Positions 1 through 64,000 of a stretch of DNA of 64,000 nucleotides are shown piece after piece. The first letter of the stretch is position 1, and every line of letters starts with the position of its first letter. The translations under genes and the position numbers were made by a program. This stretch comes from Lunularia cruciata. Taxonomy: Eukaryota; Streptophyta; Marchantiopsida; Lunulariales; Lunulariaceae. The notes beneath the pieces were generated by a model. The model did no database searches. It was not told the DNA's origin and saw nothing but the letters and a program-made list of their open reading frames with translations. The stretch is taken from positions 6,634,001 through 6,698,000 of the forward strand of contig OX419760.1 of assembly GCA_948567375.1 (NCBI GenBank), in the 5' to 3' direction.

Positions 1-2380
1 CCATATGAAGCCTATGAGCCAACTGACAAATGTAAATGTCTGAAAAAGTAAGTCGCTGGTACTGTCAACACAGCCTAAGATTCGAACGAGATAACAACTA
101 CGACTCCCAGTTGGCATTCAGTGTAAAGCAACAACCTAAATATTGTGGACGAGCAGAAGACTTACAGCTTCTGATCGTCATCGATCTCGACCTTCTTTTG
201 GCACCCCGTGGTGGGGCACGCGATATTGAGCTGTAAGGATCAAGGACGAGAGCCAAACGGTCAATTCCTCGTCAATTTAACCATACCCACATCCTGGAAT
301 CTAAAATCCTGCGCAACATGTCGCTGAAAAACTTGACCTAATTTTCGAAACCCTGATTTTCGTGAACTTGCTCCATATTGTCCATTTGAGACGCAATGAA
401 CACCCACATACACTATTACATTTCCTGATACGAAGTGCCCAATGATCTGCGCACCTTCATGGCTTCGAAATTTGCACCAGGAGTTGAGGCGCAACGGCAG
501 TAGAGCCGTGGGAAGAGTCGAGCAGCCGAAGGTGAGGAAAGAGCCTCTAAGTTGAGTTCACAATTCTTAAACCCCCCGAGTAGAGTAGCACGGTTAGGGC
601 ATGCCGACCGAGCCCAGTGGTCGGCGAAGTCGGAACGCTGGTGGAACTCGTACCGGCAGGTTTTTGACATTCCCGGTGTTCGTCCCATGAGGTATCCCGA
701 AAGTCGCATGACATTCTGGACGTATCCGGCAACATTGCAACCGCTGTTAGGCAGCTCCTTCCGGATCTCAGAGACGGGAAACACGCGATCACCCGGTTTC
801 CTGTTCCCGTTCACAGGCGTATGTGTACGTGTCCTCCGGCTAATTATATTGGTTGATGATAATTAGCGTTTGGCTTGCTGACGATATATTTGTCAAGCAG
901 CATGAAATAATTGGCGAATGTCGTCGTTGTGTATTGAATGGTTTCGTCACCAGTAAACAGGACCTAAATCAAACGCTTTGAACAAATTTGCAAGGTTCAT
1001 GTAGAAAAAATTCCAGTAGGTTTCATGTTATAAATATGAAATAATTAATTGGATTATTATGAGCGCTCAATTTTTTTTAAAAGTTAATGAAAACGGAAGG
1101 TGTGGCAAAATGACTATAGACAGTGTACTAAAAACAATTTTGATATATTATAAGACAAAAGCAAGCGAATCGAAGATAGGTGTAGTAATCGAAGAAAAGT
1201 ATAGACACTGAAGTTCGAATCAATGCAAATATCACACTTGACTTCTAGGCCATAAGTAATAGAAATGACTAGAACTAGTCGGAGAGTCCACCTATGCTTT
1301 AAGCATGCTATGTAATCAAACTCAGGTAATATATTTGTTATGTTGATGGGTGAGAGTAATAATGAGCCACTCGTTTCTAATATTTAATTTAATGAACAGA
1401 TTCCGTAATCTAGTCCAATGTGAAAAGCAAACTTAAATGAGTGTTATTACCGTGTTTACCCTAGTAGTTTCTCTTCATAGAAACCTATATTTAACTGATA
1501 GTTTAATCAAATAGTCGTTAGAAACATGTCGATATTGATTCAAATGATATTAGAGGTGCAAACTCCCGGTTCTCTTGGTCCTTATGGACACCATAAATAC
1601 ATATTAGTTGTTGCTTTGTGCTCATATTTTTGCAAAATTTAGTCTTAAATCAAAGAAAAATGATTTCTTGTTACATTCTTTTTTGTAAAGAATGATTGAA
1701 TAATTTATTGGTTAGGTAGGAAACCTGGTTAGGCGGGATGAGGGCATATTTGTAGTCACGTCACATTCGTTAAAAGTCCAAATGGAAGGAGTATGAAGCC
1801 AAGTGCATTTGTCCAGCAGGATGTGGAGTAGGACAAGGCCGAAGTGCGGTTGAACGCAAAGAATACAAGCCGAGTTCCTTTGAGTCTGAGTGCCCTTCTA
1901 CCCAAATGCCTTTGTACTTAGAGATTGTACACAAATTTGATGCCACCTAGGCTAAGCATTGCTGCCAATGATAATTAGCATTTAAGAAGGTTGTTCCTAT
2001 TTGGCAAAGGCCTATGTGAGGATGATTGCTCAAGGAATGTCTTTTATGTGCAAAAAAGTACAACTCGTCAAAAGCATGACAAGTGAGGGAAGGATGGTAT
2101 GTTATCCACCACAAAATTCACATGTATAGAGGATGAGTACCCACCAACTCCTCAATCATCAAATGACAGAGAGTGATAAGAGAGTTGCCTATAAAACTAA
2201 ATGCCAATGACTAATTTCATTTTTCATAGAAACAAGTTCATCTTTAGAGTCAATTAAGTTAAATTCCTTAAGTCTTAATAGAGATTCACAATATTCCTAG
2301 CCTTTGGAGTGATCCAACACTCGGAGTGATCTTAGCTTTTGAGTCACCTTCTTTTGTACCCGATAGGCAATATGGTCTTA
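1..2380. other. unassigned DNA, no gene recognised
   Basis: I recognise no domain in either strand. Short open frames occur (36-236 plus, 416-814 minus, 552-866 plus), but none shows a family motif and they overlap each other. Positions about 460-840 are clearly richer in CG dinucleotides than the rest of the window. From about 860 to 2380 the sequence is AT-rich, stop-rich in all frames and looks non-coding. Confidence 0.5.
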
Positions 2381-2820
2381 TGTAATAATATGGAGTTAAC
2401 AGACGAGTTAATAGAAGCTAATGAGGTAGTAGTCTAAGCTAAATATAACAAAAGGAAGTAGAACTAGCCTAAGAATGTTCTAGAAGCATGATGGAAGCTT
2501 GTGGGTAGAATATTTTAGAAGCACCTAGGAAGCTTCATGGTGAGAAGCTTCAAGAAACTTTCCAAGGGTAAAGTAACTTGTATTCTAAGTTGATGTCTAG
2601 CTTAGCTTGTACACCAAGTAAATGGTTGGTTTAGATTGCACTCCAAGTAAGGTGGCTCTTAGAAGGAACCTTCCTTGGAAACTCCTTGAGAGTCTTGTAC
2701 CCAAGTTACTTCTAAATATTTGAGCCAAGCTCAAACTAGACATTTGGAGTTTCACTTGAATCCCAATGTGAACTTCAATATGGTCTTCCATTCTCCTATT
2801 TCTCTCCTCTATCTTTTACA
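2381..2820 (+). repeat. degenerate solo LTR, B family
   Basis: The segment starts TGTAATAATATGGAG and ends ATCTTTTACA, matching the start and end of the B-family LTR at 18451-18873, with the same order of AGCTT-rich blocks between. The flanks TCTTA and TCTTC may be a decayed 5-bp target duplication. No primer-binding site or coding sequence follows, so it is best read as a solo LTR left by recombination. Divergence from B is high. Confidence 0.7.
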
Positions 2821-3139
2821 TCTTCACTCATAAAAATTATAGAAAGGTCTCCAAAGCCATCCTTTTGGCACCAACAATCAACAAATAGGCCATCCATTGT
2901 AGGGCCAAAGTCATCTAGTGCAAGCATTTGAGGTTCTTGCTCTAGAATTGAGATTTGAGTAACTTCATCCATGAGATGAAAGGGAAGAAGGAGAAGGAGA
3001 AGACTTCAAGGAACTTGAGAGGAAACCTATTCAACTAGACAACATAAGATTAAAGGATGGTATTGAGCCTAGATGCAAGACCATCAAGAGAAATAATATT
3101 AGACACCAAGATTTTGGATTGGGAGCTCACCAATGAGAT
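2821..3139. other. unassigned spacer
   Basis: About 320 bp between two LTR remnants. I see no coding potential and no match to other parts of the window. Confidence 0.4.
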
Positions 3140-3433
3140 TGTCACAACATTTGCAATAGCTAATCTACTCAAACGTTGGAGTATTAGTATTGGCAATCAT
3201 AATTATATCAATAGTTGCTTCAAGACTACTTAGTACCGGCCAGATTGTGGGTTAGGCTACTGGACACACCATTGGACGTCCCATCAAGCACATTGTTAGA
3301 TGGGCTATTAGTGGCATCATTAGGCTTGGAGTGTTAGGTTGAGCCTAAGGGGTATATCTTTGAAGTATAGCTCTAAAGAGCTCACTTCTCTTATGTTGGG
3401 CCTTCAAGTTCTTGCTATGGTAGACAAAGGTTG
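3140..3433 (+). repeat. old LTR of the element-H (methyltransferase) family, first part
   Basis: This stretch starts TGTCACAACATTTGC and aligns block by block with the LTR of element H read on its coding strand (from 45098 or 54009 downward). A clear shared landmark is GAGCTCACTTCTC at about 3377. It stops where element B0 begins, and the end of the same LTR appears after B0 at about 14832-14995. Most differences look like transitions, so it is much older than element H. Confidence 0.7.
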
Positions 3434-3483
3434 TGTAACAATAGGGAGCTTACTAATGAGTTAGTTGAGACTAACAAAGTAGC
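3434..3483 (+). repeat. B0 5' LTR, left piece
   Basis: It starts TGTAACAATAGGGAGC like the B LTR and runs to the insertion point of element A. The last five bases, GTAGC, are the left copy of A's target duplication. The LTR continues at 10098. Confidence 0.75.
3479..3483. repeat. target site duplication of element A, left copy
   Basis: GTAGC directly precedes the 5' LTR of element A; the same five bases follow its 3' LTR at 10093-10097. A 5-bp duplication is normal for Ty3/gypsy integrases. Confidence 0.9.
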
Positions 3484-4220
3484 TATAATACCAAGGGTTA
3501 GCCATATGATCTAGATGTGAAATTCGGTTTGGTAACATCTAGAATGATGTTATACATGATGGTCAAAATAGATCAGATAGAAGTATCACCAAAAGAGTAC
3601 TTCTACTAATAGGGCAGAAACCGAAATAGACTTGAGAACCTTAGAACCAATAGCTAGACATATGATTTAAAGGTGAGAATTGGTTTGGTAACATCTGGAA
3701 GGATGTTACACATGATGGACTAAACAGATCAGAAAGAGGTATCACCAAAAGAGAACTTCTACTAATAGAGTAGGAACCAAAATATGCCTGAAATCTTTGA
3801 AGGCAATTTCGGAGGCCTAAACGGATGAATTAGGCCTCAAAAATGTGCCCCCCCCCCAAACAAAGGAAAAGTTGGCCTTTCCTTCCCTGCAGGTTTGTCT
3901 CGTTGAGAGCTTTCCAACGGTACCTTACTCATGTGATTCTGAGATTCCTACAGGAAGATTCCCTAAAAGATTCCCTCTAGTCAAAGCTTGTTTGACCAAC
4001 CAGATAGGACCTAGACCAGACAGGTCACCCATCCAAGTAAGTAATCCAAGGGTGGAGCTTGCTGACATGTCACCTATCTGTGTTCCTAATCCTATGGTGG
4101 AGCTTCCTTGGAGGAGATCCTCTTTGTCTATATAATAAAGAGAAGGTGCTCCCTTGGGGCATCGAATGTTTGAGTGTGCAATCTGTGTTTTCTCTCTTCT
4201 CTTGTTCTTGGAGTATTACA
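3484..4220 (+). repeat. element A 5' LTR
   Basis: It runs from TATAATACC (TG decayed to TA) to GTATTACA and matches 9349-10092. The first half holds two diverged direct copies of a segment of about 170 bp, each with the landmarks GGTTTGGTAACATCT and TATCACCAAAAGAG (from about 3490 and about 3655). A poly-C run at about 3846 differs in length and context between the two LTRs. Confidence 0.9.
4129..4137 (+). promoter_or_regulatory. likely TATA box of element A LTR
   Basis: TATATAATA lies about 90 bp before the LTR end and is followed by a GC-richer stretch, a reasonable place for the core promoter and start of R. It is conserved in the 3' LTR at about 10001-10009. Confidence 0.55.
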
Positions 4221-4221
4221 A

Positions 4222-4233
4222 TGGTATCAGAGC
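4222..4233 (+). other. primer-binding site, initiator Met tRNA type
   Basis: TGGTATCAGAGC begins one base after the LTR end. This is the standard plant primer site complementary to the 3' end of initiator methionine tRNA. Confidence 0.9.
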
Positions 4234-4360
4234 GAGTGTTCTAGTCCAAGAGAGTGGATCACCCCTCTTGGAATAGCACGAACTACTGAAATTGAGTAAT
4301 TTGAGGTGGAGAACATAGAGTAATCGCTAGACTTAGGAAGGACTTTAGAGAGCGGATGGG

Positions 4361-4582
4361 ATGGATGCCTGGGGGGGACAATTTCCCGCACCTAGCTTTC
4401 CATTCTCAAACCCATTCCACATCAAGGTTATGTACATCTAGCGTGAGCAAATGAGAGTATCGCTAGTTTATCACTTTGGTGCGGAATTCATGGACAGAGT
4501 GATGAACTCACCAAACCCGGTGATTCTACCTGTGGTGATATATGACAGAGAGTGGGATTTGACGATCTACATTCTATTATGA
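4361..4582 (+). pseudogene. leader ORF upstream of gag, one internal stop
   Basis: A frame of about 73 codons starting MDAWGGQFP lies between the primer site and gag. It contains one TAG near codon 27 and ends WDLTIYILL before TGA. Shared residues include HFG, PNPVILPVV and IY at the end. Related frames of nearly the same length lie at 18896-19111, 10548-10760, 59330-59543 (minus) and 39289-39531 (minus), which argues that it was once translated. The function is unknown; I recognise no domain. It could be an N-terminal Gag extension or a regulatory upstream ORF. Confidence 0.55.
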
Positions 4583-4823
4583 TAATATGGATATGAATGT
4601 CCCAAATCCTCTCCCTTTCAACACTCAAGTAGAAATCCATTATGTAGTGAGGCCAAAATTGATGTTTAGAGATTTTGTGGTTAGGAATTTTGGTGAGGAG
4701 TATTATCAACAAGTGATAGCTTCTGAGGTCCCAATGGTAGTTCCGATAGTTCATGCGCCTTCTAGAGTTATTATATTGACTCTGTATTGAAGTAGACGTT
4801 AGCAATTGGGTGTTGCAGGAACC

Positions 4824-5911
4824 ATGGATCCGTAGTTGCAAGAGCTGGTGCAAGGAATGCAAGGGATGTTGAATGAATTCGAGAGATTAAGATGACCATG
4901 GAGACATTGCAAAGTCAAGTGCAGATCCTCAGGAACGATCAAGCCATGCAAGGAGAAGAGCCGTCTCAAAACCCAATACCTACGACTGAAGTACTTGGAG
5001 AGGCACTTGTGCCTACGAACCCTATCAACTATGAAGCCACATTGCTACTCCGGATGAAGAAGACCTGCAACATCAAGCCTTACAAGGGGTAGCATACGAT
5101 GGGAGTAGTGGAGAATTGGATCTCAAGAATGAATTGATATTTTTGATTGTTCTCAACAGAGATCACAGAGCATGCTACAGGCGTGTTTGCATGTGGGTAC
5201 TTGACCGATAAAGCCCTCACATGGTATGATGCTTGGGAACGATCCATGCTGGCAGAGAGAAGGGAGGTCACATGGATAGCAATGCAAGGAGGACTGCTCA
5301 AGAATTTCCAATCGGTGGATTCTATGCAAATGGCTCGAACCCGACTATGGGGATTGAGACAGAAGAATAGCGTACAAGAGTATGTGGAGGCATTTTTGGA
5401 TCTACAAGTTGCAATTACCGACATGAGTCCAGCAGAGGCTCTCGACAATTTCAAACAAGGGTTGAAAGAGCGGATTCGCCAAGAAGTCATGGTGCAAAAC
5501 CCTCGCAAGGTATTTGAAGCTATTGCTTGTGCGTAGAGAATAGCCGGAGCATTAGGTGGAGGTGAAGGAGTAGTTCCACCTCAACATTATTGGGCAGAAA
5601 TGCCACACATAGGTGGACCAGTACCGATGGAGTTGGGCAACCTTCAATTCCGGGATCAAGGAGCACGGCCGCTTCAAGGAGAGAGTGGACGGGTAGAAGA
5701 ACAAAGAATTGGAGTCCCACGAGGAGAAGGGACTCGAGGAGAACAACGTTGTTGTTACAATTGTGGCCGTATTAGGCACATATCTACCAATTGTCGCACT
5801 CATTTCCCTAGAGGCCCCCGGCCTTTGTACAGGCGATCTTTGAACAACATGGAGAGGCGCATTGAAGAGGAGGAGGTGGAAACCACTTCGGAAAATGAAG
5901 ATCGCCAATAA
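4824..5911 (+). pseudogene. gag: element A gag remnant with CCHC knuckle
   Basis: The likely start is the ATG at 4824, followed quickly by TAG and a frame change near 4890. The best preserved parts share one frame: 5147-5536 contains the capsid-like retrotransposon gag region (ALTWYDAWER, LWGLRQKNSVQEYVEAF, LDNFKQGLKERIRQEV), and 5600-5911 carries a zinc knuckle CYNCGRIRHISTNC. The knuckle has an arginine where glycine usually precedes the second part of the finger. Stops at 5092 and 5536 interrupt the frame. Gag would form the virus-like particle and bind RNA. Confidence 0.85.
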
Positions 5912-6006
5912 ATGTACCTCGCGGCCTTATTGGCTCAATAAGGAAGCAGAGAAGCGAGGGAAGGAAGAAGAATAATGCACAAAGATCCCGAAAGGCAACC
6001 TCACAA

Positions 6007-6399
6007 TTGATTGTCGTGAATAGAATCCTAGAAGGTAATCAAGTGAGAGTATTAATAGATCCGGGAGCAACACAGAATTTCTTGTCTTGCTCTGTTGCAA
6101 TAAGCTTGGGAATGGATCTAGAGAGAGATAGAAGTGAAGAAGTAGAGTTACCAAATGGGCAAACAGAGAGGATTGAATCATTACCTAGACGGGTAACACT
6201 CTCTGTAGGAGAATATCAGGAAGCAATTGAGTGGCGAGTGATACAATTAGCCCGTTATGATGCAATTTTAGGCATGCCATGGATGGAGCAGTACAACCCA
6301 ATGGTGGATTGGAGGAAGAAAGTAGTGAGAACCCATCAATGGTCAATCATTGGGGTTAAAGAAAATCACACAGGCAAAAATTGCCTCTATATGTCGTAG
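6007..6399 (+). pseudogene. pol: element A aspartic protease region
   Basis: The retropepsin core is visible as VRVLIDPGATQNFLS, with the later segment YDAILGMPWMEQY. The catalytic triad is D-P-G rather than the usual D-S-G or D-T-G, a probable inactivating change by one C/T substitution in the serine codon. The protein would cleave the Gag-Pol polyprotein. The frame ends at 6399 and similarity continues in another frame from about 6381. Confidence 0.8.
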
Positions 6400-7790
6400 G
6401 GACGACAATTGTCTATAAGACCGATAGATGTTTTATGGGTCTAATAAGAGAAGTCCAGAGTGCACAACTCGCTGGACAAATTCTTGAGAAATTGAAGGAT
6501 GTGGTGGATGAGTTTCAAGATGTCTTTCCCGATGATCTACCCTCAGGATTACCACCTAAAAGGCGAGTAGATCACAAAATAGAGACACTCCTGAGGAAGA
6601 CACCTCCTTGTAAGGCCCATATTGCCTATCACCTCATGAGTTGGAGGAGTGTAAGACTCAAATTGAGGAGATGCTACAAAAAGGGTTCATCCAACCTAGC
6701 GTATACCCATATGGGGCCCCTGTCTTGTTTGTGAAGAAGAAGGATGGTACAATGCACATGTGCATTGACTATCGGGGTCTCAATCAACAAACAGTGAAGA
6801 ACAAATACCCCTTACCTCGCATGGATGACCTGTTTGATCAACTCCATGGAGCGAGATACTTCACCAAATTGGACTTGTGGAGCGGTTCCAATCAAATCCG
6901 AATTGCAGAGGAGGATGTGTACAAAACTGCCTTTCGAACTAGGTATGGCCACTTTGAGTATCTTGTGATGCCTTTTGGCCTCACCAATGCGCCTGCCACT
7001 TTCATGAGCCTAATGAATGACATATTTCGTCCAAACTTGGATAAGTTTGTTATCATCTTCTTGGATGATATCTTAGTATATAGTAGCACGATGACAGAAC
7101 ACAAACAACATCTACGAGAGGTCCTCCAGATTCTAAGACAGAATCAGTTGTACGCCAAAATCTCAAAGTGTGAGTTTGGCAAGTTTGAAGTAGACTACTT
7201 AGGGCATAGAGTAAGTGCAGAGGGGCATTCAAGTATTGATAGATAAAATAGAGGTCATTCAAAAATGGAGTGCCCCAGAAGATCAGACTCAACTTAAGAG
7301 CTTCTTGGGGTTGACGGGATTCTATCATAGATTTATCAAGGACTTCTCCAAGGTTGCACAGCCTTTAACGGCACTACTTGGCAAGGGGAAGAAGTGGACA
7401 TGGGGAACTGCACAAGAGTTGGCCTTTCAAGAATTGAAGGCCGCCTTGCTACATGCACCAATCTTGAAGTGGTATGACCCAAAACGTCCAATCAAGTTGG
7501 CTACGGATGCATCAAGCGTAGCAATAGGAGCAGTCTTACAACAAGAGTGGCATGACGGATGGCATCCAATTGCATATTTCTCTCGAAAGTTGTTACCGGC
7601 AGAGTGCAACTACCACACCACAGAACAAGAAGAGCTGGCCATCGTTCTAGCAACCAAGCATTGGAAGCACTACCTGGGCGAGAAGGCATTTGTAGTAGAG
7701 ACAGACCACAAACCTCTAGTCTACCTTGAGACGTAGAAGGATCTATCTTGTCGCCAAATTCGGTGGGCAGAGTGGCGACAACGCTTCAAC
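6400..7790 (+). pseudogene. pol: element A reverse transcriptase and RNase H
   Basis: RT is spread over three frames. The linker VFPDDLPSGLPPKRRVDH is at about 6520; the palm core at 6641-7246 includes [27 protein letters not shown] (LDL motif) and the intact catalytic FLDD at about 7060; the connection and RNase H follow at 7215-7736 with LATDASSVAIGAVLQQ and ETDHKPL. Frame changes fall near 6640 and 7220, and TAG at 7734 stops the frame just after DHKPLVYLET. The order RT-RH-INT defines Ty3/gypsy rather than copia. Confidence 0.9.
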
Positions 7791-9335
7791 ATGACAATCA
7801 CCTATGTGGAAGGTAAGAAGCAACTTGCAGATGCATTCACCCGCATGCCAATGGCCAACAACTTGGTGGCAGAGGTTAAGATTAACCCTGAATTCTGGCA
7901 AGAGATTCTAGCTGCTACAAAAACTGATCCACAGATTGTAGAAGCACAATCGTCCAAAGGTGTCACCAACACCCAAGGACTCACTTTTTGGGAGGGCCTA
8001 TTGTGGATCCCAAATGTCCCAAAATTACGCACCACCATTCTAGCAGAATGTCATGATTCGGCCATTGCAGCTCATGTCGGAGTGGACAAGACCTTGGAGG
8101 CAGTCAAGCGCCATTACTATTGGCCCAAGATGAACAACAATGTGATGGACTATGTGCGTAGTTGCCTACTTTGTCAATAGAACAAAGCTTCTAATCAAGC
8201 TCCTGCAGGGCTCCTTCAACCTCTTCCCACTCCTACCCAACGTTGGGAACAAGTGAGTATGGATCTCGTCTGTGAATTACCCAAGACCACCTCAGGGTTT
8301 GACTCCATTGTGGTCTTTGTGGACCGGCTTAGCAAAATGATTCATGTACGCCCTACCACCAAGGAGGTGACTGCTCCACAACTAGCTCAACTATACTTAG
8401 ATGCAGTCTTTGCTCACCATGGCTTGTCTAGAGTACTCATCACCGATAGAGGCACCCAATTCACCAGTTTGTTTTGGCGAACACTCTTTGGTTTCTTCAA
8501 AACCAAGTTGGCCATGTCTACAGCTTACCACCCATAAACAGATGGCCAAACAGAGCGGGCTAATTGCACAATTGAAGACATGTTACGCGGCTTCACCTTA
8601 GAAGAGCAAGAGAGGTGGGACACCCTACTACCGTTGGTGGAATTTGCTTACAACAATTCAGTAAATGCCTCCACCCAGGTCACTCTATTCTTCCTCATGT
8701 ATGGTGAGCATCCCTTCACACCTTCTAGCTTGATGAAGATCCGTCTAGTGACTACCAAGGTTGATGCAGTCAACACATTTGTTTCTAGAATCCAACAAGG
8801 TGTGGAGAGCGCCAAGCACAAGTTACAGATTGCGCAAAATCAACAAAAGCAATATGCTGATGCACACCGTAGGCACATGGAGTTCAATGTTGGGGATCAA
8901 GTGTGGCTATTGACAACCAACCTCACATTAGTTGGATCTCGTAAGCTCAAACCTCGTTTTATTGGGCCTTTCTCAATTCTTCGTCACATCGGCGCTGTGG
9001 CCTATCACCTTGAGCTACCACCACACATGAAGATCCATCCAGTGTTCCATGTCTCCCTATTATGCAGATATGCTCCCCAATCAGGCCAAGGTACTTCCAC
9101 ACAGGACATTCGACCTTGTCCGATAGTCATTGATGGCATAGAGGAATATGAAGTGGAGCGGATTCTCCAAAAGCGCATGCGTGGTACTTGCCATCCGCGG
9201 GTGGAATATCTAGTACAATGGAAAGGTTACCCCCTCTATGAAGCAACCTGGGAACCCGCTGCCAATTTGGCACATGCACCGGTGTTGGTGCAAGCATTTG
9301 AGCAACAATTGCACAACGAGGACGTTGCGTCTTAA
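7791..9335 (+). pseudogene. pol: element A integrase with C-terminal chromodomain
   Basis: The HHCC zinc-binding region is at about 8050-8180 (HVGVDKTLEAVKRHYYWP, then C-x2-C). The catalytic core follows with SMDLVCELP, LITDRGTQF and TERANCTIEDML giving D, D and E. TAG at 8178 and TAA at 8535 interrupt it; both are explained by CAA or CAG losing C. From 8580 the frame is open to the TAA at 9333-9335. The end is a chromodomain (EEYEVERIL, VQWKGYPLYEATWEP), which places the element among chromoviruses; such domains can bind histone marks and guide insertion. Confidence 0.92.
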
Positions 9336-9348
9336 AAGGAGGGAGGTC
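9333..9348 (+). other. polypurine tract of element A
   Basis: The purine run AAAAGGAGGGAGG directly precedes the 3' LTR start TGTAATACC. This is the expected plus-strand primer. Confidence 0.75.
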
Positions 9349-10092
9349 TGTAATACCAAGGGTTAGCCATATGATCTAGATGTGAAATTTGGTTTGGTAA
9401 CATCTAGAATGATGTTATACATGATGGTCAAAATAGATCAGATAGAAGTATCACCAAAAGAGTACTTCTACTAATAGGGCAGAAACCGAAATAGACTTGA
9501 GAACCTTAGAACCAATAGCTAGACATATGATTTAAAGGTGAGAATTGGTTTGGTAACATCTGGAAGGATGTTACACATGATGGACTAAACAGACCAGAAA
9601 GAGGTATCACCAAAAGAGAACTTCTATTAATAGAGTAGGAACCGAAATATGCCTGAAATCTTTGAAGGCAATTTCGGAGGCCTAAACGGATGAATTAGGC
9701 CTCAAAAATGTGCAAATTCCCCCCCCCCCCAACAGAGGAAAAGTTGGCCTTTCCCTCCCCGCAGGTTTGTCTCATTGAGAGCTTTCCAATGGTACCTTAC
9801 TCATGTGATTTTGAGATTCCTACAGGAAGATTCCCTAAAAGATTCCCTCTAGTCAAAGCTTGTTTGACCAACCAGATAGGACCTAGACCAGACAGGTCAC
9901 CCATCCAAGTAAGTAATCCAAAGGTGGAGCTTGCTGACATGTCACCTATCTGTGTTCCTAATCCTATGGTGGAGCTTCATTGGAGGAGATCCTCTTTGTC
10001 TATATAATAAAGAGAAGGTGCTCCCTTGGGGCATCGAATGTTTGAGTGTGCAATCTGTGTTTTCTCTCTTCTCTTGTCCTCGGAGTATTACA
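9349..10092 (+). repeat. element A 3' LTR
   Basis: It starts TGTAATACCAAGGG with intact TG and ends GTATTACA. It differs from the 5' LTR at roughly 14 places by eye, mostly C/T or G/A, plus a small indel next to the poly-C run. GTAGC at 10093-10097 follows it. Confidence 0.92.
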
Positions 10093-10525
10093 GTAGCAAA
10101 TAAGCCAAATAGCTAAGAATATTCTAGAGGTATCTAGGAAGCTACTTGGTACCTTCCAAGTGTTGGGAAATGTGCATGCTAAGGAGGACATTCCTTGAGA
10201 AACTTCTTGGCTAGCTTAGCTTGCATGCCAAGTAGGTGGCTTATAGAATGAAGCTTCTTGGGAAGCTTCTTGGCTAGCTTAGCTTGCATACCAAGTAGGT
10301 GGTTTCTAGAAGAAAGCTTCTTGAGAAGTTTCCTGGTTAACTTGGCTTGCACTCCAAGCAAGTAACTTTAAGAAGCTTCTCAAGAGCTTTTTATAATTCC
10401 CTATAAATACCAAAGCCTAAGCTCATGTTAGGAATTTGGAGTTTCACTCATTCAAGAGTCTCAATGTGATCTTTCACTTTGATCTTCCATTCTCCTATTT
10501 TTCTCCTTGGTCTTGGTCTTTTACA
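10093..10525 (+). repeat. B0 5' LTR, right piece
   Basis: This continues the B-type LTR after element A: an AAGAATATTCTAGAG block, several AGCTTCTTGGGAAGCTTC-like blocks, a TATAAATA box at 10402-10409 and the end TCTTTTACA. The first five bases are A's target duplication. Confidence 0.8.
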
Positions 10526-10526
10526 T

Positions 10527-10541
10527 TGGTATCAAAGTAGG
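10527..10541 (+). other. primer-binding site of B0, decayed
   Basis: TGGTATCAAAGTAGG follows the LTR end by one base and differs from the intact site in B (TGGTATCAGAGCAGG) by G-to-A and C-to-T changes. Confidence 0.75.
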
Positions 10542-10547
10542 AATGGG

Positions 10548-10760
10548 ATGGATGAAATTTATGGACCACCAAATTCATTTCTGCCAAACCATTGGGATGT
10601 TTGTGTCCATGTACTACCCAAGCATAATTTCACTCAGTTCATCATCTCACGTTTTGGGCAATCCTTTTTGAATGTGATCACCTTGTTTGATGAACACTTT
10701 GTACTTCTAATTGTAACTTATGGAGAATGGTGGACGTGTTGCATCTACATATTAACTTAG
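10548..10760 (+). pseudogene. B0 leader ORF, still open
   Basis: A 70-codon open frame starts MDEIYGPPN and ends CCIYILT before TAG. It aligns end to end with the leader ORF of B (18896-19111), including NHWD, FTQFI, RFGQ and VTYGE. It is free of stops although the neighbouring gag is badly broken. Product and function are unknown. Confidence 0.5.
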
Positions 10761-10793
10761 ATCAACTATAGGTAGTTTGATAGAGTAGTAGTC

Positions 10794-11700
10794 ATGGTGA
10801 TATGCTTGAGGTTATCATTGCCATGCAATAACAAATTAAGAACCTTATTCAATTGTTGGAAAAACGAGATCATCAACAACAAGAGCATGTAAAGAGAGCA
10901 CCATTTTGAGAAGAAGAAGAGTGAATCCAATTTTTGAAGCCCAAGGTATTTGAATAATCTCTGAAATGGTGGAGAATTTTGTGTTTGATTGCGAATGTTA
11001 TTTTGAAGCTACAAATCTTCAAAATGAACAAAAATGGATTCTCTTGGCTTCCAGCTAATTGGATGGAGGAGCAAAGATATGGTGGCAGTTCCAAGTGGAG
11101 TGAGCTAAATCGCAATTTGTTGCACCAATCTTAACATGAGCAAAATTCAAGAGTGCAATAATGAGTGAGCTAGCTATAAATGCCACACAAGCTGCACGAG
11201 ATAGGTTGGCAAAGTTGAAGCAGATTAGTCATGCAATTCCAAAACACCATCATGCAAATTCTAGATATACTAGAAGGTGAAGTTTTGGATCAATTTGTGA
11301 GGTGCTTGAAGTCACAAACCAAACTAAAGGTGATTATGCAAGAGCCAAAATACTTGGAGGAAGCCATATAGTTGGCTAAATGCTTTGATTCCTTGGTTGC
11401 AACAACTTGGTTTTGACCTTGATCTCCATAAAGCCTACCAATACACTACACATGGGTGGAGGAGCTAGCACCAATGGAGATTGATGCCATCCAATGGAGA
11501 CCACTTGGCACTACAAATTGAGAAATATTACAACAAAATGGTGGTTTTTTATTATCACCAAATTAGACATCGCATTAGTGAATGTCCACTCATGAATGGA
11601 TGACCTCAAAAAATCACCCAAATGGAGTTTGTAGAGTAGAATGATCAAGGAATTGAGGAATCCCAATAGGAGATTTTGAGCCAACTATTGTGAACTGATT
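10794..11700 (+). pseudogene. gag: B0 gag remnant
   Basis: Similarity to B gag (19145-20044) runs throughout, but every frame is broken by stops and indels. Recognisable pieces are the segment around 11010-11060 matching KQILLASSQLDG of B and the end near 11530-11640 matching the zinc-knuckle region (TATCACCAAATTAGACATCG at about 11552). The B slippery heptamer GGGAAAC is AGGAATT here. Confidence 0.75.
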
Positions 11701-11736
11701 AGTTCCAATGGGATTGAAGGCTAGGCCTAAGTAAGT

Positions 11737-13230
11737 TTGCTTCACTTGCAGTGTATGATATCTAATTGTGATTGTAGGATTTTAGTTCATTTTGGAAGTT
11801 TAGAGAATTGCATGTCCATGCAATTAGCAAAGGAATTAAGTAGTCCTATCAAGCTAGTAATTGGAAGTAGATTGATGATGGAAAATGATAGAAAGTGCTC
11901 TACATTTTGTACCTCACATCTATTACATTCAAGATTGGGAAGGAGTATGTGGAGTGTATGAGGTTTGTAGTGGTACCTCTACACTATGATCTTGTTCTAG
12001 GTTTGCCTTGGCTTGAACATCACAAGGTTCAATTTGATTGGACCCGACAACAAATTAAGTACAACACCAAGGTATGAATTTCTAATTAGGTTTTCTGACA
12101 CATTTGAGTAAGACACCTAAATATAGTTAGTCTTAAGATAGGAAGTTTGTCAAGGAAGCAGCCATAGAGTAAGCTTTGAAGGAAGATAAGTCCCAAGATG
12201 AGAAGTTTATCAATAAAGCAACCATAGAGGAAGCTTTGGAGAAAGATAAGTCTATTTTTGCATTGTGGATCAAGCCAATTATGCATAGAGAATTTGAAGA
12301 GAGCCAAAAGCCTCATCAAGCAATGGTTGATCAAATAGTTCAAGAGTTTTCAAATGTGTTTTTGGATGATCTACCAAAGGGATTACCCTTTGATTGTGAT
12401 AGGCCCTTCAAGATTGAGTTATTGCCAAGAAGTACTCACTTAGTAGACCAATCTATCAACTCTCACCAAAGGAGTTGGATAAGCTTCAAACAATACTAAT
12501 GGAGTTGTTGGAGAAGGATTTCGTATGACATAGTACATCTCTTTGGGGAGCACCGGTACTATTTGTTCCAAAGAAGGATGAAGGACTTTGCTTTTTATTG
12601 ATTATTGTAGCCTCAATAAACAAACAATGAAGAATGTATATCTCTTGCCCCAATTGATGACTTGCTCGATCAATTGAGTGAAGCATGATACTTCTCCAAG
12701 TTGGATCTTTGAAGCGGCTATTGGCAAATTCCCATCGATAGAGAGGATGTGCAAAACACTACCTTTTGCACAAGGTATGGACATTTTGAATGGAGAGTTC
12801 TACCTTTCAAGCTCACTAATACTCCAATAGTTTTCATGGATCAGATGCATTGGGTGTTGGATGGGCTATTGGATCGGTACATGGTGGTGTTCTTGGATTA
12901 TATCTTAATCTATAGTAAGATGGAGGTGAAACATAAAAATCACATGCAAGAGGTCCTAAGGCAACTATGACAATAGAAGTTTTACTACAAGAAGTCAAAG
13001 TGTACCTTTTGGTAGAAGGAAGTTACGTTCTTGGGTCATAAGATCTCATCAAAGGAGATCAAAATGGAAGAGGAGAAAATCAAGGCCATTATTGATTGGC
13101 CTACCTTGAAGGATGCTACAAAAGTAAGGGAATTTAATGGATTGGCAACTTTTTATTGGCAATTCATCCACTATTATGCTCAGGTGGCTGCACCATTGAC
13201 CGATCTCTTGGGGAAGATTGCAAATTGTTA
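11737..13230 (+). pseudogene. pol: B0 protease and reverse transcriptase remnant
   Basis: The protease region is visible at 11737-12077 (ENCMSMQLAKELSSPIK, YDLVLGLPWLEHHK), but the active-site aspartate region reads LVHFGSLEN, so D-S-G is lost. RT follows: [11 protein letters not shown] at about 12365, FVPKKDE at about 12565, [12 protein letters not shown] at about 12775 and FLDYILIYSK at about 12893, where FLDD has become FLDY. The frame changes repeatedly. At about 13231 the sequence jumps from the end of the RT connection straight to the last part of RNase H, so most of RNase H is deleted. Confidence 0.85.
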
Positions 13231-14831
13231 ATGGACCACAATCAACATCATTAATGGGAGGAACAATTACAATTGTTTGACCTCAAACTTGAGTACAAAC
13301 CTAGTCAATTCCATGTCCTCCCTGATGCCCTATCACAACAACTTGATTTGAAGTCTCTTCCTCTCATCATGATGGCAATTATGATGGTGTCCGTTGACTC
13401 CAAGCTCCAAATCAAGGTTAGGATAACTTTGCAGCAAGATCCTTCCTTTTGGATGGTATAAGGTCATCTTGCAACATATGAAAAGGAGTACAACACCTTC
13501 TCCTTCAAGAAAAGCCTTCTATTTTGTGAGAACTAGATCTATGTTCCAACCAAGGGTGATCTCCAACTTGTGCACCTTCAAGAAGCCCATGACTTACCAA
13601 TCACTCGTCATATGGCTGTGGACAAAACCTTGGGTACCCTACAATGCCCATGGTGGTAGCCCAACATGGCTTCTAGATGTTTGAGAAGTTGTCCAATCTT
13701 GTGAGAGCTGCAAAGCAACAAGGCTAGAAACCAAAAACTAAGTGGACTCCTTCAACCACCTCCCTATTTCATTCACTTGATAGGAACACTTGAGCTTAGA
13801 TCTCATCACATCCTTGCCCAAGACAAAGCAATGTCACACAAAAATTGTGGTGTTTGTGGATAAGCTTAGTAAGAAAATTCATTTGGCACTAACCTTTGAT
13901 ACATGGATGCTCCAACATTGGCCCAAATCTACTTCAATAATGTCTTCAAGCATCATGGGATACCTTGTGTACACATCTTTGATCGTGAACCTTGATTCAC
14001 TAGAAAGTTTTAACAAGCACTCTTCTAAATACTTGGTACCAAGCTTGCTTTGTCCATGGTCTATCATCCTCAAACTGATGGACAAAAAAAACATGCAAAT
14101 TGCACCTTGGAGGATATTCTTTGTGCTTTTGTCAATGTTCACCATACTAACTAAGATGAATATCTTGCAATTGTTGAGTTTGTCTACAATAATTCCAAAA
14201 AGGCAAGCACTAGATTCTCTCCTTTCTTCCTTAATTTTTGCCAACATTCCCTTGTTCTAGATTCCCTTCTTTCTTCTCCTCCATATCATATCACTCATAC
14301 TTCCACTTTCTTGACCACCATATCCCCATCCCTCCAACAAGCCAAATCTCATCTCCTTGTTGCTCAAAATGATCAAAAACAATATGCTAACCACCATTGT
14401 TGTGATCTTACTTTTCAACTCAATGATAAGGTCATGCTCTCCTCTAGTAACCTACCCCTCCCATTTGGTACCCAAGTTTGTAAACTTGCTCCTAGTTAGA
14501 TAGAACCATTTGATATCATCCAAATCATTTCTCCTATTGTTCATCGACTTGCCTTGTCATATCCAAATCCATCCTATCTTTCATATTTCAAAGTTGAAAC
14601 CCTTTGTTCCTAATCCATCTTATTTTTTCTCTTGTGTCCAACCTCCACTTCCTCCCGTCCTTGTAAACAATCATGAGAAGTATGAAGTTGATTGTATCCT
14701 TGCATGTTGTCACATTCCACAAGGCCGCAAACAACATATAGAGTACAAAGTCATCTAGAAAGGGTATCCCCTTCATGATGCCACTTGGGAATCTCTCTTT
14801 TTCATCTCTAGAATGCACAAAAAATAGTAGT
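13231..14831 (+). pseudogene. pol: B0 end of RNase H, integrase and chromodomain remnant
   Basis: The tail of RNase H appears as FDLKLEYKPSQFHVLPDALS at about 13276. The integrase HHCC region is at about 13560-13720, the core at 13790-14160 (LDLITSLPKTKQ, VFVDKLSKKIHL) with stops and shifts, and the C-terminal part at 14311-14758. The chromodomain can still be traced near 14670-14820 (EKYEVDCIL, then DATWES). Similarity to element B ends at about 14820. Confidence 0.8.
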
Positions 14832-14995
14832 CGGCAGTTTCTTGAGTTGAGTGATTAATCTTTTATGTGAGTTGAATGTGAATTGAATTGATTGATTGTG
14901 ACCCTTTAGAGTTTGTGTATGACTTCTCTATGAGTTGTACTTCTATAGTGTATGATGTTGACAGCAATGTATGTTGTGTAGCAATGCATATATGT
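14832..14995 (+). repeat. old LTR of the element-H family, last part
   Basis: It aligns with the end of H's 3' LTR on the coding strand: GGCAGTTT at about 14834, a run of GAGTTGA units, then TATAGTGTATGATGTTGACA at about 14945 and a final GTATGATA. The last bases correspond to CACGACA in H with only C-to-T changes. AGAT follows and also precedes the left piece at 3140, a possible target duplication. Confidence 0.7.
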
Positions 14996-15677
14996 ATGAT
15001 AAGATTAAATTAACATTAATGACAAAAGGTCAAAGAGTATTAGGTAGAGATGAAGATGTCCAATCAGTTCCAAAGCTTGACCAACAAGTGGAGCACAAGG
15101 AAGAATTGGATCAAGAAGGTGACAAGGAGATGCAAGGAGAGGCTACACCACATGCAATAGACCTCCTATTCCAACCAAAGAATTGGGTGTCCAAGATGAA
15201 GAACAAAAGCACCACCTCAAGTATATTCAAGAAGAAGATCTTTGGCCTAAAGTTCAATACAAAACTTCAACCCAAAGAAGAATAAATAGTTGAAATTGTA
15301 TATGAAGAAGAATTTGAAGTGGAGGGTTGGGCCAAAGACCCTTTACCAGAAGTGTGGACCAAAGTCATAGAAGGATTGGTTCAACCAACCCAATTTTTAG
15401 TGAAGGAAGGGGTACACTTCATGATTCATTAAGGGGGAGTAATATTACAACTCATGGAACTCTTACTTCCCCATAACCAATAGGAGTGCCCAAAGATCAT
15501 AGATATACACTAGCTTGGTACAAATTATGTATAAAGAAATTTATACCTAAAAGGAAAAGGAAGACCACACCAAGGAAGATGCCAAAGTCAAAGGAACTTT
15601 CCAAAGAAGAGGCTAAGAAGTTGAATGCACTAGTGTATTAGAACTACCAAGTCAAGAGGTAGGGTCAAGAGGTAGGG
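14996..15677 (+). other. unassigned relic with an open stretch
   Basis: A frame stays open over about 15001-15285. It is rich in lysine, glutamate and glutamine (DQQVEHKEELDQEGDKE, then LFQPKNWVSKMK) and partly continues after TAA. I do not recognise the family. The charged composition resembles linker regions of gypsy elements C and D, but I could not align it. It is interrupted at 15678 by an A-type LTR, and a similar lysine-rich stretch resumes at about 16780. Confidence 0.3.
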
Positions 15678-16760
15678 TGTAATACCATTGGCTAGACAGA
15701 TTATCTAGAGGTGGAAATTGGTTTGGTAATATCTTTAGGGATGTAGATTGGATAGAGGTATCACCAAATGAGTACTTCTATTTATAGAGCAAAGGCCAAA
15801 AATACCCAAAAAAGTTTAGAGCCAATTTCAGAGCCCTTATGTAATACCATTAGCTAGACATATTATATAAAGATGAAAATTGGCTTATCAGTATTTGGAT
15901 GGATGTTATAATGATGGTCTAAGTAGATCAGATAGAAGTGTCACCAAAAGAGTACTTCCATTTATAGAGAAAAAGCAAAAAATACCCTAAAACCTTCAAA
16001 GCCAATTTTGAAGGCCTAAATGGATGAATTAGGCCTAAAAAAATTGATCCCCACTCTTAAAGGGTAAAGTTATTGCCTTCCTCCTCCTTTTTTGTCTCAT
16101 CAATAGATTTCAATTGTACCTCACCCATGCTATTCTAAGCTTCTTACAAGAAGATTCTCCAAAGATTCCATTTGGTCAACCAAATTTGACAAGGATTGAT
16201 ATGTCACCAAGTGATATATTTGATCCAAGGGTGGAGTTCCTTTTGAGTGGATCCTTTTTGCTATATAATAAAGACAAGGTGCTCCTTTGGGGCATCATAG
16301 TATTAAGGGATGAAGCCTTGTGTTTCTCTTGGGGGTTCTCTTGTCTTCAGAATATTACACATAGATGGATGAATTAGGCCTCAAAAAATGGAAGATTCTT
16401 CCTTCCCTTTAGGAAATAGGCTTAGCTTTTTCCTCCCTATTTATCTTGACAAGAACTTTCTAATGGTACTTCATCCATGTTTTTTTGAGCTTCCTACAAG
16501 AAGATTCCCCAAAGAATCCCTTTTGGTCAAACTTATTTGACCAACCAAATAGGACAGTGGTTGATATTTCACCAATCCATGTAGTTAATCTAAAGGTAGA
16601 GCTTGCTAACATATCTCAAATCCATGTATTTGATCCAAGGGTGTAGGTTCTCTTGAGGGGATTCTCTTGCTACATAATAAAGACAAGGTGCTCCTTTGGA
16701 GCATCAGAGTATTGAAGAATGAAACCATGTGTTCTCTTTTGTTATCCTTGGAACATTACA
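15678..16760 (+). repeat. degenerate A-family LTR with duplicated parts
   Basis: Three blocks are visible. 15678-15839 starts TGTAATACCATTGGC. 15840-16359 starts again with TGTAATACCATTAGC and runs to the LTR end AATATTACA. 16360-16760 repeats the second half of the LTR and ends AACATTACA. The repeated start inside the LTR shows how the two half-copies in the U3 of element A may have arisen. No coding sequence is attached. Confidence 0.75.
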
Positions 16761-18450
16761 TAGCATTGTAGGCCCAAAAGTTGGAGGGAAGAACTTACAA
16801 AGAAGAGCGCATGGACCAGCTAGCACTTAAAATAAAGGAGAATTTGGATAAGAAGTTGACAAAAGTCAATCATAGTTATTTGTTAGAAATAATAGAGTAT
16901 GAAGAACATATCAAACTTCTTCTAAGGATTTTGAAGTGCAAAGGTAGTACCTTGCAATAGAGTGCTGCACCAAATGAACTTCTTTTCACTAAAGAAGGTA
17001 CATTCATACTAAAATAAAACCAAATTACTTCTTAATTGTAGATGTTACTCTTAGTTGTAGGCACTTAGAGTTGTAAATACTTTAGGAAGAGTGCACTCAA
17101 AGTTGTACATACTCTAAGAAGAGATACTTTGGAGTTGTAGGTCCAAAGGATGTAAATTAAAATTAGCTTTGAGGAAGGTCAGACATCTTCCTAACATTTA
17201 CAAGAAGATGCCTAATCAACTTGTAGGTGATTAGGATAAGATAGGATTTGGATCTTAAGTGTGTGATATAGGTAATAATAGAGTATTTTTTGTAATATAC
17301 TCATGCTCTTAAACCCTTTGGGGAAAAGTAGAAATTATGTTAAGGCTTTGGCTCCAAGACATTTGGGTTCATTTCCATACTTTTGAAATTTAGTAATTTT
17401 AGTAATAAGACTCTAAGCTTTTTGCCAAATTGTCTTTCCATTCTAAGTATTGATGAATTGTAGTAATAAGACCCTAAGTTCTTTGCCAAATTGTCTTTCC
17501 ATTCTAAGTATTGATGAATTTTTGTTTTGCATAGTGGTGAGAAATCTCATAGTATAGTAGTACTAGAGTATAGAGCGGTGGATTCACACTTGATCAAGAT
17601 GTGCAATTGTGAAGGGATATAATGAGTTAACCTTTGCATTAAGGAGTCAATTTGGATTTGGAGCATTGGAAGTACCACAAAATTGAAGGCTCATGCATTT
17701 GGCAAATAGGAAGACATCTTTGCAGATTTGCCTTTGGAGGGAAATGCAATACATCTTTATGGGGAAGGTGTACTACCCTTCCCCTCGGTGTACAAAGTCT
17801 TTGGGATGGGAGGGCATTTGGAATGAAGTGAGCCATCACCTTCAAGATTAATTTGGAATCTTTGTTATGACAATGATCTTTAATTTTCACTTTTCCATAG
17901 TGCACTATAGAGGGTGATACTAACCTCTTCTAGGAGTGAATCATGTACAAGAGGTCAAATAGGAAATAATAAAAAATTACACTTAATGGTATTTTCCCTT
18001 TACTCTTAGCCAATTTTGACTTATAGCCTCAAGGGAACAACTTATTCTTACCATTTTCACTATTACTAGATTGATATTAGGCCATCATATGCTTTTTGAT
18101 ACCATTGCAAATAAATAAACTCCTTGAAGTGGCTAAAGTGAGGTTAGATGAGGCAATGAATGTTGTGAGGGAATTAAGTACCAAAGGCATTAAAACCCCT
18201 TGTGATTTATGAGCACTTGTGAGGAATCAAAAGTGTGAAGTTGATTGGCACAAAACCAATGAGAGAAAAGCTCAAGGATAATTCAAGGTTTATTAATAAA
18301 AAATAGGTTAAATATCTGTTATTATTTTTTCTTCATGGAAAAATAATATTAGATATTGAATTGACACTTTGATGTTTTTCCTTCCAAAAAGGCAAATTTG
18401 GACTCAAGAATATAATTAGTTAGTTGTTTCAAACTTTGGCCCATCTAGCC
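16761..18450. other. unassigned DNA between LTRs
   Basis: No gene is recognised. 16780-16980 has a fairly open lysine-rich plus frame (KIKENLDKKLTKVNHSYLLE) interrupted by TAG. 17700-17830 has a short plus frame with PLEGNAIHLYGEGVLPFPS that ends at TGA. 17401-17520 contains two nearly identical tandem copies of a segment of about 60 bp (TTGCCAAATTGTCTTTCCAT in each). The rest is AT-rich. Confidence 0.35.
18446..18450. repeat. target site duplication of element B, left copy
   Basis: TAGCC precedes the 5' LTR of B and recurs directly after its 3' LTR at 24094-24098. Confidence 0.92.
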
Positions 18451-18520
18451 TGTAACAATATGGAGTTTAGTGACGAAGTTAGTCGGGCTTACAAAGTAGA
18501 GAATAAGACAAAATAGCCTA

Positions 18521-18742
18521 GAATATTCTAGAAGCATCTAAGAAGCTTCTTAGGAAGCTTCCCAACTAGTTAACTTGCGCCCTAAGCAGGTAGCTTCTAG
18601 AAGGAAGCTTCTAGAAGCTTCTAACTAGCTTAGCTTGCATGCCAAGTAGGCGGCTTCTAGAAGGAAGCTTCTTGAGAAGCTTCCTAGTTAACTTGGCTTG
18701 CACTCCAAGAAAGCGGCTCAAGGAAACTTCTTGAGAAGCTTC
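18521..18742 (+). promoter_or_regulatory. cluster of heat-shock-element motifs in the B LTR
   Basis: Alternating nGAAn and nTTCn units with 2-bp spacing define heat shock elements. Here GAATATTCTAGAA lies at 18521-18533 (three units) and GAAGCTTCTAGAAGCTTC at 18604-18621 (four perfect units). GAA-nn-TTC dyads also occur at 18542, 18554, 18664, 18676, 18723 and 18735, with TTCTAGAA at 18595 and 18655. All lie upstream of the TATA box. The same array is in the 3' LTR 5220 bp later. Heat-shock factors would be the predicted binders; induction by heat is an inference. Confidence 0.7.
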
Positions 18743-18761
18743 AAGGGTCTTGTATGCTACC

Positions 18762-18769
18762 TATAAATA
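18762..18769 (+). promoter_or_regulatory. TATA box of the B LTR
   Basis: TATAAATA lies about 20 bp after the last heat-shock-type dyad and about 105 bp before the LTR end. It is conserved in B0 at 10402-10409. Confidence 0.7.
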
Positions 18770-18874
18770 CCAAGGCCGAAGCTCATGCTAGGCATTCGGA
18801 GTTTTCCCTCATTCAAGTGTCCCAATGTGAGTTTCCATTCTCCTATTTCTCTCCTCGGTTTCGGTCGTTTACAT

Positions 18875-18886
18875 TGGTATCAGAGC
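18875..18886 (+). other. primer-binding site of element B
   Basis: TGGTATCAGAGC, one base after the LTR end, complementary to initiator methionine tRNA. Confidence 0.93.
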
Positions 18887-18895
18887 AGGAATGGG

Positions 18896-19111
18896 ATGGA
18901 TGGAATTTATGGACCACCAAATCCACTTCCGCCAAACCATTGGGACTTTCATGTCCAGATAGTACCAAAGCATCGTTTCACACAATTCATCACCTCACGC
19001 TTTGGGCAGGATTTTCTACATATGATCACCGTGTCACAGGAACCCTTGATACTTCCAGTTGTGACTTATGGAGAACGGTGGACGTGTTATATCTATGTGT
19101 TAATCAACTAG
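18896..19111 (+). CDS. leader ORF of element B, 71 residues, unknown function
   Basis: This intact frame runs MDGIYGPPNPLPPNHWD to CYIYVLIN before TAG. It starts 10 bp after the primer site and ends 33 bp before gag. Related frames exist in A, B0, E2 and the unrelated insert G, with a shared core of RFG followed by PLILPVVTYGE-x-W and a hydrophobic end. There is no transmembrane segment or recognisable domain. Conservation across families suggests translation or a constrained RNA function. It could act as an upstream ORF limiting gag initiation. Confidence 0.55.
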   Translation: MDGIYGPPNPLPPNHWDFHVQIVPKHRFTQFITSRFGQDFLHMITVSQEPLILPVVTYGERWTCYIYVLIN

Positions 19112-19144
19112 ATAAATTGAGGGTAGTGGATTAGGGTAGTAGCA

Positions 19145-20044
19145 ATGGCCGCAATACTAGATGTTATCCTTGCGATGCAACAACAAATCGAGCATCTTAC
19201 TTGATTGTTGGATGAACGAGACCAGCAACGACAAGAACAGATAGACAGAGTGCTAGTTCGAGATGGAGAAGATCGCATTCGATTTCCGAAACCCAAGGTG
19301 TTTGAAGGCAAGAATGTTCCAGGCACAGTGGAGAATTTTGTGTTTGACTGTGAACGTTACTTTGAAGCCACCAATCTTCAAGACGAGCGGAAACAAATTC
19401 TCTTGGCTTCTAGCCAGTTGGATGGCGTGGCAAAACTTTGGTGGCGATTCCGAGTAGAAAGAGCTGAACGACAAATTGTTACACCAATTTGGACATGGGT
19501 AGAATTCAAGGATGCAATACTTGGTCGATTTCAGACTATAAATGCCACCCAAGCTACACAAGATAAATTGGCGGAGTTGAGGCAGATTGGTTTGGTGAGA
19601 AGCTACATCACACAATTTCAGAATATCATCATGCAAATTCCAGATATCCAAGAAGGTGAAGTTCTGGATCGATTTGTGCGAGGATTGAAGTCACGAACCA
19701 GATTGGAGGTGACCATGCAAGAGCCACAGAACGTAGAAGAAGCCATGCAATTGGCTGAGCGTTTTGATTCCTTAGTTGCGACAACTTGGTCTCGACCTCG
19801 ACCTACACAAAACCTACTAGTACCACGAGTGGAAGAACCGGTACCAATGGAGATTGATGCTATCCAACGAAGACCACTTGGCACAGCAGATAGAGAGAGA
19901 TTACGACAAAATGAAGGTTGCTTTTATTGTCGCCAAGTTGGACATCGCATTGCTGAATGTCCACTTAGGAATGGGCGACCTCGACAAGTTGCCCAGATGG
20001 AGTTTGTGGAAAAGAATGATCAGGGAAACGAAGAATCCCAATAG
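19145..20044 (+). pseudogene. gag: element B gag, one early stop
   Basis: ATG at 19145 starts MAAILDVILAMQQQIEHLT, then TGA at 19202 (a CGA in the expected frame) and an open frame of 279 codons to TAG at 20042. The capsid-like core lies at about 19380-19760 (WWRFRVERAERQ, FKDAILGRFQTINATQATQ, LDRFVRGLKSRTRLEV). A CCHC zinc knuckle CFYCRQVGHRIAEC is at about 19920, and a basic tail follows. Gag would build the particle and package RNA. Restart after the TGA is possible but unproven. Confidence 0.93.
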
Positions 20045-21405
20045 GAGATTTCGAGCCGCGTACTGGGAGCTTGATTAGTTCCAAAGGGATTGAAGGCTCG
20101 ACCTATGAAAGTTTGCTTCACTTGCAAGGTACGATATCTAATCGGGGTTGTAGGATTTTGGTTGATTCTGGAAGTTCAGAGAATTGCATGTCTATGCAAG
20201 TAGCAAAGGAATTGGGTATTCCTATCAAGCCAGTGATTGGAAGTAGTTTGATGATGGCGGATGGTAGAAAAGGTTCTGCATTCCGTACCTCGCATCTTGT
20301 TACCTTCAAGATTGGGAAGGAGTATTTGGAGTGTATGAGGTTTGTAGTGGCACCGCTACACTATGATATCATTCTAGGTCTACCTGGGCTTGAACGTCAT
20401 AAGGTTCAATTCGATTGGACCCGACGTCAGATTCAAGTACAACACCAAGGTAGGAATTTCCGATTAGGTTGTCTGGCACCTTTGAGTAAGACACCTAAGA
20501 ATAGTCAGTCCCAAGATGGGAAGTTTGTTGAGAAGGTAGCCATAGAGCAAATCTGGAAGGGAGATGAGTCCCAAGATGGGAAGTTTGCCAGGAAGGCAAC
20601 CATAGAGCAAGCTTGGAAGAGAGATGAGTCCCTAGAAGGGAAGTTTGTTAATGAAGCAGCCATAGAGCAAGCTTTGGAGGAAGATAAGTCTATATTCGCG
20701 GTGTGGATCAAGCAGATTGCACAAGAACAATCTAAGGAGGGCCAAGTGCCGCATCAAGCAAAGGTTAATCAGATAGTTCAGGAGTTTGCAGATGTGTTTC
20801 CGGATGATCTGCCAAAGGGATTACCCTTTGATCGAGGTATGCCCTTCAAGATCGAGTTATTGCCAAGGAGTACTCCAGTGAGTAGACCAATCTATCGGCT
20901 CTCACCAAAGGAGTTGGAGGAGTTGCGAACAACACTTACAGAGTTGTTGGAGAAGGATTTCATACGACATAGTACCTCTCCGTGGGGAGCACCGGTACTA
21001 TTTGTTCCAAAGAAGGATGGAGGACTTCGTTTCTATATTGATTACCGTGGGCTCAATAAGCAAACCGTGAAGAATGCATATCCCTTGCCTCGGATCAATG
21101 ACCTGCTTGATCAACTAAGTGGAGCACACTACTTTTCCAAGCTGGATCTTTGTAGCGGCTATTGGCAAATTCTTGTTGAAGGAGAGGACGTGCAAAAGAC
21201 TGCTTTTCGCACAAGGTATGGACATTTTGAGTGGAGAGTTCTACCTTTCGGACTCACTAATGCTCCAGCAGTCTTCATGGATCAGATGCATCGAGTGTTG
21301 GAAGGACTATTGGATCGGTCCGTGGTGGTGTTCTTAGATGATATCTTAATCTATAGCAGGACAGAGGCAGAACATGTGAATCATGTGCAAGAAGTCCTAA
21401 GATGA
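20020..21405 (+). pseudogene. pol: element B protease and reverse transcriptase, up to first stop
   Basis: The frame opens at 20020, overlaps the end of gag and runs to TGA at 21403-21405. The protease core is [20 protein letters not shown] at about 20155, with D-S-G intact, then [14 protein letters not shown] linker with three imperfect repeats of SQDGKFVEK type follows (about 20510-20700). RT begins near 20790 ([12 protein letters not shown]) and includes [24 protein letters not shown] and the intact catalytic FLDDILIYS at about 21336. The stop is explained by CGA to TGA. Confidence 0.94.
20023..20029 (+). promoter_or_regulatory. putative -1 ribosomal frameshift site
   Basis: GGGAAAC lies in the gag frame as G GGA AAC, the X XXY YYZ pattern. 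Slipping back one base moves the ribosome into the pol frame, which is open from 20020 onward, while gag stops at 20042. Six bases downstream, TCCCA (20036-20040) can pair with TGGGA (20064-20068), a modest stem at the usual spacing. The same heptamer is known from primate retroviral gag-pro junctions. Activity has not been shown. Confidence 0.6.
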
Positions 21406-22240
21406 CTACGACAGTGGAAATTTTACTGCAAGAAGTCAAAGTGTGCTTTTTGGCAGAAGGAGGTTACCTTCTTGGGTCATAAGATCTCATCAGAGGGGAT
21501 CAAGATGGAAGAAGAGAAGATCAAGGCCATTACTGATTGGCCTACCCCAAAGGATGCTACAGAAGTACGAGCATTCAATGGATTGGCCAGTTTTTACCGA
21601 CGGTTCATCCACTATTATGCTCACGTGGCTGCACCATTGACTGACCTCTTGGGAAAGAACTTGAGCTTCCAATGGACCACCAAGCATGAAGAAGCATTCT
21701 AGAAGTTAAAGCATATGGTGTCTTCAAGACCTATTCTTCAACCATATGATCCTCAACTACCTTGTGTGGTTGATTTTGATGCTTCTAACTTTGCAATTGG
21801 AGCTGTGTTGCAACAAGAATTTCCAGATGGACTACATCCGATTGCCTTTGTGTCTTGTTGACTAAATACAGCGGAAAGAAATTACTCTGCTCGAGATCGG
21901 GAACAACTTGCAATGGTATATGCCACCAAGGTATGGAGGCATTATCTCTTGGGGAAACAAGTGATCATGCGAACTGATCACAAGCCATTGTTGCAGACCT
22001 TACACTTGGAGCACATGAAGAGCCGGCATCATCGATGGGAAGAGCAACTCCAATTGTTTGACATCAAACTTGAGTACAAACCAGGTCGGTTCCATGTCAT
22101 TCCTGATGCTCTATCACGACGACCTGATTTGAAGGATCTTCCTTTTATCACAGCGGCAATTACAACGGTGTCCATTGACCCTAAGGTCCACAATGAGTTT
22201 CAATCAGCTCTATGACAAGATCCCTTCTTCCAAATGGTAC
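21406..22240 (+). pseudogene. pol: element B RT connection and RNase H
   Basis: Same frame as the upstream part. It contains FYCKKSKCAFWQ, GHKISSEGIKMEEEKI and RAFNGLASFYRRFIHYYA (RT connection). RNase H follows with VVDFDASNFAIGAVLQQE, ERNYSARDREQLAMV and MRTDHKPLLQTL, so the acidic residues are present. Stops are TAG at 21700, TGA at 21859 and TGA at 22213, each a single transition from CAG or CGA. The end is FHVIPDALSRRPDL, the usual gypsy boundary before integrase. Confidence 0.92.
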
Positions 22241-23736
22241 ACGGTCGTTTGACAACATGCGACAAGGAGTACAACACCTTCTCCTTCAAGGAAGGCCTTT
22301 TATTCCATGCAGACCAGATCTATGTTCCAGCCAAAGGTGATCTTTGACTAGTGCGCCTTCAAGAAGCCCATGATTTACCAATAGCTGGTCACATGGGAGT
22401 GGACAAGACCTTGGGCACCCTCCAACGCCAATGGTGGTGGCCCAACATGACACGAGATGTTCGAGACTTTGTCCGATCATGTGAGAGTTGCCAACGGAAC
22501 AAGGCCAGCAACCAGAAGCCGAGTGGACTCCTTCAACCACTCGCCATTCCATCCGCTCGTTGGGAGCATGTGAGCTTGGATCTCATCACATCCTTGCCAA
22601 AGACAAAACAAGGACACACCGCAATCGTGGTGTTTGTGGATAAGCTTAGTAAGCAAATCCACTTGGCACCAACCTGTGATACCGTGGATGCTCCAACCTT
22701 AGCGCAAATCTACTTTGACAATGTCTTCAAGCATCATGGGATGCCATGTGTACTCATCTCCGACCATGATCCTCGATTTACTGGGAAGTTTTAGCAAGCA
22801 CTCTTCCAAATACTCGGCACCAAGCTTGCTTTGTCCACGGCCTATCATCCTCAATCTGATGGACAAACCGAATGTGCCAATCGTACATTGGAGGATATGT
22901 TGCGGGCCTTTGTCAATGTCCACCATACCAATTGGGATGAATGTCTTGCAGCTGCAAAATTTGCCTACAACAATTCCAAACAGGCAAGCACCGGATTTTC
23001 TCCCTTCTTTCTCAATTTTGGCCAAGATCCGCTTGTTCCAGATTCTCTTCTTGCTCCCCCTCCCTCGCAGGTTCCTCATACTTCCACATTCTTGACCACT
23101 ATATCCCAATCTCTCCAACAAGCCAAATCTCACCTCCTTGTTGCTCAGAATCGCCAAAAACAATATGCGGACCATCATCGTCGTGATCTCACCTTTGAAG
23201 TTGGTGATAAAGTCATGCTATCCTCTAGTAACCTCACTCTCCCACTGGATACCCAAGTTCGTAAACTTGCTCCTAATTGGATAGGACCCTTTGATATTAC
23301 CCACATTATCTCTCTTGTTGCTTATCGACTTGCCTTACCTTGTCACATGCGTATCCATCCTGTCTTTCATGTTTCCAAGTTGAAACCCTTTGTTCCTAAC
23401 CCTTCTTCCTTTTCCTCTCGAGTCCAACCTCCCCCTCTTCCTGTCCCTATCAATGATCATAAGGAGTACAAAGTTGATTGTATCCTTGCGCGTCGCCGTA
23501 TTCAATGCGGCCGTCGCCAACATATGGAGTACAAGGTCCTTTGGAAAGGGTATCTCCTTCATGATGCTACATGGGAACCTCTTTCTCACCTCCAGAATGC
23601 ACAGATGGCCATCAAGGAATTCGAAGCTTCACTGGCAACAAGGACGTCACCAACTAGCGGCGGGAGAATATGTAACAATATGGAGTTTAGTGACGAAGTT
23701 AGTCGGGCTTACGAAGTAGAGAATAAGACAAAATAA
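22241..23736 (+). pseudogene. pol: element B integrase with chromodomain
   Basis: The HHCC region is at 22350-22500 (HDLPIAGHMGVDKTL, then CESCQRNKAS). The core has SLDLITSLPKTKQ, VLISDHDPRFTGKF and TECANRTLEDML giving D, D, E. Stops at 22348 (TGA) and 22792 (TAG) interrupt it. From 22831 it is open for 301 codons and includes the GPF-type segment WIGPFDITHI and a chromodomain at about 23455-23640 (EYKVDCILARRR, YKVLWKGYLLHDATWEP). The stop TAA at 23734 lies 66 bp inside the 3' LTR. Confidence 0.94.
23657..23670 (+). other. polypurine tract of element B
   Basis: GCGGCGGGAGAATA lies directly before the 3' LTR. The same tract is before the E2 LTR (55174-55190, minus). Confidence 0.7.
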
Positions 23737-24093
23737 CCTAGAATATTCTAGAAGCATCTAAGAAGCTTCTTAGGAAGCTTCCCAACTAGTTAACTTGCGC
23801 CCTAAGCAGGTAGCTTCTAGAAGGAAGCTTCTAGAAGCTTCTAACTAGCTTAGCTTGCACGCCAAGTAGGCGGCTTCTAGAAGGAAGCTTCTTGAGAAGC
23901 TTCCTAGTTAACTTGGCTTGCACTCCAAGAAAGCGGCTCAAGGAAACTTCTTGAGAAGCTTCAAGGGTCTTGTATGCTACCTATAAATACCAAGGCCGAA
24001 GCTCATGCTAGGCATTCGGAGTTTTCCCTCATTCAAGTGTCCCAATGTGAGTTTCCATTCTCCTATTTCTCTCCTCGGTTTCGGTCGTTTACA
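23671..24093 (+). repeat. element B 3' LTR
   Basis: 423 bp with the same ends as the 5' LTR. It carries the same heat-shock-type motif array and TATA box, shifted by 5220 bp. The TAGCC duplication follows at 24094-24098. Confidence 0.96.
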
Positions 24094-24098
24094 TAGCC

Positions 24099-24411
24099 GC
24101 TTCTTTGTAGCCTACTATAAGGGAAGAGGACCTTTCTTCAAGAAGAGAAGAAAATACTCTTAGGAGGAAACTTTAAGAGGAGGACTATGAGTGCCTTTGC
24201 ACAAATGGAATTTAGGTTTGGACACCAAAGAAGAGTATTTACAAATGATACCACAAGAATTCTTGATAAAGACTTAAAGTGCAAAGTTTATTTGGAAGTC
24301 AAGCTTACCATCTATAGCTTAGACTATTCCAAAAATCATAACCCAAGTGCATCATCTTCCTTAGCAAACAACAAGGAAGGTCTTACCAACATTGTACCAT
24401 CATGGGATTTA
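24099..24411. other. unassigned flank between elements B and C
   Basis: About 310 bp. It includes a plus-strand open frame from 24187 (MSAFAQMEFRFGHQRR) that runs into the LTR of C. No family recognised. Confidence 0.35.
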
Positions 24412-27400
24412 TGTGGCAACTTGGCAAATATCACTTTTGAGGTAATCAGGTAAGTAAAGTTCATTCCCACAAAGATATTAGATAGAAATGTCCAAATATG
24501 AAGTCCAATGTCACAAATGTGGTTCTTCTTAATTTCTTCTTTAGACTCTTGGGTAGAAACCACACCCAAAGGAGAGTAACAAGCACTGATATGCAATCTT
24601 GTCACAAATTAACACTTCTTAATCACAAATCCACCAAATCTTTCCAAACAATCTTGATTGTGACGATTTAGTCTCTCCCAAGAATACTTCACTACAAAAT
24701 GACTTCACTTCAAAATTGTATTCCACCCCTCCACTAAAAGCACAACTTCCTTGATCAAAATTGCTTCATATCAACACTATGCTATACTCACTACTGCAGA
24801 ATACTACCAACACTACAATTCCTCTAAGATCTGTAATGACATTGCTTTGATTGCACATCACTTAGGATCAAACACAAAAAATGAAGATCAAGGTCTTGGA
24901 ATCCAACATCCAACACGCACATTGACTTGCACTTTGAAATTCTCCACACACTCACAATTACAAATGTAGAGTTGATACTCAAAATTAAGCTCAAGCAACG
25001 AGCACTACTTCAAAATACTTTGCTTTATCTATTCTTAGAATTATGAGCATTGAACAACAACATATTGCAAATGCCTCCTTTAAATAGGTAGAACTCTTCA
25101 GTAGTTATCTAACTAATATACCGTTTCCTAACAACTTCACCAACCTATAGATCCGAAACAACCATGCACCACTTCATATCTGCCCTTCAAAATATGAAAT
25201 CTATTGCTACTCCGATCCAATGTCTACTTCTTCTTCGGCTTCCAAACCTGAAGTAACTCCACATACTACTCTATCCTCGGTTTTACAACTACTAACTCTT
25301 CTACCAATTCTAACACCTCTTTCCCTTGATTTGCAATTACCGTCATGGGCAACCTACATACATCCTGCAACCCATCCTTCTCTAATACTTCCAATGGCAA
25401 CTCCAAAGATATTTTTACTCCTACTTATTCTACTTTGGGTCTCACTCTCACATCATTCCAAAGTTTATCTACTCCTAACTTAACTAAGTCTAATCTAATC
25501 GTGATATTGTATTCCACTTCCAATATCTTCCTATCTACACGAGTTCTAAGACTAATCACTAATGCATTCAAGTCCTTATCCTTTGCATTTCTTCTCCTCG
25601 TCTCTTGCACCAACAATCTCAACTCATGCAACCTCATTTCTTCAATTCTTATACTTGCTTTGGTACTCAACATTACATTCATCTTCACTACTATCTCCTT
25701 CAATGGCTCAAGCCTCATCCTTCTCTCATATTCCTTATCTGCCTGCCAATCTTCTTGGTATATTGCTAGTTTTGCCTCAAACTTGGCCTTCACATTTCCC
25801 TTCCCCTTCTCTTTTTGCACTATCTTCTCTTCCAAATTATGAATTAGTTCCCGCAATCTTTCTTCTTCTCCATACCGCATTATTAACTCTCTTTGCTAGA
25901 GTTGCGTCTTCTCTTTTATGCTATGCATCACTTGGTTGAGTTCTTGCTCCTTCTCTGCTGCCCTTGCCATGGCATAGATGACCTCTATTTGAGAATCAAC
26001 AAACTGCTACTTCAAGATTTTGTACTCAGCTATTTGTCTCTCCATGGCTATGACATTCTGCTCTATTATCTTATCTTTACTCTCTACTTCTATAATCTGA
26101 TTTTGTACTACTGAATCTACTCACAATATCTCCCTTTGCTCCTCTCCTTGGGTTCTACTCTCCTTCATCTCCAAGTTTTCTACTTCTAACCGGTCTAGCA
26201 CTTGCAACAAATTTTTTACCTGAGGATACTCTAGCTGCATTTCTTTCTTCTTCTTCCCTAGTGTCATCAACAATGAGCAGACAATCTCCCTTAGATACTC
26301 CACTCCTCTGGTCTGGGTATCTTCTTCTTGCGGCCTTTCCTCATTCTCCATCTTTTCTTTGCCTAACATTCTCCTTTTCAAGTAGAGTCATCCAATTGGA
26401 ATTGATTTCTCGCTCCTCAAACTCTCACTTTCTATTTCCTTCCTCCGACTTGGCCCCGTCTCATGTCTTGTGCTTCTTCTTGATCTGATTTCTCTCTAAA
26501 TGATAACCTTCTTCTCCAATTTCTCTAGAACTTCCTCTTCTTCTTTCAGGTTATCTTTGTCTGCAGTTTCCAACTTTCCCTCTAGTACTGGCTACATCTC
26601 CACTCTATCTTCACTCTTGCTACTTGTTTCACCACTTTGCAATGTGAGTTTGGGTTCCTCTTCTCTCTCCGAGTCCTCTGACTTGTACTTGGCCTCTACC
26701 TTCTGATTCTTCCTCCAACAATGTTAATACCACCATGTCCTTCCTTGGGTTCACTTTCCTAGTCTTTTGTGGTCTCACAACTACCACTTCTTCTTTGGGT
26801 TGACTCCTCTTCTTTGGCTTTGGAGCTATCACCGCTAATCTCACACTCTGCCCTGTTTATGCATAGTACTCATTCTTTGCTTCTAATCTAAAGAATGTAT
26901 TGTTGCTCATTTGCATCAACATCTCTCCTCAAGTTGGGATGGAAGTGCGATACCATCTTTTGTCATTGCACCGCATTTAGTAAATTTGATCCCAAATAAA
27001 AATGGGCTGCAAAAGGTACAATGTAGTGTGGAGGCGTCTTATCCCATAAATTCTACACCATCTGTCTTGTGTGCTAATAAAAGCACTTTGCCCAATTGAT
27101 GAGTTCCCTTGCAAACATCTTATGGAAAAACATTGCTTCGCGTTTCATTACATAAGTGGTTTGCTCCAGCTTGAAGATGACCATCATTGCTCCTATGATG
27201 CCCCTCCTCACAAGGTCCTTATAACTCTTGACCTTATATCCATTCTTTGTGCATTTTGAAAAAAAGGCGTCTCTTACTTCTTGGGTTTCTTTGGCTACCT
27301 CTCCTCTCCCCAAGAATGTAGCTCCTTGCTCCTTAACAGCCTCACCAGTACTAACCTCCAATCCAACTCTATCCAACAAGCCAGGATTTCCTCTCTTCCC

Positions 27401-28179
27401 TTTTGCATTGGGTGCTTCCAAACACTTACTCTCTATTATCTTGGTCATGAAACTTGGAAAGCTAAGGTTCCAGTTCCATGCCAAAAATGTGATTCAAAGC
27501 CTGCTCAAGACATCAATCCTGGCAATCACATCTAACCTCCAAATTGCATGATTTCTCATTGCAAATTCTGAGTTCTTCTTTCTACCTCCCATCTTTCTCT
27601 CCTCCCCTCTAGAGTTGTGAAAGCTCTTCCTCCCAATTCCTAGACTGATGATCCTAACTTCCTCTCGATGCACAAAGGTGTCTCTTACTACAATCCCTTT
27701 TCCACAATCTCCCTTAGGGCAACTTCTTAATGGAGATGGGAAGTTACTTATCATTCCTCCTCTCTTCATCTCAATCTTGAATCTTATAGTGGCACGTCTC
27801 CTCAGTCTCTTCACTTTGAGCTTCTACCAAGAAATCACACCTTTTGCATGCTCCTCTTCTATCAATGTCAATTTTCCCTTGCTCATAGGACAGCCATTTT
27901 TGTATGCAGTACCTTCTTGAATGTCCAACCTTGAAGGAAAGTTGCTACATTTTCCTTGCATTAGGTTGAGCACACTGAGACAAAGTTTCATTACGTTAGG
28001 TTGAATGCTGACAAGACCAATCCCTTTGTTTCTGACACAAACTCACTTTACTTCAGGTTACAACCCAAAGACACCATTCTTTGCCTTCCGATGCAATGTA
28101 GGTACAATACGACTTTGTCTATATACTTCTTCTTCAAAATAGGATAAAAACTTAAAAAAACAAAAATGTGGGTACCACA
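24412..28179 (-). repeat. element C 3' LTR, unusually long, with coding relic
   Basis: The outer end is TGTGGCAACTTGG on the plus strand. The inner end follows a polypurine tract and reads TGTGGTACCCACATTTT on the minus strand, giving about 3.77 kb. The outer 1.09 kb matches 34309-35395. The inner 2.6 kb holds broken open frames on the element's coding strand. An alternative is that the LTR is only 1.09 kb and the inner part is a third ORF region before it; the position of the polypurine tract favours the long LTR. Confidence 0.55.
25425..27820 (-). pseudogene. extra coding relic downstream of integrase in element C
   Basis: Broken frames on the coding strand of C. 27074-27484 reads MAWNWNLSFPSFMTKIIESK with a conserved KETQEVRDAFFSKCTKNGYK. 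26121-26381 and 25425-25880 are highly charged and coiled-coil-like (MRYGEEERLRELIHNLEEK). Element D has the matching piece at about 43560-43870 (KCDASKETTEVRN, CTKNGYKVDSF). Conservation in two copies suggests a real extra protein. I do not recognise the family; a captured plant gene or an accessory ORF like those of some Athila elements are both possible. Confidence 0.5.
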
Positions 28180-28194
28180 TACCCTTCCCTCAAA
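28180..28194 (-). other. polypurine tract of element C
   Basis: On the minus strand the run GAGGGAAGGGTA directly precedes TGTGGTACC. Element D has GAGGGAGGGAGTA before the same TGTGGTACC at 42938. Confidence 0.65.
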
Positions 28195-28469
28195 TGTGAG
28201 CATCCCGGCAAACATAGACCTCAGGTGCCTTAGAGACCTCCGAGTCTATTGTCTAGTACTTTTGAACTCTCCACCCATTCACTTGAGTGGCAAAAGGTTG
28301 CCCCTCCAAGTCTACAAGTTGAATGGACCCGTTGTCATAAATATGAAGTGCTTGATAGGGCCCCATCCATCTTAAATGCAATTTGCCTGGAAAAAATACT
28401 TGGGAATTGTCATATAACAAAACCAAATCTCCTTCACAAATAGTGATAGGCTTGATGTGCTTATTGTGC

Positions 28470-29560
28470 CTAAATTTCCTCTATTCTTGCACTTCCTTCA
28501 TGGTTTGCATTGCATCGTTCCCTTTCTCTTCTTACCACATCAATTGATGGATCTGAAGATCTTGACTTTCTTCTTCTAACAATTGTTCTTTGCAGAGAAT
28601 CCAATATGACGATAGTTCAAATTCAACTGGTAGTATGGGATGCAATCCATATGTCAAGAAGTATGGAGTTTGCTTTGTTGTGATCTTTTCTGTTGTTTGA
28701 TATGCTCACAACACAACTGGTAACTTTGTATCCTAATCATAGGCATAATTGAAAGTCATCTTATTAAGAATTTTACATAGTAACCTATTTGCCGTCTCCG
28801 TTAGGCCATTTTCTTTGGGATTATAAGGAGTTTTCTTCCAATGTTTAATCTGGAAGTACTTGGTTAACGCTTCCACCAAGGAATTCAAAAAATGGGTTCA
28901 CCGATTCCAATTTCAAAGGACATCCATATCTAGAGATGATGTTTCAAAAGAAAAATTCTACAACTATTTTTGCATCATCTTTGTGAGTTGCTTTGACTTT
29001 GACCATTTTGGTAGCATAGTCAGTGAAAACCAAAATGTATCATATTCTCGTGACTCGGGTTACCGGTTGGTTTGGCCCCACAAAATCAATTCCCCATTTC
29101 TCAAATGGGGCCAATGGCAAAATCGGTCTCAAAGGCCAATGGGAATCAGGTGTCGGTTTTCCTATTTGTTGGCAGGTGTCACAACTTTGAATATGGGCAT
29201 GTGTATTTTTATACATTATAGGCCACCAATACCCCAAGGAAAGAATCTTCTTCATAGTATTCTCAGGGCATAATGTCCCTCTGATGCTTTTGCATGTAAA
29301 GCCTCAATTACTCCTCCAACTTTGTATGCTTCTAAACATTGTTGAAGTACTTTGTCTTCACTTATTCTAAATAAAATTTTGTGTTTAAGCTGATATGGCC
29401 CTATTTTCCTAAGAAAGACTGCCCTCTACTCCGGGTCCAGCCCGTCACAACATTGGAGAGTATGCAAATAGTGATATTTTGCTACATATTTCATACTTTG
29501 CATTGCTATCAAATGATAAAACTCTTTGTCAAGGAAGTGGTCGCCAACCTCCTATTCTTG
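28470..29560 (-). pseudogene. pol: element C integrase remnant
   Basis: The HHCC-end and core start are clear at 29040-29255: YWWPIMYKNTHAHIQSCDTC, then LAPFEKWGIDFVGPN with the first catalytic aspartate. The remaining core is traceable at 28600-29040 by alignment to element D (VEVEATRKDDEEIV in D) but is broken by stops. No chromodomain follows. Confidence 0.8.
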
Positions 29561-31060
29561 GTCTTGAGTTTCTAACCTAGATTGGAAGTCCGTGTTTGAA
29601 TGCAAAGTTCTCTTCCGTACTTGTACAATATATGTGAATTCTTGCAATAACAAGATCCATCTTGCAATTTGCCCCGAAAAATCTGCCTTCTTGACCAGAT
29701 GTTGGAGGGCATAATGGTCCATATAGAAAATAGATTTGTACCCCAATAGATAGTGGCAAAACTTCTTGTAGGCATACACCATTCCGAGTACTTCCCTTTC
29801 AATCATTGAATAATTTCTTTATGAAATCAAAAGTTGTCGGTTGGCGTAATAGATTGGGTAATCCTTCTTCTTGTTGTCCTTCTGACTTAAGACTACTCCA
29901 ATTGCTATGGATGAAGTATCCACATATACATGAAAAGGGTGCTCCCAATTTGGAGCCCTCATAATTGGTGCTTCAACCAATTTCTTCTTTAGTACCTAGA
30001 AAGCTTCTTCTTGACTTGCTTCCTACAGGTAGTCCTTGGACTCCTTTAGCAGGTTTGTTAGGGGCGCATCAAGCACTACATAGTTTGATACAAAGTGTCT
30101 ATAGTATCCAAAATGTCCCAAGAAGATTCTTAGCTCCCAAATTTTTTAAGGGATTCCAAGGCCGAGATAACTTTAACCTTCTTGACATCGACTTCAATAC
30201 CTTGGCTTCACACCCGATGCCCCAGAAGAATTTCCTCCGTCATTGCAAAGAAGCATTTCTTTGGGTGTAATGACAGATCAGAAAAATGGCACCTTTCAAA
30301 ATTTTGGTGAAGGTAATCTAAATGTACATCTCTTTGCCCAAACACACAAAAATAATCAATGAAGACCTCCACAAATTTGCACATAAAATCCTTGAAGAAT
30401 GCATTCATCATCCACTGGAAAGTAGTGGGAGCATTACACAACCCAAAGGGCATTTGATTGTAAGCAAAGGTGCCCCAATCGGTGGTGAATGTGGTCTTAT
30501 CCTTATCTTCTTCTCTAATAGATACGTGATTTTACCTTGAAAATCCATCGAGAAAGCTGCAACAAGGATGACCAACTACTTGATCCAAAATTGTATTCTA
30601 TGAAAGGCAAGGGATGATGATCCTGCTTCGTAACTGCATTCACCTTGCAAAAATCTTGGCACTTTCAAATCTTCCTAGTTTTCTTCTTTGGGACAATGAC
30701 AATGGGTGAGACTCACTCACTGCTTAAGACAAGAAATATTATTTTGGCCCCTAGGTACTTGTCGATTTCCTCTTTTACCAAGAGTGAGTACTTTGGGTTT
30801 ACGCGGTACCGTCTTTGCCAAACCAGAACTACACCTTCAACCAGGTCAATCCGGTGTTCTCTAGATTATTGTGGAATACCCAGCATTTGATCAATAGACC
30901 AAGCAAATACATCCTAGAATTCTATAAATAGGGTAGTGTATCCTACCAACTCCTCCAAAGTGATTGTCTAAGAAATTTTTAAAAAAATTTCCTCACTTAA
31001 GATGACATCTTGATAGTCATCGGGGATGATGACTCCCTCAACATGACTCACTTGGCTTAA
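29552..31060 (-). pseudogene. pol: element C reverse transcriptase and RNase H remnant
   Basis: RT motifs on the minus strand include MPFGLCNAPTTFQWMMNAFF and the active-site region FVEVFIDYFCVFGQRD (30208-30453), where FVDD has become FIDY. RNase H is at 29552-29990, with MIEREVLGMVYAYKKFCHYL, FYMDHYALQHLVKKADFS and NTDFQSRLETQ. Several frame changes separate the pieces. The type of RT groups C and D outside the chromoviruses A and B. Confidence 0.85.
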
Positions 31061-31813
31061 TCAAAGTTGAGCTGCCATCAAACCTCCTTCTTCCAAGTCA
31101 TTTTCACCCAAGGCGAGGTCATATGGATCTTTGTCATTGATGTCTACCTCGTAATATTCCAAGTAATTGACTTGGACTTTGTCTTTAGAATCTTTTGAAG
31201 ATGAAGACAATGAATCTTTGGATTCATCTTTGTCTTTTGATGAAGTTGTTTCCTTGAGGTGGAGAACCTTCATCCAACTCATTGTCACCAACTTTTGGTC
31301 CTTGGACAAGATGACCTTACACCGCAACTTCTGCTGGTGCCAATCCACCACAACTTGGGCACTATACAACCAAGGTCTTTTGATCAATAGTAGGTAACCC
31401 GCCTTTGTTACTGGTCTCAATACAATATAGTTTAATTTGAAGGGTACCCCTCCAATGATTGTTGTAATGTCTGCCCAATGCATGCCCAATGGCCATCTCC
31501 TGGTTTGGTCTACAAATTTCAAAACTTGGGGTGTTGGCTCAAACATATGGTACCCCAACCTATTTGAAGTATCTTTGGTCATGACATTCATACCGGATCT
31601 TGAATCAATGGGTATCAATGTGATCATACACCTTTTAATCTCCGCATCAACTTCAAGAGATTCTAGATCTTCCTGTTCAATATGATAAATGGCTAGCAAG
31701 TCTTTTTTAGACATTGCCCTTACTTTCTTGAGGGCTGAACTTAACTGCTTCTTATACAACTTTTTGTCTTCCCATAGTTGCTTGAATGCAATATTTGCAC
31801 TCGTGGATGCCAA
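31061..31813 (-). pseudogene. pol: element C protease domain and acidic linker, open frame
   Basis: A 250-codon open frame. The retropepsin-like part has LIPIDSRSGMNVMTKDTSNR, where an arginine splits the usual D-S-G, then TIIGGVPFKLNYIVLRPV and RPWLYSAQVVVDWHQQKL. A serine- and aspartate-rich linker (SKDKDESKDSLSSSSKDSKD) leads toward RT. Element D carries the same protein in two pieces (37140-37568 and 39797-40056) on either side of insert G. Confidence 0.75.
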
Positions 31814-31843
31814 ATCCGCTACAATATTGTATTGAGGTACTCC

Positions 31844-34220
31844 TCATAGTTTCACCTTCTTTACCTTTGTCTTTGGGTTTGAAGTCTCACCATGTGCAAA
31901 TTTGATGCGCTTCATGATGGTGATTGGAGTATTGGTGGTCTTGACCCAATGTTCTTTAGGTTTGCCCACCTCAGCTTGGATCAAATCCTTCACTTTGGAT
32001 CTGATGTCCGCTGGAAAAATTGGAGGCTTCATCTTCATATCTTCCTCCAAACTCATCTCCAGAGTTCTGAGTATTGCTTCCTTGATTTCTTTCTGCAAAG
32101 CGTTAGCTTTAGCTTTTGCTAGAATCTTTTCCTCCTTGGTAGAAAGAATAGCCTTTGGGTGTAGTCTCTTTGCTTTTTGTGAAGATGAAGAGGTAGTACT
32201 TAGTTCCTCAAGATCACGCTTCTTCTTACTCAAGCGTGTCTCAACCTTCAAAATTTTGAGGTCCAACCATTCACCTTTAGAAGCCAGACTCCCTTCTTGA
32301 GGTCTCTCCTCCTCAAGTGTTATACAATGTATAGTTGTATCCCCTTTTGCATGGGGTTTGTACATATTTCATAGGGGGCTTTGGGTTTGGTGGATAAGGG
32401 CATTGGTTGCCTATATGACCCAATCCCTTACAATTCCTACACAAGGGAACATACCCAATTTTCTATCTTGGCTCCGGTCAGTTTGGATACCAATGTCCCA
32501 TCGAGCCACAATTATAACATGCTCTAGGTGCAACGTTTTGAGGTCAATTTTGGTTGCCTATTGGTGGTCTTTGAGGAAGAGCATTATTGTTATACTCCTT
32601 AGTCTATACCTTGGACCTTGGTACGATGTGCTCACTTGAGGTTGTACCTCTTGAGTTTGGTATACTGCCTCTTCTTCTTCTCCTTGGCCCTAACCTAGAA
32701 CCTAATCAATTTGCTACACCAGAAATGCATTACAAGTGTGACATTCTGTGTTTGCATGACCCAACTTGCCACACACAGTGCACCACACATTGGATCTTCC
32801 AAATGAAAGAGACTTCTTTGGTCCTTTGCTCCAATCATCTGGATCTTAAAATCCACAAACATGTTTATAAGAATATCCAACTTATTATCAGCCTTATTTA
32901 CATTCTTTGCTAGAGGTGTCAAAGGTTTCTTTCCCCCACATCTTTGTATTCTTTGTGGCTTTGAATCTTCTTTGGATTCCAACAAAGAACTCAAAGATGT
33001 GGAGGATTCCTCCAAAGAAGGGGATGTACTCTGAGAAGCTCTTCTTTTGGGCTTCTTGCCTTTCTTCTCTCCATTCCTTTGATTACCAGAAGAGTGAGAG
33101 TGAGCCGCCTCATATTGGGCGACACGTTTGAGTACCTTATCTAGGGAAGTTACATTCCTCTCCCTGGCAAAGATCCAAATCTCTAGTGAAAGTCCTCCCA
33201 AGAACCAGGTAATGGCTTGGGCATCAGAGTAATCCACTACACCGGAATGCTTTGGGACTCAGGTCAAGAGAGCCGCTCAGAGAAGTCTCTCAACTTCTCC
33301 TTCTTTCCTTGGTCCAAATCTTTAAGTGCCGCAAAGACACTTGTATCATAGTCAACTTCTCAAAATTGTTCCAAAAATTTGTTTCTCAAATCTGCCCAAT
33401 CCGTTGGCATGAACCCCTTTTAGGTTATATGTGTGTACCAGCTCCAAGCTTTCTTGCAGAGCAAACTTGGAAAAATACACAAGCAATCCATAGAGTCATG
33501 CTCCTTGTTGGCAAAGGAGATGACTTTGAATTCTTTGATGAATTTGTATGGATCCTCATCTTGTTCTATCTCCTTGTACTTCTGATAGGCGTGTCGGGTG
33601 ACAAGTAACAAAGTAATTATTTGGCTCTGTAGAGTTGGCTGAGGTACAGTTGAATTTGATGGACCCAAAGAACTGGCTGGTATTGAAGCAGTGGTGATAG
33701 CTAAGGGGTTCCAATTGGTCAAGTTCAACATAGGGTCTTCTTTGATAGTTACTTCTTCTTTGATTGTGTTGACTTCAACCCGAGTAGAAGAAAGAGGTTC
33801 AACACCCTTGGAGTGGTCTTCAAAATTCCTTTGTGCCAATCAAGGAATTGTACATAGCAGATGTTGACAATCTTCTTCCATCAAACTTTGTGCTATCTTT
33901 TCACGGATGAATTCTTTTATAAACTCAACTTCCTTGATAGCTTTTGGGGAAGTTGGTGTATTGGATCGTAAAGAATATGTTTGCCCACTAGAGTCTTTCT
34001 TATTCTCAGAATTGGGAGACATGTAGCCATGCCACCCAAATTTACGTTTCCTTTGTTTGAGCTCTTGTAGGGAATCTTGAACTTTGTGAAGGAGTTGTAA
34101 ATCCAATGCCTCTCTTTTGGCCTTGTCTAAATTGATATGGCCCTTTTGGCATTCTTCTTCTTCATGTTGCAAAGTTTGTCTTTGAGCTCTCTCTTCCCAT
34201 TGTTCACACAATGCAAACAT
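31844..34220 (-). pseudogene. gag: element C gag and gag-protease linker
   Basis: Frames at 33840-34220, 33420-33839 and 32695-33237 give the N-terminal coil (QLLHKVQDSLQELKQRKRK), the capsid-like part (DEDPYKFIKEFKVISFANK, MDYSDAQAITWFLGGLSLEI) and a serine-rich tail. A zinc knuckle CTVCGKLGHANTEC lies at about 32740-32790. 31844-32365 is a lysine-rich linker (KAKANALQKEIKEAILRT) before protease. Stops and shifts break it into at least four pieces. Confidence 0.8.
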
Positions 34221-34285
34221 TCATGTTGATTTGACATCCAGTTTTGAATTTAGCTTCATATTCTTCCACTTCCTAGATTTGTATT

Positions 34286-34301
34286 CCCTACAGTGGTGCC
34301 A
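34286..34301 (-). other. primer-binding site of element C
   Basis: On the minus strand TGGCACCACTGTAGGG starts 7 bases after the LTR end. It resembles the TGGCGCC-type sites of Athila and Ogre elements rather than the Met-tRNA site used by A and B. Confidence 0.6.
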
Positions 34302-34308
34302 AAAATCA

Positions 34309-35395
34309 TGTGACAACTTGGCAAATATCACTTTTGCGGTAATCAAGTAAGTAAAGTTTGTTCCCATAGAGATATTGGTCAGAAATGTCCAAATACAAAG
34401 TCTAATGTCACAAATGTGGTTCTTCTTAATTTCTTCTTTAGACTCTCAGGAAGAAACCACACCCAAAAGAGAGTAACAAGCACTAACGCATAGTCTTGTC
34501 ACAAACTAACACTTCTTAATCACAAATCCACCAAATCTTTCCAAACAATCTTAATTGTGATGATTCAGTCTCTCCCAAAAATGGCTACTTCATTGCAAAG
34601 CAACTTTGCCTCAAAATTTCTACCCCTCTACTGAAGGCACAACTTCCTCAATCAAAATTGCTTCACATCAACATTGCGTTGCACTCACAACCGCAAAATA
34701 TTACCAACACTACAAATCCTCTTAGATCTATCAAGGTATTCCTTTGATTGCACTTCACTCAGGATCAAACACATAGAATGAAGATCAAGGTCTTGGAATC
34801 CAACATCCAACATGCACATTGACTTGCACTTCTCCACACACTCACAATTACAAATGCAGAGTTGATACTCGGAATTAAGCTCAAGCAACGAGCATTGCTT
34901 CAAAACAATTTGCTTTATCTATTCATAGAATTATGAGCATTGAACAACAACACACTACAAATGCCTCCTTTAAATAGGCAAAGCTCTTCAGTAGTTATCT
35001 AACTAATATACCATTTCCTAACAACTTTACCAACCTATGAATCCGAAATGACAATGCATCTTTTCATATCTACCCTTCAAAATCTCAAATTTGTTGCTAC
35101 ACCAATCCAATGTCTACTTCTTCTTTAGCTTCCAAACCCAAAGTAACTCCACATACTACTCTATCCTTGGGTTTTACAACTAACTTTTTTACCAATTCTA
35201 ACACCTCTTCCCCTTGATTTGCAATTACCGTCATGGTCAACCTACATACATCTTCTTCCTACAACCCATTCTTCTCTAATACCTCCAATGGCAACTTTAA
35301 AGATATTTGTACTCCTACTTCTTCTACTTTGGGTCGCACTCTCACATCATTCCAAAATTTATCTACTCCTAACTTAACTAAGTCTAATCTAACCA
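34309..35395 (-). repeat. element C 5' LTR, truncated piece
   Basis: It matches 24412 to about 25500 along its whole length, with the shared start TGTGACAACTTGGCAAATA on the plus strand. It ends at about 35395, where the gag of element D starts. If the 3' LTR is 3.77 kb, about 2.7 kb of this LTR is missing. Confidence 0.8.
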
Positions 35396-36480
35396 AATGG
35401 GGTTTGTTCACACCAGCCAATTGGGCAGACTTGCAAAATGGCTTCTTGGAACAATTCCAGGAAGTTGATTACAATATATGTGTCTTTGCGGCCCTCAATG
35501 ATTTGGACAAAGGGAAGAAGGAAAAGTTGAGAGACTACTCTGAGTGGTTCATGGTTCTTTTGAATTGTGTCCCAAAGCAATCCGCTGTGGTGGGTTACTC
35601 CGATGCCCAAGCCATTACCTGGTTTCTTGGCAGACTCTCACCAGAGATTCATTTCTTTGGAAGGGAGAGGAATGTGACTTCCTTGGACAAGGTACTCAAA
35701 CATGTTGCCTGATATGAGGTGGCTCACTCTCACTTGTCCAGTTACCAAGAAGAAAGGAGAAGAAAGGAGATTAGGAGAAGATAGGAGATTAGGAGAAGAA
35801 AGGCAAGAAGCCCAAAAGAAGAACTTCTTGCAGTACATCCCCTTCTTTGGAGGAATACTTCACATCTTCAAGTTCTTCTTTGGAATCCAAAGAAGATTCA
35901 AAGCCAAGGAAAATAGAAAGACGTGTGGGAAACAAGCAAGAAACACCTCCAACAAAGAGTGTAAATAAGGTGGATCAAAAGCTGGAGACTCTTATTAAAG
36001 AGTTTGTGGATTTCAAGATCCAAATGATTGGCGCTAAGGACCAAAGGAAGCCTCCTTCATTTGGTAGACCAAACATACGGTGCATTGCGTGTGGTAAATC
36101 TGGCCATGCTAATACAAAGTGTTTGACCCTCACTGCATTTCTAGTGCAACAAATTGATTGGGTTCCAAGTTGGGACCAAAGTGAGGAAGATGAGGTTGTG
36201 TACAAGACCCAAGAGGTATAGCCTCAGGTGAGCACATTGTATCAAGGTCTGAGATATGGGCCAAGGGAGTACAACAACAATGCTCCCCCACAAAGACCAC
36301 CAATGGGCGGCCAAAATAGGCCTCAAAATGTTGCATTGGGTGCTTGTTATAATTGTGGCTTGATGGGACATTGGGCTCCAAACTATCCGGAGCCTAGACA
36401 AAAAATTTGAGTATGTTTTGTTGTGCAAAAATTGTTAAGGATTGAGTCATACAGGAAATCAATGCCCGCAACCACCAAAC
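35396..36480 (+). pseudogene. gag: element D gag, partial
   Basis: It begins at a point matching the middle of C gag (FTPANWADLQNGFLEQFQEV), then YSDAQAITWFLGRLSPEIHF. A frame change near 35710 is followed by a serine-rich tail and the frame 35847-36221 with zinc knuckle CIACGKSGHANTKC at about 36080. A second knuckle near 36345 reads CYNCGLMGHWAPNY, having lost its last cysteine (TGT to TAT), and a third lies near 36427. Confidence 0.8.
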
Positions 36481-36555
36481 CCAAAGCCGCTTGTGAGATT
36501 TTTCACAGGCGGCTATAACGACCCCAGTTGAGTAGAGACCCCAGCTGAGCATGCT

Positions 36556-37574
36556 ATGCTCCAGCCAAAAGGGGATACCAATGTAAATTGTATTACACTT
36601 GAGGAGGAGAGACCTCAAGAAGGGAGTCTGGTTTTTGAAGGTGAATGGCTAGACCTCAAAATTTTGAAGGTTGAGACACACTTGAGTAAGAACAAGTGTG
36701 ATCCTAACAAAGCAAGTACTACTTCTTTGTCTTCATGAAGGGTAAAGAGGTTGCACCCAAAAGCCATTCTTTCTGCTAAGGAGGAGAAGATTCTAGCCAA
36801 AGCTAAAGCTATAGCTTTGCAAAAAGAAATCAACAAAGCAGTACAAAGAACTCAAGAAATGAGTTTGGAGGAGGATAAGAAGACAAAGCCTCTAGTGTTT
36901 CTTGCAGACATCAGATCCAAAGTGAAGGATCTAATCCAAGCCAAGGTGGGCAAACCCAAAGAACTTTGGGTCAAGGCTACCAATACTCCAGTCACTATCT
37001 TAGAGTGCCCCAAAGCCCAACTTGAATGAGGAGAGACTTCAAAACCAAAGACAAAGGTGAAGTTGGGAGGAGTCCCTCAATACAATATTGTAGCAGATTT
37101 GGTGTCTAGAAATGCTCATGTCACATTTAAGCAATTGTGAGAGGACAATAAGCTGTACAAGAAGCAGTTGAGTTTAGCCCTCAAGAAAGTAAGGGCGATG
37201 ACCAAGAAAGACTTGCTTGCAATTTATCATATTGAACAAGAAGAAGATTTGGGATCTCCCAAAGTGGACGTGGAGATCACATGATTTAGGGTTGGGGTGT
37301 GAATGTCATGATAAAAGACATTGCACATCAATTGGGGTATATGACATTTGAACCAACACCCCAAATTCTAAAATTTGTGGATCAAACTAAGAGATGGCCC
37401 TTGGGCATGTTATCAAATATTACTATGATCATTGGAGGGGTGCCCTTCAAGTTAAACTACATTGTGTTGCAACCAATAACCAAAATTGGTTAACCGCTCT
37501 TGATCAGAAGACCTTGGTTGTACATTGCTCAAGTTATTGTGGATTGGCACCAACAAAAGTTGCGGTTTAAGGAC
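36556..37574 (+). pseudogene. pol: element D gag-protease linker and protease, first part
   Basis: The linker ITLEEERPQEGSLVFEGEWL matches C, then a lysine-rich stretch (KAKAIALQKEINKAVQRT). The protease part at 37299-37574 shows MNVMIKDIAHQLGYMTFEPT and IIGGVPFKLNYIVLQP, then VIVDWHQQKLRFK where insert G begins. Stops at 37136 and near 37490 break it. Confidence 0.75.
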
Positions 37575-39796
37575 CGTTGTCGTACTTTCCTTTTCTCTCT
37601 CTGGGAACACATAGGGTGCCTAGCTGTGGAGACTACAGATCAGAGGCTAGAGGTAAACCGTAATGACTCGACAAAACACACATGTGACCCTTATTGCTGG
37701 AACCCTCCTTTCTCAGGACTAATATTCTTGCTATCATGAAGGATAGTACCGGCAACCTGACCTGTCAGCACAACACGCACTCCTGGTCTGCTGGTCATCA
37801 CTTCCAACATAACCAAGGAGAAATACACAGCACTCCTAGAAGGAAATAATCTGAGCACAACGCCCGCACACCAATCCAAGCCAACTGGGCGTACAAACAG
37901 GCATACAAGTACAGAGAGGATCCAATCATAAGAAAAAGGCAACAACTCTCTGTACTTTTTGTCGGGAAAGAGCTTCAGAGCCTTTGTCCTCTGTCATCAA
38001 GCTCAGTCCAACCTGTACTCCAAGCCTCTTCCCATCTGTACTTCAGATCTCAACAAATTTCTACTTCATGTGGGGATTTCTATGTCTTTTTGATGGGGAA
38101 AAGTCTGCGCAGCTCATATGCAAGTAACTATATTTACATATCTTGGATTCGAGTGATATAGAATTCAATGGAAAGCCTGTAAAATAAGCTTTCCAATGAT
38201 ATAAAATACACTTCAATCAGATCACTACAACTCTCCTGACAATCTCTCAAAGTTGGCCAGGGTTTTTCTTGGACTTCACCCTAATTTCGAAATCTTCTTT
38301 TTAGGGTTTGCTCCTGGTTCTTGGCAAATTTTCCCCAAATTTCTGATTCAGAAATACACTTGATCCTCACAACCACTCTGGCAACCTGAAACTCTCAGTC
38401 ATAGTCATAGGACATGAGACTTGATATCCAATCAAGATGAAAGGAAAATTTGCTCTGCCGAGCTTATGATAGTATTTTCAGCAGGATGTTTTGCATCAGA
38501 TCTCACTCTGAACAGATCTAAGACCACCCAAATTTTCCTCAATAGCTGGTTGTGTTTTTCTCTAACCTCTTGCAAATTTTCGTAGCCTACTCCAACTCCA
38601 GTCTTTAGATGTGGATCAATTCCTGAGCTGGGCTAACTTGTGAGCTCTACAGACCCAGGTATACTTGATCCAAGATCCTGATTTCTCTATTTGAAGAATT
38701 CACATGTAACTTTCTCACAGAGGAGCTAAACCTATCCACCAACAACTCTGGGAATTTTTATGAGGAAATTCAAATTGCAACTTGGGGAGTGACCAAAACT
38801 CCAAACCTGATCATTAGCTCTTCTCCAACACCTTACATCCCATAAGCTTCAACTTCAATCAATGGGATCTGATTCAAGATTGATCTAAAACTGGAATTTA
38901 TTGTGCTCAGTACTGTAAGAACATTGTCTACTCTCCAATCCCACTGACAGATAGTGAAAAGATTTCAAGAAACTCACTCAATTGACTACTTTGTACTCCT
39001 GGGTATCAATTCAACCCCCCTTCACTCAATTGATCATATCCCTCTCATACTCAGCTCAAATCGAGTGATTTTTGTCTGAAAATTGTAGCCTATTCTCTCC
39101 TCTTTCCAGCCATCTCCTCCATTCCTTGAATTCCCTCACCGAACTCCCCCGATGGTCGAAAAAACTCCCGACTTCCCCCTTGAGACCCAAGTTCTTGCAC
39201 ATTTGTCTTTTACTCTTTTTACTTTTTGACAAATGGACCCCACAACTCCACCTTGAAGCTTATGAGCGAAATTTTAGGCATTCCCCACCTATAGAAGGAC
39301 ATAAATTGTCATGTCCCAGACATTCTCATAAGTAAGCACCGGAAGGACGATAGGATTTGGGTTTCCCATCACCGATTCCACAAACACCACCCCGAAACGT
39401 GCTGCCAACCAATCCCGTAAGTCGTCACGGTGTAAAATCTGAAGCCTGATGAGAAAAGGATTCAGGAGTGGCAGATCGGGAGCATGGGACATCTCATGCT
39501 CAAATGCTTCCTCCAATGCTCTAACACTCACTCTCTGCTACAACTCTCTCCCAACTTCTATCTCTCCTCAAGACTCTCCAAACTAAAACACACCCGTCTC
39601 TCTACTCGCCCTCATCTTTATTCATCAGAGCCCTCAAACATGATAAGAAAGGAACCCATGTGGCCAATCACATACATGTACATAGATGGCTCACATGGCA
39701 ACATCTCATCCGTCAGAACTAGCATGCAACCTACCCCACTAACGTGGAGATAAACTATGATAAGTCGCTTTTTACGGGCTACGCAAACCACAACAC
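37575..39796 (-). mobile_element. insert G, non-coding insertion in element D
   Basis: About 2.2 kb interrupts the D protein exactly where C is continuous. No RT or integrase is present. On the minus strand, 37745-37960 aligns with the 5' leader of element H (about 52830-53075), sharing GGAAGTGATGACC and the GGATCC neighbourhood. Further in is a leader-type ORF at 39289-39531. I could not find matching LTRs or a target duplication. It may be a non-autonomous derivative of the H family or a truncated copy. Confidence 0.5.
39289..39531 (-). CDS. leader-type ORF in insert G, 80 residues
   Basis: An open frame ending PNPIVLPVLTYENVWDMTIY-VLL. Its second half aligns with the leader ORF of A (PNPVILPVVIYDREWDLTIY) and B. 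The N-terminal part (MSVRALEEAFEHEMSHAPDL) is extra. The function is unknown. Its presence in an insert without gag or pol is odd and makes an independent role worth testing. Confidence 0.45.
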   Translation of the reverse strand: MSVRALEEAFEHEMSHAPDLPLLNPFLIRLQILHRDDLRDWLAARFGVVFVESVMGNPNPIVLPVLTYENVWDMTIYVLL

Positions 39797-40060
39797 GATA
39801 CCATGGAGATCAAAAGCTGGTGATTGTGAGTTGGACAAAGGTTCCACACCTTGGAGAGACAACCTCATCAAAAGATGAGGATGAATCCAAAGATTCATCA
39901 TCTTTGTCTTCAAATGACTCCGAAGACAAAGTCAAAGTCAACTACTTGGAATGCTATGAGGTGGATGTAGAAGATGAAGATCCATATGACATAACCTTGG
40001 GTGAAAATGACTTGGAAGAAGGGGGTTTGACTACAATTCAACTCGAGTTAAGCTAAGTTA
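39797..40060 (+). pseudogene. pol: element D protease linker, second part
   Basis: Resumes after insert G with KLVIVSWTKVPHLGETTSSK and the acidic serine-rich linker ending DPYDITLGENDLEEGG, matching C at 31061-31300. Confidence 0.75.
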
Positions 40061-40179
40061 GTCACGTTGAAGGAGTCATTAACCCCAATGACTGTCAAGA
40101 TGTCGTGTTGACTAAAGGAAATTTTTTGAAGATTTCAAAGATAGTCACTTTGGAGGAGTTGGCATGATACACTACCATA

Positions 40180-41560
40180 TTTATAGAGTACCAAGATGTA
40201 TTTCCCTAGTCAATTGATCAAATGCCGGGTATTCCACAAGAATTTGGAGAACACCAGATTGATCTGGTTGAAGGTGCAGTTCCAGTTTGGCAAAGACAAT
40301 ACCGCCTGAACCCAAAGTACTTGCTCTTGGTAAAAGAAGAAATCAACAAGTACTTAGGGGCAGAATAATCTTTCTTGTCTTGAGCAATGAATGGGTCTCC
40401 CCTATTGTCATTTTCCTAAAGAAAAAGATTGGGAAGATTCAAGTGTGCTAAGATTTTTACAAGCTGAATGCAGTCACAAGGAAGGATCATCATCCCTTAC
40501 CTTTTATTGATACAATTTTGGACCAAGTAGCTGGTCATCCTTGTTACAATTTTATCAATGGATTTTCAAGGTATAATCAGATATCCATCCAAGAAGAAGA
40601 CAAGGACAAAACTACATTCACTATTGATTGGGACACTTTTGCTTACAATCAAATGCCCCTCGGGTTGTGTAATGCTCTCGCTATGTTCCAATGGATGATG
40701 AATGCAATATTCAAAGATATTTTGCACAAATTTTGTGGAAGTCTTTGTTGATGATTTTTGTGTGTTTGGGCAAAGAGAAGTACATTTGGATTACCTTTGC
40801 CAAAATTTTGAAAGGTGCCATTTTGTCGGTGTGTCATTACACCCGGAGAAATGCTTCTTTGCAATGAAGGAGGGAATTCTTTTGGGACACTTTTGTCAAG
40901 CCAAGGTATTGAAGTTGATGTTGAGAAGGTTAAAGTCATCTCAGCTTTGGAATCCCCTAAAAACATTTGGGAGCTGAGAGCCTTCTTGGGACATGTCGGA
41001 TACTACAAACGCTTTGTATCAAACTATGTGGTGCTTGTTGCACTCCTTACAAAGCTTCTGAAGAAGTCCAAAGACTACTTATGGGAAGCAAAACAAGAAG
41101 AAGCTTTCCAAGTATTGAAGAAGGAACTGGTTGAAGCACCAATTATGAGGACCCCAAATTGGAATACCCCTTTTCATGTGTATGTGGACACTTTGTCCAT
41201 AAAAATTGGAGTTATCTTAAGTTAGAAGGACGAGAAGAAGAAGGATTACCCAATCTATTATGCCAACCGATAGCTTTCAGCTTCAAAAAAAAATTATTTG
41301 ATGACTGAAAGAGAAGCACTCTAAATGGTTTATGCTTGAAAGAAATTTTTCCACTACCTATTGGGATACAAGTTTGTCTTCTATGTTGACCTATATGCAT
41401 TGCAACATTTGGTCAAGAAGGCGGATTTGTCCAAGCAAATTGCAAGATGGATCTTGTTGTTACAAGAATTCATATACACTATACAAGTAAGAAAGGGAGA
41501 TTCTCATTTGAATGTGGACTTCCTATCCAGGTTAGAAACTCAAGACCAAATAATTGGAAG
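40180..41560 (+). pseudogene. pol: element D reverse transcriptase and RNase H
   Basis: RT pieces: FINGFSRYNQISIQEEDKDK and MPLGLCNALAMFQWMMNAIF at 40518-40751, then FVEVFVDDFCVFGQRE at 40702-40977, with the catalytic F-V-D-D intact. The connection RAFLGHVGYYKRFVSNYVVL is at about 40975. RNase H is at 41180-41545 (FYVDLYALQHLVKKADLSKQ, LNVDFLSRLETQ). Frame changes near 40740, 40900 and 41225 inactivate it. Confidence 0.85.
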
Positions 41561-42921
41561 TCAATGATTGGTTTCTTGATGAAGAGTTATATCATTCAAT
41601 GGCAATGGAAAGTACAATGTATGCGGCAGAATCTCATTATTTGTATACTTGCCATTGTCTTGAGGAGTTGGACCTAGAGCAGAGGGCGGTCTTCCTTAGG
41701 GAGATGGGACCATACCAACTAAAACACAATATTAACAAAATATTTTATTTAAGATGGGCAAAGACAAAGTACTTTGGAGATGCTTGGAGGCATACAAAGT
41801 TGGAGGAGTTTTTGAGTCCTTACATTCTAAAGCATCGGGAGGACATTATGCCCTAAAGAATAATATAAAGAAGATCCTTTCATCAGGGTATTGGTGGCCT
41901 ACAATGTATAAGGATACTCACGCCTACATACAAAGTTGTGATGAACAGTTTAGCCGACGGCTACTTCCTAGTGGCCTTTGAGACCAATTTTGCCATTGGC
42001 TCCATTTGAGAAATGGGGTATTGATTTTGTGGGTCCAATTCAACGAGTGATCCAAGTCACGAGGAACAGATACATCTTGGAGTGCACTGATTATGCTACC
42101 AAGATGGTGGAAGTTGAGGCAACTCGGAAAGATGATGAGGAAATAGTTGGAGAATTTTTCTTTCAAAACATCATTTCACGTTACGGATGTCCTCTAGAAT
42201 TTTTCAGTGACAAGGGAACTCATTTTTTGAACTCCTATGGTGGGAGTGTTAACCAAGTACTTCAAGATTAAACATTGGAAGACGACTCCTTATAATTCAA
42301 AAGCAAATAGACTAACGGAGAAGGCCAATGGATTGTTATGTAAAATTTTGAACAAGATGATAGTCGATTATGCCTATGATTGGGACACAAAGCTACCTAC
42401 AGCTTTGTGGACATACAGAATGACTGAGAAGATTACGACCAAACAAACTCCATATTTCATGACATGCAGATTGCATCCCATACTACTAGTTGAATTTGAA
42501 GTACCGTCATATTGGATTCTTTGCAAGGAACGATTGTCGAAGGAAGAGAACCAAGATCTTCACATCCATCAACTAATGTGGTTAGAAGAGAAACAGGATG
42601 ATACAATGCAAACCACAAAGGAAGTGCAAGAACAAAGGAAAGTCAGGCACGATAAGAGAATCAAGCATATGGCTATTTAGGAGGGTGATTTGGTACTATT
42701 ATATGACAATTGCCAAATATTTTCTCCATGCAAGCTGCATTTATGGTGGATGGGGCCATATCGTGCCATGCACATTTATGCTAATGGCTCTATTCAACTT
42801 GCAGACCTGGATGGAAATCCCTTTGCCACTTGAATGAATGGGTGGAGAGTTAGAAAATATTGGATCACGGACCCAATTTTGTATAAAGAACCTATTGTTG
42901 GTATTTATGGGGATGTTCACA
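41554..42921 (+). pseudogene. pol: element D integrase remnant
   Basis: The HHCC region is near 41850-41940 (YWWPTMYKDTHAYIQSCDE). The core at 41978-42271 has LAPFEKWGIDFVGPIQ and YGCPLEFFSDKGTHFLN, giving two catalytic aspartates. After a frame change, 42237-42680 continues with TTPYNSKANRLTEKANGLLC, carrying the glutamate. The C-terminal tail is broken after 42680. There is no chromodomain. Confidence 0.85.
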
Positions 42922-42937
42922 TTTGAGGGAGGGAGTA
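42922..42937 (+). other. polypurine tract of element D
   Basis: GAGGGAGGGAGTA ends directly before TGTGGTACC. Confidence 0.7.
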
Positions 42938-44483
42938 TGTGGTACCCATATTTTTTTTGGATTTTTTTGTTAAATTTTTGAAGAAGTGCATTGGTAAAGC
43001 CGAAGGAGGGCTAAATGGGGAAGAAATGTGAAGAATCGTGTGTTTGGCATCAACTTGAAGTCAACCTTGGGTCAAGTCCAAAGGACTCGGGATGGACAAG
43101 AGAGAAATGCAAAGACAAGGACTTCACATCAGGTAGCATAGCCTGATTCAAAGGACCTTTAACTTCTTTGGGGTTTGCCTATCAAGAAAGTACGCGGGAA
43201 GAAAGTGACTACTTTGGGATCAAGAAGTTCTTGACAATGACAAGAAACAACTTCACAAAATTGGCGAGTGGCATGGATCAGCTGCGGAAGAATGACCAAT
43301 TAGCAAAGGACTATTAAATCAAGATTTTTGTGAGGAAGCATTGCAATGTCAAGATGCTACCCTATTTCTACTTAGAATCAACCCAAAAAAATGCAAATTG
43401 CAAATATGCAAGAAGAAGAGGGGGTTAGAATCTCGTGAACGATCTTTCACAAGAAGAGAGTGAGGAACACATGATGGCCCTAAAAGTAAGTAAGTAGAGT
43501 GCAGTGAGGGGTCTTGCAATGCATAGATTAGATGTAGTGGAGGGGATTGATGTCTTATCACAACTTTGTATCACATACTTGGCCTGGAATTGGAATTTTT
43601 GTTTTCAAGTTTCATGGCAGAAATTGTGAGTGATTGTAAGAATGGGCCGAGGCACAAAGGGAAGAGAGGGAATCCGGCTTGCTCGACTGAGTTTGGAATT
43701 GAAGATTAGTCTTGGGGAGAGAAGCAGGAGAGGTAGGAGGTACCACCTTCTGTCGGAAGTGTGATGCCTCAAAAGAGACTACCGAGGTGAGAAATTCTTT
43801 CAATCAACCTTGCACCAAGAATGGGTATAAGGTGGATAGCTTTAGAGACCCATTGAGGAGAGGAATCCTAAAGTGCTGGTTTCTTAGTGCTCGTTGCTTG
43901 AGCTTTATTCCAAGTCTCAATCTTGTGATTGTGTTTGTGAGTGTGTCAAGAATTTTGAAGTGCAAGTCAGTGTGCTTGTTGGATGTTGGATTCTACATCC
44001 TTGATCTTCATTTTGTGTGTTTGATCTTGAGTGAAGTGCAATTGAAACAATGCTTTGACAGATCTAAGAGGAATTGTAGTGTTAGTAGTATTCTACATTT
44101 GGGAGTGCATTGTAGGGTTGATGCAAGCAATTTTGATCAAGGAAGTTGTGCCTTCAATGGAAAGGTGGAACACAATTCAAAGGCAAAGGTGCTTTGTAGT
44201 GAAGTAGCCATCTTTGGAAGGATTTGAATCATCACAATCAAGATTTGTTTGGACAAAATTTGATAGAGTTTTGATTAGTGAGTGTTAATTTGTGATGAGA
44301 TTGTGAATCAGTGCTTGTTACTCTCTTCTGGGTGTGGTTTCTACTTGAGAGATTAAAGATGAAACCAAGAAGAACTGATTTGGTTACTTTGCTTTGTATT
44401 TGATCATTTCTGATCCGTATCTCTATGGGAACAAAATTTACTTACTTGATTACTGTAAAAGTGATATTTGTTGGGTTGTCAAA
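42938..44483 (+). repeat. element D 3' LTR with internal deletion
   Basis: It starts TGTGGTACCCATATTTT and ends near GTTGGGTTGTCA, matching the two ends of C's 3.77 kb LTR. About 2.2 kb of the C version is missing after about 43865. The coding relic with CTKNGYKVDSF (43712-43870) is retained, fused to the LTR end. Confidence 0.65.
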
Positions 44484-44546
44484 CTTCTACACTATGATGT
44501 GATTTTAGGTTTGCCTTCCTTGGCTTGAACTTCATTAGATTCAATT
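44484..44546 (+). pseudogene. E1 fragment, B-family protease, left of element H
   Basis: The segment matches the B protease region (ACTATGATGTGATTTTAGGT, then CTTGAAC and GATTCAATT) and continues at 54010 after element H, showing that H jumped into an old B-family element. Confidence 0.75.
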
Positions 44547-45098
44547 CGTGCGTATATACATCGCTACACAACATACATCGCTGTCAACATCATACACTAT
44601 AAAAGCACAACTCACACATAAGTCATACATAGACTCTAAAGTGCCACAATAATCAGATTGCTTAACATTCTCAACTCAACTCAACTCAGATCAGTACTTG
44701 ATCTGTCACTCTATAAACTGCCAACAACTGGGCACTGATTACAGTCAAGCCACACCCACTCAAGCATAGAGAATCCAGGTGACGCTCGCCGGCCTCTGTC
44801 CACCATAGCCAGGAACTCGAAGGCTCAACATCAGAGAAGTGAGCTCTCTGGAGCTCACTTCGAAACTATACCCCCTGGACTCGAGCTAGCCCTGAAACCC
44901 TAACAGTCCCGCTGACGGCACACTCGACGGTGCAAACGGTGCAAAGTGACGGTGGGCCCCACCGTGAAGTCAGTACCCTGAACACAAAATCTAACCGTCG
45001 GAAAGTAGTCCCTGAGAAATAGCTAGAATAACTCTAACTACCATCACTGGAACTCCAGTGTCCAAGCATCTAGATGCGGAACTACAAATGGCGTGACA
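44547..45098 (-). repeat. element H 3' LTR
   Basis: On the minus strand it starts TGTCACGCCATTTGTAG at 45098 and ends near TATATACGCACG at 44547, about 552 bp. The first 430 bp match the right LTR (53580-54009). The last 104 bp (44547-44650) are repeated at 45101-45207. The old LTR at 3140 and 14832 has the same order of parts, which supports these boundaries. Confidence 0.8.
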
Positions 45099-45100
45099 GC

Positions 45101-45207
45101 TGTCGTGCGTATATACATCGTTACACAACATACATTGCTGTCAACATCATACACTATAAAAGCACAACTCACACATAAGTCATACATAGACTCTAAAGTG
45201 CCACAAT
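45101..45207 (-). repeat. extra copy of the LTR tail inside element H
   Basis: It repeats the last 104 bp of the 3' LTR almost exactly (ATTGTGGCACTTTAGAG to CACGACA on the minus strand). Only GC separates it from the LTR start TGTCACG. This looks like an LTR-end-to-LTR-start junction as in two-LTR circles, with the upstream LTR truncated. A polypurine-like CTAGGGGGGCGA precedes it. Confidence 0.75.
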
Positions 45208-45217
45208 CGCCCCCCTA
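45207..45217 (-). other. candidate polypurine tract of element H
   Basis: The minus strand reads TAGGGGGGCGA directly before the extra LTR tail rather than before TGTCACG. The G-run is the best purine tract near the 3' LTR. Confidence 0.45.
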
Positions 45218-45374
45218 GTTGGTGGTTAGGTCCCTCTAACTCCAGATAGCCATCTACTCTAAGTATATGGTATACCCTCTAATGGGCAAAGATCAGGAGG
45301 CCGGGTGCTATGGAGCCCCATCGTTAGTCGCCTGTCTGCAATCTATACCATATAAAGAATGAACTAGCTATAGG

Positions 45375-48062
45375 TCAAGTACATCTAGGACATAACCACT
45401 GTCCCTGAGGAACCACCGTGAGGGGAGGAGTCGTACATGCCATATGCCATCCTCTCGAACAGCTATCACACACTAACATAGTAGCAGCTCCACCAGAAGA
45501 GCCACATAACATACACCTCAAGCCTGCACGTACAAGTGCCAAGCTTGGGTCCATAGTACCATCAATGTTTGGGAGGTGGCATGGCGCACAATTGCGCACA
45601 TGATCCTTCCAAACAACACCATCACGTCCTTCTAACACAAGGACTCCAGATGGCAAAACCTCGCGCACTCTCAAGATAGTGCGGCCTATAGAAACATCAA
45701 GTGTCGTCGGTGCTGTCTGCTGTAGATATACATAATCGCCTGGATGAAATCGACGGATCGAGGGTCTATAACCTCCTCCTCGAATGGTAGCATAGTGTAA
45801 AGTATCTCTATGCTGAGCAATCGCCAAGTTCTCGAAGGCCATCGGCATCACTCTCTGAAAGATCTCTGCCCGCTGAGAACATGCGCTCATCCATACATCA
45901 GGGTCATCCAAGTCCAAAACTACAGTAGCATCTTGACGAATGGCTGCAGGTAAATCTGGATCTCGTCCATAGAGTAGAAAGTATGGAGAGAAGGATGCTA
46001 AGGAGGCTTGCCGGCTGAACCGATAGCCCATGGCCAACCAAGGTAACTGGAGATCCCAATCTCCCAAGTGGCCTCTCTGCAAACCATACTTTCGCAATCC
46101 TCTCTTCAACGTCTGAACCACTCTCTCTGCTAAGCCATCTGCCTCAGGGTGATCTCGGGATGTAGTACGATGATCAATCAAAGCCTTGTCACACAAGACC
46201 TGAAACTCTCCCAAGAACTCTGTACCCTGATCAGTCAAAACCTCAGCTGGTGCACCAAAATGACTAAGAACTCGATCCAGGAACGAGTAAGCTGTCCCTT
46301 CACTAGACTTGTCAGGAAGTGCCACCAACTCAATCCACTTGGAGAAGTGCTCCACCATCACCAAAACATACCGATGATGTCTCACAGTCAGCGGTAAAGG
46401 TCCGGCGAAGTCCAAACTCCAACGGTAACCCAATCCCATGATAGGTAATGGGTGTAACTGTGGTGTAGGAGCATTGAATGATGCTCTAACTCGGTCACAA
46501 ACCACACATCTGGCAACAAACTGCTGTACCTCGGTCTGCATACCGCGCCACCAATAATGACTCTGGAGTAAGTTATATGTACGCTTTACTCCAAAATGTC
46601 CTAGCTCCTCATGAGCATGACGGACCAACTGTGGTCTCTGTGATGGAAATGGTACTACTCGCACTCTACCATCCTCCCATGCACGCAAAAGGTGTCTACC
46701 CTCCAATCTGAACCGTCTGGCTCGCTGAAGAACACGGTCTCTCTCCTTGGCCCCAACTGTGCCACCCACAACACCAGTGCGAAGATAGTCCATCACTAAG
46801 ACATCATCATGAATGTCTCGCTGAACTGTACCAATATCTTCACTCTCTGGATCTGTGACCTCAATAACTCCTCCTGTATGCGCTGAGAGAGATACCACCA
46901 ATGTCTCTGCAAATATACACAGAAAGGCTGATGCATGCCAACCTGGCACCATCTCCTCATCTGTCTCACCATGCCAACGTGCTCCGGTCTGATCCTGCTG
47001 GCTGGGACATGGGTTTCTACTCAACCCATCTGCATCACGGTTCACCACTCCAGGTCTGTGAACAACCGTGAAATCATACTCCTGTAAAATCAGAGCCCAT
47101 CGTGCAAGCTTCCCTGAAAGCTTGTCGGACTCCATCAACCACTTCAGCGGCTGATGATCAATGATGAGAGTGAAGGGGTTACCAAATAGGTAACATCGGA
47201 AATGTGCTACTGCCCAAACTGCTGCCAAGCACTCTCCCTCATATGAACTATACTTCGCCTCCGCTGAATTGTTGGAGCGACTAGCATAGGCCACCACAAA
47301 CTCCTTCTCCTCATCATCATGTTGGGTGAGCACCGCTCCAAGCCCCAACATACTCCAATCAGTGTGAACCTGAAATGGTCGTCCCCTGATCGGTCTCCTC
47401 AAAATAGGAGCAGATGTCAACCTCTCCTTGAGCTCTACAAAAGCTCTCTCCTGCTCATCTCCCCAACACCACTCTTGTGTAAGCTTGGTCAGCTTCGTCA
47501 AGGCCTTGGCAATGGCACTAAATCCTCTAACATAGCGGCGATAGAAGTTCGCCAACCCAAGGAATGCTCGCACTCTGCTCACATTCGTAGGCCGAGGAAT
47601 ACGTGCAATAGCCTCCACCTTGGTCTGCTGAACACCAAGTCCTCCGGGGTAGATAGTGTGACCCAAATACTCAACCTGCTCATGGAAGAACCTACACTTC
47701 CCAGGATGTAATTTGAGTCCATGAGATCTCAACCTCTCAAACACCTCCAACAACTGTCGCTCATGCTCCTCCACAGTAGTGCTATACACCAAAATGTTAT
47801 CAATATAGCACCGAGCAAAATCCAGTCCAGCTAGGATCCTATCCATGACCCTCTGGAACTCAGCCGGAGCATTCTTCAACCCAAATGGTAAGAACCTCCA
47901 CTGATATAACACATCCTTGCCGTGAGGATCAATAGCCCAAAATGTTGTCTTGGACTTATCCTCCTCCCTGATCGGCAACTGATGATATCCCGCTCGAAGA
48001 TCCAAAGTACTGAAGACCTTTGCATGCCCAATCGCATCAAAAATCTCCTCCGGTGTAGGCAT
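45375..48062 (-). CDS. pol: element H RT, RNase H, integrase with C-terminal PHD finger
   Basis: 895 open codons, starting downstream of the true RT start because TAG at 48084-48086 precedes it. RT: FSTLDLRAGYHQ (17-28), PFGLKNAPAEFQ (59-70); the catalytic motif at 86-89 is Y-I-D-N instead of Y-x-D-D, so polymerase is probably dead. RNase H: D235, E275 and D302 region, ending DADGLSRNP. Integrase: HHCC (about 482-522), D551 (WSLDFAGP), D611 (LTDQGTEF), E646 (DGLAERVV). The last 46 residues form a PHD finger: C850, C853, C865, C868, H873, C876, C891, C894. PHD fingers usually read histone H3 tails, and here one occupies the place of a chromodomain. The PHD call is firm; its target is inference. 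Confidence 0.93.
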   Translation of the reverse strand: MPTPEEIFDAIGHAKVFSTLDLRAGYHQLPIREEDKSKTTFWAIDPHGKDVLYQWRFLPFGLKNAPAEFQRVMDRILAGLDFARCYIDNILVYSTTVEEHERQLLEVFERLRSHGLKLHPGKCRFFHEQVEYLGHTIYPGGLGVQQTKVEAIARIPRPTNVSRVRAFLGLANFYRRYVRGFSAIAKALTKLTKLTQEWCWGDEQERAFVELKERLTSAPILRRPIRGRPFQVHTDWSMLGLGAVLTQHDDEEKEFVVAYASRSNNSAEAKYSSYEGECLAAVWAVAHFRCYLFGNPFTLIIDHQPLKWLMESDKLSGKLARWALILQEYDFTVVHRPGVVNRDADGLSRNPCPSQQDQTGARWHGETDEEMVPGWHASAFLCIFAETLVVSLSAHTGGVIEVTDPESEDIGTVQRDIHDDVLVMDYLRTGVVGGTVGAKERDRVLQRARRFRLEGRHLLRAWEDGRVRVVPFPSQRPQLVRHAHEELGHFGVKRTYNLLQSHYWWRGMQTEVQQFVARCVVCDRVRASFNAPTPQLHPLPIMGLGYRWSLDFAGPLPLTVRHHRYVLVMVEHFSKWIELVALPDKSSEGTAYSFLDRVLSHFGAPAEVLTDQGTEFLGEFQVLCDKALIDHRTTSRDHPEADGLAERVVQTLKRGLRKYGLQRGHLGDWDLQLPWLAMGYRFSRQASLASFSPYFLLYGRDPDLPAAIRQDATVVLDLDDPDVWMSACSQRAEIFQRVMPMAFENLAIAQHRDTLHYATIRGGGYRPSIRRFHPGDYVYLQQTAPTTLDVSIGRTILRVREVLPSGVLVLEGRDGVVWKDHVRNCAPCHLPNIDGTMDPSLALVRAGLRCMLCGSSGGAATMLVCDSCSRGWHMACTTPPLTVVPQGQWLCPRCT

Positions 48063-48083
48063 GGCATACCGATCAGCCCTGGT

Positions 48084-48381
48084 CTATCGGTTGATAGGAC
48101 GATAATCTCCACACATCCGCCTATCTGTATAGTTGCCATGCATATCCTTCTTGGCTGGCATCACTATCGCTAAATGCATACTCTCCATGTGAAATCTCCA
48201 CCAAACCAGCCTCAAAAAGGTCACTACTCCGGCTCTGAATCAATGTCCTCTCCATCTCACTATATTGATAAGGACGTCGGAAAACAGGTGTGTCGCTAGT
48301 CAGCTCAATCCATATACCAGGTCCCTTCAAAGCACCCAAATCCTTCATACTGAAGGCAAAACAACTCGTGTGACTCCTCAA
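48084..48381 (-). pseudogene. pol: element H RT N-terminal segment with frameshift and TAG
   Basis: In the upstream frame the protein reads FRRPYQYSEMERTLIQSRSS and GLVEISHGEYA, the usual gypsy lead-in to RT, and then derails near 48175. The expected continuation (VMPAKKDMHGNYTDRRMCGD) is in the next frame and runs to TAG at 48084-48086, probably a former CAG. The two frames together give a normal RT start. Confidence 0.85.
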
Positions 48382-48483
48382 GAACCTCCAAACCCTTCGT
48401 CTTTCCTCTTCAGTAAGCTTGGGTCCAAGATCTGGCTCCCAAGTATCCTCTGTAACTGTAGTAGGAGTGGAAGACGTACTGAC

Positions 48484-48492
48484 TGGCTGCTA
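48484..48492 (-). promoter_or_regulatory. possible stop-codon readthrough context
   Basis: On the minus strand the stop that ends the methyltransferase frame is TAG CAG CCA. UAG followed by CAR-YYA is the tobamovirus-type readthrough signal. Downstream codons continue in the same frame into RT. It may be programmed or just another CAG-to-TAG loss. Confidence 0.4.
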
Positions 48493-49902
48493 CATTGGGC
48501 CCTTGGGAGCAATGGTGTCATGCTCCCGACCACTAGAGGTCCCAACCTCTGTGTGAAAAACTCCCTCCACTCTGGCTGCAAGCTCCATACGTCCTCTGGC
48601 TGCATCCCATGTGGACCAAGGGTGTAATCCAAGTAGCCCACGCTCACCTGGATGGACTCCAAGTAGACCACTCTCCCTAGTAGCTATTGGATGTGTCCCA
48701 AGAATACCATGTCCACTCGGTCCATCGCCCCCAGCATGTGCCTGAATTGTCTCGATAGGCACAGGGCTCATAAGTGTCCGAGTGGTGATGCCTATCAAGC
48801 GCATCCTACGCTGCTCTGCCAAACCAAGGCTCACAATCCAGGTCAAACAGTTCAGGTCCATAGCCTGACCTAACACCTGACGCCTGGATGCCTCTGACAC
48901 TGCTGGAACAGCGGTAATACCGGTGCGAAAACCCATCGCCCGCTCTCTCTCATCAGCATTGGGCTCCACCAACTGCTGTAACTGTGAGTCCCAAACAAGT
49001 CCAAGTCCTCCCTCTCGAAAAGCATGAGAGCCTGGGAAACTCATGAGTGTGGGAAATGCAGCTCTAGGCTGTCCAACTAGGTTCACCACTGCCATGGGTG
49101 ACCTATCAGCCACTACCACTGTCTGAGACTGACGTCCAGCATCCAAGATATCATCAACAAGAATGTGGTCTAGTCGCTGAATCCCATCATAACTACGCTG
49201 TAGAACCTCTCTGGGTAAAAGGTTCGTCCACCAAAGACAAAGACGATGAGCCCGTGATCCCACTCTGGCTGCATCTAACAATACAGCAGGTCCCATCCAA
49301 GAATGGACCTGATGTGTACTCGCCACCACTCTAGTGCGAGAATCACCCATCAATGGAACGTTCTCCAAAAGGTAAGCTGGAGAAACAGACTGATGAACCT
49401 GGAGATGTCGTAGTATCCGTAACATCTCCCAAAACACACCAGAACGAGGATCCTGAAGACCCAAACCGCGGCCCGCACGTGTATGTCCCTGACATGGCCA
49501 TCCAGAAATCACCAAGTGAATGGGCCCATGTCTCTCTAGGTCATGCGCCCCCAATAAGGAAATGTCTCCTGGTAAGGCCTTCTGGTAACCTCTGACTGCT
49601 GACATCGGTAATAACTCCGGATACCGATAGGCCAAGTGTGCCACATGATGTAGAGAGACTCGCCTAGCAGTCTCATCTCTCTCTACATACAAGTACCTCT
49701 GTACTCGGATACCCGCCTGTAACACCGCAGCTAGTCCGGTGTTGATCCCACCAAACAACTCTAATAGACATATCCCCTCTACTGGATACTGCCAAGCAAT
49801 GAGTGTGGTATCCAGAGGTGTCAAAGCAATCGCCTCTGGAGGCTCATCCTCACACTCATCCCCTGATGGTACGAAGGCTCCACTCCAAGCCTGCTGCACC
49901 AA
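48490..49902 (-). CDS. retrotransposon-encoded C5 cytosine-DNA methyltransferase domain
   Basis: 470 open codons in the same frame as gag-protease and the start of RT, between TAG codons. Predicted role: transfer of methyl from S-adenosylmethionine to cytosine C5. Motif I LLELFGGINTGLAAVLQAGI (47-66), motif II YVERDE (72-77), motif IV ISGWPCQGHTRAG (132-144) with catalytic C137, motif VI LLENVPL (178-184), motif VIII ARVGSRAHRLCLWWTNL (212-228), an RAMGF segment (321-325) and motif X RRQVLGQAMDL (340-350). The order is linear, not permuted as in plant DRM enzymes. AHR-x-x-x-W in motif VIII and RRQVLGQ recall DNMT3-type enzymes. All catalytic motifs look intact. A repeated GLLG-x-HP linker follows before RT. 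No separate reader domain is seen in this part. Confidence 0.92.
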   Translation of the reverse strand: MVQQAWSGAFVPSGDECEDEPPEAIALTPLDTTLIAWQYPVEGICLLELFGGINTGLAAVLQAGIRVQRYLYVERDETARRVSLHHVAHLAYRYPELLPMSAVRGYQKALPGDISLLGAHDLERHGPIHLVISGWPCQGHTRAGRGLGLQDPRSGVFWEMLRILRHLQVHQSVSPAYLLENVPLMGDSRTRVVASTHQVHSWMGPAVLLDAARVGSRAHRLCLWWTNLLPREVLQRSYDGIQRLDHILVDDILDAGRQSQTVVVADRSPMAVVNLVGQPRAAFPTLMSFPGSHAFREGGLGLVWDSQLQQLVEPNADERERAMGFRTGITAVPAVSEASRRQVLGQAMDLNCLTWIVSLGLAEQRRMRLIGITTRTLMSPVPIETIQAHAGGDGPSGHGILGTHPIATRESGLLGVHPGERGLLGLHPWSTWDAARGRMELAARVEGVFHTEVGTSSGREHDTIAPKGPM

Positions 49903-49914
49903 CTGATCTGCATG

Positions 49915-50364
49915 CTACTGCAATGCCTCCTCTGAACTCCACAATGGAACATCCAAGGTGGATGGAACAATCCCACTTGTACTCCATAGCCGAGTGATCT
50001 CCTCTGGTACTGGAGTATCCTCTGCATGGGCGTTCCCCTCCAACAAGTCACCAGGCCAAGTAACTGCACCGCTGAAAGCCAAAACTGATGCTGCCATGGT
50101 CCCGGACTGTAGTGAGCCAAGACTGCCACTACTAAAGCGTACTGGTAGGCGACATACCCGTCCCTCACCAGACTGCCAACCAGGTCTATAAGAGGCTGTC
50201 TCCTCCCAATAGTCAATACTGAAACCCATAGGGTATAACACTGCTCCCCCAACTAGCACATCATATGACTCAGCTATCGTCGCAATAGCCTGAGCTCTCA
50301 CCACCGAGCTATCAGTCGGATGACCAGGCTGAACCTGGACAACAAGCTCCCCACATGTGATGTA
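49915..50364 (-). pseudogene. pol: element H protease C-terminal part and linker
   Basis: Same frame as gag-protease, after TAG at 50365-50367 and before TAG at 49915-49917. YDVLVGGAVLYPMGFSIDYW resembles the retropepsin segment that normally reads YDVLLG. The rest (PVPEEITRLWSTSGIVPST) links to the methyltransferase. Both TAG codons are explained by CAG to TAG. Confidence 0.75.
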
Positions 50365-52776
50365 CTATGTCGAACCACCACCTAGAGATGTCTGGATCTG
50401 AAATGGACACCTCTCCACATTGGTCTTCCGTAACTCCAGACCAACAACTGCAGCCTTCCCCAACATAAGGGGCTGCGCACCAGAGTCTAACAAGACTCTC
50501 TGTGGTGTATAGACCTTCCCTGAAGGTCCTACCAAACGAAAGATCCCCCTCTGGTTATCCAATAGGACAACACCAGGTGTAAACCGCGCTCTCTCAAAGG
50601 CCGGTCTAGCTGGCAACTCCTCCAGTCTAGCCGCTGCTGCCTGCCATAAACCACTGGTCGCTGAACGGATCCCATGCTCCTCAAACAAGTCAGCTCCACT
50701 ACCAACCACCTCTGCTCTAGTAGTAGGAACTGCACCATCCCTACTCTCACACAACGTGGCAGCCAACCGGAACACTGGGGCTAGGTCCACTCCCAATGTA
50801 AACATGTCATTGGCTGAAAATAAAGGATGCCGCATAATCAGCTGAGCCGCCCCCAACATCATGCTAGACTCAGTCTGTGTAGTAGCAGGTGGCTGACTAG
50901 CAGGTACTCCATCAAGTACTCCATCACCACCTACCACACCTGCACTGGGACGTCTAGGAACCATGGATGTCGTCTGCAATGCCTCAGATAGCGTGAAAGA
51001 CTGGGGAAGTCTGACCTGTCTCCCAACCTCTCCTCTCTGTGGGTCCAACTCCACTGATGCTCCTCTAGGCTCTGGAGCACGTACTGCACTCCTAGTCACT
51101 GCTGCAAATGCATCCACCTGTGCTGCTCCGCACATGAAGTCCAAAGCATCTCTATCACCAGCATATGAGGTGGAAGCCTCAGCACCTGAATCTGATCTCC
51201 TATGAGCAATAGCCATACTAGCCAATCTCTGCTCCAACTGCTCAATCCGAGTAGCCATAGCTGTGTCAGAAGTAAGGGCAGGTACTGCACCCCTACTAGG
51301 TGTAGATCCTCTACCACCACCTCTACCACCTCGTCCTCCATGAACTGGAGCTCCTCTACTACCTGCCATAGCAGCCCTACCACTCCGTAACTCCGGGTGT
51401 AGGTCAAAACACCGGTCACTAGTATGACCAAATCTATGGCAGTGCTCATACTGCCTCTGTGCTGGCTGTGATGCACCAGAGGTATCAGGTCCGCTGCCCT
51501 GAGTACACTCTCTCCTATGGTGAGGTCCACCACAAGTCCAACAAGCAACACCACCACTCACTGGCTGCTGCTGACCCGAAAATGAGGGTAAGGGTCTAAC
51601 TCCACTAGGCCCTCCACTCGCTCCATAGGATCTGGGCTGTCCACCCTGTCCTCGAAAACCAACTGGGCGTGGTGCACTCTGCTGCACTCTAGAAGAAGTC
51701 ACAACCGTGGATGAGGTCTCTCTACCAAATCCAGCTGTCACCACTCTCTCCTCCACCATGTTGAGCTCAATACGCTCAGCCAAACCAAAGACTACTGCCA
51801 AAGTGGGCGAAGTAGCCTGCAACAATGTAGCATCACGAACTCTACGTCGCAACTCCCTGTCCAGTATCCCATACCAAAACTGGACTGCTTGGGCCTCAGT
51901 AACTCCCTGAGTGAAACTGATCAGCCGCCTCATGCGAGTGTATGCCTCGCGTAGGCTCTCTCCAGCCTTCCGCTGGAACTCTTGCAAGCTCCTCAGCTTG
52001 TCAGTCCGCACTCCCTGGTAGTTCTGCCTCAAACATAGGAAGAACTCCACCATGGGGTTAAACCCCGGTACCACACCACCTCCTGCAGCGGTACCTCCAC
52101 TCGTAGTAGCACTATCTCCAGCTAGTGCACCTCCACTAGCTCCACCAACACTACTCGAGCTAGAACTTGTAGGTACAGCCGACCTACTCCTGGCCACCGA
52201 ACCTGAAGTGATGGAGACATAGTGTGGAGACCAATACTGTCTCCATAACTCAATCTCCTCCAAATGAGCTCTCCTGAACTCATGGTAGTCGTCCATCGGT
52301 GGACCCTCCAAGTGCTGAAACAACCCCTTCCATGCCATGAAGGGTGTGAACAAAGTCGGGTTCCGCATCTGCTGCAGATCACACCAACTATCGAACTCCT
52401 GGATGAAGTCATCCAACTCAATGGTACCCACTGTACCAGAGTAACGCCTAGGGCCTTTGGAGGCCCCATAAATCTCGTCCATGTCCCACAACAAGGGTGC
52501 GGACACACCAAGTGCACTCTCAACTGAATCAGCTCTTGTGTCGAACTCCAACTCAGAGTCAATCTCCTCCCTCACTGGGACCTGAGATACAGGCTGATAC
52601 CGAGCACCACTCTGAGTAAACCCACTGCGTACTGCAGGGCTAACTCCTCTGGAATCTCCAAAGAACTCCGTCGTGACAAAGTAACCACACCAACAAACCC
52701 AAACCACCAACTGCAACAGCAAGTCGCAACCGCAAGTGCCCCACCAAGTGCCAACACCACCGCGTGCCAACACCAA
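50365..52776 (-). CDS. gag: element H gag and aspartic protease core
   Basis: 803 open codons. Met99 (52482) is a more likely start than Met1, because residues 1-60 are unusually rich in W, C and V. Gag: DDFIQEFDSWCDLQQMRNP (122-140), capsid-like NYQGVRTDKLRSLQEFQRKA (252-271) to about 345. Zinc knuckles: CWTCGGPHHRREC (412-424) and YEHCHRFGHTSDRC (443-456), the second with tyrosine for its first cysteine. A glycine- and arginine-rich patch is near 475-490. The protease core VLLDSGAQPLMLGKAAVVGL (761-780) has D764-S765-G766 intact. The frame ends at TAG 50365, 37 residues after the catalytic triad. Confidence 0.9.
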   Translation of the reverse strand: MVLARGGVGTWWGTCGCDLLLQLVVWVCWCGYFVTTEFFGDSRGVSPAVRSGFTQSGARYQPVSQVPVREEIDSELEFDTRADSVESALGVSAPLLWDMDEIYGASKGPRRYSGTVGTIELDDFIQEFDSWCDLQQMRNPTLFTPFMAWKGLFQHLEGPPMDDYHEFRRAHLEEIELWRQYWSPHYVSITSGSVARSRSAVPTSSSSSSVGGASGGALAGDSATTSGGTAAGGGVVPGFNPMVEFFLCLRQNYQGVRTDKLRSLQEFQRKAGESLREAYTRMRRLISFTQGVTEAQAVQFWYGILDRELRRRVRDATLLQATSPTLAVVFGLAERIELNMVEERVVTAGFGRETSSTVVTSSRVQQSAPRPVGFRGQGGQPRSYGASGGPSGVRPLPSFSGQQQPVSGGVACWTCGGPHHRRECTQGSGPDTSGASQPAQRQYEHCHRFGHTSDRCFDLHPELRSGRAAMAGSRGAPVHGGRGGRGGGRGSTPSRGAVPALTSDTAMATRIEQLEQRLASMAIAHRRSDSGAEASTSYAGDRDALDFMCGAAQVDAFAAVTRSAVRAPEPRGASVELDPQRGEVGRQVRLPQSFTLSEALQTTSMVPRRPSAGVVGGDGVLDGVPASQPPATTQTESSMMLGAAQLIMRHPLFSANDMFTLGVDLAPVFRLAATLCESRDGAVPTTRAEVVGSGADLFEEHGIRSATSGLWQAAAARLEELPARPAFERARFTPGVVLLDNQRGIFRLVGPSGKVYTPQRVLLDSGAQPLMLGKAAVVGLELRKTNVERCPFQIQTSLGGGST

Positions 52777-53579
52777 CTAAAACACCACCCACTAATGTAA
52801 CTCTAACCGAGATAACTACACTAGGGGAAGGGCAACCTGTAACCTGCCATCATAACATGCACTCTCACGGTCTGCAGGTCATCACTTCCTGCCTCACCGG
52901 AGAGAAACAAAGGTAGTCTGATTGGTCATCACTCCAGCCTCACCACCGAGAGCACACCAGAGCACCAACGCTCAAAAGTCAAGGCACCTCACACAAACGT
53001 GGTGCACAAACAGGAAGCAGAGAATGGAGGGGATCCAATCACAAGAAATCTAAACGAAAACCCTCCATCTCATAACACAACACGGGACTGACTCTGCCAC
53101 CATTTGGCATTTGACATAAGAGTAGTTCGTATCTAAGTCCTAAGCTACCAGGATCACCAAGAATGGGATCAAACTGCCTCTCCTAGCCAAAGCTACATGT
53201 GTATAGATAACAGTGGCACAGTCACTATGACAACAAGTGAGGGTGGACCAGTTGGCTAGGGCACCAGGAACAAGAGATCTAGGGGTCAAACCTTGTTGCG
53301 CACAATCTAGCAAGAAAGGCAGATTTTGCCAACCAATGACCAAGATCTACACTAAACTAGCTAGCCTCACGCCAGCAAGCTGGCTTGTTGGCCCTTCTGG
53401 CCCTTCTAGGCCTTCGTAGCCTCTCATAGCCCACAGCCCTATGCCTCGAAGCCTCTAAAAGCCAAATGAGGCCTTTCTTGTTGCCACTTCGAACCTCCTC
53501 CAAAATTGGCAAAACTTCTCCAAATCTGCGAAACTCCTCCAAACTAGCGAAACTTCTCCAAATCTGGCCAAACAGTGAA
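52777..53579 (-). other. element H 5' leader
   Basis: About 800 bp between the recognisable right LTR and gag. On the minus strand 53380-53580 has imperfect tandem copies of a 19-bp unit (AGATTTGGAGAAGTTTCGC and variants). TGGTGGCAGAGT (53091-53102) resembles the Met-tRNA primer site at 9 of 12 bases and could mark the LTR end, which would make the 5' LTR about 907 bp. 52830-53075 resembles the end of insert G. Confidence 0.5.
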
Positions 53580-54009
53580 ACTCAACTCAACTCAACTCAG
53601 ATCAGTACTTGATCTGTCACTCTATAAACTGCCAACAACTGGGCACTGATTACAGTCAAGCCACACCCACTCAAGCATAGAAAATCCAGGTGATGCTCGC
53701 CGGCCTCTGTCCACCATAGCCAGGAACTCGAAGGCTCAACATCAGAGAAGTGAGCTCTCTGGAGCTCACTTCGAAACTATACCCCCTGGACTCGAGCTAG
53801 CCCTGAAACCCTAACGGTCCCGCTGACGGCACACTCGACGGTGCAAACGGTGCAAAGTGACGGTGGGCCCCACCGTGAAGTCAGTACCCCGAACACAAAA
53901 TCTAACCGTCGGAAAGTAGTCCCTGAGAAATAGCTAGAATAACTCTAACTACCATCACTGGAACTCCAGTGTCCGAGCATCTAGATGCGGAACTACAAAT
54001 GGCGTGACA
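53580..54009 (-). repeat. element H 5' LTR, matching part
   Basis: It starts TGTCACGCCATTTGTAG at 54009 on the minus strand and matches the 3' LTR for 430 bp, differing at about five transitions. Past the GAGTTGA repeats at 53580 the sequence no longer matches the 3' LTR: the 104-bp tail is missing here. Confidence 0.85.
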
Positions 54010-54763
54010 AATTTGATTAGACCCAATGACAAATTCAAGTATAACACTAAGATAAGAATTATTGATTAGATTTTTTGGCATCTTTGAGTAAGACATCTAA
54101 GAATAATCAATCCCAAGATGGAAATTTTGTCAATGAAGTAGCCATAGAGCAAGCTCTAGAAGAAGATATTCCTATTTTTGCAATGTGGATCAAGCTAATT
54201 GTGTGTGGAGAATCTGATAAGGGTTAGAAGCCTCATCAAGCAATGGTTATCAAGGAGTTCAAGAGTTGTAGATGTGTTTCCAGATGATCTGTCAAAGGGG
54301 TTACCCTCTAATTTTGGTATGTCTTTCAAGGTCAAGTTATTACTAGGAAGTACTCTAATGAGTAGATCAATCTCTTGGCTCTCACCAAAGGAGTTGGGAG
54401 AGCTTCAAGTAACACTAATAGAGTTGTTGGAGAAGGATTTCATATGACTAGTTCATCTCCTTGGAGAGCATTAATACTCTTTATCTCAATAAAAGATGGA
54501 AGACTTCATTTTTGTATTGATAATCATGGCCTCAATAAACAAAAAATGAAGAATGTCTATCCTTTACCTCAAATTAATAACTTGCTAGATTAATTGAGTG
54601 GAGTACAACATTTCTCCAAGTTGGATGTTCAAAGCGGTTATTGGCAGATTCCTATTGATAGAGAGGATGTGCAAAAGATTACCTTTTGCACAAGGTATGG
54701 GCATTTTGAATGGAGAGTTCTATCTTTTGGGTTCGTTAATGCTTTTGTAGTCTTCATGGATCA
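54010..54763 (+). pseudogene. E1 fragment, B-family protease to RT
   Basis: It continues the E1 protease from 44546. The RT lead-in VFPDDLSKGLPSNFG is at about 54270. Then come KDGRLHFCIDNHGLNKQKMK, FSKLDVQSGYWQIPIDREDV and [20 protein letters not shown], ending VFMDH where the LTR of E2 begins. Stops and shifts are frequent. Confidence 0.8.
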
Positions 54764-55173
54764 TGTAAAAGACCAAGGAGAGAAATAGACAAATGGAAGA
54801 CCGGAGTGGAAGATCACATTGGGACACTTGAATGAGGGAACTCCAAATGCATAACATGAGCATAATCTTTAGTATTTATAGGGAAATATATAAGGCTCTT
54901 GAGAAGCTTCCTCAAAGCCACTTTCTTAGAGTGCAAGTCAAGCTAACTAGGAAGCTTCTCAAGAAGTTTTCTTCTAGAAACTACCTACTTGGCGTGCAAA
55001 CTAAGCTTCCCAAGAAGCTTCCTTTTATGAGTCACCACTTGGCATGCACATTACCCAATACTTGGAAGGTACTAAGAAGCTTCTTAGATTTTTTTAGAAT
55101 ATTTTATGCTAATTTGGCCTATTTGATACTTTGTTAGTCTTGACTAAGTTTTCATAAACTCCATATTATGACA
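54764..55173 (-). repeat. E2 3' LTR
   Basis: It runs TGTCATAATATGGAG to CTTTTACA on the minus strand, about 410 bp, with AGCTTC-rich blocks like B but with weaker heat-shock-type dyads. Confidence 0.85.
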
Positions 55174-55199
55174 TATTCTCCCACCGCTAGTTGGTAACA

Positions 55200-56560
55200 T
55201 CCTCGTCACCATCAAAGCTTCAAACTCCTAGATGGCTGTTTGTGCATTTTGGAGATGAGAAAGAGGCTCCCAAGTGACATTATGAAGGTTATACCCTTTC
55301 CAAAGGACCTTGTACTAGTATGTTGTTAGAAACCATGTTGAATGTGGTGACATGCAAAGATACAATCAACTTTATACTCTTCATGATCACTAATAAGCAT
55401 GGGAGGAGAAGGGGGTTGGACACAAGAGGATGGATTAGAAACGAAGGATTCTAGCTTGGAAATGTGAAAGACAATGTGGATTCACATATGAGAACGCAAG
55501 GCAAGTCAATAAGCAACAAGAGAAATGATTTGGGTGATATCAAATGGACCTATCCAATTAAGAGCAAGTTTACAAACTTGGGTACCAACTGGGAGGGGTA
55601 GGTTACTAGAAGAAAGCATGACCTTATCAACAAGTTGAAAATTGAGATACCAACGGTGTTGATTCTAACAATTTTGAGTAACAAGGAGATGACATTTGGC
55701 TTGTTGTAGGGATTGAGATATGGTGGTCAAGAAGGTAGAAGTATGAGGGACATGAGATGGAGGCAAATCAAGAAGGGAATCTAGAACAAGTGAGTCTTGG
55801 CCATAATGAAGGAAGAAGAGAGAGAATCTAGTGCTTGCCTATTTTGAATTATTGTAGGTAAACTTAGCAGCTACAAGACACTCATCCTCATTGGTATGGT
55901 CAACATTGACAAAGGCACAAAGCATATCCTCTAAGATGCAATTTGCATGTTTAGTTTGTCCATCAATTTGAGGATGATAGGCCATGGACAAAGCAAGCTT
56001 GGTGCTAAGTATCTAAAAGAATGCTTGCCAAAATTTTCTAGTGAATCAAGGATCATGATTGGAGATGAGTACACAAGGCATCCCATGATACTTGAAGACA
56101 TTGTCAAAGTAGATCTATGCCAATGTTGGAGCATCCACGGTGTCAAAGGTTGGTGCTAAATGGATTTTCTTACTAAGATTATCCACAAACACCACAATTG
56201 TTGTGTAACCTTGCTTTGCCTTGGGCAAGGATGTAATGAAATCTAAATTTACATATTCCCATCAAGTAGATGGAATGGGGAGTGGTTGAAAGAGTCCACT
56301 TGGTTTTTGGTTGTTGGTCTTATTTTGTTGGTAGCTCTCACAAGATTGGACAAACTCTCAAACATCTTGTGCCATTTTAGACCACCACTATTAGCATTGG
56401 AGGGTATCCAAGGTCTTGTCTACACCCATGTGACCAGCGATTGGTAAGTCATGGGTTCTTGAAGGTGCACATGTTTGAGATCACCCTTGGTTGGAACATA
56501 GATCCGGTTCTCATAGAATAGAATGCTTTCTTTGAAGGAGAAGGTGTTGTACTCCTTGTC
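55200..56560 (-). pseudogene. pol: E2 integrase and chromodomain remnant
   Basis: Aligns with B 22260-23640 on the opposite strand. The best preserved piece is at 55931-56146, with similarity to the second catalytic aspartate region. The chromodomain can be traced at about 55220-55400. Stops and shifts are in all parts. Confidence 0.75.
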
Positions 56561-56569
56561 ATATGTTGC

Positions 56570-57985
56570 AAGACAACCTTGTATCAATTGAAAGAAGGGA
56601 TTCTATTGTAAAGCTATCATTAACTTGATTTGGATATTGGAGTTGAATGATATTATCTTAATTGTCATTGTGATGAGAGGAATAGACTTCAAATCAGGTC
56701 ATTGTGATAGGGCATTGGGGATGACATGGAACCAACTAGGTTTGTACTCAAGTTTGATATCAAACAATTGTATTTTTTCCTCACATCAATGATGTTGACT
56801 CTTCATGTGCTCCAAATGTAATGTTTGCAATAAGAGTTTGTAATTGGTTGGCATGATCACTTGTTTCCCCAAGAAATAATGTTTCCAAACCTTGGTGACA
56901 TATACCATTGTTAGTTGTTCTTGATCTTGAGTACCTTTATGCAATTTTTAGTTGATTGAGACACAAAAGCAATGGGATGTAACCTATCTAGAAATTCTTA
57001 TTGCAACACAACTCCAATGGCAAAGTTAGAAGCATTGAAAGCAACCACATAAGGTAGTTGAGGATCATATAAGTAAAGAATGGATCTTGAAGACACCATA
57101 TGTTTATCTTTTGGAATGCTTCTTTGCTTGGTGGTCCACTAAAATTTTGAGTTCTTCTCCAAGAGGTTGATCAATGATGCTGCCACATGAGCATAATAGT
57201 GGATGAACTATTGGTAAAAACTTGCCAATCCATTAAATATCTGCACTTCTATGGCATCCTTTGAGTAGCCCTATTAGTAATGGCCTTGATTTTTTCCTCT
57301 TCTACCTTGATCTCCTTTTATGAGAACTTGCAACCCAAGAAGGTAAATTTTTTTGCCAAAAAGTACACTTGGACTTCTTGTAGTAGAACTTCCATTGACA
57401 TAGTCATCTTAGGACTTCTTGCAAATGATTTATGTGGTTTGCCTCCATCTTGCTATAGATTAAGATGTCATCCAAGAACACTATCATGTATAGATCCAAT
57501 AGCCCATCCAACACCCAATGCACTCTCATCCATGAAGATTTTTGGAGCATTAATAAGCCTAAAAAGTAGAACTCTCTACTCAAAGTGCCCATACCTTGTG
57601 CAAAAGGTAATCTTTTGCATATCCTCTGTATCAATGGAATTTGCTAATAACTGTTTGAAGATCCAACTTGGAGAAGTATCATGCTCTATTCAATTGATCT
57701 AGCAAGTCATCAATTTGAAGCAAGGGATATGTATTCTTCACTATTTTTTTTGAGACCACGATAATCAATACAGAAGTGAAGTCCTCCATCCTTCTTTGGA
57801 ACAAATAGTACCAATGCTCTCCAAGGAGATGTACTATGTTGTATGAAATCCTTCTCTAACAACTCCATCAATTTTTTTTGAAGCTTATCCAATAGATGGG
57901 TGTACTCATTGGAGTACTTCCTGGCAACAACTCAATCTTGAAAGGCATACCACAATCAAAGGGTAATCCCCTTGGCAGATCATCT
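56570..57985 (-). pseudogene. pol: E2 RNase H and reverse transcriptase remnant
   Basis: 57404-57634 contains VHWVLDGLLDLYMIVFLDDI, with FLDD retained. 57710-57892 has [20 protein letters not shown] and [15 protein letters not shown]. RNase H is traceable at 56590-57130. The connection near 57280-57340 shows KVYFLA-type decay. Confidence 0.8.
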
Positions 57986-58029
57986 AGAAACACATCTCAA
58001 ATTTCCCAAACTATTGGATCAACCATTGC

Positions 58030-59290
58030 TTGATGAGGCTTCTAGCTCTCCTTAGATTCTCCATGCACAATTGGCTTGATTCACACCACAAAAATAGACT
58101 TATCTTCCTCCAAAATTTGCTCTATGGATGCTTAATTGACAAACTTGCCATCTTGGGACTTATGTTCCTTCAAAGCTTGCTCTATGGCTACTTTTTTGAC
58201 AAAATTCTCATCTTGGGACTGACTATTTTTAGGTGTCTTACTCAAAGGTGCCAAACAACCTAATCAAAATTCCTTAGTTGGTGTTATACTTGAATTTATT
58301 GTTGGGTCCAATCAAATTGAACCTTATGACGTTCAAGCCAAGGCAAACCCAAAATGATATTATAGTGTAGAGGTGCCATCAAAAACCTCATGCACTCCAA
58401 ATACTCCTCTCTAATCTTCAATGTAAAAGGATGTGAGGTACAAAATGCATAACATTTTCTACCATCTGCCATCATCAATCTACTTCTAATTATAGGTTTG
58501 ATAGGAATACTTAACTCATTTGTTAATTGCATGGATATAAAATTCTCTGAGCTTCCAGTTCAACCCAAATCCTACAATATTATACCTTGAAAGTGAAGCA
58601 AACTTGCATAGGTTGAGCTTTCAATCCAATTGGAACTAATCAAGTTCCTAGTAGGTGGCTCAAAATTTCCTACTAGGATTCCTTATTTCCTTGATTATTC
58701 TACTCCACAAAATCCATCTGGGTGATTTATCTAGGTTGTCCATTCTTGAGTGAACATTCAACAATGCAATATCCAATTTGGTGACAATAAAAACAATCAC
58801 CATTTTGTTGTAATTTTTCTTTATCCGCAATGCCAAGTGGTCTTTGTTGAATGACATTAATCTCTATTGGTGCTAGCTCTTCCACCCCTGTGTAGTGTAT
58901 TGTTAGGTTTTGTGAAGGTTTAGGTCAAGATCAAGTTGTTGCAACCAAGGAATCAAAGTAGTTGGCCAATTTCATGGCTTCTTCCAAGTGTTTTGGCTCT
59001 CGCATAGTCACCTCTAATTTGGTTTGTGACTTCAAGCTCCTCACAAATTGATCTAGAGCTTCACCTTCCAATATGTCTGAATTTATATGATGGGGTTTTG
59101 GAATTACATGATGTAGCTTCTTATAGAGCCAATCTACTTCAACTTTGCCAACCTATCTCTGGCAACTTGTGTGGCATTTATAGTTTGGAATCAACCAATT
59201 ATTACATGCTTATTGATGATCTCATTCTTCCAACAATCAAGTAAGGTGCTCAATTTGTTGTTGCATGGCAGTGATAACCTTGGGCATTGC
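58030..59290 (-). pseudogene. gag: E2 gag and protease remnant
   Basis: The protease piece at 58296-58532 reads MQLTNELSIPIKPIIRSRLM and [20 protein letters not shown]. The active-site aspartate region upstream is broken. Gag at 58660-59290 includes the zinc-knuckle region (IVTKLDIALLNVHSRM in a shifted frame). The equivalent of B's slippery heptamer reads AGGAAAT. Confidence 0.75.
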
Positions 59291-59329
59291 CAACATGACT
59301 ATTACTCTATCAAACTACCTATAGCTGAT

Positions 59330-59543
59330 CTAGGTTAACACATAGATGCAACACATCTAACATTCTCCATATATTACAATTGAAAGTACTAGGGGTTCAT
59401 TAGACAAGGTGATCATATTCAAAAAAATTTGCCCAAAGTGTGAGATGATGAACTAAGTAAAATGATGCTTGGGTAGGACATAGGACACAAGAATATCAAT
59501 GGTTTGGTAGAAATGGATTTGGTGGTCCATAAATTTGATTCAT
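59330..59543 (-). pseudogene. E2 leader ORF
   Basis: It aligns with the B leader ORF from MNQIYGPPNPFLPNH to a final CIYVLT, with an early TGA after NH and a length shift. It adds a fourth B/A-type copy of this small frame. Confidence 0.5.
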
Positions 59544-59565
59544 CCCATCCCTACTTTGATACCAA

Positions 59566-59892
59566 TATAAAAGACCAAGGAAAGAAATAAGAGAATGGAA
59601 GACCTGAGTGGAAGATCACATTGGGGTACTTGAATGAGGGAACTCCAAATGCCTAATAATAGCTTAGGCTTTGGTATTTATAAGGAAATATACAAGGCTC
59701 TTGAGAAGCTTCCTCAAAGCCACTTTCTTAGAGTGCAAGTCAAGCTTCCTTTTAGAAGCCACCTACTTGGCATGCAAGCTAAGCTAGCTAGGAAGCTTCC
59801 CAAGAAGCTTCCTCTTATGAGTCACCAATTGGTATGCATGTTATCCAATACTTGGAAGGTACCAAGAAGCTTCCTAGATGCTTCTAGAACAA
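59566..59892 (-). repeat. E2 5' LTR, truncated
   Basis: It matches 54764 to about 55090 and is cut off after a CTTCCTAGATGCTTCTAGAA block. GATACCA just left of it is the decayed primer-binding site. Confidence 0.8.
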
Positions 59893-60400
59893 GGTTTTGA
59901 AGACAATAACCAAGAAATGAGGTTTTGAAGATGACACATTCTTGGTTCTATGACTTTTGAGTCAATTGACACAATTGTAATTGCCGTCGTGATGAGAGGA
60001 TCATGAAGAGTCTTCAAATCAGGTCATTGTGATAGAGCATCAAGGATGACATGAAACTTATTGGATTTATACTCAAGTTTGATGTCAAAAAATTGTAGTT
60101 ATTCTCCTCATTGAAGATGTTAACTCTTTAGGTGCTCCAAAAGTAATGTTTGCAACAAAGGTTTGTAATAGGTTCTCATGATCACTTGTTTTCCCAAGAG
60201 ATAATGCATTTATACCTTGGTGGAATATACTATTGCTAGTTGTTCTTGATCTTGAGCAAAGTAATTTCTTTCTATATTGTTTGGTCAGCAAGCCACAAAG
60301 GCAATGAGATGTAACCCATTTGGAAATTCCTATTGCAACACAAATCCAATGGAAAGTTAGAAGTATCAAAATCAACCATACAAGGTAGTTGAGGATCATA
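59893..60400 (-). pseudogene. B-family RNase H fragment, inverted
   Basis: After about 70 bp of unassigned sequence, 59970-60400 matches B-family RNase H on the minus strand (compare 56600-57060). At about 60400 similarity switches to integrase on the plus strand, so an inversion or rejoining happened here. Confidence 0.65.
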
Positions 60401-61757
60401 TGGTTTATGTTGCAACTAAGGTTGAGCTATGACTTGTGCACCTTCAAGAAGCCCATGACTTACCAATTGCTAGTCACATGGGTGTGGACAAGACATTGGG
60501 TACACTATACGGCTAATGATGATGGCCCAACATGGCACAAGAGGTTCAAGAGTTTCTTTGATCTTGTGAGAGCTACCAATGTTATAAGGCCAGTAACTAA
60601 AAGCCAAGTGGACTCCTTCAAACACTTCCCATCCCATCTACTCAATGGGAACACATGAGCTTAGATCTCATCACATCTTTGCAAAAGACAATGCAAGGTC
60701 ATATAACAATTATGGTGTTTATTGATAAGCTTACTAAGCAAATCCATTTGGCACCAACCTTTGATATAGTGGATACTCTAAAATTGGCCTAGATCACCTT
60801 TGACAATATCTTCAAGCATCATGGGATGCCTTGTGTACTCATATTTGACCATGATCCTTGATTCACCAATAAATTGTGGCAAACAATATTCAAGCTACTT
60901 GACACCAAGCTTGTTTTGTCCATGGCCTATCATCCTCAGATTGATGGGAAAACCAAACATGAAAATTTCACCTTGGAGGCTATACTTTGTGCCTTCATTA
61001 ATGTTCACCATACCAATTGGGATGAATACCTTGTGGTTGTTGAGTTTACCTACAATAACTCCAAGCATGCAAGCACCAAATTCTCTCTCTTCTTCCTTAA
61101 CTTTTCCAAGACCCACTTGTTCCATATTCACTTCTTGCTCCTCCTCCATCTCACATTCCTCATACTTCTACCTTCTTGACCAAAATATCCCACTTCCTAC
61201 AACAAGCTAAATCTCATTTCCTTGTTGCTCAAGATTGTCAAAAGTAATATCCAGATCAACATTGTCATTATCTCACCTTTCAACTTGGTGATAAGGTCAT
61301 GTTTTCATTTAGTAACCTACCTTTCCTACTTGGTACTCAAGTCTATAAACTTACTCCTAGTTGGATAGGTCCATTTGATCTCACCCATATCATTTCTTCT
61401 ATTGCTTATTGCCTTGCCTTGTCATATGTGAATCCACCTTGTCTTTCATGTTTCATGAAACCATTTGTTTCTAATCCATCTCTTTTTCCACTTATGACCA
61501 ATTCCCTCCTCCTCTTGTTCCTATCAATGATCATGAGGAGTATGAAGTTGATCATATTCTTGCACGTCACTACATTCAACATGGCCACCTATTGGCGGCC
61601 ATGTTGACATATTGAGTACAAAGTCCTTTGGAAAGAGTATCCTCTTCATGATGCCACCTAAGAGCCTCTTTCTGACCTCAAAAATGCACAAATGGCCATC
61701 TAGGAGTTTGAAGCTTCCACGGTAATGAGGACGTCACCAACTAGCAATGGGGGCATA
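60401..61757 (+). pseudogene. pol: element F integrase and chromodomain remnant
   Basis: Plus-strand B-family integrase from the HHCC region (CTTCAAGAAGCCCATGACTT at about 60440) through the core (60656-61060; HPQIDGKTKHENFTLEAILC carries the glutamate) to chromodomain traces near 61540-61690. All frames are broken. It ends at the polypurine-like CAATGGGGGCATA before the LTR. Confidence 0.8.
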
Positions 61758-62126
61758 TGTAACAATATGGAATTTATAGATGAGTTAGTCAAGACTAACA
61801 AAGTTGAAAATAGGCCAAATTAGCCAAGAATTATATGAATAGTTTAGAAGCATCTAGGAAGCTTCTTGGTACCCTCTAGGTATTGGATAATGTGTATACC
61901 AAGTGGTAACTTCTAGAAGGAAACTTCTTGGAAAGTTTCTTGACAAGCTTAGCTTGCATGCCAAGTAGGCAGTTTTTAGGATGCTTCTCAAGAGCTTTGT
62001 ATGTTCTCTATAAATACCAAAGCCCAAGATCATGCTAGGCATTCATAGTTTCCTTCATTTAAGAGTCCCAATGTGATCTCTCACTCCAATCTTCTATTCT
62101 CCTATTTCTCTCCTTGGTCTTTTACA
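61758..62126 (+). repeat. element F 3' LTR
   Basis: TGTAACAATATGGAATTT to GTCTTTTACA, about 369 bp, B-type, with a shortened middle and a TATAAATA box near 62010. Confidence 0.85.
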
Positions 62127-62364
62127 AGTTAAGCAATGAAGATATACTCTTGGTCAAAGAGAGTGGTTGGCTTGACTTGGAAGTCAATCAAATAGATATT
62201 TTTTCATGCAAGTAGGCACATAGCAGTTCTTTGTTGAATTCATCTAACTCCTTATAGCCAAAAAGGAAGAGAAGATATCCACCAAATTGATTTTTTAATA
62301 AGGAACTTAAGTTGCTTGCAAAGAGTAGATGCAAAGAAAGGAAGGATAAATCTCAAAGTGAAGT
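62127..62364. other. unassigned spacer
   Basis: About 240 bp of AT-rich sequence between element F and element A2. No feature seen. Confidence 0.4.
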
Positions 62365-63103
62365 TGTAATACTCCGAGGACAAGAGAAGAGAGAAACACA
62401 AATTGCACACTCAAACAATCGATGCCCCAAGGGAGCACCTTCTCTTTATTATATAGACAAGGAGGATCTCCTCCAAGGAAGCTCCACCATAGGATTAGGG
62501 ACACAGATAGGTGACATGTCAGCAAACTCCACCCTTGGATTACTTACTTGGATGGGTGACATGTCTAGTCTAGGTCCTATCTGGTTGGTCAAACAAGCTT
62601 TGACCGGAGGGAATCTTTTAGGGAATCTTCTTGTAGGAATCTCAAAATCACATGAGTAAGGTACCATTGGAAAGCTCTCGATGAGACAAAGCAGGGAGGA
62701 GGGAAGGAAAATCTTCCTTTGTTGAGAGAGGGGAATCTGCACATTTTCGAGGCCTAATTCATCCGTTTAGGCCTCCAAAATTGCCTTCAAAGATTTCAGG
62801 CATATTTCGATTCCTACTCTATTAGTAGAAGTCCCCTTTTGGTGATACCTCTTTCTGATCTGTTTAGTCCATCATGTGTAACATCTTTCTAGATGTTACC
62901 AAACCAATTCTCACCTTTAAATCATATGTCTAGCTATTGATTCTAAGGTTCTCAAGTCTATTTTGGTTTTTGCCCTATTAGTAGAAGTACTCTTTTGGTG
63001 ATACTTCTATCTTATCTATTTTGAACATCATGTATAACATCATTCTAGATGTTACCAAACCAAATTTCACATCTAGATCATATGGCTAGCTCTTGGTATT
63101 ATA
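62365..63103 (-). repeat. element A2 3' LTR
   Basis: 739 bp from TATAATACCAAGAGC (63103) to GGAGTATTACA (62365) on the minus strand. It includes the same two half-copies in U3 as element A and lacks the long poly-C run. Confidence 0.9.
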
Positions 63104-64000
63104 GACCTCTCTCCTTTTAAGACACAACGTCCTCGTTGTGCAATTGTTGCTCAAAGGCTTGCACCAACACCGGTGCATGTGCCAAATTGGCAGCGGGCTC
63201 CCAAGTTGCTTCATAAAGGGGGTAACTTTTCCATTGTACTAGATAGTCCACCCACGGGTGGCAAGTACCATGCATGTGTGTTTGAAGAATCCGCTCCACT
63301 TCATATTCCTCTGTGCCATCAATGAGTGTCGGACAAGGTTGAATGTTTGGTGTGGAATGACCTTGGCCTGATCGGGGAGCATATTGCGTAGTAGGGAGAC
63401 ATGGAACACTGGATGGCTCTTCATGTGTGGTGGTAGCTTATGGTGATAGGCCACAGCGCCGATATGACAAAGAATCGAGAAAGGCTCAATAAAATGAGGT
63501 CTGAGCTTACGAGGTCCAACTAATGTGAGGTTGGTTGTCAATAGCCACACTTGATCCTCAACATTGAACTCCATCTGCTGACGGTGTGCATCAGCATATT
63601 GCTTCTGTCAATTTTGTGCAATCTGTAATCTGTGCTTGGCGCTCTCCACACCTTGTTGGATTCTAGAAACGAATATGTTGACTGCATCGACCTTGGTAGC
63701 CATTGGACGGATCTTCATCAAGCTAGAAGGTGTGAAAGGATGTTCACCATACATGAGGAAGAACGGAGTGACCTGGGTTGATGCATTCACTAAATTGTTG
63801 TAAGCAAATTCCACCAACGGGAGTAGGGTGTCCCACCTCTCTTGCTCTTCTAAGGTGAAGCCGTGTAACATGTCTTCAATCGTGCAATTAGCCCGCTTTG
63901 TTTGGCCATCTGTTTGTGGGTGGTAAGCTGTGGACATGGCCAACTTGGTTTTGAAGAAACTAAAGAGTGTTCACCAAAACAAACTGGTGAATTGGGTGCC
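63104..64000 (-). pseudogene. pol: element A2 integrase core end and chromodomain, partial
   Basis: On the minus strand, 63608-63943 reads STAYHPQTDGQTKRANCTIE (catalytic glutamate region changed from TERA to TKRA) and FAYNNLVNASTQVTPFFLMY. 63239-63574 carries the GPF-like segment (FIEPFSILCHIGAVAYHHKL). 63117-63299 ends the chromodomain (VDYLVQWKSYPLYEATWEPA). Small shifts separate these pieces. The gene continues beyond 64000. Confidence 0.88.

What the first reader, a model, noticed from the sequence alone, without database searches (positions are those of the whole stretch)
48490..49902. A Ty3/gypsy retrotransposon carries its own DNA cytosine methyltransferase
The frame between protease and RT in element H contains C5-methyltransferase motifs I, II, IV (P-C-Q), VI (E-N-V), VIII and X in canonical order, with the catalytic cysteine. 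It shares the reading frame with gag-protease and with the start of RT, so it is part of the polyprotein and not a chance neighbour. Methyltransferase-bearing retrotransposons are, to my knowledge, reported in charophytes and dinoflagellates. The flanking genome here looks like that of a plant. Such an element could methylate its own DNA to hide from or tame host silencing.
Basis: partly seen in the sequence, partly recalled or inferred. Interest (0 to 1): 0.95.

Follow-up and report, generated by a model that had tools for sequence, protein, structure and literature searches.

The report
Liverwort jumping gene with DNA methyltransferase
A very abundant retrotransposon in a liverwort-like genome carries its own DNA-methylating enzyme, joined to its coat protein and kept by selection, which suggests that this parasite writes the chemical mark that plants normally use to silence it.

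Summary
48490-49902 (minus strand) encodes a C5 DNA methyltransferase inside a decayed Ty3/gypsy element at about 54009-44546. It is a family feature: a motif-IV pattern occurs 3,966 times in the 565.8-Mb genome, an RT pattern 3,676 times. Shared (older) variants are depleted of amino-acid changes in the methyltransferase as in RT. The host looks like a liverwort. Relatives in bryophytes and green algae form one methyltransferase clade, not derived from the host's own DNMT3.

The enzyme is the C-terminus of ORF1 (gag-protease-MTase). ORF1 ends at a TAG in the UAG-CAR-YYA readthrough context (37 of 38 copies, and a distant relative), followed in frame by RT-RNase H-integrase-PHD finger. Repeats are arranged A-coding-B-A-B, as in PAT elements, yet 11 of 11 sampled copies show 4-bp target duplications. 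Closest known: KnitGypsy-Dnmt3 of Klebsormidium.

Best mechanism: a Gag-linked enzyme methylates the element's new DNA before integration. Enzyme activity, readthrough and timing are inferred, not shown. New variant of a known kind; interest 0.76.

The parts
44546..54009 (-). whole element, arrangement A1-coding-B1-A2-B2, about 9.46 kb; last terminal bases lost in this copy
   Evidence: direct repeats, comparison with 11 other copies
53580..54009 (-). repeat A1, 5' end (starts TGTCACGCC)
   Evidence: 98.8% identical to A2; outer end with 4-bp duplications in 11 of 11 other copies
50365..52776 (-). ORF1 part 1: gag (CCHC) and protease region, broken at 50365 in this copy
   Evidence: open frame; gag match weak, E 0.029; continuous with MTase in 10 of 11 fetched copies
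49915..50304 (-). in-frame linker piece between protease and MTase
   Evidence: open frame, same frame
48490..49902 (-). C5 DNA methyltransferase domain with C-terminal extension, end of ORF1
   Evidence: Pfam PF00145 1.1e-7; DNMT3A 1.2e-9
48484..48492 (-). TAG CAG CCA: stop in the UAG-CAR-YYA readthrough context
   Evidence: 37 of 38 distinct copies and L063; window background 4 of 2,043 TAGs
48121..48381 (-). in-frame start of the RT region after the stop
   Evidence: open frame; same frame as MTase
45375..48062 (-). RT, RNase H, integrase (H2C2, rve) and PHD finger; frame shifted against ORF1 in this copy
   Evidence: Pfam
45381..45515 (-). [quoted passage not shown]
   Evidence: Pfam PF00628 1.9e-10; best solved matches CHD4, KMT2D, PHF12
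45208..45218 (-). purine tract next to B1 (polypurine-tract-like)
   Evidence: read; G-rich tract at the same place in all 11 other copies
45103..45207 (-). repeat B1
   Evidence: 98% identical to B2
44670..45098 (-). repeat A2; B1 and A2 meet as element end + GC + element start
44546..44650 (-). repeat B2, 3' end

Best explanation
A Ty3/gypsy retrotransposon family of green plants, here in a liverwort-like host, carries a cytosine-5 DNA methyltransferase as the C-terminal part of its Gag-protease ORF. Most ribosomes would stop at the TAG and make Gag-protease-MTase; a minority would read through and add RT-RNase H-integrase-PHD. The enzyme would then sit in the particle in Gag-like amounts and methylate the newly made DNA, before the DDE integrase inserts it with a 4-bp target duplication, perhaps guided by the PHD finger. 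Pre-marked DNA could pass as native heterochromatin, be shielded, or be tempered so that it harms the host less. Shown: domains, frame, stop context, repeats, target duplications, copy number, selection. Inferred: enzyme activity, readthrough, packaging, timing and benefit.
For: MTase and RT patterns are about equally frequent, 3,966 and 3,676. ORF1 runs from gag through MTase without a break in 10 of 11 fetched copies, which were chosen for long open frames. TAG-CAR-YYA in 37 of 38 copies and in L063, 52% identical in MTase; this is the type I readthrough consensus (PMC3542737 passage). Private against shared variants, nonsynonymous:synonymous, 106:58 against 38:43 in MTase (p 0.009) and 61:27 against 16:18 in RT (p 0.035); pooled Ka/Ks 0.32 and 0.28. 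Catalytic residues kept. One old clade of element MTases. In print, some retrotransposon DNMTs methylate CG in yeast (PMC5890265).
Against: No activity was tested; the tested KnitGypsy-Dnmt3 domain gave no methylation in yeast, which its authors call inconclusive. CG/CHG-type decay can be host work, as the genome has DNMT3-, DRM- and CMT-like genes. CpG o/e of the element, 0.48, is not lower than that of the flanks, 0.34 and 0.14. Several relatives run from MTase into RT without a stop, and in P0158 and P0159 the MTase lies between RNase H and integrase, so the Gag-side position is not universal. Ordinary Gypsy elements amplify here without an MTase (one search shows two). 29 of the 34 copies compared were picked by MTase similarity.
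Confidence: 0.5

Rival explanations
1. The enzyme acts in trans: it raises methylation on host chromatin or on other elements, tempering harm or silencing competitors, rather than marking its own cDNA.
For: Thousands of gene copies could give enough enzyme; de Mendoza et al. discuss such effects for Symbiodinium.
Against: The Gag-protease fusion would confine the enzyme to particles unless it is cut free; selection on single copies favours effects in cis (general knowledge).
Confidence: 0.2
2. The domain serves mainly as a nucleic-acid binder or RNA methyltransferase during packaging or reverse transcription; DNA methylation is not its selected role.
For: Selection preserves the domain but no DNA methylation was shown; RNA methylation is an idea raised in print for LINE DNMTs.
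Against: Catalytic Pro-Cys kept in 61 of 63 relatives and Glu-Asn in 71 of 79; best match is the DNA enzyme DNMT3A.
Confidence: 0.2
3. A-B-A-B is not a split-repeat replication design but an ordinary LTR element whose 5' LTR lost its last part early in the family's history.
For: Ends are TG...CA with a purine tract and 4-bp duplications, all features of LTR elements; A2-B2 would be one complete LTR. Two copies (L039, L044) have extra B-A or A-B pieces near the 5' end.
Against: 11 of 11 copies share the arrangement; two ordinary Gypsy elements in this window have two plain LTRs; the same arrangement is reported for KnitGypsy-Dnmt3.
Confidence: 0.3
4. A recent chance insertion of a host methyltransferase gene into one element.
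For: None found.
Against: 3,966 pattern matches; the host DNMT3 groups with liverwort DNMT3s, while the element enzymes form their own clade (100/100) across bryophytes and algae.
Confidence: 0.01

Closest known systems
KnitGypsy-Dnmt3 of Klebsormidium nitens (de Mendoza et al. 2018, PMC5890265, parts 1-4 of 7 read)
   Same: Gypsy domains, a DNMT in the polyprotein, A-coding-B-A-B repeats, DNMT under purifying selection.
   Different: Here a land plant; about 4,000 pattern matches; MTase on the gag-protease side of a conserved TAG; PHD finger (the word PHD does not occur in that paper's main text); 4-bp duplications. Direct sequence comparison was not possible: the K. nitens proteins found carry RT-integrase (one with PHD) but no match to the MTase model.
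SymbioDIRS-Dnmt3 and SymbioLINE-Dnmt of Symbiodinium (same paper)
   Same: Retroelement with its own DNMT; SymbioDIRS shares the A-B-A-B repeats.
   Different: Tyrosine recombinase or LINE endonuclease instead of a DDE integrase; other RT lineages.
PAT/DIRS elements (PMC4157794 and PMC3266345, passages)
   Same: A1-B1-A2-B2 split direct repeats; DIRS-group elements encode a methyltransferase domain.
   Different: They use a tyrosine recombinase and make no target duplication; here rve integrase and 4-bp duplications.
Type I stop-codon readthrough of tobamoviruses (PMC3542737 passage)
   Same: UAG followed by CARYYA.
   Different: Here between a Gag-protease-MTase ORF and RT-integrase of a retrotransposon; readthrough itself not shown.

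Membership tests
Ty3/gypsy retrotransposon | gag, protease, RT, RNase H, rve integrase in that order | tested here: met
   Pfam RT, RNase H, H2C2, rve; gag-protease frame upstream, gag match weak
Ty3/gypsy retrotransposon | TG...CA ends and short target duplication | tested here: met
   11 of 11 copies with 4 bp, L044 with an odd 5' end; this window's copy unclear
Ty3/gypsy retrotransposon | two identical terminal LTRs | tested here: not met
   5' end is A only, 3' end is B-A-B
C5 DNA methyltransferase | Pfam DNA_methylase and catalytic Pro-Cys and Glu-Asn motifs | tested here: met
C5 DNA methyltransferase | methylates DNA | not testable with these tools
   no assay
DNMT3 family proper | falls inside the eukaryotic DNMT3 clade | tested here: inconclusive
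   best solved match DNMT3A, but a separate clade on a long branch in a tree without DNMT1, CMT, DRM or DNMT2 rows
KnitGypsy-Dnmt3 | A-coding-B-A-B repeats with Gypsy domains | tested here: met
KnitGypsy-Dnmt3 | DNMT within the Pol polyprotein ORF | tested here: not met
   MTase shares ORF1 with gag-protease and is split from RT by TAG
KnitGypsy-Dnmt3 | sequence kinship of the DNMT | not tested
   no K. nitens MTase sequence was retrieved
DIRS/PAT element | tyrosine recombinase, no target duplication | tested here: not met
   rve integrase, 4-bp duplications
Type I readthrough stop | UAG-CAR-YYA context | tested here: met
   37 of 38 copies and L063
Type I readthrough stop | measured readthrough | not testable with these tools
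   no translation data

The most novel reading that the evidence does not exclude
Methyltransferases are recruited again and again by retroelements that have split repeats and may pass through DNA with joined ends (DIRS and PAT, SymbioDIRS-Dnmt3, KnitGypsy-Dnmt3, this family; SymbioLINE is an exception). Here the enzyme is locked to Gag by a readthrough stop, so every particle carries enough of it to methylate that free DNA before a DDE integrase, steered by a PHD finger, inserts it already marked. In this liverwort the strategy built about 4,000 copies and may have helped to expand the genome.
Probability: 0.3. Interest if true: 0.9.

Novelty: new variant of a known kind. Interest (0 to 1): 0.76.

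Why it matters
DNA methylation is a main plant mark against transposons. A transposon that encodes an enzyme for that mark, keeps it under selection like its RT, and has thousands of copies in a land plant makes it testable whether self-methylation helps a parasite. [quoted passage not shown] the bryophyte copies here narrow that statement to vascular plants at most. The Gag-side position and readthrough stop give a concrete prediction (enzyme in particles), and split repeats combined with a DDE integrase pose a clear question about how this element completes and inserts its DNA.

Tried and rejected
Rejected: a host-gene insertion in one copy; recent capture of the host's DNMT3; chance motif matches; A-B-A-B as an artefact of one locus (11 of 11 other copies).

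Led nowhere: a viral-contig scan with the MTase alignment (17 pattern matches, none confirmed). A genome-contig scan gave 6 loci: one element-like contig, L063, filed under a cyanobacterial MAG and probably algal contamination (inference), and five distant bacterial matches. The RT tree with an MTase label is patchy (9 changes in 36 rows) but uninformative, since many protein entries may simply start after the stop. The first RT context count used a reference row with gaps and was redone. CpG depletion does not single out the element. Genome-wide counts of the B-A junction, the stop context and repeat A did not complete. No structure prediction was obtained.

Full report
What is there. The frame 49902-48490 on the minus strand is a C5 DNA methyltransferase by Pfam (E 1.1e-7); its best solved match is DNMT3A (E 1.2e-9). 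It lies between the gag-protease frame (52776-50365) and the RT-RNase H-integrase frame (48062-45375), which ends in a PHD finger (E 1.9e-10). The element spans about 54009-44546. This copy is decayed: stops inside ORF1, a frame change before 48062, and one conserved motif VIII residue changed.

Not a single copy. Of 15,757 first-look candidates 90 were scored with the MTase protein; all cover 468-470 of 470 residues, at 96-98% identity apart from the window itself, and 52 of the 90 have no in-frame stop (my count from the list). A 32-base motif IV pattern with up to 3 mismatches is found 1,977 + 1,989 = 3,966 times and an RT pattern 1,827 + 1,849 = 3,676 times, each with 0 in the reversed control. 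The two patterns need not be equally conserved, so this shows similar abundance, not that every copy has both. If all were full length this would be about 37 Mb, 6.6% of the assembly; full length was not measured.

Host. The host's own DNMT3 exons (L061) are nearest to liverwort proteins among the 120 listed hits (Riccia fluitans 58%, MpDNMT3a 52%, Riccia sorocarpa 51-52%; named ferns, lycophytes and Sphagnum 45-49% apart from one partial lycophyte match of 53%) and group inside liverworts in the tree (98/95). The assembly size is close to the 565.6 Mb quoted for Lunularia cruciata, whose larger genome is put down to Ty3/Gypsy bursts (PMC12885004 and PMC9985172, passages only). That this is Lunularia is a guess.

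Frame and stop. I fetched 11 further copies as 10-kb stretches, chosen because one search listed open frames of 1,428 aa or more. In 10 of 11, gag-protease-MTase is one continuous frame of 1,428-1,448 aa (L043 has a stop); ORF2 is open throughout (1,037 aa) in one of 11, L045. ORF1 ends with TAG in all 11. Over 45 rows, which are 38 distinct copies including this one (seven places were fetched twice), TAG is present in 38 of 38 and TAG-CAR-YYA in 37 of 38 (L015 differs); in the window 4 of 2,043 TAGs on both strands have that context. L063, a 9,285-base contig with 52% MTase and 66% RT identity, has gag-protease-MTase, TAG CAA TCA, then RT-integrase-PHD in the same frame. UAG-CAR-YYA is the type I readthrough consensus of tobamoviruses (PMC3542737 passage). 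Not all relatives have the stop: the proteins P0112, P0125, P0148, P0166, P0168, P0177 and P0182 run from MTase into RT (some may be spliced gene models), and in P0158 and P0159 the MTase match lies between RNase H and integrase.

Repeats and ends. All 11 copies have A-coding-B-A-B (B2 of L039 in its own locus, the other ten in L051-L060). Read by eye, the outer ends are TGTCACGCC and CGCACGACA, and 4-bp duplications flank them in 11 of 11: cact, cctc, gtgc, taga, gcat, cctt, aagt, acaa, actt, tgtg, gcta. L044 (cctt) is odd, because the same flank also follows an A-B unit at its 5' end. This window's copy has lost its last bases and is unclear. B1 and A2 meet as element end + GC + element start. 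A1 and A2 of one copy differ by 0.46-3.50% in the 11 copies. Two ordinary Gypsy elements in this window (3483-10092 and 18451-24094) have two plain LTRs, what I read as 5-bp duplications (gtagc, tagcc) and tggtatc next to the 5' LTR, so the arrangement is not general here. PAT elements have A1-B1-A2-B2 repeats, and DIRS-group elements carry a methyltransferase but use a tyrosine recombinase (PMC4157794 and PMC3266345, passages).

Selection and decay. Pooled pairwise Ka/Ks is 0.32 for MTase (35 rows, 595 pairs, this copy counted twice) and 0.28 for the first 1,050 bases of the RT frame (28 of 35 rows, 378 pairs). 11 of 35 MTase rows and 12 of 28 RT rows have an in-frame stop. Without the duplicate, private variants are 106 nonsynonymous to 58 synonymous and shared ones 38 to 43 in MTase (34 copies; Fisher p 0.009), and 61:27 and 16:18 in RT (27 copies; p 0.035). 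29 of the 34 copies were picked by MTase similarity, which favours low Ka; the private-shared contrast is less affected. Private C>T/G>A per site: MTase 0.279 CG, 0.307 CHG, 0.100 CHH; RT 0.283, 0.267, 0.049 (CG+CHG against CHH p 7e-11 and 9e-12). This is the footprint expected of CG and CHG methylation, which host enzymes could write.

Kin. In a 52-row tree the 26 element MTases form one clade (100/100), apart from plant DNMT3 and environmental DNMT3-like proteins; the window groups with Calypogeia, Marchantia and unnamed rows (7 rows, 100/99). Two long rows (P0097, P0183) are unsure, 12 rows have unlike composition, and no DNMT1, CMT, DRM or DNMT2 rows were included. Of the 120 RT hits listed (of 1,182), 14 match the MTase model and 53 the PHD finger. 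Named hosts of MTase-bearing hits are Calypogeia, Sphagnum, Marchantia, Riccia and Closterium and, with partial MTase matches, Tetrabaena and a source coded Tetstr1, which I take for Tetraselmis. P0099, from a transcriptome source, is 70% identical over RT-integrase-PHD, so some relative is transcribed.

In print. De Mendoza et al. 2018 describe DNMT retrotransposons in dinoflagellates and Klebsormidium, with DIRS-like repeats in KnitGypsy-Dnmt3. A 2019 opinion says transposon-encoded DNA methylases are not in land plants such as tracheophytes (PMC6338049 passages). A 2025 paper again names streptophytes and dinoflagellates (PMC12344493 passages). My searches in an open-access library listed no paper whose title or shown abstract reports them in bryophytes; most listed papers were not opened, so this is not proof.

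Verdict. A real, abundant DNMT-bearing Gypsy family under selection in a bryophyte. New variant of a known kind, with three features that I did not find reported: the Gag-side position before a readthrough-type stop, the PHD finger beside a DNMT, and split repeats with 4-bp duplications. What the enzyme does for the element is inferred.

Noticed in passing
window 3483-10092 and 18451-24094: Two ordinary Gypsy elements with plain LTRs (96.9% and 99.3% alike), short target duplications and a tggtatc primer-site-like sequence.
   Followed up: partly
window 24411-25498 and 34308-35392: A 1.1-kb direct repeat, 87% alike, 9.9 kb apart; perhaps LTRs of an old element.
   Followed up: no
L044:8904-9456 and L055: This copy has an extra A-B unit at its 5' end followed by the same flank as its 3' end; unexplained.
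   Followed up: no
L039:1499-1615: The leader of this copy holds an extra piece with a B-end next to an A-start, perhaps from template switching.
   Followed up: no
P0158, P0159, P0086: In P0158 and P0159 the methyltransferase lies between RNase H and integrase; P0086 has a methyltransferase followed by the integrase zinc domain. A second architecture.
   Followed up: partly
L063 (CADCWO010000201.1): A plant- or alga-type Gypsy element filed in a cyanobacterial MAG, with identical 127-base contig ends; likely contamination and an assembly loop.
   Followed up: partly
P0029: A relative filed under a Candidatus Obscuribacterales MAG, probably also contamination.
   Followed up: no
L061, L062, L003, L004: Host genes that look like DNMT3 (with a Pro-Cys-Gln motif), DRM (rearranged motif order) and CMT, and a second DNMT3-like fragment; labels for DRM and CMT are by eye.
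   Followed up: partly
P0099: A transcriptome-derived complete RT-integrase-PHD protein 70% identical to this one; some relative is transcribed.
   Followed up: no
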